Assembly: GCA_018302545.1 (NCBI GenBank)
Contig: JAGVZM010000012.1
Location: forward strand, 1 to 37,688
From: Candidatus Woesearchaeota archaeon
GTDB lineage: Archaea > Nanobdellota > Nanobdellia > SCGC-AAA011-G17 > GW2011-AR18
DNA length: 37,688 nt
Direction of reading: 5' to 3'
The notes under the pieces were generated by a model, which had not been told where the DNA came from, searched no databases, and saw only the letters and a program-made list of their open reading frames with translations. A program made the position numbers and the translations under genes. This document shows, in pieces, positions 1 to 37,688 of the stretch. The stretch's first letter is position 1; every line of letters begins with the position of its first letter.

Positions 1-1
1 A

Positions 2-535
2 GAAGATAAATTAGAATTATATGGAAATAAGGAAACTGATGCAGAAAGCATTGTTCAAGATGCTCTTCAAGAGATAGGAATTGCTTCTTGGTTTAGCCAT
101 TATTTCGAACCTAGAGAAGAGGTTTCTTTGAAATATAATGACATTTCTCTAAAAAAGAAGTATGAACCTAGAGAATTGAATGATCTTACAAAAAGACTTG
201 CAGAAGGATTTAAAGAGAATGGTTATGAAACACAATGGAAAGAAATTCCTTGTGAAGGATATACTTCTAAAGGATATAGTATAAAAGGGCCTTTAAATGA
301 AGAAGGTTATAGGATATCAATGTTTATCCATGATGCTACTAAACCAAGACAAGATTTAGAGGTTTGTTGGAGCATTGAAGATAAGGATGGAAATTTTGCT
401 CAAGATCGGAGCGATCCTCCAATAGATCAAATAAATGTTTTGGGTAACAAGGTATTTGAAGAAGTTCCTAGAATTTTTAGAGAATATATAGGAATCCCTG
501 GTAAGGCTGCTCCTTTATTGGACATAATGCCTTAA
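2..535 (+). CDS. Unknown protein, 5'-truncated by the window edge
   Basis: The reading frame is open from base 2 to the TAA ending at 535, giving at least 178 residues. An internal TTG at 128 could serve as a start, but coding sequence continues upstream of it without a stop, so the true start lies outside the window. The visible part is acidic and soluble, with no membrane segment. The middle has short alternating strands (around GYSIKGPLNEEGYRISMF) and the end is rich in proline and glycine. I do not recognise a family. A T-rich stretch follows the stop. The existence of the gene is fairly secure, its function unknown. Confidence 0.75.
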   Translation, partial: EDKLELYGNKETDAESIVQDALQEIGIASWFSHYFEPREEVSLKYNDISLKKKYEPRELNDLTKRLAEGFKENGYETQWKEIPCEGYTSKGYSIKGPLNEEGYRISMFIHDATKPRQDLEVCWSIEDKDGNFAQDRSDPPIDQINVLGNKVFEEVPRIFREYIGIPGKAAPLLDIMP

Positions 536-585
536 TTTTTTACTTTTTTAAAATATAATAAGATAAAGTATATATATCCCTATAT

Positions 586-1692
586 ATGATTATACAGAGA
601 ATTAATTGTAATCTCTTAATATTATTAATGATGAGACAGACAAATAGATTAATGCATTTATTAGTAGATAATTATTTTGGCATAAGAAGTGAAGATAGAA
701 CTAGATGTGAAAGAGAGGTTTCTAATTATTTAGGTAGAGAAGAAAGTGTTGGAAATAATCATGTTGTTTTTGTTAAAAGGATTACTAAAGTTGCTTCAAA
801 CTTAATAAATAGTGGAAATACTAGTTTAGATTTACATCTAGAGAAGTTAAGAGATTTTAATCTTGAAGGGGCAAATATTATAGATAGAGGTATAACCTCT
901 CAATTGAATGGTGTTTCTAAAATGGATTTAGATATTATGAGGTGCCATTTCTATAGTTATGCTGGAGATTGTTCAACTAGACTATTTAAATTAAATGAAA
1001 ATGTTGCTGATGCTCATGATGCATTTATACTATATAGTGGAACTGCAATAGTTGGAGCAGATGTAGATAGAAAACATTCTATAATTAACCTTATGAAAGC
1101 AGCAGATCTAGCTTGGGGTGTTGCTCCAAAATCTGGAGATGAGAGATTAGTTTGGATTAGAAGAGGAATAGATAGTAATTTAGAAGCTGCTGAATTAAGT
1201 AATGGTTTTGATGGATTTTTAAGATCTAGAAATCTTTATTTGGCTAGTCAAAAGGCTACTCAAGTATATACAATTTTACGAGATAAAGGTTCTTTAAATG
1301 AAGCTTATAATCTTAATCTAGAGGCTGCTGGAGCATGTTTAGGATTAGAAAATAATGAACAAGCTTTAAAGGCTTATGAAAGAGCTGCAAGATTAGCTAT
1401 AGATAATTGTGATAATAATGGAAATAGACCATGGTTTAATGAATTTGTTTATTGTAAATATAAACTTGCAGAAATTGAAAGAAATTCTGTAAAGGCAAAT
1501 AGACACTATAAGGAAGTTGGAGATTATGCTAATAATAAATATGAAAGCACTAGAGATGAATTTTGGAAAGGAAAGGCAATAGAAGCTTATAGTAAGTTAT
1601 TAAAAGTTATGGAAGGTGATTCTGGTTTAAGTAGAAGATTTGGTAGACTTACATTACAAACTAGATTAGAAAGATTTCAAAACCTGGCTTAA
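586..1692 (+). CDS. Unknown helical protein with TPR-like repeats
   Basis: This 368-residue protein is almost entirely alpha-helical by composition. The stretch around residues 240-275 (NLEAAGACLGLENNEQALKA, then YERAARLA) has the spacing of a tetratricopeptide repeat, and a similar helix pair follows at NRHYKEVGDYANNKYES. No catalytic motif or signal peptide is visible. TPR-like folds usually bind other proteins. ATG 586 is chosen because an AT-rich TATA-like element (551-561) lies about 30 bases upstream; a later ATG near 631 is the alternative. Its stop interlocks with that of the convergent RNase J gene in the four bases TTAA. The family is not recognised. Confidence 0.7.
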   Translation: MIIQRINCNLLILLMMRQTNRLMHLLVDNYFGIRSEDRTRCEREVSNYLGREESVGNNHVVFVKRITKVASNLINSGNTSLDLHLEKLRDFNLEGANIIDRGITSQLNGVSKMDLDIMRCHFYSYAGDCSTRLFKLNENVADAHDAFILYSGTAIVGADVDRKHSIINLMKAADLAWGVAPKSGDERLVWIRRGIDSNLEAAELSNGFDGFLRSRNLYLASQKATQVYTILRDKGSLNEAYNLNLEAAGACLGLENNEQALKAYERAARLAIDNCDNNGNRPWFNEFVYCKYKLAEIERNSVKANRHYKEVGDYANNKYESTRDEFWKGKAIEAYSKLLKVMEGDSGLSRRFGRLTLQTRLERFQNLA

Positions 1693-3026
1693 AATTTAAT
1701 TCTTTGTCCATCACTCAATAGATGGATATTCTCTTTTAATGTATAACCCATTTCTTCTGCTAATTTAGCTACTGCAGTTTCCATTTCTAAATTCCCTTGA
1801 GATGGAAGAATGTGTTTTGGTTTTAACATTTGGATAAAATCCCTTATATCTTCCCTTGATGCATGACCACTACTATGAACATCCTTAAACATTCTTACTT
1901 TATTTGCTTTTAATATGCTTTCTAATTGTTCTCTATTTGCGATATTCATAGAAACAGGAATTGTTCTACAAGAAAATACAACTATATCTCCTTCATCAAA
2001 ATTAAATGGTAATTGCTTATTTACAATTTTATCTAGAACAGATCCAGGTTCACCTTGAGAGCCAGTTGTTATAACCATATATTTTTCTCTATTTTTGTTT
2101 ATCTCTTTTAATTTTCTTTTTCTTTCAGAGCCATAGCCTATAATTTCAACCCCATTATAAAAATCTGCTAAACCTAAAGATAAAGCACATTCGTTATATT
2201 TTTGCATACTCCTTCCAATAAGAACAACTTTTCTGTTTAGTTTCTTGCCAAATTCTACTGCGCTTTTTATTCTGGCAATATTTGAAGCAAATGTAGTTAC
2301 GAATAATGCTTTTCCTTTTGTATTTGTTTCTAATAAAACCTCTTTTAGCATTTCTCTTGCAACATTTTCACTTGGTGTTTTTCCTTCTACAGTTCCGTTA
2401 ATACATTCTACAACTAAAGCAGTTATTGAATTAGAAGAACCTAATTCCTCTAATCTTTTATAATTTGGTTTAAAACCTAAAACAGGCTCATTGTCTAATT
2501 TGAAGTCATTTGCATAAATAATAACTCCTTTTGGAGAATGGATAGCTACTAAAGCACATTGTAATGTTGAATGAGATACAGATATTAATTCTAATTCTAT
2601 ATCATTTGAGATTTTTATTTTTGTATCTGCATTTAATGGCTTGAATTGGTTTGGAAGCTTTACTTTTTCATCTTTTAATATAGATGTTAAAATACCTAAT
2701 GTGAATGGAGTTCCTATTATAGGGCATCTATACTTTCCTGCTAAGAATTGAACAGCTGCAATATGATCATAATGCCCGTGGCCTAGAACTATTGCTTTTA
2801 CTTTATCTTTCCAATCTTCAATTTTTCTATCATCTGGAATAGCTCCAATATCTATTAATTCGTCTGTAGAAAGAGCTCTTACTCCTCCTTCTTCTCTTTC
2901 GTAAGTTGCTAAAGCTTGGATACTTACACCCATATCTATGATTATTACTTCATCTCCAACCTTAATAGCAGACATATTTCTTCCAACTTCAGAATAACCA
3001 GACACTGCACAAATCTCTATGTCCAT
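1689..3026 (-). CDS. rnj: Archaeal RNase J (metallo-beta-lactamase/beta-CASP nuclease)
   Basis: The 445-residue protein has the architecture of archaeal RNase J, a zinc-dependent 5'-3' exoribonuclease of RNA decay. The metal-binding motif 2 is H83-G-H-Y-D-H88. The N-terminus (SEVGRNMSAIKVGDEVIIID) gives motif 1, VSHST is near motif 3, and ANDFKLD supplies the motif 4 aspartate. The beta-CASP insert spans roughly residues 200-370 and includes LVVECING. The C-terminal HSSGHASREDIRDF and LPSQGN segments are typical of this family. It has no KH domains, which separates it from the archaeal CPSF-type nucleases. A TATA element at 3050-3058 suggests a leaderless transcript. Confidence 0.92.
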   Translation of the reverse strand: MDIEICAVSGYSEVGRNMSAIKVGDEVIIIDMGVSIQALATYEREEGGVRALSTDELIDIGAIPDDRKIEDWKDKVKAIVLGHGHYDHIAAVQFLAGKYRCPIIGTPFTLGILTSILKDEKVKLPNQFKPLNADTKIKISNDIELELISVSHSTLQCALVAIHSPKGVIIYANDFKLDNEPVLGFKPNYKRLEELGSSNSITALVVECINGTVEGKTPSENVAREMLKEVLLETNTKGKALFVTTFASNIARIKSAVEFGKKLNRKVVLIGRSMQKYNECALSLGLADFYNGVEIIGYGSERKRKLKEINKNREKYMVITTGSQGEPGSVLDKIVNKQLPFNFDEGDIVVFSCRTIPVSMNIANREQLESILKANKVRMFKDVHSSGHASREDIRDFIQMLKPKHILPSQGNLEMETAVAKLAEEMGYTLKENIHLLSDGQRIKF

Positions 3027-3049
3027 TTTTTAAGTTTAGAAAAGTTTAT

Positions 3050-3058
3050 GTTTATATA
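3050..3058 (-). promoter_or_regulatory. TATA box for the RNase J gene
   Basis: On the minus strand this reads GTATATAAA and is centred about 27 bases upstream of the ATG at 3026, the distance expected for a leaderless archaeal transcript. No Shine-Dalgarno motif precedes this start. Confidence 0.6.
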
Positions 3059-3106
3059 CTTTAGTATAAGTTTAATTTTGGATAATTCTAGATTAGATTA
3101 ACCATT

Positions 3107-3535
3107 TTATTTTGATCTTTTCTTCTTTTTCTCTTTTAATGCTTCTTCTATCATATTTGCAGATTCTGCAAACCCAAACTCTTTTCCAATCATTAGTATT
3201 TTATAGGCAGATAAGGCAAATAATAAATAACCTATTACCATTAATGAATTTTCAGTTATTATATTGTTAAATAAATTTAAACTTCTTAATAACGTTAATA
3301 ACTTGTTTAAAAATATTGCTAATAAAGCAAATACAAACAATAACGAATAAGATCTTAGTGATGAATTTTGTGCAAGGCTTCTATAAGCTTTAAAACTCCA
3401 GATTAATGCTAAAAATCCAAATGAGATTATAAAAAAGTCTGCTGCTAAATTAAATGTTGGTGTTATCTTAAATAAAGAATATATTCCTATCAATATTGCT
3501 ATAAAAGCTACTATTATCCTGAGTATTTTTTTCAT
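3107..3535 (-). CDS. Four-helix membrane protein, unknown
   Basis: A 142-residue protein made of four hydrophobic segments (about residues 3-20, 28-46, 63-85 and 96-115) followed by a basic cytoplasmic tail ending in EEALKEKKKKRSK. ATG 3535 is preferred over the upstream TTG at 3559 because it overlaps the stop of the preceding gene as ATGA and has a GGAGG motif 7 bases upstream. It is translationally coupled to the RecA-like gene, so the two probably work together. The layout resembles small membrane partners found next to archaeal KaiC-like genes, but no family is recognised. Confidence 0.8.
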   Translation of the reverse strand: MKKILRIIVAFIAILIGIYSLFKITPTFNLAADFFIISFGFLALIWSFKAYRSLAQNSSLRSYSLLFVFALLAIFLNKLLTLLRSLNLFNNIITENSLMVIGYLLFALSAYKILMIGKEFGFAESANMIEEALKEKKKKRSK

Positions 3536-4095
3536 TTTAAATCCTCCACTAAATCGCATACTTGTGTTAATTTGTCTATTAAGTCTTTATTTTTTTCCTT
3601 TTCAAGGCTGATTATTATTCCTTTAACTTTCCATGCCCTCATTTTTGTTGCTAAAAAATGTATAAATCTTGCTACGGTATCACTTTTATTATATATTAAT
3701 AAAGTACTAAGTGAATCAAAAAAAACAAATTTTTCTTTTGTTGGGATTGCTCTTACAGCTTGGTCCATTGCTATACTTATATCACTTAATCTTTCTGGAC
3801 TTCCAATAAATAAACAGTTTTTGTCTTTCTTTACATTACTGCTAGCTAATTTTGTTACACTATCAACAAATATTATTAATCTTGTATCAATTTTATTTTT
3901 TTTGAATGATTCTAACATTGTGGAATAAGGTTTATTTAAAGTAATGTAAACTCCTGGAATTCCTTCTGAAATAAAGTTCTTGATTATTTCTATATTTGTT
4001 TTATTATAAGAAGAAGCAGGCACTGTTGCTAATGCAATGTAGTCTTTTAACTCTTTAAGCTTTTTATGAAACTCTTCTATACCTTTTTTTGTCAT
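3532..4095 (-). CDS. RecA/KaiC-fold protein lacking a P-loop
   Basis: The 187-residue protein has the strand order of a RecA/KaiC ATPase core, but where the Walker A loop should be (about residues 24-32, VPASSYNKT) there is no glycine-rich GxxxxGK motif. A Walker-B-like strand is kept (KFVFFDSLSTLLIY), and so is the late strand GIIISLEKEKNKD. It is probably a non-hydrolysing relative of archaeal KaiC-like proteins, perhaps a sensor or scaffold. It forms an operon with the membrane protein downstream and is divergent from two KaiC-like genes that keep their P-loops. Assignment rests on fold pattern, not on a named motif. Confidence 0.7.
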   Translation of the reverse strand: MTKKGIEEFHKKLKELKDYIALATVPASSYNKTNIEIIKNFISEGIPGVYITLNKPYSTMLESFKKNKIDTRLIIFVDSVTKLASSNVKKDKNCLFIGSPERLSDISIAMDQAVRAIPTKEKFVFFDSLSTLLIYNKSDTVARFIHFLATKMRAWKVKGIIISLEKEKNKDLIDKLTQVCDLVEDLK

Positions 4096-4114
4096 GTATT
4101 TTTAGTCTTTATTA

Positions 4115-4124
4115 CTTATTTAAG
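4115..4124 (-). promoter_or_regulatory. TATA-like element for the P-loop-less RecA-fold gene
   Basis: The minus strand reads CTTAAATAAG, centred about 25 bases upstream of the ATG at 4095. Confidence 0.5.
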
Positions 4125-4147
4125 TTTTTCTGAGTTACTAGTAAGGT

Positions 4148-4157
4148 TTTTATATTT
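4148..4157 (+). promoter_or_regulatory. TATA box for the KaiC-like pair
   Basis: TTTATATTTG is centred about 25 bases before ATG 4177. This supports 4177 rather than an upstream in-frame ATG at 4066, which would add a hydrophobic leader running back across the divergent promoter region. Confidence 0.6.
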
Positions 4158-4176
4158 GACTTATTTTGTTTTAGTA

Positions 4177-4893
4177 ATGAAAAAAACAGAGGGATGCTTA
4201 CAAATAGGTGTATCTGGTTTTGATAAAATATGTAAATGGGGAATTCCCTTATATTCTTCTATTCTTGTGACTGGTGTACCTGGTAGCGGTAAAAGTATAT
4301 TTTGTCTGAACTTTATATTAGAAGGTGCTAAAAACAATGAACCTGGATTAATTATAACAACAGATGAATCTATAAAATCAATGAGAGAATATGCAAAGGA
4401 TTTAGGTTTGTCTTTAGAAGATTATGAAAAAAAAGGATTAATAACTTTAATGGAGCATAATTATTTAGGTCAAAAAATTGGTTCCATACAAGCACCTATG
4501 CAGTTAATTAAAAAAAATAAAATAAAGAGGGTTGTTCTAGATTCATTAAGTATGATAGATTATATCTTTAAATTTGATTCTAAAGATTTTAGAATTGGTT
4601 TGTTACAATTTATATCAGACTTGAAAAAATCTAATATTAACTTTTTAGCAACTTCAGATAGAGAATCAATGTATTTTAAAGAAGATTTTAATTTTAAACC
4701 AGAAGATTTCTTATTTGATAGTCTAATATTCTTATTTAAAATAAGAAAGGGTTCTAGTTTTGAAAGATGTTTACATGTGGCAAAGTTAAGAGGCAAGGAA
4801 CATAGTTTAGACATCTATCCTTTTAAAATAGGCAAAGGCGGAATAAAGGTTTATACAGATCAAATGCCTTTTTCTTTAATTGAAAATGAATAA
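4177..4893 (+). CDS. KaiC-like RecA-superfamily ATPase, copy 1
   Basis: A single-domain KaiC-like ATPase of 238 residues. The Walker A loop is G33-V-P-G-S-G-K-S40, the segment after it (PGLIITTDES) is where KaiC proteins place their catalytic acidic residues, and the Walker B strand is RVVLDSLSM. The late strand with RGKEHSLDIYPFKIGKGGIKV matches the KaiC C-terminal pattern. Family members act as ATP-dependent regulators; the archaellum protein ArlH is a relative. The neighbouring minus-strand pilus operon has no other ArlH-like gene, so a role in pilus control is possible but unproven. The last 8 bases overlap the next gene. Confidence 0.85.
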   Translation: MKKTEGCLQIGVSGFDKICKWGIPLYSSILVTGVPGSGKSIFCLNFILEGAKNNEPGLIITTDESIKSMREYAKDLGLSLEDYEKKGLITLMEHNYLGQKIGSIQAPMQLIKKNKIKRVVLDSLSMIDYIFKFDSKDFRIGLLQFISDLKKSNINFLATSDRESMYFKEDFNFKPEDFLFDSLIFLFKIRKGSSFERCLHVAKLRGKEHSLDIYPFKIGKGGIKVYTDQMPFSLIENE

Positions 4894-5602
4894 AAATACG
4901 AAAAAAGTTAGTAAGAGAGTATCAACAGGAATCTTTAACTTAGATAGTATAATAGGTAAGGGGTTTAAGTTAAATTCTATTAATTTAGTTGCTGGAGGTG
5001 CTGGTTCAGCTAAAACTATATTTGCAATACAATTTCTAATAGAGGGCATAATTAAAAATAAAGAACCTGGAATTTACATTACTTTTGAGGAAAAGAAAGA
5101 AAAGCTATATGATGATATGTTAAGTTTTGGTTGGGACTTAGCAAAACTTGAGAAAGAAGAAAAATTTGTTTTTTTAGAATATACTCCTGAACAAGTTAAG
5201 AAAGTTTTAGTTGAAGGAGGAGGTACAGTAGAATCTCTTATAAATAAAATCAAAGCTAAAAGACTAGTTATAGATAGCATTACTTCTTTTGCATTATTAT
5301 ATTCTGATGAATTAGAAAGAAAAGAAGCTTCTTTAGCTTTAATGGATTTAATAAATACTTGGGAATGTACTGCTTTACTTACTTCACAAGATGAATCAAA
5401 AGATGGAAATACTATATCTGCTGCTCTTGAATTCGAAGTAGATAGTATAATCTTATTATATTATATAAGGATTAAAGGCAATAGAGTTAGAGCAATAGAA
5501 ATCTTAAAGATGAGAGGAACAAAGCATTTAGAAAGAACATTTAGCTTTGAGATAAGCAATAAAGGACTAGTTGTACATCCTAATAAAAAGGTTATATTTT
5601 AA
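4886..5602 (+). CDS. KaiC-like RecA-superfamily ATPase, copy 2
   Basis: Also a 238-residue single-domain KaiC-like ATPase, coupled to copy 1 by an 8-base overlap. ATG 4886 is preferred over TTG 4880. Its phosphate loop is G37-G-A-G-S-A-K-T44, with alanine in place of the usual last glycine, a variant seen in some KaiC homologues. The catalytic glutamate pair is clear (ITFEEKKE), and Walker B is LVIDSITSF. The C-terminal RVRAIEILKMRGTKH is the typical KaiC substrate-side strand. The two copies share fold but little sequence, so they are old paralogues that may form a hetero-oligomer. The stop interlocks with the convergent pilus gene as TTAA. Confidence 0.85.
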   Translation: MNKNTKKVSKRVSTGIFNLDSIIGKGFKLNSINLVAGGAGSAKTIFAIQFLIEGIIKNKEPGIYITFEEKKEKLYDDMLSFGWDLAKLEKEEKFVFLEYTPEQVKKVLVEGGGTVESLINKIKAKRLVIDSITSFALLYSDELERKEASLALMDLINTWECTALLTSQDESKDGNTISAALEFEVDSIILLYYIRIKGNRVRAIEILKMRGTKHLERTFSFEISNKGLVVHPNKKVIF

Positions 5603-6579
5603 TTAATTTTTATTAAACCTGAAGTTAGATTTTTTATTAAAAACCTAATTAAGAAAAATATTCCTATTGATAACAATATAAATATAGGTAATAATTTTAT
5701 TCCTTCCTTTTCCCTGCCTTTACTTATTAAACCAATTACAAAACTGCCAAATACAGAAGTTGTTAATAAGCTAATTAAAGCATAATTAAAAACAAACTTT
5801 GGATCTACACTTATAGATTTTATTGATATTGGAAGAGAAAAACTACTAGCTACATTTGTTGGTATGTTTATATTTTTTAATGTTGAAGATAGCATCTCTA
5901 CTAAAAATGTACCTAATCCCAATAAAAGAGGAGCGCCAAATACTACAGCTATGGAAATAAATATCACATACATATTAACACTAGCACGTACTTTTTTATC
6001 AACTAATTTTTGATTCTTTATTTCCTTTGCAGCTTGCTGAATTAAATCTGCTAATCTTCCTCCTGCTTTTATACCTGAAACAATTAGATTTATAGTCCTG
6101 TTTAGTTCTGTTGATTTTACTCTTTTTGTTATTCTTAATAAGGATTCATCAATGGGTTTTCCTGCAGTTATTTCTTTTCCAACAATATTTAGTTCTTCTT
6201 GTAATGGTCCAAATTCAGGCCTTGCAGAAAGTAATAAAGCGCGGTCTGTAGTAAACCCTGACCTTAAGTTTGCTGCCATTAATTGTAATGCATCTGGTAA
6301 AACCTCTTCAATGTATTTTGCTTTTTTATCTGCATAGACTAATAACCATAGATATATTGCAAAGTAACATAATGTGAACAAGACTATAGATATTATCCAA
6401 AATGCTATATTGTAGAATTTTCCTAGTAAAAATCCTAAAAGTAAAGATAATAATAAATTAAATACAAATATAAAACCTAGAAATTTCTTTGGTTCAAAAT
6501 TTATATTTGAGGCTATTAATAATTCAATTAATTTTTCTCTTATCTTTCTTGGATATAATGAACTAAATAATCTGTACAT
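5599..6579 (-). CDS. TadC-like type II/IV secretion F-domain membrane protein
   Basis: A 326-residue platform protein with one T2SSF domain. Two hydrophobic segments lie near residues 35-75, the cytoplasmic helical domain spans about 85-195 (LPDALQLMAANLRSGF, then VSGIKAGGRLADLIQQAAKE), and membrane segments follow near 200-235, 265-285 and 295-315. Such proteins hold the assembly ATPase at the membrane and build pilin filaments. It is the last gene of the operon and starts 3 bases after the preceding stop. ArlJ/FlaJ has two such domains in one chain; here they are split over two genes, as in Tad-type and archaeal Epd-type pili. Confidence 0.85.
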   Translation of the reverse strand: MYRLFSSLYPRKIREKLIELLIASNINFEPKKFLGFIFVFNLLLSLLLGFLLGKFYNIAFWIISIVLFTLCYFAIYLWLLVYADKKAKYIEEVLPDALQLMAANLRSGFTTDRALLLSARPEFGPLQEELNIVGKEITAGKPIDESLLRITKRVKSTELNRTINLIVSGIKAGGRLADLIQQAAKEIKNQKLVDKKVRASVNMYVIFISIAVVFGAPLLLGLGTFLVEMLSSTLKNINIPTNVASSFSLPISIKSISVDPKFVFNYALISLLTTSVFGSFVIGLISKGREKEGIKLLPIFILLSIGIFFLIRFLIKNLTSGLIKIN

Positions 6580-6582
6580 TTT

Positions 6583-7470
6583 TCAATTTGATAATAAATT
6601 TGGCCTCCTTGTTTTTAACATTCCCAAAAACATAATTTGGAAAAATAGGATTACTACATAAAGTCCATAGAACAATATTTTAACTAAAAATGGTTCTATT
6701 GCCAAAAATGATGAAAGTATTATTAACATTGTCATTGCTAAAGCAGGAAGTATTATTGCTATAATCATATAAAACATTGCTAGTGGGCTTAATTGAGAGC
6801 CATAATTTTCTATTTGAATTATTTGTTCTGTAGATAAATTGTTTATTGTTTCTTGCAATACTATCGAGATATCGCTTCCAGCTTTCATTCCATTTGAGAT
6901 TTGCCATAAAGCTCTTCTATAATATAAAGAAGGATTTTTTGTAGCTGATTCTTCTATAGCTTCTACTGCTGAAGCTCCAGAATTAATCTTTTTTACTATT
7001 TGTTTAAATTCTTCAGATATTTGACCAAAGTTTTGTTTTGAGATTGAAACTATTGTATCAAAAATAGGTATTCCTGAATTAAATTTTATCATTATATTTC
7101 TAAGAGCAGGTAATAAATTTCTATCTATTTCTGCAATCTTTCTAGAGGAAACTAATTTAGGATATATTGTTTGTTGAATAAATACGAATAGAGATAATGC
7201 TAAAGATAATACAAAAGAGATTATTAAGAATTTTTCAATTTTAATTAAAAATAATATTATTGAACTAATAATAAATAGGAATAAGAATGTAATTGAAGAA
7301 GCAACCATACAAACAGCTAGATACTCACGAGTATTTAGATTTGAATCAGTATTTTTTAAATGAGAACCTAAATAAGGAAAAATAGGCGCGATTATAGAAG
7401 AAATTCCCAAAATTTTCTTTGATAGGATATTTAATTTTTTTTCTGGCAATATAGAGAAGGGGATTATCAT
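6583..7470 (-). CDS. TadB-like type II/IV secretion F-domain membrane protein
   Basis: The second single-T2SSF platform protein, 295 residues. Paired hydrophobic segments lie around residues 45-75 and 80-105, a cytoplasmic helical domain around 110-220 (LLPALRNIMIKFNSGIPIFD and WQISNGMKAGSDISIVLQET), and a C-terminal membrane pair around 230-285. The motif of glycine-spaced helices (SNGMKAGSD) matches that in its partner (SGIKAGGRL). The gene is coupled to the ATPase gene upstream by a four-base ATGA overlap and is followed directly by the TadC-like gene. The two proteins probably form a hetero-oligomeric pilus platform. Confidence 0.83.
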   Translation of the reverse strand: MIIPFSILPEKKLNILSKKILGISSIIAPIFPYLGSHLKNTDSNLNTREYLAVCMVASSITFLFLFIISSIILFLIKIEKFLIISFVLSLALSLFVFIQQTIYPKLVSSRKIAEIDRNLLPALRNIMIKFNSGIPIFDTIVSISKQNFGQISEEFKQIVKKINSGASAVEAIEESATKNPSLYYRRALWQISNGMKAGSDISIVLQETINNLSTEQIIQIENYGSQLSPLAMFYMIIAIILPALAMTMLIILSSFLAIEPFLVKILFYGLYVVILFFQIMFLGMLKTRRPNLLSN

Positions 7471-8960
7471 TTTATAATTCCCCTTTTATCTCCTTTCTTA
7501 ACAGATTTTAGTAAATTATCTTTATTTATATAAAATTCTTTCATAATTTTTCCTACTTCTTCTATTTTTCTTATATTGTGTTTAACCATAAAATCTAAAA
7601 TGGTTTTTTTCTCTTGCAAGTCTTTATTGATTTCGTTTTGGTTCATTCCTGTATGCCTATTTAATTCTTCGAAGAATTTTATGCTATCTGAATGTTTAAC
7701 TATTTCATCTGTTGTTGGTTTCCATCTGTATAATATATTTGGTTTTACAACACCCTTTTCTCCTTCAACTAAAAATTCACCTAATTGATAAAGTCTTCTT
7801 ATACCATTACGCCTATCTCTAAACATGACTAGATTTAGATTTACTTCTTCTAATAAATTAGATGGAACAGATATAGGAGGATTTGTTAACCTAGATATTG
7901 TTTCGGAAATACTATTCGCATGCAAAGTGGAGTAAACACTATGACCTGTATGCATTGCCTCAAATAAAACTTCAGCTTCTTTTTGTCTTCTGATCTCTCC
8001 TAAAATAATTCTATCAGGACGCATACGCAGAGAATTGACTAATAAGTCTAGCATTGTTATTTGACCTTTTCCTTCTGGATTAGGTAACCTAGTTACTAAT
8101 GGTGCCCAATAAAGGAATTCTGGTGCTTGAAGTTCTCTTGTATCCTCAATAGAGATTATTCTATTATTTGGAGGCATAAATGGCAAGCATACGTTAAGCA
8201 ATGAAGTTTTACCACTACCAGTTCCTCCACTAATAATTATATTCATTTCATATTGTATAGCTAACCATATCAAAGCAAAAATTTGTGAAGTTACAGTCTT
8301 ATTTTTGATAAAGTCTGTAACTGTCCATGGATCACGGGCAAATTTTCTAATTGTTATAGTATTACCTTTACTTGATATGGGATAGAGAACAGCGTTAGCT
8401 CTATCTCCTGTAATTAAATGGGCATCCAATAAGGGGTCTAATGTGGTTATTTGTCTACCTACTCTTCTTGCTATTATTTCAGAATAGTTAGCTATTTGTT
8501 CTTCTCTTTCTATTATTATACTTGTCATTAACCAACCATATCTTTTGTGATAGACTCTTATTGGTTCTCTTGAAGAGTTTACAACAATTTCTTCTAATGA
8601 ACCATCTAATAATAAATATTCTATTGGGCCTAAACCAACCATATCATTCATTAATTTGCTTATAAGAACATTTTTAGTTGATTCGTCTAAATTTGGAAGA
8701 TGTTTATTTAATATTTCAGATGCAGATCTGACAAATCTAGATTTAATACTCTCTATAGCTTTTGGGTCTAGTATTTCAGATGAGGTCAAGCTAACTTGTG
8801 TAACAATACTTGTTTTTACTGAATCTAATAATGCTAAAGTTGCAACTGAGAATTTTGGCAATGAAACATTATAATAAGTTGCTCTATTATTAACTCCTTC
8901 TATATTTACTATTAATGAAAATCCATAGGACTTTATTGTGTATTGTTCGATTCTTTGCAT
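7467..8960 (-). CDS. TadA/FlaI-type pilus assembly ATPase
   Basis: A 497-residue secretion ATPase that powers pilin polymerisation. The N-terminal domain (about 1-200) ends with the conserved LITGDRANAVLYP. Walker A is G245-G-T-G-S-G-K-T252, the aspartate box is ISIEDTREL, Walker B is RIILGEIR (317-324), and the histidine box HTGHSVYSTLHA begins at 337. The roughly 100-residue C-terminal tail after the core is helical and basic. The start is supported by a GGAG motif 13 bases upstream. It overlaps the preceding gene by 28 bases and the TadB-like gene by ATGA, so ATPase and platform are made together. Confidence 0.93.
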   Translation of the reverse strand: MQRIEQYTIKSYGFSLIVNIEGVNNRATYYNVSLPKFSVATLALLDSVKTSIVTQVSLTSSEILDPKAIESIKSRFVRSASEILNKHLPNLDESTKNVLISKLMNDMVGLGPIEYLLLDGSLEEIVVNSSREPIRVYHKRYGWLMTSIIIEREEQIANYSEIIARRVGRQITTLDPLLDAHLITGDRANAVLYPISSKGNTITIRKFARDPWTVTDFIKNKTVTSQIFALIWLAIQYEMNIIISGGTGSGKTSLLNVCLPFMPPNNRIISIEDTRELQAPEFLYWAPLVTRLPNPEGKGQITMLDLLVNSLRMRPDRIILGEIRRQKEAEVLFEAMHTGHSVYSTLHANSISETISRLTNPPISVPSNLLEEVNLNLVMFRDRRNGIRRLYQLGEFLVEGEKGVVKPNILYRWKPTTDEIVKHSDSIKFFEELNRHTGMNQNEINKDLQEKKTILDFMVKHNIRKIEEVGKIMKEFYINKDNLLKSVKKGDKRGIIK

Positions 8961-9706
8961 TTTATTTCAAGTTCTCCGAATGTAGGATATAAAAATTCTA
9001 TTAGCTCATGTTCTTCTAATATTTTAGCCCATTCCTCTGCTTTTTCTTTTGAAATTTTGAATACTTCAGTTATTTCCGAGAGTTTAACTTTTTCAAATTT
9101 TTTTACTAATTTATAGAGTTTATCTATCTCTGTTTCATATTTTGCATTACTTAGTCTCACGTAAGTCTTCATTTTAGAAATTTTACTAATATTCTTTGTT
9201 TTTTTATCTAATTTTTTAGGTTTGACATTTATTAGATTTAATATTATAGATATAAATGCAATAAATAATGCAAAGTAAAGGATTTTTTTATCTGATATTA
9301 CCATAGATACAATTAGTAATGATATAGCTATCAAAGCGTTTGCTGTTTTTGAGATATTTATTTTATTTGTGTTTTCTTTTTTTATCTTTTTTTTGATATT
9401 TTTTCTTTCATGCTTTGATTTTAGTGAACTAATTAATATTGAGAATAGCATAATTATAATGCCTATAACGAACATCCAGATTTTAAATGGTTTTACTATT
9501 GCAGCAACAGATATTATGGAACCTATGCAATAAGTTATTTTATATAGGTCTTTTGATAAAAATCTATTTTTAGATGGGTTAGATAATATTATTATAAGCA
9601 ATATTAATATTCCTAATAAAAAAAATAGTGATTTTATATAAACTAGTATAAGAGTATCTAATAAAGCTATACCTATTAGAAGATTTGATACCCCCTCTTT
9701 TATCAT
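8933..9706 (-). CDS. Membrane protein with probable C-terminal winged-helix domain
   Basis: This 257-residue protein starts with about four hydrophobic segments (residues 8-42, 58-92), has a lysine-rich loop, then two more membrane segments (about 118-160). The C-terminal 80 residues are soluble. YETEIDKLYKLVKKFEKVKL followed by SEITEVFKISKEKAEEWAKI and EFLYPTFGELEI has the helix-turn-helix-wing rhythm of a winged-helix domain, and the YPTFGE end recurs in archaeal proteins next to pilus ATPases, as far as I can recall. It begins the platform operon and overlaps the ATPase gene. It may dock the ATPase or sense assembly state; that is inference. Confidence 0.75.
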   Translation of the reverse strand: MIKEGVSNLLIGIALLDTLILVYIKSLFFLLGILILLIIILSNPSKNRFLSKDLYKITYCIGSIISVAAIVKPFKIWMFVIGIIIMLFSILISSLKSKHERKNIKKKIKKENTNKINISKTANALIAISLLIVSMVISDKKILYFALFIAFISIILNLINVKPKKLDKKTKNISKISKMKTYVRLSNAKYETEIDKLYKLVKKFEKVKLSEITEVFKISKEKAEEWAKILEEHELIEFLYPTFGELEIKCKESNNTQ

Positions 9707-9730
9707 TAATATTTTTCCGCACTTTATTGT

Positions 9731-9740
9731 TATAAATATT
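9731..9740 (-). promoter_or_regulatory. TATA box of the pilus platform operon
   Basis: The minus strand reads AATATTTATA, centred about 29 bases upstream of the ATG at 9706. It implies that the platform and ATPase genes can be transcribed separately from the pilin genes upstream. Confidence 0.5.
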
Positions 9741-9759
9741 CTTTATTATTTTCAGATAG

Positions 9760-10584
9760 TTACAATATTTTTGGCTTAGTACTCTTTGTTATATTAAATT
9801 CTGGAAATGAGATATTAATTGGATTTTCTAAAAAAACTTTTATTTTATCAGTTGTATCTATTGTTAGAGTAATATTAACCATAAAAGTACCATTTCTTAA
9901 GTCTCTTATTTCAAATAGATTTGGTGATTCTTCATTTATTTCTATATCAATATCATCTAAACTGAAACGGTCAAATTCTGCGTGAATTTCCTGGTTTATA
10001 TTTACATTTTTAGTATCTGTCAAAGTATGGGTAGAATTTCTAAATATTAAGTTTATTGGAACATTACCAGAAGTGAAATCATCCCATTCTATCTCTTCTA
10101 ATAAAATATTTTCACTAAATACATCTATAGTTATATTTTTAATATTTGTGAAATTAGTTACATACCTTCTTTCAGAGCTACTAGAACCTGCATTAGTATC
10201 CTTATAATAGAGCATATTATTTATGTTTAATATTTTAGCATCTAAATTTGTATTATTTATTTTTACATTTTTTTCTCTTGATTCTACAAACTCTTTTAGG
10301 TTGTTAAATGAAGCTGTATAATTTGTTGAATTGGGATGAGGAATAATCTCTTGTATTGATATGGTGTTATTTACTAAAGTTACATTTAAAGCACCATCTA
10401 AAATAAATATATCCACAATACTTTTGCTTATTGAACTTGAGAGATCATTAACCCTATTACTTATACTTAATTCTGTTGTTCTTGTTTGTGTAGATTGTGA
10501 AATATTAAATACTAATAATGCCATTGCTATTAATAACATGCCTAATAAAAAAAAGTTTAATGTGTATATCACTCCTTTTGCCAT
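9760..10584 (-). CDS. Minor pilin-like secreted protein
   Basis: A 274-residue protein with a short basic start (MAKG) and one long hydrophobic segment (VIYTLNFFLLGMLLIAMALL) followed by an Asn/Thr/Ser-rich extracellular part with many N-x-S/T sites. The layout matches a type IV prepilin cut after glycine 4, although the usual glutamine and glutamate-5 are missing. ATG 10584 is preferred to TTG 10590 because GAGGTG lies 11 bases upstream. It is the last of five pilin-like genes in the operon and overlaps the preceding gene by 16 bases. The exported region has beta-strand character and no family I recognise. Confidence 0.72.
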   Translation of the reverse strand: MAKGVIYTLNFFLLGMLLIAMALLVFNISQSTQTRTTELSISNRVNDLSSSISKSIVDIFILDGALNVTLVNNTISIQEIIPHPNSTNYTASFNNLKEFVESREKNVKINNTNLDAKILNINNMLYYKDTNAGSSSSERRYVTNFTNIKNITIDVFSENILLEEIEWDDFTSGNVPINLIFRNSTHTLTDTKNVNINQEIHAEFDRFSLDDIDIEINEESPNLFEIRDLRNGTFMVNITLTIDTTDKIKVFLENPINISFPEFNITKSTKPKIL

Positions 10585-10988
10585 ATCCAATAATTCACCT
10601 CTGCATAATCTTCATTTGTAATAAAATATTTTTTACCAGAAATTGTAAGTATTCCATTAGAAGGTATGCCTCCAACATCTATTGTTTTATTATTTTTAGT
10701 TTGAATTAAAATCCTCATTTCATATGCTTTTGGTAATACTAAATTTTTTTCATTTTCAATAGTTGAAGAGTCTAATGTTTGTAAAACTCCTTTATTGTCC
10801 ATTAGAGATATTATATCACTGCCTATATTTGCCATTTGGATTTGGGGAATCTTATTTTCTGATGCTTGAGATACATAATAAACTGATAAAACTAAGGCGA
10901 TTGAGAATACTATAACCGCTACTATTATATCTAAAGTAAATATTAACCCTCTATTTCCATAACGATACTTCAATAGTTGATGTTTCAT
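10569..10988 (-). CDS. Small minor pilin-like protein
   Basis: A 139-residue protein beginning MKHQLLKYRYGNRG followed by the hydrophobic helix LIFTLDIIVAVIVFSIALVL, consistent with a prepilin cut after G14. An aspartate stands near the place of glutamate-5. The extracellular part is about 100 residues with short strands. ATG 10988 is chosen because AGGAGG lies 16 bases before it; the TTG at 11003 would sit directly on that motif. It overlaps its neighbours on both sides, by 38 and 16 bases. Its small size suggests a minor pilin that primes or caps the filament. Confidence 0.72.
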   Translation of the reverse strand: MKHQLLKYRYGNRGLIFTLDIIVAVIVFSIALVLSVYYVSQASENKIPQIQMANIGSDIISLMDNKGVLQTLDSSTIENEKNLVLPKAYEMRILIQTKNNKTIDVGGIPSNGILTISGKKYFITNEDYAEVNYWIWQKE

Positions 10989-12069
10989 TTTGATAATATA
11001 CAATCCTCCTTAATTTAGTTGTTGCCCCATTTGGATAATTTCCTAATTCTAATATTGACTGATTGCCTTTTAATAAAACTAAATATAATTCATAATCTTG
11101 TACTTTGGATATATTCTTTATTTGCTCGTAAGGTAATTTTGATAATGCACTTAATTTTTTTTCATTTATTATTTTATCTTTATCAACTAAACCTAAAGCA
11201 TTTATATCTGGTGAGATAGCAAATGAGGTTCTTGTTATATTTGAAATTCTTAATTCATCTAATCTACCTGGAAAAAAATTTTGATTTAAATCTTGTTTGC
11301 CTAAATATAAATTATTGCTGCTATCTTGTGGAGTTCCAGCTGCTATAGTTGAAAATATTTCTAAACCGTTTACATAGAACTTAATAGTGTTTGTTGGGTT
11401 GAATCCAGAGATATAATGGTTATTTGTCAATGCTACATGATACCATTTATTTAAATTGAAGTTATAATTTGGTGTAAATTGCCCAATTCCATTTATTAGA
11501 AAACTAGGTTTCATCCCATTAACAATTTTTATATAAAATTGTCCAGATTTGTGTATTAAGTGCTCCTCTAAAGAACTTTGATCTTTTGTTGGATAAAACC
11601 AGAATTCGATAGTAAAATTTTTTAGATTTGATAATGAAGAACTATGATTAATTTCAATAAAATCATTTGAACCATCAAAGTTTAAACAGTTATTAACCTT
11701 ACATTGATCTGAATTAAGTATATTTGGGGCATCATTTGGTGGATTTGGTTTTAAATTACCATCATTGTTATTATTTGAATTATCTATTACTTGATTATTA
11801 TCTATAGAATCAAAGTAAATTAATAAGTTTGTTGAACCATCTGGATTGTATTTTTGCAGCTGATTTTCTTCCCAATTATCTGGAATTCCTGGACTTGATA
11901 TTAACTGGTTAGCAAATTGAATATTATACAATTCCATTTCTGTTCTAAAGATTGAATCTGATAGATTTGATTGGTATGAATTCCAAATAACAAAGAAGGT
12001 TGTTATTAGTATTATAAATATTATAATTGATAACAACAAGTCAGTCATGCTAATTTGTGCTCTAACCAT
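10951..12069 (-). CDS. Minor pilin carrying a LamG/concanavalin-like domain
   Basis: A 372-residue prepilin. The class III signal is MVRA followed by QISMTD and a hydrophobic helix to about residue 30. A laminin-G-like (concanavalin-fold) domain spans roughly residues 80-285: it opens with LIYFDSIDN, passes through LNFDGSNDFIEINHSSSLS, FTIEFWFYPT and WYHVALTNNHY, and closes with FYVNGLEIF and GRLDELRISNITRT. This is the pattern of LamG_3 domains, which often bind sugars. About 85 residues follow the domain. The protein overlaps both neighbours slightly, so it belongs to the pilin operon. It is probably an adhesive minor pilin; the sugar-binding role is inferred from fold. Confidence 0.82.
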   Translation of the reverse strand: MVRAQISMTDLLLSIIIFIILITTFFVIWNSYQSNLSDSIFRTEMELYNIQFANQLISSPGIPDNWEENQLQKYNPDGSTNLLIYFDSIDNNQVIDNSNNNNDGNLKPNPPNDAPNILNSDQCKVNNCLNFDGSNDFIEINHSSSLSNLKNFTIEFWFYPTKDQSSLEEHLIHKSGQFYIKIVNGMKPSFLINGIGQFTPNYNFNLNKWYHVALTNNHYISGFNPTNTIKFYVNGLEIFSTIAAGTPQDSSNNLYLGKQDLNQNFFPGRLDELRISNITRTSFAISPDINALGLVDKDKIINEKKLSALSKLPYEQIKNISKVQDYELYLVLLKGNQSILELGNYPNGATTKLRRIVYYQNETSTIEVSLWK

Positions 12070-12433
12070 TTTGAATTATTATATTATTATTTATATTTGC
12101 AATATTAATTTCTCCTGTGTAAGTTCCTGAAGTAACATCTCCTCTATAATTGCATACTACATCAGTTCCATCACTAGATCTTATTGATATTGTTCCGGAT
12201 AATAGAGTTATATTATTTACTGAGTTTATTTTAATATTATAACCTGGCCCTAAAGTTAACGCAGACTCTATTGCATTAGATATTTTAAAACATTCATCTC
12301 TTAATTTTAATGATTTATCTAATTCTTTTAGGTTATTACTTTCTCTTAGATAGAATATTAAAAAAAATATAAAAATCAAGAGAACAAAAGAGACACCTAT
12401 TATTATTTCTAAGCTTATTTGCCCTTTATTCAT
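12062..12433 (-). CDS. Small type IV pilin-like protein
   Basis: A 123-residue protein with a textbook class III prepilin start, MNKG then QISLEIIIG, with glutamate at +5 and a hydrophobic helix to about residue 29. A helical spine continues to about residue 60, followed by a short beta-rich head (ITLLSGTISIRSSDGTD). Cleavage by a PibD/EppA-type peptidase would occur after G4; that peptidase gene is not in this window. Overlaps of 8 bases on each side tie it to its neighbours. It may be the operon's structural minor pilin. Confidence 0.82.
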   Translation of the reverse strand: MNKGQISLEIIIGVSFVLLIFIFFLIFYLRESNNLKELDKSLKLRDECFKISNAIESALTLGPGYNIKINSVNNITLLSGTISIRSSDGTDVVCNYRGDVTSGTYTGEINIANINNNIIIQNG

Positions 12434-13973
12434 TTACTACTCCAATGTCTGCTTCTGTTATTTGGGCAGTGTCTCCGTTCATAGTTGTTCTTGGAGCAAT
12501 TCTAATTTTAATATAGGTACTATTTCCAGCTAAAACTGTATCTGTAATATTTACTTCATTAAATCCTCTATCAACTCCAGTTATGATTACATTAGTTATT
12601 GAGAAATCTGTTGTATTTGTTAGAATTATATTTTGGTCATCAGATGAATAAGCATACACCCTTAAATCATAAGGTAAGGTTTGTGCACTTTTAGCTTTTA
12701 ATCTTAAACTATAATGTTCATATTCGCTTTTATTCCTATTTAATTGTAAAATAAAACCTTCATATCTTTGTCCATTAGAAGTATAATAAAACTTAGATGA
12801 ACTTGGAGGAGTATTTTTATCCTCGTCACTAAGCTCTATTGTATTTAAAGTTAAAGTTGATTGGTCGTCTCTTGCAGTAATTCCAACTCCATTTGGAGTT
12901 TTGAAGTTCCATGCAATATCTGGAACTTTATATTCATAATCATTACCTGGACCTGGGGCTATTGGAGAAACAACAATAGTTATATTTGGGTATGGGTTTT
13001 CATAACCTAAGTTATTAGCAGTATCATTTGCATAAATAGTATTAATTGTCCAGTTACCTGCTGCTTGAAGTTGTATACTTATACCATAAACATTATCATT
13101 AGATGTACCTGCACAAGAAGCAGTATCTGACATTACATAATTTACTTCACTTGGAAATGGAGAGTTTAATGGGGTAGTTAATTTAGCCCATATAGTGTGT
13201 ATAGTTCCTGCATCTGAAACTGTAGCATTTATACAAATATATTCATTTACACTTAAATTTGTTTTATCGACTTGAGTATTGCTTACTGAAGGTGCTGTTG
13301 TATCTAGTACAACACTAAAACTAATTACTGATGAAGAACTCATAACATTTTGGAAACGATCTATACACCTTACATAATAAGTATAATTTCCATTAGATAA
13401 ACCAGTTAATTTGCTATTATGGCTTAAACCAGTACCATTCATCTGATCTAACATAGAATTATAGTCTCTATCTATGGAATCATATTTACATGCAGAGGGC
13501 TCATCAGTAGTTACTTCTAAAGTTGGATTATTTATTGTGACTATTCCTTTAGGTTGTGTATCTATAATTTGGGGTAATGTAGTATCATTTACTGGGCCAA
13601 TAACAACAACATCATTTAACATTTCTATAGAAATCCTATGAATTCCTTGATTTATTGGAATAGAACCAGATATATTTATGTTAGTAAAAGATGAGACATC
13701 CCCTGTGCCAGGCATACTTAGGCTTATAGTTCCATTGTCAACTAATGAAGTATTGACTCCTGATGGTATTGAAATCCAAATAAAATCCCTTGATCCTGAG
13801 CCTAGTGCGTAAATTGATTCGGATTTTCTTGCAATTGAGTTAACTGTGCTTGAAGCCTGATTAATTCTAGTTGTTCTATTAGATTCACTCAATGCATAAT
13901 AGAATAGAGGTATAATGGCAATTAAGATTATTGAAATTAAAATTAGGTATTCGGTCGCAGCTTGTGCCTTCAT
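12426..13973 (-). CDS. Large pilin-like adhesin with Ig-like repeats
   Basis: A 515-residue surface protein with a class III prepilin start (MKA then QAATEYLI, hydrophobic helix to about residue 27). The exported part contains two Ig/fibronectin-like modules. The first, about 150-220, has TLEVTTDEPSACKY and NGNYTYYVRCIDRFQN. The second, about 230-335, has DTTAPSVSNTQVDKTNLSV and WTINTIYANDTANNLG. Both follow the pattern of modules common on archaeal surface proteins. The remaining 170 residues are beta-rich. Many N-x-S/T sites suggest heavy N-glycosylation. It is the first gene of the pilin operon and divergent from the major-pilin gene. Confidence 0.8.
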   Translation of the reverse strand: MKAQAATEYLILISIILIAIIPLFYYALSESNRTTRINQASSTVNSIARKSESIYALGSGSRDFIWISIPSGVNTSLVDNGTISLSMPGTGDVSSFTNINISGSIPINQGIHRISIEMLNDVVVIGPVNDTTLPQIIDTQPKGIVTINNPTLEVTTDEPSACKYDSIDRDYNSMLDQMNGTGLSHNSKLTGLSNGNYTYYVRCIDRFQNVMSSSSVISFSVVLDTTAPSVSNTQVDKTNLSVNEYICINATVSDAGTIHTIWAKLTTPLNSPFPSEVNYVMSDTASCAGTSNDNVYGISIQLQAAGNWTINTIYANDTANNLGYENPYPNITIVVSPIAPGPGNDYEYKVPDIAWNFKTPNGVGITARDDQSTLTLNTIELSDEDKNTPPSSSKFYYTSNGQRYEGFILQLNRNKSEYEHYSLRLKAKSAQTLPYDLRVYAYSSDDQNIILTNTTDFSITNVIITGVDRGFNEVNITDTVLAGNSTYIKIRIAPRTTMNGDTAQITEADIGVVNE

Positions 13974-14032
13974 AAATTTAACTTTTCAACCATTATTAAA
14001 AATATTTGTTTTTACTATTTAATAATAAAAAT

Positions 14033-14042
14033 AATTTAAATA
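14033..14042 (+). promoter_or_regulatory. TATA box of the major pilin gene
   Basis: ATTTAAATAT lies about 50 bases before the TTG start, which predicts a transcript with a short leader that includes the GAGGTGATC ribosome-binding site. Most other genes here look leaderless, so this gene seems set up for strong translation. Confidence 0.5.
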
Positions 14043-14087
14043 TTCATTTAATGTCTTTAAATTATTAAAATTTATGAGGTGATCGCA

Positions 14088-14561
14088 TTGAAGAAAGGTC
14101 AAGCAGCAATGGAATTTCTAATGACCTATGGTTGGGCGATATTAGTCGTGCTTATTGCCATAGGAGCTTTAGTATATTTTGGAGTTATAAGTCCTGAGAG
14201 GTTTGTTCAAGATAATTGTACATTAACTCCTCCGTTGAGTTGCTCTGAATTAGGTGACTTTGCAGCTTTTAGAGCTGATACGAATAATGTAAGAGTAAGG
14301 GTTAACAATGGTGCTGGTGCAACAGTTAACTTACAAAGTGTAACACTAACAGAGACTGATGGAAATACATGTACAAGATTGGATAATGCAACATCAGTTA
14401 ACTCAGGAGCAGAATTAGAAGTAAGATTTACTTGTAATGATGTAACTGCTGCTAGTGCTGTTGGAACAAGATTCACTGGAGACTTAGATATTATCTATAG
14501 TTTAACAGGCGGATCATACAACCAAACTAGCAATGGAAAAGTAGTTGTTAGGGTACAATAA
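14088..14561 (+). CDS. Major type IV pilin with class III signal peptide
   Basis: A 157-residue pilin. The start is MKKG followed by QAAMEFLMTYGWA and a hydrophobic helix to about residue 34, with glutamate-5 present; cleavage is expected after G4. The head domain is beta-rich with two cysteine pairs (near NCTLTPPLSCS, and at NTC and FTC) that could form disulfides. TTG 14088 is chosen over GTG 14079 because GAGGTGATC (14077-14085) is a strong ribosome-binding site ending 2 bases before it, while the GTG lies inside that motif. It is transcribed away from the minor-pilin operon, with its own promoter and terminator, as expected for the most abundant subunit. Confidence 0.9.
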   Translation: MKKGQAAMEFLMTYGWAILVVLIAIGALVYFGVISPERFVQDNCTLTPPLSCSELGDFAAFRADTNNVRVRVNNGAGATVNLQSVTLTETDGNTCTRLDNATSVNSGAELEVRFTCNDVTAASAVGTRFTGDLDIIYSLTGGSYNQTSNGKVVVRVQ

Positions 14562-14587
14562 ACCCTAATTTTTTTTATTTTTTTATT
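14548..14587 (+). terminator. Hairpin plus T-tract terminator overlapping the pilin stop codon
   Basis: TTAGGGT (14548-14554) pairs perfectly with ACCCTAA (14562-14568) around a 7-base loop that contains the TAA stop. It is followed by a T-rich run interrupted by single A bases. This is the form of an intrinsic terminator. The stem begins inside the coding sequence. Confidence 0.72.
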
Positions 14588-14649
14588 CTTTATATTTTTT
14601 AGAAAGTGCAGATTCTATCACTTTGGTTACTAGTCAATTGTTCCTATGC

Positions 14650-14784
14650 CTATCTTACTGATCCATATACTGGATAATTCATTCCTAAAACGGATAATAA
14701 TCTTCTTTTTGGAACTCCATTCTTAGAAATTTTATATTTTAGAAAATATCTAACCAAAGTAATTAGTTTGTTCCTTTTCTTCAA
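14650..14784 (-). CDS. Possible small ORF of 44 residues
   Basis: Starting at TTG 14784, the frame encodes a basic 44-residue peptide containing KYKISKNGVPKRRLL and ending NYPVYGSVR. The composition looks more protein-like than chance, but there is no promoter or ribosome-binding site. The start overlaps, in another frame, a duplicated fragment of the PAC2 gene. The segment is bounded by 9-base inverted repeats (14648-14656, 14783-14791). It may be the tail of a lost gene. No family is recognised. Confidence 0.2.
   Translation of the reverse strand: MKKRNKLITLVRYFLKYKISKNGVPKRRLLSVLGMNYPVYGSVR
14754..14778 (+). repeat. Displaced copy of the PAC2 gene 3' end (left repeat)
   Basis: The 25 bases are identical to 15151-15175, which are the last codons of the PAC2-family gene. 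Read on the minus strand with its flank, this copy encodes EEKEQTNYFG and a TAG stop, against EEKKEQTNYFG and TAA in the live gene; the difference is one in-frame 3-base gap. It lies on the far side of the Fic/Doc-like remnant. Confidence 0.8.
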
Positions 14785-14810
14785 GATAGGCTAAAATAAC
14801 TAAAGAAATA

Positions 14811-14927
14811 TTATAGTTTTTCTATTGCTTCTAATAATTTTCTATGTCCTTTTATTAAATTCTTGAATCTATTTAACTCTTCTAATACAATTTTATGTCT
14901 ATCTTTTGAATTCCCTAATTTTTCCAT
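14811..14927 (-). CDS. Small basic helical ORF next to the Fic/Doc-like remnant
   Basis: A 38-residue frame starting MEKLGNSKDRHK and ending KLLEAIEKL, strongly helical and amphipathic. Its ATG lies inside the end of the Fic/Doc-like remnant, a 29-base overlap typical of genes that were once in one operon. It could be a small accessory protein of the toxin unit or the N-terminus of a longer lost protein. No family is recognised. Confidence 0.35.
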   Translation of the reverse strand: MEKLGNSKDRHKIVLEELNRFKNLIKGHRKLLEAIEKL

Positions 14928-15100
14928 TCTTTAACCACTCCTTAATCTCTTCATTTTTATAATAATCTTCTCTAATTCCTTGCATATTTGGGTATTCTAC
15001 TTAAAATCTTTGGTTGATCAGCTTTTTTAACTTTAATAAATTCCAATACTAGAATGTTGTACTCTATTATCTGTTCTTCATTTGGATATTTAATATTCAT
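14899..15100 (-). pseudogene. Fic/Doc-like toxin remnant with internal deletion
   Basis: From ATG 15100 the frame gives MNIKYPNEEQIIEYNILVLE and FIKVKKADQPKILSR, which resembles the N-terminus of archaeal death-on-curing (Fic-fold) proteins. It runs into a stop at 14972. A frame shifted by one base continues MQGIREDYYKNEEIKEWLKN and GKIREFKR, which resembles the C-terminus of the same family. About 70-80 central residues are missing, including the expected HPFxxGNRR active-site motif. The product cannot be active. The family call is from memory of sequence style and is moderately sure; the gene being broken is clearer than its name. Confidence 0.5.
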
Positions 15101-15146
15101 AATATAAACTCGTATTGGATATTTTTAAATATTTAGATTTAATAAT

Positions 15147-15848
15147 TTATCCAAAGTAATTAGTTTGTTCCTTTTTCTCTTCAATTGACATTTTTGGTAC
15201 AGCACCTTTTTTTGCTTTTTGCATATAATGTCTTAAGCTGACTTCGAATTTTCTTGCTTGTTCTAATAAAGGTTTAGTATCTATTTTAAACCCCAGATAA
15301 GAACTCAAACTTTCTACAACTTTAGCTGCAGATTCTGAATCTGGAAGTTGAGAATGAGCTTCAGCAAATATACAAGTGGAAGGAAGATCTTTACATTTTA
15401 ATAAAAATGCTGCAGTTGTTCCCATAATTATACTTTCTTCAACTGGTTTTAAGTTTTTTATTTTATTTTTATTTGAGAAATAATAAACTTCCATAGTTCC
15501 TTCGTGTGAAGGAGTACTTTCTAAAGTAATTATTTCTTTTGCATCTAATGATCTTGCTATGTTTGTTAGAGTTTCAGCTAGTTCCCATTCGTAACCAGTA
15601 ACTTCTGTTAATGCTTGAATTATTACTAGATTATATTTTTGATTATAAAATAAAGTTATAGGGCTTAATACTTTTCCTTTATGAATTGCTGTTAATGGGG
15701 CTAAGTGCTCTGACTCTATAGATCCAATCTCTTCTACTTCTAAGTGTTCTAATAAGAATTTTATTGAAATTGTTGAAACTAAACCAAAACCTGGAAAACC
15801 TTGTATAATAATTGGTTTTTGTGGCTTTTTGTGAAGTATTGGTTTCAT
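15147..15848 (-). CDS. PAC2-family protein (proteasome-assembly-chaperone-like)
   Basis: A 233-residue protein with the PAC2 start pattern PIIIQGFPGFGLVSTIS, followed by FLLEHLEVEEIG, VIIQALTEV and a conserved middle segment EIITLESTP. The later IMGTTAAFLLKCKDL and FAEAHSQLPDSESA fit the family. Archaeal homologues include PbaB, a partner of proteasome assembly, though other members are uncharacterised. The C-terminal 40 residues are helical and basic. The last codons are duplicated at 14754-14778. It is divergent from the M23-like gene across 57 bases with one shared TATA motif. It is a single gene, not in an operon. Confidence 0.88.
   Translation of the reverse strand: MKPILHKKPQKPIIIQGFPGFGLVSTISIKFLLEHLEVEEIGSIESEHLAPLTAIHKGKVLSPITLFYNQKYNLVIIQALTEVTGYEWELAETLTNIARSLDAKEIITLESTPSHEGTMEVYYFSNKNKIKNLKPVEESIIMGTTAAFLLKCKDLPSTCIFAEAHSQLPDSESAAKVVESLSSYLGFKIDTKPLLEQARKFEVSLRHYMQKAKKGAVPKMSIEEKKEQTNYFG
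15151..15175 (+). repeat. Right repeat: 3' end of the PAC2 gene
   Basis: Identical over 25 bases to 14754-14778. It lies within the live PAC2 coding sequence, just before its TAA. Confidence 0.8.
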
Positions 15849-15870
15849 GAATGTAATATTGTTCTTAATG

Positions 15871-15881
15871 TTTTATAAATT
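15871..15881. promoter_or_regulatory. Shared divergent TATA element
   Basis: TTTTATAAATT reads as a TATA box on both strands. Its centre is 28 bases from the PAC2 start (15848) and about 30 bases from the M23-like start (15906). A 6-base inverted repeat (ATTAGT 15879-15884, ACTAAT 15891-15896) overlaps its right side. Confidence 0.5.
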
Positions 15882-15905
15882 AGTGTGAAGACTAATTGGT
15901 GGTGA

Positions 15906-16580
15906 ATGGTAGAAAGGTTTTTGAATAATCCTAGATTGATTTATTTTATGATTAATTTTATTGGAAGATCTAGAGAATATAATGATCATCTTGAAGGAGA
16001 AGTTCCTAAAGATTTAGAAAGACTGGTCCATAGACTTAGGTGGCCAATTTATTTAGAGAGTACTCCAAATATCCACTTGGCTTGTTATTTTGGAGAGAAA
16101 AATTATGCAAATCCGAGAGCGCAGTTTCCTTATGATATGCCTCATCCTGGATTGGATATTCAAGCAAATCAAGGAACACCAATATTATTACCTACTACTG
16201 GAAGAATTGTTAAATGTAAAGTTGATAAGATAGGAGGCCTTACTGTTGGAGTTTATGATGAAGAGAATAATCTTGCTTATGTATTTGCACATTTAGATGC
16301 AAGACAACCTCCCTGCGAACTTATTGAAGATACACATACAAAATGGAATTCGCCTTATTTTTTAGAAGCAGGTAAACCTATAGGCAAAATAGGAAAATGG
16401 AATTATGAGCTTCCAGATTTTGTGAATATTCCTGGAGAAGTTTTAGCAATTTATGGAAGAGAATTTCATCATGTGCATTTTGAGATTATGTATATAAACC
16501 CTAGGCAAAAAAAACCTCGTTTTATTGAAGGAGTAGATACACTAAATCCTTTGCTTTTATTACAAAAACTAAAGTATTAA
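15906..16580 (+). CDS. M23-like (LytM) zinc metallopeptidase domain protein
   Basis: A 224-residue protein with the full set of M23 zinc and catalytic residues: H80-P-G-L-D84, H129 in FAHLDA, and H189-V-H191. The strand LPTTGRIVKCKVDKIGGLTV is the typical LytM core. Bacterial members cut peptidoglycan, which archaea lack, and this one has no signal peptide or membrane segment, so an intracellular or other substrate is likely. GGTGGTGA directly before the ATG may aid initiation. Its stop lies inside the 39-base repeat that flanks vapBC, so before that insertion it would have overlapped the GTPase gene by 12 bases. Confidence 0.85.
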   Translation: MVERFLNNPRLIYFMINFIGRSREYNDHLEGEVPKDLERLVHRLRWPIYLESTPNIHLACYFGEKNYANPRAQFPYDMPHPGLDIQANQGTPILLPTTGRIVKCKVDKIGGLTVGVYDEENNLAYVFAHLDARQPPCELIEDTHTKWNSPYFLEAGKPIGKIGKWNYELPDFVNIPGEVLAIYGREFHHVHFEIMYINPRQKKPRFIEGVDTLNPLLLLQKLKY

Positions 16581-16608
16581 TTTTCCTCTTTGCCAATCTT
16601 GAATAATT
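16570..16608 (+). repeat. 39-bp direct repeat, left copy (displaced GTPase 3' end)
   Basis: Identical over all 39 bases to 17327-17365. On the minus strand it encodes IIQDWQRGKLIL plus a stop, the C-terminus of the GTPase at 17326-18069. Weaker similarity runs a further 14 bases into the cassette (10 of 14), keeping the reading frame and one synonymous arginine codon. Confidence 0.92.
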
Positions 16609-16630
16609 ATTCTAGATTTTAATAAGAAGT

Positions 16631-16640
16631 TTTATATACT
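16631..16640 (+). promoter_or_regulatory. TATA box of the vapBC cassette
   Basis: TTTATATACT lies 43-52 bases before the antitoxin ATG, leaving a leader of roughly 20 bases that carries the ribosome-binding site AAGGAGG (16669-16675), 7 bases from the start. Confidence 0.55.
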
Positions 16641-16682
16641 TATTTACCTTATTTAAGTTAAAGAATTTAAGGAGGATGAAAA

Positions 16683-16907
16683 ATGGTTAATATGACTTTA
16701 GCGTTACCTGAAGATATTCATAATAAAATGAAGCATTTTTCTGAAATAAAATGGACTGAAGTAGCAAGAAAAGCTATTGAAAATAAGTTAAAAGATTTAG
16801 AAATGTTAGAAAAATTGGTTTCTAAAAGTAAATTAACTCAAAAAGATGTAGAAGAATTTGGAAGGAAAATTAAACAGGAAGCGGCAAAGAAATTTATGCA
16901 AATATGA
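16683..16907 (+). CDS. vapB: VapB-type ribbon-helix-helix antitoxin
   Basis: A 74-residue protein. The first 45 residues (VNMTLALPEDIHNKMKHFSE, then WTEVARKAIENKLKDL) show a short strand and two helices, as in ribbon-helix-helix antitoxins. The charged helical tail (LVSKSKLTQKDVEEFGRKIK) would bind and block the toxin. It starts after a strong AAGGAGG site and overlaps the toxin gene by ATGA, the usual antitoxin-first order. Such antitoxins normally repress their own promoter. It lies in the 39-bp-repeat cassette. Confidence 0.85.
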   Translation: MVNMTLALPEDIHNKMKHFSEIKWTEVARKAIENKLKDLEMLEKLVSKSKLTQKDVEEFGRKIKQEAAKKFMQI

Positions 16908-17323
16908 TAATTATTCTAGATTCTAATATTCTTTTTGCTGCTTTAATTAAAGATTCAACAATAAGAAGCATAATTTATCGCCTAGATGATTTAGTAATGC
17001 CAGAAGTAATTTTAGATGCAATAAGAAGATATAAACATGAATTAATATTAAAATCAAAATTATCAGAAGATCAGTTTGAAGAAATTTTAAGATTATTATT
17101 GAAACAGATAAGAATTATTCCTAATGAACAAATTCTTCCTTATAGAGGTGAAGCATGGGAGTTGGTCAAAGATCATTCTCCTGAAGATGTAATGTTCATC
17201 GCATGTGCTTTAGCATTTAATAGTAGCATTTTGTGGTCTGATGATAAAAAGTTAAAAAGACAAAGTATAGTTAGGATTCTTAATACTTCTGAAATTATTA
17301 ATATAATAAACCCTAGTCTTTAA
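16904..17323 (+). CDS. vapC: PIN-domain toxin, VapC-type
   Basis: A 139-residue PIN-fold ribonuclease. Visible acidic residues are D6 in ILDSNIL, E34 in MPEVILDAI, D95 in SPEDVMFIACAL and D113 or D114 in LWSDDKKLK, so the metal site looks complete and the toxin may be active. VapC proteins cleave RNA, often tRNA or rRNA. The length is normal for the family. It is translationally coupled to vapB and ends 3 bases before the GTPase stop in the right-hand repeat. Confidence 0.87.
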   Translation: MIIILDSNILFAALIKDSTIRSIIYRLDDLVMPEVILDAIRRYKHELILKSKLSEDQFEEILRLLLKQIRIIPNEQILPYRGEAWELVKDHSPEDVMFIACALAFNSSILWSDDKKLKRQSIVRILNTSEIINIINPSL

Positions 17324-17325
17324 GA

Positions 17326-18069
17326 TTAAAGTATTAATTTTCCTCTTTGCCAATCTTGAATAATTTTACGAGATGTTAAATCCAAATTTGGATTTCCTTT
17401 TTTAATTAACCAATTAAATTTTCTTGCAATTAATTCTAAAGTTTTTTCTGAATCTTCTTTTGGTTTTACTTTATAAAGTTCTTCTATTATTTTTGGATTT
17501 TTTTCATATGCATTATCTAGAATCTTTATTGCTATAGACTCTGGATCTTGGAGTTTTCTGTAGTCTTTTACATTTATTAAAGCATGTTTTCCTTCGTCTT
17601 TTTCCAAATAAGGAAATACTCCAGGAGTGTCTATTAAATATATGTGCCTAGATATCCTAATCTTTTGCATACCTTTAGTAAATCCCGGTGTAGGACTTGT
17701 TAAAGCTGATCTTCTTTGTTTTAAGCAATTAATTAAAGATGATTTTCCTGTATTTGGATAACCTAGAACACCGACTGTTAAAGGTCTAGCCTCAGTTATA
17801 TCTAAAAGAAGTTTTCTTAATTTTGTTGTTCCTAAATTATCTTTAGCAGAAACAAAAATATGAGGGTTTAATTTAATTTCAATATCTTTTATTTTTTCCT
17901 TTAGTAAATCTGATTTATTAAGAATATAGATTAATGGTTTTCTTCTATTCTTTATTTTATCTTCTATCTCTTTATTTCTTGTTTCTTCTGGAAAACGAGC
18001 ATCAAGTACTTCAATTAATACATCTGATTCTTCTATAACTTGTTTTACTACTTTCCAAAATGAGGGCAT
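17326..18069 (-). CDS. Circularly permuted GTPase of the YlqF/Lsg1 group
   Basis: A 247-residue GTPase with permuted motif order: G4 (N51-K-S-D54), then G5 (VSAKD), then G1 (G103-Y-P-N-T-G-K-S110), G2 region TPGFTKG, and G3 (D147-T-P-G150). Relatives (RbgA/YlqF, Lsg1, Nog2) act in maturation of the large ribosomal subunit, so a role in 50S assembly is likely. The C-terminal helical domain ends IIQDWQRGKLIL. The DNA for this end is duplicated on the other side of vapBC, but the gene itself is intact. A TATA element and a GC-rich palindrome precede it. Confidence 0.9.
   Translation of the reverse strand: MPSFWKVVKQVIEESDVLIEVLDARFPEETRNKEIEDKIKNRRKPLIYILNKSDLLKEKIKDIEIKLNPHIFVSAKDNLGTTKLRKLLLDITEARPLTVGVLGYPNTGKSSLINCLKQRRSALTSPTPGFTKGMQKIRISRHIYLIDTPGVFPYLEKDEGKHALINVKDYRKLQDPESIAIKILDNAYEKNPKIIEELYKVKPKEDSEKTLELIARKFNWLIKKGNPNLDLTSRKIIQDWQRGKLIL
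17327..17365 (+). repeat. 39-bp direct repeat, right copy (live GTPase 3' end)
   Basis: Perfect match to 16570-16608. It covers the end of the GTPase gene, from within its stop codon through 12 C-terminal codons. Confidence 0.92.
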
Positions 18070-18090
18070 AGAAAGAATAGATTTAGGAAC

Positions 18091-18100
18091 CTATTTAAGA
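18091..18100 (-). promoter_or_regulatory. TATA-like element of the GTPase gene
   Basis: The minus strand reads TCTTAAATAG, centred about 26 bases upstream of the ATG at 18069. Confidence 0.5.
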
Positions 18101-18105
18101 CTTTT

Positions 18106-18132
18106 GAGGAGTTTGAGGGGCCCCTATTCCTC
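18106..18132. promoter_or_regulatory. GC-rich palindrome upstream of the GTPase promoter
   Basis: AGGGGCCCCT (18116-18125) is a perfect 10-base palindrome, enclosed by a second pair GAGGA (18106-18110) and TCCTC (18128-18132). It sits 37-63 bases upstream of the GTPase ATG, just behind the TATA element, where archaeal activators bind. Such a GC block is unusual in this AT-rich DNA. A regulator site is the first reading; an RNA hairpin followed by T6 on the plus strand is the alternative. The rest of the 186-base gap to Kae1 shows nothing recognisable. Confidence 0.45.
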
Positions 18133-18255
18133 TTTTTTAGTTTGTAAGTTTTATGATCTTTATAAGGATTTGTTAGTGTAGAAGGGTATATTTTTAACCT
18201 TAGTTTTTAATTTAGCTTTTATTAAATAGGTTTTTTATTTTATGTACTTCTAAAC

Positions 18256-19272
18256 TTATTTTTTAAACATATCCATCCAAGGAGTTTCTACTTGATCTAT
18301 TCTCCAATTTGTATTTATATCTGCTAATTCTTTTTGTTTTTTTGTTTTGTAGACTTTATAATCTGATTTATACTGTAACATTGCTGCAATTGCAATTTGA
18401 ATTCCGTTATCTCCCGAATACTTCAATGGACAAGCAAATGACTTAACTTTCCTTTCTTTACACATTAAGTTTAACATCTCAACAAATCTTTGATTAGCTG
18501 CAACACCTCCAATTAGTAAAGCTTCTTTTTTTCCAGTATGTGCTAGAGCTCTTTCTGTTACTTCTAGTAACATAGAAAAACCTGTTTCTTGTAAACTATA
18601 ACACAAATCCTCTATTTTAGCGCCTTTTTTGTATAGGTTGATACAATGAGTTACTATTCCTGAGAATTCAACATCCATTCCTTTTACAACATAAGGAATT
18701 TCTATGAAATTTCCTTTTTTTGCTAACTGCTCTATTTTTGGCCCTGCTGGAAAACCTAGACCGACAGCTCTTCCAAATTTATCTAAAGCATTTCCTAAAC
18801 CTACAGATAATGCTTCTCCAAATACCCTATATTTTTTTCCTTCGTGAGCTATGATTTGAGTGTTTGCTCCAGATACAAAAATGAAAACAGGATCTTTTGC
18901 TTTTGTGAAATATTTTCCTTCTTCTAGATGACCAACTAAATGGTTAACACCAACTAAAGGCTTATTATATTTTAATGCTAATTCTTTAGCAAAGTCTTTT
19001 CCTACAATTAAAGATGGTGGAAGGCCAGGCCCTTCACTATATGCAAAGAAGTCTATTTCTTCTATTTTTAATTTGGACTCTTCTAATGCTTTTTTTAATA
19101 ATTCTTCTTTTAAATCTTTATGATGTTTTGCGCATTCTATTGGAATAATTCCACCTTTATCTGTAGTATACATGCTACGTTGATCTGCTATAATTCCTTT
19201 TTTTGAATCTAGAATTCCAATTGCTATTGTATGTGCCGTGCTTTCAATTCCAAGACAAATAATTTCCCCCAT
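18256..19272 (-). CDS. kae1: Kae1, tRNA threonylcarbamoyladenosine synthase (KEOPS)
   Basis: A 338-residue Kae1/TsaD/Qri7-family protein that transfers the threonylcarbamoyl group to A37 of ANN-decoding tRNAs within the KEOPS complex. Visible family features are the ASKHA start CLGIESTAHTIAIGIL, the metal-binding H111-L-V-G-H115, YSEGPGLPPSLIVG, FVSGANTQI and the late LLIGGVAANQRF. The length is that of stand-alone Kae1; it is not fused to the Bud32 kinase, which is not in the window. It has its own leaderless promoter and is divergent from a methyltransferase gene. Confidence 0.95.
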   Translation of the reverse strand: MGEIICLGIESTAHTIAIGILDSKKGIIADQRSMYTTDKGGIIPIECAKHHKDLKEELLKKALEESKLKIEEIDFFAYSEGPGLPPSLIVGKDFAKELALKYNKPLVGVNHLVGHLEEGKYFTKAKDPVFIFVSGANTQIIAHEGKKYRVFGEALSVGLGNALDKFGRAVGLGFPAGPKIEQLAKKGNFIEIPYVVKGMDVEFSGIVTHCINLYKKGAKIEDLCYSLQETGFSMLLEVTERALAHTGKKEALLIGGVAANQRFVEMLNLMCKERKVKSFACPLKYSGDNGIQIAIAAMLQYKSDYKVYKTKKQKELADINTNWRIDQVETPWMDMFKK

Positions 19273-19293
19273 ATATCAGTAATCTATGCAAGT

Positions 19294-19303
19294 ATTATAA
19301 ATT
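19294..19303 (-). promoter_or_regulatory. TATA box of kae1
   Basis: The minus strand reads AATTTATAAT, centred 26 bases upstream of the start at 19272. Confidence 0.6.
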
Positions 19304-19412
19304 TTCCTAATCATGTTTAAAATTACTATCTTATATTTCTAATTAGGTATATAATACTATTTTAGTATAAAGAATTAAAAAAGTTTAAGTATAATTAAAT
19401 CAAATACATTTT

Positions 19413-20201
19413 ATGTACTTAAATATAAAGGAAAGAACAACATTTGGGAGAATAGCTGATTTGTATGATAAATCTAGGACAAGTTATTCTCCAGAATTAA
19501 TTATGGCTATTCTTAATTTTTCCAAGCTAGATCTGCAAGGTAATATACTTGATATTGGATGTGGTTCTGGACAAGCGAGTTTTTTATTCGCAGAAAAAGG
19601 ATTTAATGTCCTTGGATTAGATTTAAGCTTAGATCTTATTAATATAGCTAAAGAAAAGAGTAGCTCTTTGAAAAAAGTTGAATTTATGCATGGTTCTTTT
19701 GAAAACGAAGAGTTTCAAGAAAAATCTTTTGACTTAATTATTTCAGGTATGGCATGGCACTGGATAGAGGCAGAAAATAGATATTTAAAAATTTATAAAA
19801 CCTTAAAAGAAAATGGAACAGTTGCATTTTTTTGGTCTTGTCAAAAAACTAATGATTTAAATTTTATTAATGAAATGAGTAATATTCTTGATGTTTATGG
19901 TGGGAAAAATGCTGGACCGGCAGGATCAAGAGTTAAAGAACTTGCAAATAAAACTTATAAAGAGCTGCAAGACAGTAAATTATTTTCTAATCTAGAAATA
20001 AAAGAATATGAAGATATTTTAGATTTTTCTAAAGAAAGATATTCAAATCTAGTACTTAGTTATGCTTGGGCTCAACAATTATCTTTAGAAAGACAACAAG
20101 AAATGTTACAAAACCTTGAAGACGCTTATAAAAAATATCAAAAGCCTTTGATGATCCCTTATAATTATATTTTAATCCTGGCAAAAAAGAATAAAGTTTA
20201 G
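19413..20201 (+). CDS. SAM-dependent class I methyltransferase
   Basis: A 262-residue methyltransferase. Motif I is ILDIGCGSGQASFLF (about residues 45-60), followed by GLDLSLDLINIAKEK (motif II acidic loop), FDLIISGMAWHW (motif IV region) and LKENGTVAFFWS. It resembles type-11 methyltransferases of the generic UbiE-like kind; the substrate cannot be deduced. A TATA-like GTTTAAGTATA at about 19383-19393 supports this start. It stands alone between kae1 and a toxin-antitoxin pair. Confidence 0.85.
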   Translation: MYLNIKERTTFGRIADLYDKSRTSYSPELIMAILNFSKLDLQGNILDIGCGSGQASFLFAEKGFNVLGLDLSLDLINIAKEKSSSLKKVEFMHGSFENEEFQEKSFDLIISGMAWHWIEAENRYLKIYKTLKENGTVAFFWSCQKTNDLNFINEMSNILDVYGGKNAGPAGSRVKELANKTYKELQDSKLFSNLEIKEYEDILDFSKERYSNLVLSYAWAQQLSLERQQEMLQNLEDAYKKYQKPLMIPYNYILILAKKNKV

Positions 20202-20288
20202 TTCTTTTGAATTATTAATAATCCTTGTTAAGTACATTATTTAAGAAATGTGATGTTTGAATTTATTTAAAAGAAGTTAATATTTAAG

Positions 20289-20723
20289 TTATTCGAATGG
20301 GTTTATTATTTTTAATTCTTTTATTTTTGAAAAATCTTTTACATTTTCAGTATAGATATAGGTTATATTATTTTCAATCATGGTTGCTGCTATTAATGCA
20401 TCCCAATACTCAATAGAGTATTCATTTGATAAATGAATTGCTTTTATTAAAGTGGTTTCTTTTGGTTTTATTTTAATCCAATTATCAAATTCTATTATTT
20501 CTTTAATTATTTCTTCAGCAACATTTTTATCTACTTGGTTTTTGAATTTAATTGTTATTACTACATAAAACTCTGATAAATTTTGTAAACTTAAAGCTAA
20601 AACTATTTCTTTTTTCCAACATTTTTCCAACAAACTCATACTTTTTTTATGTTTTCTAACATCAGAATTTTCATGTGCATAAACCAAGATATTACTATCG
20701 ACCAGACAAAGTTCTTCTTTCAT
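20289..20723 (-). CDS. vapC: PIN-domain toxin, VapC-type, second module
   Basis: A 144-residue PIN protein unrelated in detail to the one at 16904. Acidic residues are D9 in LVDSNILVYA, E51 in NLSEFYVV, D108 in YWDALIAATM, and E125 or D130 in YTENVKDF. A glutamate at the fourth place is common in this subgroup. ATG 20723 is chosen over GTG 20732 because AAGGAGTGAG precedes it by a normal distance and the GTG lies inside that site. It overlaps the antitoxin gene by 29 bases. Confidence 0.87.
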   Translation of the reverse strand: MKEELCLVDSNILVYAHENSDVRKHKKSMSLLEKCWKKEIVLALSLQNLSEFYVVITIKFKNQVDKNVAEEIIKEIIEFDNWIKIKPKETTLIKAIHLSNEYSIEYWDALIAATMIENNITYIYTENVKDFSKIKELKIINPFE

Positions 20724-20952
20724 GAAGCTCACTCCTTGATTTTATTTTAAAACCCCCGCTTGAGAATCCTTCTTTCATTCTTTCTATTGCCTTTATAGCT
20801 ATTTCTTCTTGTTTTTTTTCTTTTAACCATTTGGCTATTGCTTCAGTTATTGCTTTTCCTAAAGCGCCCTTTAGAATTTCCCCTTTATCAGATAAATAAG
20901 TTCTAAATTCATTTTCTATATTGTTATCTATATTTACAGTTATTGTTCCCAT
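20695..20952 (-). CDS. vapB: Antitoxin partner of the second VapC
   Basis: An 85-residue protein placed just before and overlapping vapC. The N-terminus (MGTITVNIDNNIENEFRTYL, then GALGKAITEAIAKWLKEKKQ) has the strand-helix-helix order of ribbon-helix-helix DNA-binding antitoxins. The tail SSGGFKIKSRSELHERRTLS is basic and probably unfolded until it binds the toxin. The promoter has TATA element CTATTTAAAT (minus strand, 20974-20983), 26 bases upstream. Confidence 0.8.
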   Translation of the reverse strand: MGTITVNIDNNIENEFRTYLSDKGEILKGALGKAITEAIAKWLKEKKQEEIAIKAIERMKEGFSSGGFKIKSRSELHERRTLSGR

Positions 20953-20973
20953 ATTTATTTAGATATTTTACAT

Positions 20974-20983
20974 ATTTAAATAG
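20974..20983 (-). promoter_or_regulatory. TATA box of the second vapBC
   Basis: A perfect TATA-like CTATTTAAAT on the minus strand, centred 26 bases from the antitoxin ATG at 20952. Confidence 0.55.
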
Positions 20984-21064
20984 TTTTCTTTTGTAAATAC
21001 ACATCTTTTTTCCTAAAGAGGTAAATAGAGAAATTTATTAATGAGATAACTATTTTAGTAATAT

Positions 21065-22223
21065 ATGTTTGAATCTGAGTTAAAAAAGATTAAACCTAAT
21101 AAAAAAGAGGTTGAAGAAGTTTCTGCTAAAGTTATAGTTTTTTTACATAAACTTAATTCTAACTTAAAATATAGCCATAGGGACTTGGCTAAAGGGAAGC
21201 CATGATATAGATGTTTTTGTTGTTTTTGAGCATAATAAAGACTTAAGTTCTAGATTAGAAAATGCAATTAAAAAAAGTTTTGGTAGGTATGAGAAGATAC
21301 ATGGAAGCAGAGATTATTTTTTAGTTAATTTTAAAGGTTTGAGTTTTGAATTAGTTCCTGTTCTGAAAATTGAAAGGACAACGGAAGCTAAAAACATAAC
21401 AGATGTTAGTCCTATGCATGTAAATTGGGTTAAGGATAGAGTGGATGATAAATTACAAGATGACATAAGATTAGCTAAATATTTTTTAAAAATTAATAAG
21501 TGTTATGGGGCAGAAACTTATATAGGGGGTTTTTCAGGATATGTTGCTGAATTATTAGTTATTTATTATAAAGGATTTAAGAAATTTATTAATAATGCTA
21601 GAAAATGGAAATATGGAAAGAAGATTTTACTAGGTAAGCATGATTGGTATAAGCATGAGCAAGAATTTCCATTAATAGTTGTTGATCCTGTTCAACCAAA
21701 TAGAAATGCATCTGCTGCATTGAGCAAAGAAAAATTTAATGAATTTGTTAGTTTATCTGATAAATTTGTTAAATCTAAATATAGTAATAAGTTCTTTAAG
21801 GAAAAAAAAGTAAATTTGAAAAAATATGATCTTGTGTTTAAAGTTACTCCTTTAGAAGGGAGTAAAGATGTTGTTGGGACGAAAATGTTAAAATGCCAGG
21901 AGACAATTTCTAGAAGAATAAATGAAGAAGGTTTTGGAGTTTTAGAGAGTGGTTGGATTTGGTATGGTAAAGAAGCTTATTTTTATTATAAAACTAAGAA
22001 TAAAGAGCTAAGTAAGGAGAAGATACATTTTGGGCCTCCTTTAAGATTTAAAAATGATGTTGAAGCTTTTAAGTTGAAATGGAAAGGTTTTGAGTTTGGA
22101 ATTGATAATGATAGGTTAACTGTTATATTACCTAGAAAATATACTGAATTAAAGGAATTTGCTAATATTTTGGTTAAAGATAAAGAGATTAAGAGAAGAG
22201 TTAAGGGGATAAAGAGTATCTAA
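21065..22223 (+). pseudogene. cca: CCA-adding enzyme gene, frameshifted and lacking its GGS motif
   Basis: From ATG 21065 the frame reads MFESELKKIKPNKKEVEEVS onward to LKYS, then meets a stop at 21203. The next frame opens at 21168 and carries GTWLKGSHDIDVFVVFEHN, GSRDYFLVNFKGLSFELVPV and the tRNA-binding domains down to 22223. Archaeal class I tRNA nucleotidyltransferases have a GGSxAKG nucleotide-binding signature between these parts; here about seven codons with that signature are gone and the frame is shifted by one base. The downstream part has the two catalytic aspartates (DID) but no natural start. As read, no active enzyme can be made. An assembly error is possible, since the enzyme is usually essential. 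Confidence 0.8.
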
Positions 22224-22810
22224 GATAAGTGTTCTGTTGAGTTAAGTTTAATTATTTCAGTTCTTTTTTCTTCAATATTAAATTCTGATAAACCTGTAGT
22301 GCCTATATGAAATTCATCATATGCTTTTGTTGTTTTATTCAAAATATATAAACAAATAGCAATATGAACACTATTATGAGTAACAACTAAAATGTTCCCT
22401 TGATTTTTTAGAATTTTATTCTTGAGATAATTATATACTCTATCTTGGAGTTCTGTAAATGACTCCCCTTTTGGTAGCTTGAAATCAAAATTTCCAATCA
22501 GATCGTTTTCTTTTAAATAATCTTTGAAATTTTTAGCTGGTTTTCCATCAAAGATACCATAATTTCTTTCCATCAGTTTACTTGTATAGATTATTGGAGT
22601 ATCTTTTAATTTTAAGTAAGGCTGTATTGTTTCTCTACATCTTTTTAATGTAGAACAATATATTCTATCAATATTTTCATTTATTAGATTTTTAGCTAAT
22701 TTTTCAGCTTGTTTTGTTCCGTTTTCGTTTAATGATGGATTTATTTGTCCTTGCATGATATTCTTGTGTTGTTCTGTTGTTTCTCCATGCCTTACCATTA
22801 TTAATCTCAT
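22220..22810 (-). CDS. Histidine phosphatase (phosphoglycerate mutase-like)
   Basis: A 196-residue protein of the histidine phosphatase superfamily. The RHG motif is in MVRHGETTEQHKN with nucleophile H8, the second arginine is in YCSTLKRCRETIQPY, the acid is in MERNYGIFDGK, and the second histidine is in VVTHNSVHIA. The set fits a phosphatase, or a cofactor-dependent mutase; the substrate is unknown. Its stop interlocks with that of the broken cca gene in four bases. It has its own TATA box at 22832-22841. Confidence 0.88.
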   Translation of the reverse strand: MRLIMVRHGETTEQHKNIMQGQINPSLNENGTKQAEKLAKNLINENIDRIYCSTLKRCRETIQPYLKLKDTPIIYTSKLMERNYGIFDGKPAKNFKDYLKENDLIGNFDFKLPKGESFTELQDRVYNYLKNKILKNQGNILVVTHNSVHIAICLYILNKTTKAYDEFHIGTTGLSEFNIEEKRTEIIKLNSTEHLS

Positions 22811-22831
22811 TTTAAGGTAATAATATTTATA

Positions 22832-22841
22832 CTATATAAAT
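22832..22841 (-). promoter_or_regulatory. TATA box of the histidine phosphatase gene
   Basis: The minus strand reads ATTTATATAG, centred 26 bases upstream of 22810. Confidence 0.55.
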
Positions 22842-22860
22842 ACATTTACTGTTTTAGAAA

Positions 22861-22872
22861 TTTTTAAATAAG
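22861..22872 (+). promoter_or_regulatory. TATA box of the WecA/AglH-like gene
   Basis: TTTTTAAATAAG lies about 26 bases before ATG 22892 and gives a divergent promoter with the phosphatase gene. Confidence 0.55.
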
Positions 22873-22891
22873 AGTTTATAATTAAGTTTAT

Positions 22892-23848
22892 ATGATAAAT
22901 ATAAGATATTTAATGCTATTTATATTTTTTTTATCTTTAATTTCTACCCTTATTTTAACAAAATTGTTTATTTATAGAGCCATAAAAAGAAATTTAGTTG
23001 TTAAAGATATGTATAAGAAAGGTAATCAGCTTATTCCTCATATAGGAGGGTTAGCAATTTTAGGTGGAATAATTGTGAGTATGATTATCCTACAATTTGT
23101 TGGTATTAATATGATTCCATTATTACTATTTTATTTTGTTATAATTTTATATGCTATATATGGATTAGCAGATGATATCTTAAGTTTTAACAATAGAATA
23201 ATTAAAGTATTAGTCTTATTCTTTTTTGCATTACCTATATCAATATTAACTTCTGATACTAATTTAGATTTGATATTTTTTAATTTGGAATTAGGTTTAT
23301 TTTATGCATTTATTTTTGCACCTTTCTACATCATGGTTGTATCGCATTTGATAAATTTTCATGAAGGATTTAATGGTTTAGCTTTAGGAACAACACTTAT
23401 TATGTTTATATTTGCTATTATTAAGTCATATCTATTAAATGGATTTACTTTTATTATTTTAGCAATGCCTATTTTGGGTGCATTATCAGCCTTTCTTTAT
23501 TTCAATTTCTATCCTGCAAAAATACTACCAGGAAATATTGGAACTTTTTTAGCTGGCAGCTCTTTAGGTGCTTTCTTAGTTATAGCCAATATGGAATTAT
23601 TTGGTTTTATAATTTTAATACCTCATGTAATTAACTTCTTATTATGGCCAATATGGGTAATAAAAATGGATAAGTATCCTTATCAAAAATTTGGCAAATT
23701 AAGAAAAGATGGTACAATTGAAACTCCAAATTATTTTACATTAAAGTATGCTGTATGTAAAATTTTTAGGGTTAAAGAAGGGCAAGCGACATTAATATGT
23801 TATGGTTTAACTTTATTCTTTTGTATAATAGGATTATCATTCTTTTAA
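22892..23848 (+). CDS. GT4-type polyprenyl-phosphate sugar-1-phosphate transferase (WecA/AglH-like)
   Basis: A 318-residue integral membrane enzyme of the MraY/WecA/Alg7 family. About ten hydrophobic segments are visible. Family signatures are the HIGGLAILGGI loop, the catalytic aspartate pair in YGLADDILSFNNR, the FHEGFNGLALGTT loop, and LPGNIGTFLAGSSLG. Such enzymes move a sugar-1-phosphate (usually GlcNAc-1-P) from UDP to a polyprenyl phosphate at the cytoplasmic face, the first step of N-glycan or surface-polysaccharide synthesis. It opens the glycan cluster. Its 3' end overlaps the convergent aminotransferase gene by 12 bases. Confidence 0.88.
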   Translation: MINIRYLMLFIFFLSLISTLILTKLFIYRAIKRNLVVKDMYKKGNQLIPHIGGLAILGGIIVSMIILQFVGINMIPLLLFYFVIILYAIYGLADDILSFNNRIIKVLVLFFFALPISILTSDTNLDLIFFNLELGLFYAFIFAPFYIMVVSHLINFHEGFNGLALGTTLIMFIFAIIKSYLLNGFTFIILAMPILGALSAFLYFNFYPAKILPGNIGTFLAGSSLGAFLVIANMELFGFIILIPHVINFLLWPIWVIKMDKYPYQKFGKLRKDGTIETPNYFTLKYAVCKIFRVKEGQATLICYGLTLFFCIIGLSFF

Positions 23849-24949
23849 ATTAAATTCATTTACAGCTTCAATTACTCTAGACACTTGTTCAGCTGTCATT
23901 TCTGGATAAATTGGCAAGCTTAATACTTCTTTAGATAATTTCTCAGCTACTGGAAAATCTCCTTGTTTATATCCTAAATTAGCATAAGCTGGTTGTAAAT
24001 GTAATGGAACAGGATAATGTATTCCTGTAGATATTTCCCTATCTTTAAGATGTTTTTGTAATTCATCTCTTCTATGGCTTCTTACAACATATAGATGATA
24101 ACTGTGTTTTACTCCCTCTCTTGGTTTTATGTTTTCAACACCTTCTAATCTTTGATCATATACAGAAGCAATCTCTCTCTTTCTGTTTAGCCATGAACTT
24201 AAATAAGGTATTTTGATCTTAATTATTGCTGCTTGGATTTCATCCATTCTAAAATTAAAACCTACATCATCATGCACGTACTTAGCTCCATTTTTTCTAC
24301 CGTGATCAACATAATTCTTGAATATTGTAGCTAACTCTTCGTCATCACATACAATACAACCTGCATCACCAATAGCACCTAGACTCTTACCAGGATAAAA
24401 ACTAAAAGAGCCTATTTTCCCAATTGGAACACGTTTTCCATTTAATTCTGAACCATGAGCTTGTGCGCAATCTTCTAATATAATCTCTAATCCTCTTCTA
24501 CTAGATATTTTAGCTATTTTTTCCATATCACAAATATTACCATATAAATGCACTGGAATTATTCCTCTTGTATTGGAATTAATTTGAGATTCTACTTGCT
24601 TAGGATCAATTAGCCCATCACTTTCATTTACATCTACAAAGACAGGTTTAGCACCTGTTAAACTTACTGCTTCTGCAGTTGCAATGAATGTATTAACAGG
24701 CAATATTATTTCATCTCCTGGAACAACACCTAAAGTTTTTAAAACTACAAATAAAGAAGTAGTCCCATTTGAAACTCCAATTCCATATCCTTTCCCACAA
24801 TATTCTACAAAAGCAGTCTCTAACTCTCTAACTTTTTTTCCATTAATAAAACTACTACTTTTTAATACTTCAGATATTGCATCTTCTATTGCTATATCTA
24901 AATTTTGATGTTGTTTACCCAGATCAATTAAAGGAATATTTGTTATAAT
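23837..24949 (-). CDS. DegT/DnrJ/EryC1 sugar aminotransferase (WbpE-like), non-ATG start
   Basis: A PLP-dependent aminotransferase of about 370 residues. Lys 188 in FYPGKSLGAIGDAG should bind PLP, GVSNGTTSL near residue 60 binds its phosphate, and the aspartate is in ILEDCAQAHGS. No ATG, GTG or TTG occurs in frame before residue 83 (TTG at 24703), and starting there would lose the phosphate-binding motif. The frame opens after a TGA at 24950-24952. A GAGGTG site lies 4 bases before ATT 24949 and 7 before ATA 24946, so initiation at a rare codon is likely. It follows the dehydrogenase gene by 8 bases and would aminate the 3-keto sugar made by that enzyme. Confidence 0.85.
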   Translation of the reverse strand: MITNIPLIDLGKQHQNLDIAIEDAISEVLKSSSFINGKKVRELETAFVEYCGKGYGIGVSNGTTSLFVVLKTLGVVPGDEIILPVNTFIATAEAVSLTGAKPVFVDVNESDGLIDPKQVESQINSNTRGIIPVHLYGNICDMEKIAKISSRRGLEIILEDCAQAHGSELNGKRVPIGKIGSFSFYPGKSLGAIGDAGCIVCDDEELATIFKNYVDHGRKNGAKYVHDDVGFNFRMDEIQAAIIKIKIPYLSSWLNRKREIASVYDQRLEGVENIKPREGVKHSYHLYVVRSHRRDELQKHLKDREISTGIHYPVPLHLQPAYANLGYKQGDFPVAEKLSKEVLSLPIYPEMTAEQVSRVIEAVNEFNLKE

Positions 24950-24957
24950 TCATCACC

Positions 24958-26013
24958 TCAGTAATAATAAGAGTTATCATCATTTGCTATTTCTTCTAGA
25001 CGAACAGGCCTGCCTTCTTTAGCAGACTTTAGTAAACCTACAACTAATCTGACACTTTCAGCAGCATCATAACCATTTATTTTTGGACCTTGATTATTTT
25101 TTAAAGCTTCGACTACATCTTTATAAAAAGGTTGATGGCCATGTCCATAAACATTGGGAGGTCTAACTGCAGTTTGCATAATTCGAACATCATCCACTAT
25201 AGGATCACGAAAATACCAAGTTACCATTTCATTCATTGCAAATCCACCAACTTTCACAGTTCCTTTTTCCCCAACTATTGTAACAGATCCCTCTAAATCT
25301 GTAGCAGCGCAAGTAGTTCCATAATATGTTCCTATTGCACCGTTTTTAAAAATTAAAAGTCCAACTGCAGTATCTTCTGCTTCAATTTTATGACCAAATG
25401 TCTCTTTTTTACAAAATACAGTATCTAATTCCCCAACTAGAAATCTTAGCATGTCTAAGTGATGAGATGTTTGATTAAACAATACACCTCCGTCTGAGGC
25501 TACTTTCCCTCTCCAATCTGCTTGATCATAATATCTCTGATCTCTAGCCCATTTAACATTTGCTTCAGCAGTATAGATCTTTCCAAATCTACCTTCATCT
25601 ATTGCTTTTTTTAGCTCTTGGATTGGTGGATTATATCTATTCTGTTTGACCACAAACAACTGGACACTATTATCCTTACATGCATTTATCATTTCGTAAG
25701 CATCTCTTACAGTTAGTGCCATTGGTTTTTCAACAATAACATGTTTTCCTGCTTTTGCAGCTTCAATAGTCATTTCAGAATGCAATCCTGAAGGAGTACA
25801 TAGACTTACAACTTGCACTGCTTTGTCTTTTAACACATCTGAATAACCCCCATAAAAAACAACGTCTTTGTTTCCTCTTATAGCAGATTTAGCATTTTGG
25901 AGTGCTTCTCTATTTGGATCACATATTGCAATAACATTAGCTGTTGTTTTTTCGATAGCTTCTATATGTTTTCCAGAAATTCTACCGCAACCGACTATTG
26001 CAAAATTTATCAT
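24958..26013 (-). CDS. Gfo/Idh/MocA oxidoreductase (WbpB/WlbA-like sugar 3-dehydrogenase)
   Basis: A 351-residue NAD-dependent sugar oxidoreductase. The Rossmann start is FAIVGCGRISGKHIEAI, the catalytic lysine is in the classical EKPMALT, and the later FNQTSHHLDMLRFLVGELD holds the conserved histidine. Coupled to a WbpE-like aminotransferase and in a cluster with WbpG/HisH/HisF homologues, it most likely oxidises C3 of UDP-GlcNAc uronic acid. A UDP-GlcNAc 6-dehydrogenase (WbpA) for the earlier step is not in the window. The TATA box is at 26036-26044. Confidence 0.88.
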   Translation of the reverse strand: MINFAIVGCGRISGKHIEAIEKTTANVIAICDPNREALQNAKSAIRGNKDVVFYGGYSDVLKDKAVQVVSLCTPSGLHSEMTIEAAKAGKHVIVEKPMALTVRDAYEMINACKDNSVQLFVVKQNRYNPPIQELKKAIDEGRFGKIYTAEANVKWARDQRYYDQADWRGKVASDGGVLFNQTSHHLDMLRFLVGELDTVFCKKETFGHKIEAEDTAVGLLIFKNGAIGTYYGTTCAATDLEGSVTIVGEKGTVKVGGFAMNEMVTWYFRDPIVDDVRIMQTAVRPPNVYGHGHQPFYKDVVEALKNNQGPKINGYDAAESVRLVVGLLKSAKEGRPVRLEEIANDDNSYYY

Positions 26014-26035
26014 TAAGATTTTTTACAAAGGTTTT

Positions 26036-26044
26036 ACTTATATG
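26036..26044 (-). promoter_or_regulatory. TATA box of the dehydrogenase-aminotransferase operon
   Basis: The minus strand reads CATATAAGT, centred about 27 bases before the ATG at 26013. Confidence 0.5.
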
Positions 26045-26114
26045 TTTTTATATTTATTAGTGTATATTTCATAAGATTCTGATAATTTGTACATTTTACC
26101 CAATTCTAAGTAAA

Positions 26115-26124
26115 ATTTAAATAG
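26115..26124 (+). promoter_or_regulatory. TATA box of the first WbpG-like gene
   Basis: ATTTAAATAG is centred 26 bases before ATG 26145, a clear leaderless arrangement. Confidence 0.6.
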
Positions 26125-26144
26125 TTTACATTAATCGGTTTTTC

Positions 26145-27281
26145 ATGCAAAAAAATAAAAGAATGTGTTCTAGATGTGTTTTGGATACTACTGTTCCTGA
26201 AATAAAATTTGATGATAAAGGAGCCTGTAATTATTGTAAGATTCATGATGAATTAGAAAAAAAATATCCAAATGATAAGAATGGGCAGAAAAAACTTCGA
26301 GAAATTGTTGAGAAAATAAAAAGAGATGGAAAAAATAAAAAATATGATTGCATAATTGGAGTTAGTGGCGGTAGAGATAGTACATATACTTTGTATATGG
26401 CTAAAAAATTAGGTTTAAGACCTTTAGCTGTTCATTTTGATAATGGTTGGAATTCTGAGATTGCTGTTAATAATATAAAGAATATTACTAATAAACTTGG
26501 AATAGATCTTTATACACATGTTGCAGATTGGGAAGAGTTTAAAGATCTGCAGATATCTTTTTTGAAAGCTTCTGTCCCTGATGCTGAAGTTCCAACAGAT
26601 TATGCTATTATTTCTGTATTGTATAAATTAGCAGCTCAAGAAGGAGTAAATTATTTTATTGTCGGACATTCATTTAGAACTGAGGGAACTTCACCTATTG
26701 GTTGGACTTATATGGATGGAAGATATATTAAAAATATTCATAAGACTTTTGGGAAAATAAAGTCTATAAAGAGTTTTCCTATTCTTAGTGCTACAGAAAT
26801 TGCTTATTATACTTTTATAAAAAAAATAAGGGAGGTTAGAATTTTAGAGTATATGGATTATAATAGAAAAGAAGTAAACGCTCTTTTAGAAAGACAATTT
26901 GATTGGAAATATTACGGAGGACATCATCATGAATCTATTTATACTCAATTTTTTCAATCTTATTATCTAATTAAAAAGTTTAATATTGATAAAAGAAAGA
27001 AAGATTATTCTGCTATGGTTAGATCTGGACAAATGAATAGAAAAGAAGCGATTAAACTTATAAATAAACCTTATCCTGTAGATGAACAAATAGTTAATTA
27101 TACTATAAATAAATTAGGATTAAGTAAAGCAGAATTTGAAAAAATTATGCAAGAACAACCAAAAAGTTTTCAAGATTACCCAAATTATTATAATTATATT
27201 CAAACATTTAAGTTTCCTATAAAAATTGGATGTAAACTTAATTTATTTCCTAAAATCTTAGAACTAAAATATTTGAATTAA
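26145..27281 (+). CDS. wbpG: N-acetyl sugar amidotransferase (WbpG-like), copy 1
   Basis: A 378-residue PP-loop enzyme. Two zinc-type CxxC pairs lie at C8/C11 (CSRC) and C28/C31 (CNYC) within the signature CVLDTTVPEIKFDDKGACNY. The ATP-binding PP-loop is S74-G-G-R-D-S79. WbpG-like proteins use ammonia from a HisH/HisF pair to turn an acetamido group into an acetamidino group on a nucleotide sugar. The C-terminal half, with YYGGHHHESIYTQFFQSYYL, is conserved with copy 2. It is monocistronic by spacing; HisH and HisF lie 4 kb downstream beside copy 2. Confidence 0.9.
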   Translation: MQKNKRMCSRCVLDTTVPEIKFDDKGACNYCKIHDELEKKYPNDKNGQKKLREIVEKIKRDGKNKKYDCIIGVSGGRDSTYTLYMAKKLGLRPLAVHFDNGWNSEIAVNNIKNITNKLGIDLYTHVADWEEFKDLQISFLKASVPDAEVPTDYAIISVLYKLAAQEGVNYFIVGHSFRTEGTSPIGWTYMDGRYIKNIHKTFGKIKSIKSFPILSATEIAYYTFIKKIREVRILEYMDYNRKEVNALLERQFDWKYYGGHHHESIYTQFFQSYYLIKKFNIDKRKKDYSAMVRSGQMNRKEAIKLINKPYPVDEQIVNYTINKLGLSKAEFEKIMQEQPKSFQDYPNYYNYIQTFKFPIKIGCKLNLFPKILELKYLN

Positions 27282-27349
27282 GACCAATCATCTATATTTA
27301 ATAAATAGTATTCTGGATCTATAATTTATGGTTTTTACTTTAGAAACTT

Positions 27350-27359
27350 ATTTAAATTA
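27350..27359 (+). promoter_or_regulatory. TATA box of the DUF354 gene
   Basis: ATTTAAATTA is centred about 24 bases before ATG 27378. Confidence 0.5.
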
Positions 27360-27377
27360 TTGATTTTTTTGTAGAAG

Positions 27378-28412
27378 ATGAATATAATTGTTGATATTAG
27401 GCATCCTGGTCATGTTCATTTTTTTAAAAATTTTATATGGGAGATGAATAAATTAGGGCATAATATATTAATTACAGCTAAAGATAAAGACATTACTTAT
27501 GAACTTTTAAATAATTATGGTTTTAATTATGAAAAAATTGGGAAAAATCATGTTTCTATTATAAAAAAGCTTTTAGAAATTATTATTGATGATTTAAAAA
27601 TGATTAGAATTGCGCTTAATTTTAAACCTGATTTATTTTTTGGTTTGGCTTCTTATAGGGCTGCACATGCTTCTTTTATCTTAAGAAAGAAATGTATAAA
27701 TTTTGATGATACAGAACATTCAACTTATGAGCAATGGGTTTACCTTCCTTTTACAGATATGGTTTTCACCCCTAATTCTTTCTTAAAAAATTTAGGAAAG
27801 AAGCAAATTAGATATAATGGTTTTCATCAACTCGCACATTTACATCCTAAATATTTTAAACCTGATGAAAAGATATTAAAAAAATTGAATATTAAAAATG
27901 ATGAGAAATTTTTTTTTATTAGGTTTATAGCTTGGGAAGCAGGACATGATCTAGGCCATAAAGGTTTAAATTATGAAAATAAAATTAGATTAATTCAAAC
28001 TTTAGAAAAATATGGTAAGGTTTTTATTAATACAGAAAAAAAAATGCCTAATGAATTTGAAAAATATAAACCTAATATCAAACCTGAAGAACTACATTCT
28101 GCTTTGTATTTTGCACATTTGGTAATAAGTGAGGGAGGTACTACTGCTACTGAAGCTGCAGTATTGGGTACTCCAACTATCCACTTCTCTTCTACAGGCA
28201 AATATTGTGGATTGTTTAAAGATTTGCATGATAATTATGGTTTAATTTATGTAATAGAAAATCCTGAAGAGTTGTTTAAATTATTAGAAGATCTTCTTAA
28301 AGATAAATTATTAAAAAATAAATATATAGATAGAAGAGCGAAATTATTAAAAGAGAAGATATCACCTACAGATTTAATGATCCAATATGTGAGTAAATTT
28401 AAAAGTGATTAA
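27378..28412 (+). CDS. DUF354-family protein (GT-B-like fold)
   Basis: A 344-residue protein of the DUF354 family, which resembles GT-B glycosyltransferases and UDP-GlcNAc 2-epimerases. The start IVDIRHPGHVHFFKN is characteristic. INFDDTEHSTYEQWVY is the central signature, and SEGGTTATEAAVLGTPTI is the nucleotide-sugar-binding-like loop near the C-terminus. The biochemical role of this family is not settled; its place here suggests a glycosyl transfer or an epimerisation in the diamino-sugar pathway. It is followed at once by the deacetylase gene. Confidence 0.82.
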   Translation: MNIIVDIRHPGHVHFFKNFIWEMNKLGHNILITAKDKDITYELLNNYGFNYEKIGKNHVSIIKKLLEIIIDDLKMIRIALNFKPDLFFGLASYRAAHASFILRKKCINFDDTEHSTYEQWVYLPFTDMVFTPNSFLKNLGKKQIRYNGFHQLAHLHPKYFKPDEKILKKLNIKNDEKFFFIRFIAWEAGHDLGHKGLNYENKIRLIQTLEKYGKVFINTEKKMPNEFEKYKPNIKPEELHSALYFAHLVISEGGTTATEAAVLGTPTIHFSSTGKYCGLFKDLHDNYGLIYVIENPEELFKLLEDLLKDKLLKNKYIDRRAKLLKEKISPTDLMIQYVSKFKSD

Positions 28413-28413
28413 T

Positions 28414-29046
28414 ATGCAAAATGTACTTATTTTATCTCCTCATACAGATGATGCAGAACTTGGCGCTGGTGGAACTATATCTAGATTAATTGAAGAGGGC
28501 AAAAACCTTTTTTGGGTTGTTTTTTCTACTGCTGAAGAATCTTTACCTGAACATATGGCACCAGATACATTAAAAATGGAATTTATTGAGGTTATAAATC
28601 ATTTTAATATTAAACAATCGAATTTTAAGATATTTGATTTTAAAGTCAGATATTTACATCTTAAGAGACAAGAAATATTAGAAGAGTTGATAAAGATTCG
28701 TAAGGATTTTAAGCCTGATTTAGTCATAGGTCCTTCCTTGAAAGATCACCATCAAGATCATCAGGTCATTGCCCAAGAGGCTGTAAGAGCATTTAAAAAT
28801 TCAGCAAGTATAATAGGTTATGAGATTCCTTGGAATCATATAACTTTTGATACTCAACTATTCATAAAATTGGATAAGAGACACTTAGATAGAAAACATG
28901 AGATATTACAAAAATACCAATCTCAAATAAAGCTTAATAGGACTTACTTCTCTAAAGATTATTCATATGGTTTAGCAACAGTTAGAGGAACCCAATGCAA
29001 CTCACAATACGCTGAGGCTTTTGAGGTTATAAGATGGCAATTTTAA
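28414..29046 (+). CDS. PIG-L/LmbE-family deacetylase
   Basis: A 210-residue zinc hydrolase of the PIG-L family. The metal-binding motif is SPHTDDAELGAGGT, a variant of HPDDE, and the second histidine motif is SLKDHHQDHQVIAQEA. Family members remove acetyl groups from N-acetyl-glucosamine-type sugars. ATG 28414 follows the preceding stop by 1 base; a GTG at 28405 in the same frame would overlap that gene and add three residues. The ATP-grasp gene starts inside its end, so the two proteins are probably coupled: deacetylation could free an amine for the ligase. Confidence 0.87.
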   Translation: MQNVLILSPHTDDAELGAGGTISRLIEEGKNLFWVVFSTAEESLPEHMAPDTLKMEFIEVINHFNIKQSNFKIFDFKVRYLHLKRQEILEELIKIRKDFKPDLVIGPSLKDHHQDHQVIAQEAVRAFKNSASIIGYEIPWNHITFDTQLFIKLDKRHLDRKHEILQKYQSQIKLNRTYFSKDYSYGLATVRGTQCNSQYAEAFEVIRWQF

Positions 29047-30098
29047 AAATTTTAATAACCGGGGCTGGTGCTCCAGGGATAGCTGGTACAATCTATTCAT
29101 TAAGACAAGATAAAGATCTAGATATCTCTTTAATAGGTACTGATATTAGAGATGACCCTGTTGGAAAATATTTTTTAGATAAGGTGTATAAAGTTCCTAG
29201 ACCTTCACAAGAATTTATTGATAAAGTTTTTGAGATTTGTCAATTAGAAGGTATTCAAGTTATTTTACCACAAGTTACTAATGAACTTGAATGGTTTGCT
29301 AAATATAAGGATAAGTTTAATAGTATTGGAGTAAAAGTATTAATATCTGACTATCAAAGCTTAATGGAAGTTAATAATAAATTTACATTATTAAAGAAAT
29401 GTTATGAGAATAATGTTGACTGCTTTGGTAAATATTTTTTAGTAAAATCTATTGATGAATTAAAAAAAGCGGCACTTATTTTAGGTTACCCAAATAAATC
29501 TTTCGTTGTAAAAATGCCTGTTTCTAATGGAATGAGGGGTCTTAGAATAATAAATAGTAATTTCGATAAATATGAAAATTTTGTAAAAAATAAACCCTCT
29601 GATGCAATAATCTCCTTTGAAGAGTTGCTCTCCATTTTTAAAAATAATGATTTTCCAGATTTACTAGTAACTGAATTTTTTCCTGGAGATGAGTATACTG
29701 TTGATGTTCTGGCTAAAAATGGAGAAACTATTGTTTGTATACCTAGGATAAGAAAAGTTATTAGAACTGGGATTACATTTGAGGGAGAATGTGTAAATCA
29801 TCAAGAGATCATAAATTATTGTATTCAAATTGTAAAGGCGTTTAAACTTGATTATATGGTTGGTTTTCAATTTAAAATTGATGAGAATGGAAAAGCAAAA
29901 ATTTTGGAATCTAATCCTAGGATACAAGGTACTATGGTTGCTGCTACATTCGCTAATACTAATGTAATCTTAGGGGCAGTAAAACAGGCTCTTTATGGAA
30001 ATAGTAGTTTATCTCAAAAAGATATTATTTGGGGTACAAAAATTATAAGGTATTTCGGTGCTATTGGAGATAATGGAAAAGAAGTTATGAAGTTATAA
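29034..30098 (+). CDS. ATP-grasp ligase
   Basis: A 354-residue ATP-grasp enzyme. The N-terminal Rossmann-like domain begins LITGAGAPGIAGTIYSL. The ATP-grasp core includes SFVVKMPVSNGMRGLRI, VTEFFPGDEYTVDVL and the metal-binding FKIDENGKAKILESNPRIQG. Such ligases join a carboxylate to an amine, so it may amide-link an amino acid or similar group to the sugar exposed by the PIG-L enzyme. GAGGTTATAAG before the ATG serves as ribosome-binding site, and the gene overlaps the deacetylase gene by 13 bases. Confidence 0.87.
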   Translation: MAILKILITGAGAPGIAGTIYSLRQDKDLDISLIGTDIRDDPVGKYFLDKVYKVPRPSQEFIDKVFEICQLEGIQVILPQVTNELEWFAKYKDKFNSIGVKVLISDYQSLMEVNNKFTLLKKCYENNVDCFGKYFLVKSIDELKKAALILGYPNKSFVVKMPVSNGMRGLRIINSNFDKYENFVKNKPSDAIISFEELLSIFKNNDFPDLLVTEFFPGDEYTVDVLAKNGETIVCIPRIRKVIRTGITFEGECVNHQEIINYCIQIVKAFKLDYMVGFQFKIDENGKAKILESNPRIQGTMVAATFANTNVILGAVKQALYGNSSLSQKDIIWGTKIIRYFGAIGDNGKEVMKL

Positions 30099-30155
30099 TT
30101 ATCTTAATAAGAAAAAGATAGATATATATATATATATCCAATTTTTTAAAAGATT

Positions 30156-31313
30156 ATGGTTAAATCTTGTACGCGATGCGTTCTAGATGTAAAAGTTCCT
30201 GAAATAAAATTTGATAACAGTGGATTATGTAATTATTGTAAGATATATGAATATTTAGAGCAACAATATCCTTTAAATAAAAATAGTGATAAAAAGTTTC
30301 GAGAAATTGTTGAGAAAATAAAAAGAGATGGAAAAAATAAAAAATATGATTGTTTAATTGGAGTTAGCGGTGGTGCAGATAGTACTTACATTCTTTATGT
30401 TGTTAAGAAATTAGGTTTAAGACCTTTAGCTTTACATTTAGATAATGGCTGGAATTCTGAGATTGCTGTTAGTAATATCGAAAGAGCCACAAATAAATTA
30501 AATATAGATTTAAAAACAGTTGTTTTAGATTGGGAGGAGTTTAAGGATTTACAAATAGCTTTTTTGAAAGCTTCTGTTCCTGATGTTGAAATTCCAACAG
30601 ATCATGCTATTGAAGCTATTTTGTATAAAGTTGCTAATGAAGAAGGCATAAAATATATTTTTCAAGGTCATAATTTCAGAACAGAGGGTAAAATCCCTAT
30701 TAATTGGGGTTATGGGGATGCAAGATATATAAAATCTGTTTATCAATTATTTGGAAAAAATAAAAGATTGAGAAATTTTCCATTGGTTACTCCAGCTAAA
30801 TTAATTTATTATAATTTTATAAGAAGAATTAAGAACGTAAGAATACTTTATTATTTAGGATATAATAAATCAAAAATAAAAGAATTATTAGAAAAGGAAT
30901 TAGGATGGGTAGATTATGGTGGAAAACATCATGAATCTACTTATACTAAATTTATACAATCTTACATATTACCTAAAAAGTTTAATATTGATAAAAGATT
31001 AGTACATTATTCTGCAATGATATGTTCAAATCAAATAACAAAAAAAGAAGCAATTAAAATAATTAAACAACCGCCGATTTCAGATATTGAAGCTAAAGAC
31101 CTTAAGGCTTATGTTCTTAAAAAGTTGGGGCTTTCTGAAGATGAATTTGAAAAAATTATGAAAAACAGACCAAAAAGTTTTCAAGATTATCCAACATATT
31201 TTCAATTAATTAAAAAATTTATAAAACCAATAAAAATAGTTTATTCTTTAACATCTCCAAGTTTACCCCCTATGTTAAAACTAATGGATTCATCTCAGGA
31301 GAAAAAGATATAA
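30156..31313 (+). CDS. wbpG: N-acetyl sugar amidotransferase (WbpG-like), copy 2
   Basis: A 385-residue paralogue of the enzyme at 26145, with CxxC pairs at C5/C8 and C25/C28 and the PP-loop S71-G-G-A-D-S76. Like copy 1 it has the late DYGGKHHESTYTKFIQSYIL. The two genes share 55 identical bases (26296-26350 and 30298-30352) although they differ widely elsewhere, which points to gene conversion or strong constraint. It is followed at 23 bases by the HisH paralogue, so this copy is the likelier primary partner. An AT-rich TATATA run lies 20-35 bases upstream. Confidence 0.9.
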   Translation: MVKSCTRCVLDVKVPEIKFDNSGLCNYCKIYEYLEQQYPLNKNSDKKFREIVEKIKRDGKNKKYDCLIGVSGGADSTYILYVVKKLGLRPLALHLDNGWNSEIAVSNIERATNKLNIDLKTVVLDWEEFKDLQIAFLKASVPDVEIPTDHAIEAILYKVANEEGIKYIFQGHNFRTEGKIPINWGYGDARYIKSVYQLFGKNKRLRNFPLVTPAKLIYYNFIRRIKNVRILYYLGYNKSKIKELLEKELGWVDYGGKHHESTYTKFIQSYILPKKFNIDKRLVHYSAMICSNQITKKEAIKIIKQPPISDIEAKDLKAYVLKKLGLSEDEFEKIMKNRPKSFQDYPTYFQLIKKFIKPIKIVYSLTSPSLPPMLKLMDSSQEKKI

Positions 31314-31315
31314 AC
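31308..31315 (+). promoter_or_regulatory. TATA box before hisH
   Basis: GATATAAA is centred about 26 bases before ATG 31337 and lies in the last codons of the preceding gene, so hisH and hisF may also be transcribed separately. Confidence 0.45.
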
Positions 31316-31336
31316 GATAAAGCTTTTCTTTTTCAA

Positions 31337-31954
31337 ATGATTCTAATTGTAGATTATGATATGGGGAATTTAAGGTCTATACAAAATAAATTAAATAAAA
31401 TAGGAATTGATTCTATTATTTCGTCTGATCCTAAAGAGATTTTAAAAGCAAATAAACTTATATTACCTGGTGTTGGTCACTTTGCTGCTGGAATGACTAA
31501 TTTAAAGAAAATGGGCCTTATTAATGTATTAAAGAAAAAAGTTATTAAAGAAAAAACTCCAATTTTAGGTATATGTTTAGGTATGCAATTGTTTACTGAA
31601 TATAGTGAAGAAGGAAATGTCCCAGGTTTAGGCTGGATAAAGGCACAAACAAAAAAATTTAATTTTAAAGAAGATAATAATAATTTAAGGATACCTCATG
31701 TCGGATGGAATAATATAAATATAACTAAGAAGAGTTTAATTTTAAATGATTTTAATAATGAGTCTCGTTTTTATTTTACTCACTCTTATCATGTTGTTCC
31801 AAATGATAATAATCTGATTTTAACAACTACAAATTATGGTTATGATTTTGTATCCTCAATAGAACATAAGAATATTGTTGGTGTGCAGTTTCATCCAGAA
31901 AAAAGCCATATAAAGGGCTTAAATATTATAAAAAATTTTGTTCAGAGGTTTTAA
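31337..31954 (+). CDS. hisH: HisH-type glutamine amidotransferase for sugar amidination
   Basis: A 205-residue class I glutaminase. The nucleophile is the cysteine of GICLGMQLFTEYSEEG, and the catalytic histidine and glutamate are in VQFHPEKS. The protein is a HisH homologue that releases ammonia for HisF. No other histidine-biosynthesis gene is present, and it sits between a WbpG-like gene and a HisF paralogue whose key residue is changed. It therefore most likely serves the sugar amidotransferase rather than histidine synthesis. Confidence 0.92.
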   Translation: MILIVDYDMGNLRSIQNKLNKIGIDSIISSDPKEILKANKLILPGVGHFAAGMTNLKKMGLINVLKKKVIKEKTPILGICLGMQLFTEYSEEGNVPGLGWIKAQTKKFNFKEDNNNLRIPHVGWNNINITKKSLILNDFNNESRFYFTHSYHVVPNDNNLILTTTNYGYDFVSSIEHKNIVGVQFHPEKSHIKGLNIIKNFVQRF

Positions 31955-31955
31955 A

Positions 31956-32726
31956 ATGAATAATATAAGAGTTATGCCTTGTTTATTGCTTAAAGGGCTT
32001 GGGTTAGTTAAAACAATTAAATTTAAAGAACATAATTATATAGGGGATCCAATAAACGCAGTACATATATTTAATAAAAAGGAAGTTGATGAATTGATCT
32101 TTCTAGATATTACAGCTTCTAAGGAAGGTCGTAAACCTCCTTTAGAATTGATTATGAAAATAGCTGATGAATGTTTTATGCCTTTTGGTATTGGAGGAGG
32201 TATAAACTCTTTAAAAGATATGAAAACTCTATTAAAAGCTGGTGCAGAAAAAGTCATAGTTAATACAGCTGCTTATGAAAAACCAGATTTTATAAAAGAG
32301 GCATCTGAAACTTTTGGAAGTCAAAGTTTAGTAGTTTCTATTGATGTAAAAAAGAATTTTTTTGGAAAATATGATTGTTATGTTAAAAATGGAACTAAAA
32401 AAATTCAGAAGAATCCTGTTGAATTTGCTAAAGAAGTTCAAAAATTAGGATGTGGCGAAATATTATTAAATTCAATAGATAATGATGGAGTTATGTCTGG
32501 TTATGATCTTGATTTAATAAAACAGGTTTCAAAGGCTGTAAATGTACCTGTAATAACTTGTGGGGGTGCGGGTAGATTAGAACATTTTAAGGAAGCTGTA
32601 AATTCTGGTGCTTCTGCTCTTGCTGCTGGTAGTATGTTTGTTTATCATGGACCTAGAAAAGCAGTATTAATTAATTTTCCAGATAGAAAGGAGCTAGATA
32701 ATTTATTTATCGATTTAAATAAATGA
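31956..32726 (+). CDS. hisF: HisF paralogue of the WbuZ/HisF2 type
   Basis: A 256-residue TIM-barrel protein related to HisF. The start RVMPCLLLKGLGLVKT aligns with the HisF start, but the catalytic aspartate 11 is leucine here. The second HisF acid is kept (SIDVKKNF), as are the phosphate loops GIGGGINS and TCGGAGRLEHF. Loss of D11 fits the HisF-like proteins that only channel ammonia to a WbpG-type enzyme. ATG 31956 is preferred over ATG 31938, because AGAGG precedes it and it starts one base after the hisH stop. Confidence 0.92.
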   Translation: MNNIRVMPCLLLKGLGLVKTIKFKEHNYIGDPINAVHIFNKKEVDELIFLDITASKEGRKPPLELIMKIADECFMPFGIGGGINSLKDMKTLLKAGAEKVIVNTAAYEKPDFIKEASETFGSQSLVVSIDVKKNFFGKYDCYVKNGTKKIQKNPVEFAKEVQKLGCGEILLNSIDNDGVMSGYDLDLIKQVSKAVNVPVITCGGAGRLEHFKEAVNSGASALAAGSMFVYHGPRKAVLINFPDRKELDNLFIDLNK

Positions 32727-33722
32727 AAATATGTTACATAATGGTTAATAATTGTATTTTTTCTAAATTATTAGTCAATAATCTGAATAAATTAGGTAAT
32801 GAAGTTTTTTTAATTACTAATAATTTGGATAAAGATCTTAATGTTAAGCAATATATACTAAATAGAGGTATACCTTATGGTCCAAAAGAATCTATGTTTA
32901 GATTTGCTTTTTCACCATTGTCAATATTAAAAGTTAGAAAAATAATAGAAAAAGAAAAACCAGATATTATTCATGCGCATTACTCTCTACATGCAGGGCT
33001 AATAGCTTCACTAGCTACAAAAAGACGTTTTATCTTAAGTTGTTGGGGATCTGATATTTATATGGGGTTGCCAGGATACTAAAATATTTAAAAAACATAA
33101 TAAAAAAGAAATTCTTAAGATAAAAAAGAAATTTAATATTAATAAAAATGAGTTTGTAATAGTTTCTCCCCGTTCATTGCAAGAACATTATAACCATGAG
33201 TATTTAATAAAAGCATTAAGTAAGATTTGTAAAAAATATAAAAATATTAAACTAATTTTATTTGGGTATGGAAATTATTATAGTCATCAAGATAATATAT
33301 TTAAGCTTATAGAAGATTTAAAATTAAATAAAAATCTAATATTTTTACCGAAACTTCTGAATAAAAAAGAATTAGCAGAGATATTTAACATTTCAGATGT
33401 ATGTGTTTCTATTCCTAATTCAGATCAATTTTCTTCAGCACTAGTTGAAGGTATGGCTTGTGGCTCTGCTCCTATTGTCTCAGATATTCCGGCTTATAAT
33501 GAATTTCTTAAAAATAAAACAAATGCACTATATGTTAATAATAAAGATGAAGAAGATATAGCTAATAATATTATTTACTTAATTAAAAATAGATTCATAA
33601 AAAATAATTTTTATAGAATTAATAGAATTATTATCCTTAAAAATTTAGATACTAAAAAACAATTCAAATTAATGGAAAATGCTTATAGAGATTTTCTAAA
33701 TGAATCAAACTCCAAATTTTAG
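32723..33722 (+). pseudogene. GT4-family glycosyltransferase, internally deleted
   Basis: The first frame from ATG 32723 encodes the N-terminal half of a GT-B glycosyltransferase (KICYIMVNNCIFSKLLVNNL, later DIIHAHYSLHAGLIAS and LSCWGSDIY) and stops at 33082. A second frame, open across the junction near 33060, reads DTKIFKKHNKKEILK, VIVSPRS and the C-terminal domain with the donor-binding SSALVEGMACGSAPIVSDIP, ending at 33722. The linker normally found between SDIY and the GVDTKIF-like motif, about 50-60 residues, is missing and the frame is shifted. The enzyme is probably dead. It overlaps hisF by four bases. Confidence 0.78.
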
Positions 33723-33786
33723 TAGGCTTTTTGACAATAATTAATGGATATAAGCAAACAAATACAATTAATATAAAAAGAAAGAC

Positions 33787-33794
33787 TTATAAAT
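33787..33794 (+). promoter_or_regulatory. TATA box that decides the epimerase start
   Basis: TTATAAAT is centred 25 bases before ATG 33815 but only 12 bases before the upstream ATG at 33803. A leaderless transcript would begin at 33815. Confidence 0.5.
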
Positions 33795-33814
33795 TTCGAT
33801 AAATGGCTTGGAAT

Positions 33815-34804
33815 ATGACTAATAAGGTGGTTCTTTTAACTGGTGGTATGGGTTATGTTGGTTCTGTTTTAACAAGATTATTACTGGAACAAGGATATAA
33901 TGTTAGAATATTAGAAAAATTTATTTTTGGTTTAGATTCTATTAAAGAAATAATTAATCATCCTGATCTTGAAATTGTTATTGGAGATATAAGAGATAAA
34001 GAAGATTTAGGTAAATTCTTTGAAGTTGAGAATATATATGCAGTTATACACCTTGCAGGCCTAGTTGGGGATCCAGCTTGCGCGATTAATATTAATAAAA
34101 CAATGGAAGTGAATTATATTGCAACCTTAAATCTTGTTAGATTTTGTAGAGAAAAACGTATTCAAAGATTTATATTTGCATCTTCTTGTAGTGTATATGG
34201 TGCAAGCAATCATGAAATATTAAATGAAGACTCCGCCTTGAACCCTATATCTTTATATTCTGAAACAAAGATAGATGCAGAAAAGAATATATTATCTTTT
34301 TCTGATCCAAGTTTTCGTCCGACTATTCTTAGATTTGCAACTTTATATGGAGATTCATATAGAATGAGGTTTGATCTAGTAATAAATTATCTTACTGGCA
34401 GGTTATTTCATGAAGGAAATGGTAAAATATTTGGAGGAGATCAATGGAGGCCTTTTATACATGTTAAAGATGTAGCAAGAGCAATCGGTTTTGTTTTGAA
34501 AAAAGATATTGGAGAAGTCGGAAATCAGATCTTTAATGTTGGTAGTTCAGATGAAAATTATATGTTGAAAGATTTAATACCACTATTTAGAGAGCTTATG
34601 CCTGAAGCAGATATTGAGATTCTTAACACAAGTATGGATAACAGAAGTTATAGAGTTTCATTTGAGAAATTTAAAAATATAGGATTTAATGTTGAATATA
34701 ATCTTAAAATTGGAATTTCAGAGATATTAAATAAATTGAAGAAGGGTAAATATGAACATTATCAAGCACCCAAATATCTTAATTACAAGGCTGAGGAAAA
34801 ATGA
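33815..34804 (+). CDS. NAD-dependent epimerase/dehydratase (extended SDR)
   Basis: A 329-residue extended short-chain dehydrogenase. The dinucleotide motif is LLTGGMGYVGSVLTRL, the acidic loop is GDIRDKEDL, SSCSVYGAS precedes the active site, and the catalytic pair is Y-x-x-x-K in SLYSETKIDAEK. RPFIHVKDVARAI is the usual late signature. It acts on a nucleotide sugar, as an epimerase or dehydratase; which one cannot be told. ATG 33815 is favoured by the TATA position, with ATG 33803 (four more residues) as alternative. It overlaps the next gene by ATGA. Confidence 0.87.
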   Translation: MTNKVVLLTGGMGYVGSVLTRLLLEQGYNVRILEKFIFGLDSIKEIINHPDLEIVIGDIRDKEDLGKFFEVENIYAVIHLAGLVGDPACAININKTMEVNYIATLNLVRFCREKRIQRFIFASSCSVYGASNHEILNEDSALNPISLYSETKIDAEKNILSFSDPSFRPTILRFATLYGDSYRMRFDLVINYLTGRLFHEGNGKIFGGDQWRPFIHVKDVARAIGFVLKKDIGEVGNQIFNVGSSDENYMLKDLIPLFRELMPEADIEILNTSMDNRSYRVSFEKFKNIGFNVEYNLKIGISEILNKLKKGKYEHYQAPKYLNYKAEEK

Positions 34805-35910
34805 ATATACCAATAATTAAACCAAATATAGATAGGTATGTAGATTCTGTTAAAGGAGAGTTAGTACGTATTCTTAAGTCTAACATGGTAACTAATGGTG
34901 AAAAAGTCAAGGCCTTGGAATCTGAAATATGTAAAAAATTTAATTTTGCTAATACAGTAGCTCTTAGTTCTTGTACAAGTGGTTTAATTTTAGGAATGAA
35001 AGAACTTGAATTAAATAGTAAAGAGATTATACTTCCAAGTTTCACTTTTTGCGCTACTGCCCATGCTGCTTCTTGGAATAACTGTAAATTAAAATTTGTA
35101 GATATAGAAGAAGATACTCTAACTATTGATCCAGAAAAAGTTAAAGAAGCAATAACTAAAGAAACAAAGGCTATAATTGGTGTCCACATGTATGGAAACC
35201 CTTGTAATATTAAAGAACTTGTGAAAATAGCGAATGATAATAATCTTAAATTAATATTTGATGCTGCTCATGCATTTGGGTCTAAATATGAAGGCAAATA
35301 TATAGGAGGTTTTGGTGACTTTGAAGTTTTTAGTTGTAGTCCTACTAAGCTATTTTGTACTATTGAAGGAGGAATATTTACAACAAACAATATTGAATTA
35401 AGCAATAAGATGAAGACAAGTAGAAATTATGGTTCACCTCCAGATTATAATTGTGAGACTATTGGTCTAAATGCTAGGATGACTGAAATAAATGCGGCAA
35501 TAGGCTTAGAAATTTTTAAAGATTTAGATAGAATAATAGAAAACAGAAATCAACAAGCCAAGCTATACTTTAAAGAATTGAAAGGTATAGATGGTATAAA
35601 ATTTCAAAAAATAAGAGAAAACTGTAGTTCTACATATAAGGATTTTTCTATATTTATAGAGGAAGATATTTTAGGTTTTAATAGAAATTCACTTGCATCT
35701 TATCTACAGAAAAAAGGTATAAGTACAAAGTATTATTTTTATCCTCCAATACATAAAATGCAAGTTTATAAAGATCATAATAATATTAAATTACCAATAA
35801 CTGAAACTATGAGTAAGAATGTTTTAAGTTTACCTATCTACAATGAATTTGATGAAAATGTTACTATGACTGTTTGTGAAGAAATAAAAAAACATATAAA
35901 TGAATCTTAA
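34801..35910 (+). CDS. DegT/DnrJ/EryC1 sugar aminotransferase, second copy
   Basis: A 369-residue PLP-dependent aminotransferase. ALSSCTSGLILGMKEL holds the phosphate-binding site, LIFDAAHAFGSKY the cofactor aspartate, and SCSPTKLFCTIEGG the PLP lysine K183. The gene is coupled to the SDR epimerase/dehydratase by a four-base overlap, so it probably aminates the keto sugar that enzyme makes. It is clearly distinct from the aminotransferase at 23837. An acetyltransferase gene follows 11 bases later. Confidence 0.9.
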   Translation: MNIPIIKPNIDRYVDSVKGELVRILKSNMVTNGEKVKALESEICKKFNFANTVALSSCTSGLILGMKELELNSKEIILPSFTFCATAHAASWNNCKLKFVDIEEDTLTIDPEKVKEAITKETKAIIGVHMYGNPCNIKELVKIANDNNLKLIFDAAHAFGSKYEGKYIGGFGDFEVFSCSPTKLFCTIEGGIFTTNNIELSNKMKTSRNYGSPPDYNCETIGLNARMTEINAAIGLEIFKDLDRIIENRNQQAKLYFKELKGIDGIKFQKIRENCSSTYKDFSIFIEEDILGFNRNSLASYLQKKGISTKYYFYPPIHKMQVYKDHNNIKLPITETMSKNVLSLPIYNEFDENVTMTVCEEIKKHINES

Positions 35911-35921
35911 ATCTGTTTGTT

Positions 35922-36365
35922 ATGAAACAATATGATGGTTCAAAGATAATAGACCATGATGGAGATAAAAGGCCTAAAAGTGGAGATGTTTATTTTGGAA
36001 CTTTTATTGGTTGTCCTCATGAAATAGGAGAAAGAGTGCATATAAGTGCGAATTGTTCTTTTGTTGGTGTTGGTAAGTTATATCTAGGAGATGATACAAC
36101 TATATCTCCTGGTGTTATTATTTATACTTCCAGTCCTAATCTAGACGAAAGAGTTATTGGTAATAAATATACTTCTGGTTTTGAAGTTGTAGCGGCAGAT
36201 GTACACATAGGAAATAATGTTTTTATTGGTGCTGGAACAGTTATACATCAAGGTGTAAATATATGCGATAGGGTTATAGTTGGTGCACATTCTTTTGTAA
36301 ATAGAGATATAGATGAGCCAGGAATATATGTTGGAGCACCTGTAAAAAAGATAAAAGGTTTTTAG
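35922..36365 (+). CDS. Left-handed beta-helix (hexapeptide) acetyltransferase
   Basis: A 147-residue hexapeptide-repeat protein. Repeats of the form [LIV]Gxxxx run from GERVHISANCSF to DRVIVGAHSF, including IGAGTVIHQGV, and the chain ends in GIYVGAPVKKIKGF. The family transfers acetyl from acetyl-CoA to a sugar amine or hydroxyl and works as a trimer. Right after the aminotransferase gene, it probably acetylates the new amine, as WbpD does. Its position also allows the product of the other DegT enzyme as substrate. Confidence 0.86.
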   Translation: MKQYDGSKIIDHDGDKRPKSGDVYFGTFIGCPHEIGERVHISANCSFVGVGKLYLGDDTTISPGVIIYTSSPNLDERVIGNKYTSGFEVVAADVHIGNNVFIGAGTVIHQGVNICDRVIVGAHSFVNRDIDEPGIYVGAPVKKIKGF

Positions 36366-36427
36366 ATTAAATACTTTTTTCTTATCTATTTTTATAGTTA
36401 AGATGAATTGATTAAATATGTTAAACC

Positions 36428-36449
36428 ACAATATATAATATTGTTTTTT
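36428..36449 (+). terminator. AT-only hairpin with T-tract after the acetyltransferase gene
   Basis: ACAATAT (36428-36434) pairs with ATATTGT (36438-36444), followed by TTTTT. This has the form of a weak terminator for the genes upstream, though it could be an operator for the methyltransferase promoter 10 bases further on. The rest of this 121-base gap shows nothing else. Confidence 0.3.
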
Positions 36450-36455
36450 AGTAAA

Positions 36456-36465
36456 TTATATAAAT
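36456..36465 (+). promoter_or_regulatory. TATA box of the methyltransferase gene
   Basis: TTATATAAAT is centred 27 bases before ATG 36487. Confidence 0.6.
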
Positions 36466-36486
36466 CATCAATTTTGGCATTTATTA

Positions 36487-37287
36487 ATGAATTTTGATCC
36501 TAAAACTTACTGGGAAAATAGATTAAGTGGAGAATTTTCAATTGTTGGAATAGGTTATAATACATTGGGTATGGCTTTTAATAAATGGTTGGTTCGAGCT
36601 TGCGAGGACAACTTTATTAAAATAAAAGAAGATTTTAATCTTGATCTTTCTAATAATTCAATTTTAGATATTGGTTGTGGTACTGGGGTGTATATAAATT
36701 TATATTTAAAAAATGGTGCTTCTGATGTTACAGGTCTTGATATAACTAAGGTTAGTATAGAAAATTTAAAATTAAAATATCCTAAAGCAAAATTCTATAA
36801 TGTTGATATCTCTGATAAAAATTTAAAAATTAAAAAAAATTTTGATATTATCTCTGCTTTTGCTGTTTTATATCATATTGTTGATGAAAAAAAATTTGAT
36901 CAAGCCATTAAGAACATAAGAAAATTATCAAAAGTTGGCTCGAAAATAATAATTTCAGATAATTTTTTGAAAGTTAATTTAGATGGGACTGACCATCAAA
37001 AGTCTAGAACATTAAATAGATATAGGGGAATATTAGAAAAGAATGGCATAAAAATAATTAAAATTTATCCAATATATTACTTTCTTAATGCTCCATGTGA
37101 CATAAAAAATCCCACTATTAGAATTATTTTTTCAATATCTTGGAAAATAATTGTTAAAGGTCTTACAAAATTTGAATTTACAGGAAATATCTTAGGTTTT
37201 TTACTATATAAAATAGATAAATTTCTTTTAAGGTATGTAAGAAGTAGTCCAACTTCAAAAACTATAATTTGTGAAGTTTATAAATAA
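36487..37287 (+). CDS. SAM-dependent methyltransferase in the glycan cluster
   Basis: A 266-residue class I methyltransferase. Motif I is ILDIGCGTGVYINLY (about 59-73), followed by VTGLDITKVSIENLK and FDIISAFAVLYHIVD. The C-terminal 70 residues are hydrophobic and basic (IIRIIFSISWKIIVKG), which hints at a membrane-bound substrate such as a lipid-linked sugar. The start is supported by a TATA box 27 bases upstream. It is different from the methyltransferase at 19413. Confidence 0.85.
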   Translation: MNFDPKTYWENRLSGEFSIVGIGYNTLGMAFNKWLVRACEDNFIKIKEDFNLDLSNNSILDIGCGTGVYINLYLKNGASDVTGLDITKVSIENLKLKYPKAKFYNVDISDKNLKIKKNFDIISAFAVLYHIVDEKKFDQAIKNIRKLSKVGSKIIISDNFLKVNLDGTDHQKSRTLNRYRGILEKNGIKIIKIYPIYYFLNAPCDIKNPTIRIIFSISWKIIVKGLTKFEFTGNILGFLLYKIDKFLLRYVRSSPTSKTIICEVYK

Positions 37288-37321
37288 CCTTAATAATTAG
37301 TATTAAATTATTATAATAAAT

Positions 37322-37688
37322 ATGAAGAGAGAAATAATTAAATATACAATTATTTTGTCAATAGGTACAATCTTAACTAAATTTTTTATATTTTTATTTA
37401 ATACTGTGGCTGCTAGAGAATTACCCCTTGAGGGGTATGGTAAATTAAGTCTTATCATTAGCATCTTTTCCAGTATGTTAATACTGTCTCACTTTGATAT
37501 TGGGTCAATAATATCTAAAATTATAGGTGAAAAAAATAAAATAAATAATTCGAAAATAATAATCTTTAATTCTATTTTTATAGTTTTAATACAGTCTGTA
37601 ATTACATTTTTCTTATTTTTATTAATCTTGATTTATTATGATTTATTTTCCTTTTATATTATTTTTTTCTCTTTTTTTGCATTTATCT
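37322..37688 (+). CDS. Polysaccharide flippase (Wzx/MOP family), 3'-truncated by the window edge
   Basis: From ATG 37322 the frame stays open to the end of the window, giving at least 122 residues. It starts MKREIIKYTIILSIGTILTK, continues FNTVAARELPLEGYGKLSLI, and has three further hydrophobic stretches. The ARxLxxxxYGxLSL pattern after the first helix is typical of O-antigen flippases of the MOP superfamily, which move lipid-linked glycans across the membrane. This fits the end of a glycan-assembly cluster. Only the first quarter is visible. Confidence 0.8.
   Translation, partial: MKREIIKYTIILSIGTILTKFFIFLFNTVAARELPLEGYGKLSLIISIFSSMLILSHFDIGSIISKIIGEKNKINNSKIIIFNSIFIVLIQSVITFFLFLLILIYYDLFSFYIIFFSFFAFI

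Follow-up and report, generated by a model that had tools for sequence, protein, structure and literature searches.

Pilins that carry a glycan-binding module are known from bacteria. PilC from Streptococcus sanguinis is a modular minor pilin with a ConA-like lectin module that binds glycans (PMC9934059). A survey of bacterial modular pilins recorded over 1200 proteins in 264 architectures, with PF13385 among the extra domains; it used the bacterial N-terminal signature IPR012902, and archaea are absent from its text (PMC8179133). In archaea, passages in papers on Undinarchaeota (PMC7414124) and nanohaloarchaea (PMC10266531, PMC9563170) propose that surface proteins with LamG domains participate in host attachment. 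The words LamG and concanavalin do not occur in a 2016 census of archaeal pili (PMC4858521), and our search of the open-access literature turned up no archaeal pilin described as carrying LamG.

We analyzed a 37,688-nucleotide stretch of DNA from a Candidatus Woesearchaeota archaeon (contig JAGVZM010000012.1), referred to here as the window. The source genome belongs to the broad group DPANN/Nanobdellati and measures 1.16 Mb at 95.6% completeness, which fits the small archaeon assumed in an initial reading of the sequence alone; dependence on a host is probable. The minus strand of window 10951-12069 holds a 372-residue open reading frame with an ATG start, a stop codon and no internal stops. 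The encoded protein begins with MVRA followed by QISMTDLLLSIIIFIILITTFFVIW (full start, MVRAQISMTDLLLSIIIFIILITTFFVIW). This is the arrangement of a class III prepilin, in which a short charged leader, here ending in R-A, precedes about 21 mostly hydrophobic residues. Prepilin peptidase is predicted to cleave between A4 and Q5, placing the leader at 12058..12069 (-), and each of the 17 family members in the alignment (16 orthologues and the window protein) has Q5. An assembly ATPase (PF00437) and two PF00482 proteins are encoded alongside, and a prepilin peptidase is encoded elsewhere in the genome (PF01478 at G000:C8, E 3.7e-15), as expected for a type IV prepilin. The sequence-only reading had called this frame a minor pilin with a class III signal, and the exact frame, the leader, the hydrophobic stretch and the surrounding pilus operon all bear this out.

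The protein consists of two pilin halves separated by an inserted segment. The orthologue alignment, a core profile and AF2 modelling delimit an N-terminal half (residues 1-69; 11863..12069, -) that comprises the leader, a long stalk helix and a conserved P-x-x-W-E just before the hinge. The core profile and AF2 place the C-terminal half at residues 288-372 (10954..11208, -), where two helices are followed by a four-stranded sheet. We modelled the pilin part from a wide orthologue alignment without LamG rows, which therefore left the LamG part unmodelled. The pilin part was predicted with a pLDDT of about 90-98 and contains a helix at residues 2-58, a short hinge helix and head strands at residues 327-371. 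A long N-terminal helix joined to a beta-sheet head is the fold of a type IV (class III) prepilin. A Foldseek search with the full model returned nothing at E<=0.001; its best matches were poorly scoring ribosomal proteins, and it is not informative on the pilin head.

The inserted segment (residues 70-287; 11209..11862, -) is absent from orthologues and was defined by Pfam, AF2 and Foldseek. It contains the sole Pfam domain of the protein, Laminin_G_3 (PF13385, residues 132-282, E 6.3e-24), which scores 85.3 bits against a curated cut-off of 27.6 bits, a match well outside what chance would give. The domain really begins near residue 76-80, because alignments with homologues start at about residue 73-80 and the model has its first strand in this region. 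The domain proper thus spans about residues 80-284 (11218-11832, -), in agreement with the roughly 200 residues first proposed; the complete inserted domain amounts to about 215 residues. A comparison with 54 other LamG domains from the order gave 37 conserved columns, and in 27 of them the window LamG has the consensus residue. The residues kept include W157, W209, G235, G257, G268, D271, E272 and the motif D96-x-S98...N102-x-G104. When residues 70-292 were folded with 54 LamG homologue rows, AF2 predicted an all-beta, ConA-like jelly-roll (pLDDT 92.6, pTM 0.90). Foldseek gave this model 184 matches in the PDB at E<=0.001, and the matches listed are all proteins with ConA-like jelly-roll domains. 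A jelly-roll had been put forward as the fold by which the LamG assignment would stand or fall, and no alternative fold emerged.

Domain 4 of the arabinanase AbnA, a carbohydrate-binding module, is among the best Foldseek matches (TM 0.66/0.71), and a trans-sialidase was also matched. By profile search, AbnA is again one of the best solved relatives, together with 4qvs, a LamG from an S-layer domain-containing protein. The top structural neighbours also include clostridial neurotoxin binding domains, but these share only the ConA-like fold at 14-18% identity, which does not imply a relationship to toxins. LamG-type domains include protein binders, and sugar binding is not universal among them. 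The window LamG has no close relative; the closest LamG by score belongs to a Sec-secreted single-LamG protein in genome G156 (35% identity). That alignment reached residue 322, apparently entering the pilin part, but the G156 protein lacks the pilin core, and we rejected it as a second LamG-inserted pilin. The window LamG fell in no well-supported set of the LamG tree that would indicate a donor. The TafC family fimbrial protein model (NF052521) was likewise rejected, as it scored 25.5 bits against a cut-off of 410 and covered the LamG part only; we found no paper on TafC as a pilin in the open-access literature.

We compared the window protein to its orthologues and found that the LamG is an in-frame internal insertion (residues ~70-287) rather than a fusion at one end. 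The earlier description of a pilin fused to LamG was right that one protein holds both parts, but the domain is set inside the pilin and not appended to it. The remainder is an ordinary minor pilin of about 156 residues, and residues 1-70 and 288-372 jointly form a complete conserved pilin. A whole-protein search of 60 relatives identified many genomes that match query residues 1-71 and 286-372 in one short frame with LamG missing. The orthologue profile aligns to the window protein as two blocks, one at residues 2-70 (E 2.8e-24) and the other at residues 288-372 (E 7.6e-21), with the break between profile positions 85 and 87. Invariant positions of the 17-row alignment include Q5, L56, G61, P63 and W66 on the N-terminal side of the LamG and G293, K305, G343 and R355 on its C-terminal side. 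The nearest relatives, G003 and G001, are Candidatus Woesearchaeota MAGs of the same family as the source genome and encode the same pilin without LamG. The G003 orthologue has 156 residues, and its identities to the two flanks of the LamG are 50% and 43%.

Across the order we surveyed 99 genomes, of which 39 besides the source genome have an orthologue that matches the profile over most of its length. None of these orthologues is split by a LamG-sized insertion, leaving one genome with the LamG-inserted form among the orthologues sampled. Absence from all orthologues had been named at the outset as grounds for giving up the proposal, and taken literally that is the outcome. It is a poor refuter, because an insertion that is confined to one lineage yet intact, in frame and well conserved represents a gain in evolution. 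G+C content (0.267, compared with 0.276 in the window) and codon usage are native-like. As judged from these comparisons, a lineage-specific gain of LamG is the simplest history.

The pilin gene lies in a conserved operon that encodes an ATPase, two TadC-like platform proteins and six prepilin-like proteins. Upstream on the minus strand are a 123-residue prepilin-like protein (GQISLEIII; 12062..12433) and a large one of 515 residues (KAQAATEYL; 12426..13973) that is conserved in G003 (54% identity) and G001. Downstream on the same strand are prepilin-like proteins of 144 residues (NRGLIFTLD; 10569..11003) and 276 residues (AKGVIYTLN; 9760..10590), a 257-residue membrane protein (8933..9706), a T2SSE family pilus assembly ATPase of the TadA/FlaI-like type (7467..8960; PF00437 E 1.6e-37, NCBIfam) and two TadC-like T2SSF platform proteins (6583..7470 and 5599..6579; PF00482). 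A 160-residue PilA-like pilin with a GTG start (GQAAMEFLMTYGWA; 14079..14561, +) is the candidate major pilin. The other prepilin-like proteins and the membrane protein were assigned from the open reading frame list and the operon comparison. G003 and G001 both preserve the entire operon in collinear order; in G003 the genes run TadC-like, TadC-like, ATPase, membrane protein, 276-residue, 144-residue, orthologous pilin, 123-residue, 515-residue and 160-residue pilins. The operon ATPase scored 138.6 bits against the bindosome (BasE-type) model, which has a cut-off of 1000, and the archaellum FlaI model scored higher; we rejected membership in the bindosome (Bas) system because the ATPase falls so far under the cut-off.

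Several other genes in the window deserve mention. KaiC-family ATPases (two clear, one partial) adjoin the operon at 4066-5602 (+) and 3532-4095 (-), and KaiC genes beside archaeal pilus loci are noted in passages of earlier work (PMC4858521; PMC9563170). A cluster of the surface-sugar type at 22892-35910 includes a glycosyltransferase of family 4, a sugar oxidoreductase, a QueC-like protein, a DUF354 protein, an ATP-grasp protein, an NAD epimerase and a DegT aminotransferase. An M23-type peptidase domain is encoded at 15906-16580 (+), which is unexpected in a murein-free archaeon.

We examined whether the same pilin carries other modules by a class-wide profile search, in which at least 189 of 376 genomes gave a match and larger frames were translated; all graft counts are lower bounds. 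At the hinge used by LamG (site A), G358 has a Cys-rich insert of about 160 residues, with the break at profile position 84|86 (locus L077, 3703-4716 +). A second site, before the last beta-hairpin (site B), holds inserts of about 200-350 residues in at least eight genomes (L067, L068, L069, L070, L072, L073, L074 and L075). These inserts are similar to one another where compared and gave zero Pfam hits; a weak resemblance to a beta-galactosidase domain (E 0.05) gives a hint at most. The evidence for site B comes mainly from the alignment, because the C-terminal pilin piece behind the inserts is short and scores weakly by itself. At the C-terminus (site C), G183 carries a vWA domain (PF13519), and G075 and G362 carry further modules. 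The G183 pilin (L069, 3732-6110 +) combines a site-B insert with its C-terminal vWA and in the latter recalls PilB of S. sanguinis. Modules also recur across sites and genes. The C-terminal Cys-rich module of the G171 pilin is homologous to the G358 hinge graft (E 2e-10). In G001, where the orthologous pilin is LamG-free, the neighbouring minor pilin has 516 residues, compared with 123 in the window (L084, 1841-3388 +), and its module resembles the site-B inserts (E about 1e-8). Grafts seen across the class thus indicate that modules vary between lineages and sit at different sites.

These observations tentatively suggest a broader model, which we regard as possible but well short of probable. 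The chassis of about 156 residues might serve DPANN pili as a general platform for docking, with fixed graft sites at the hinge after P-x-x-W, in the loop before the last beta-hairpin and at the C-terminus. It might exchange recognition modules that choose the partner cell (LamG, vWA, Cys-rich and an unnamed domain of about 220 residues), with swaps both among lineages and among adjacent pilins within an operon.

LamG domains are common in the order, occurring in 67 of 99 genomes. Among the shorter frames examined, LamG lies C-terminal to prepilins of other types in nine further genomes. These are PilA-like pilins of the GQxALEFLMTYGWA type in G045, G096, G017, G034, G097, G080 and G081 and ISPL-type prepilins in G054 and G047. 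TIGR02537 confirms the prepilin start of L014 only; the other starts were assigned by inspection. PilA-like pilins with a C-terminal LamG, some in adjacent genes, occur in genus g16 of family f9 (L006, L110, L112, L120, L130, L136 and L141), and L135 (G054, 1234-3321 -) encodes an ISPL-type prepilin in which LamG is followed by a weak calcineurin-like phosphoesterase match. The only other LamG of the source genome is a divergent 273-residue protein with an N-terminal membrane segment (L002; G000:C15, 1045-1863 +).

We are confident about the anatomy of the protein and moderately so about its function. It is probably a modular adhesive minor pilin that works like PilC of S. sanguinis, with a LamG head whose putative ligand is a glycan or glycoprotein of another cell or of a surface. 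The protein binders among LamG-type domains, the absence of the LamG from every orthologue sampled and its lack of a close relative weigh against this reading. MVRA would be removed by the genome's own prepilin peptidase, cutting between A4 and Q5. Through the unchanged pilin part, the long helix could then pack in a pilus assembled by the TadA/TadC-type machine. The bulky LamG head would face outward, with the pilus tip or its vicinity as the most likely place; both the size of the insert and the parallel with PilABC of S. sanguinis (PMC9934059) suggest this. In bacteria, the subunit that caps the tip complex has no Glu5 (PMC10191384). Mature position 6 is D in the LamG pilin and the 144-residue pilin and N in the 276-residue pilin, while the 123-, 515- and 160-residue pilins have E5; D or N in place of E5 may be a further, weak hint of a tip position. 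By binding its ligand there, the displayed LamG would make the pilus a grappling filament, and for this archaeal group a role in holding on to a host cell is plausible.

Alternatively, the domain might be structural or self-directed, capping or stiffening the tip or docking the pilus on the S-layer or glycans of the same cell, with no part as an adhesin for foreign cells. The S-layer origin of 4qvs, its best solved profile relative, and the surface-sugar cluster in the window fit such a role. However, the 39 orthologues without LamG presumably assemble, which makes the domain dispensable for the pilus, and the varied modules on this pilin, including vWA, look like recognition parts; we consider the structural role unlikely. 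Capture of food, in which the pilin grips polysaccharide or debris instead of a cell, would resemble the Sulfolobus bindosome, where sugar-binding proteins carry class III signals. The AbnA module, which binds plant arabinan, is among the best structural matches, and the ATPase does match the bindosome ATPase model, though far below its cut-off and with less score than FlaI attains. We identified no ABC transporter among the window genes scanned, and the PilA-like candidate major pilin and the other prepilins are typical of a pilus, so that food capture appears less likely still.

It is also conceivable, but very improbable, that the gene is an assembly chimera or a dead end in which the insertion ruined the pilin. 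Its occurrence in a single genome is what such an accident would produce. Against this, both junctions are in frame and free of stops, the base composition and codon usage resemble those of the neighbours, and the LamG hallmarks and the invariant residues of both pilin halves are retained. A mis-join driven by repeats is unlikely because the genome's only other LamG is divergent. An adhesive minor pilin with a removable head remains the reading we prefer.

The LamG pilin bears on how host-dependent DPANN archaea recognize and hold particular partner cells. This question is directly testable, because the lectin-type module is removable and a natural module-free orthologue exists whose flanks are 43-50% identical. 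With its module inside the pilin, the protein carries the concept of modular pilins over from bacteria to archaea, and the grafts in related genomes point to fixed sites common to unrelated modules.

We compared the LamG pilin to the systems it most resembles. Like PilC, it is encoded with other minor pilins and is proposed to be displayed at the tip; the module of PilC binds glycans (PMC9934059). The two differ in that PilC has a bacterial pilin part with a distorted head and carries its modules (Ig-like, then lectin) at the C-terminus, not between stalk and head. Homology to PilC was not detected: the whole protein matched zero PDB chains at E<=1, and zero streptococcal pilins were among 51 profile hits of the LamG alignment. 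The protein agrees with Pelicic's definition of a modular pilin, a pilin bearing a functional domain that is not specific to pili. In that layout, however, an N-terminal pilin is followed by a linker-joined module, whereas the LamG here sits inside the pilin, between residues 70 and 288. GspK of the type II secretion system likewise has an extra domain inserted in its pilin head (PMC8179133), but it belongs to a bacterial secretion system. The LamG surface proteins of DPANN archaea share the domain family and the broad archaeal group of the window pilin; they differ in being described as secreted or membrane surface proteins, and the passages that describe them report no pilin fusion. Thus, bacterial modular pilins, some of them with PF13385, are known, and what this locus adds to the open-access literature is a LamG domain inside an archaeal pilin.
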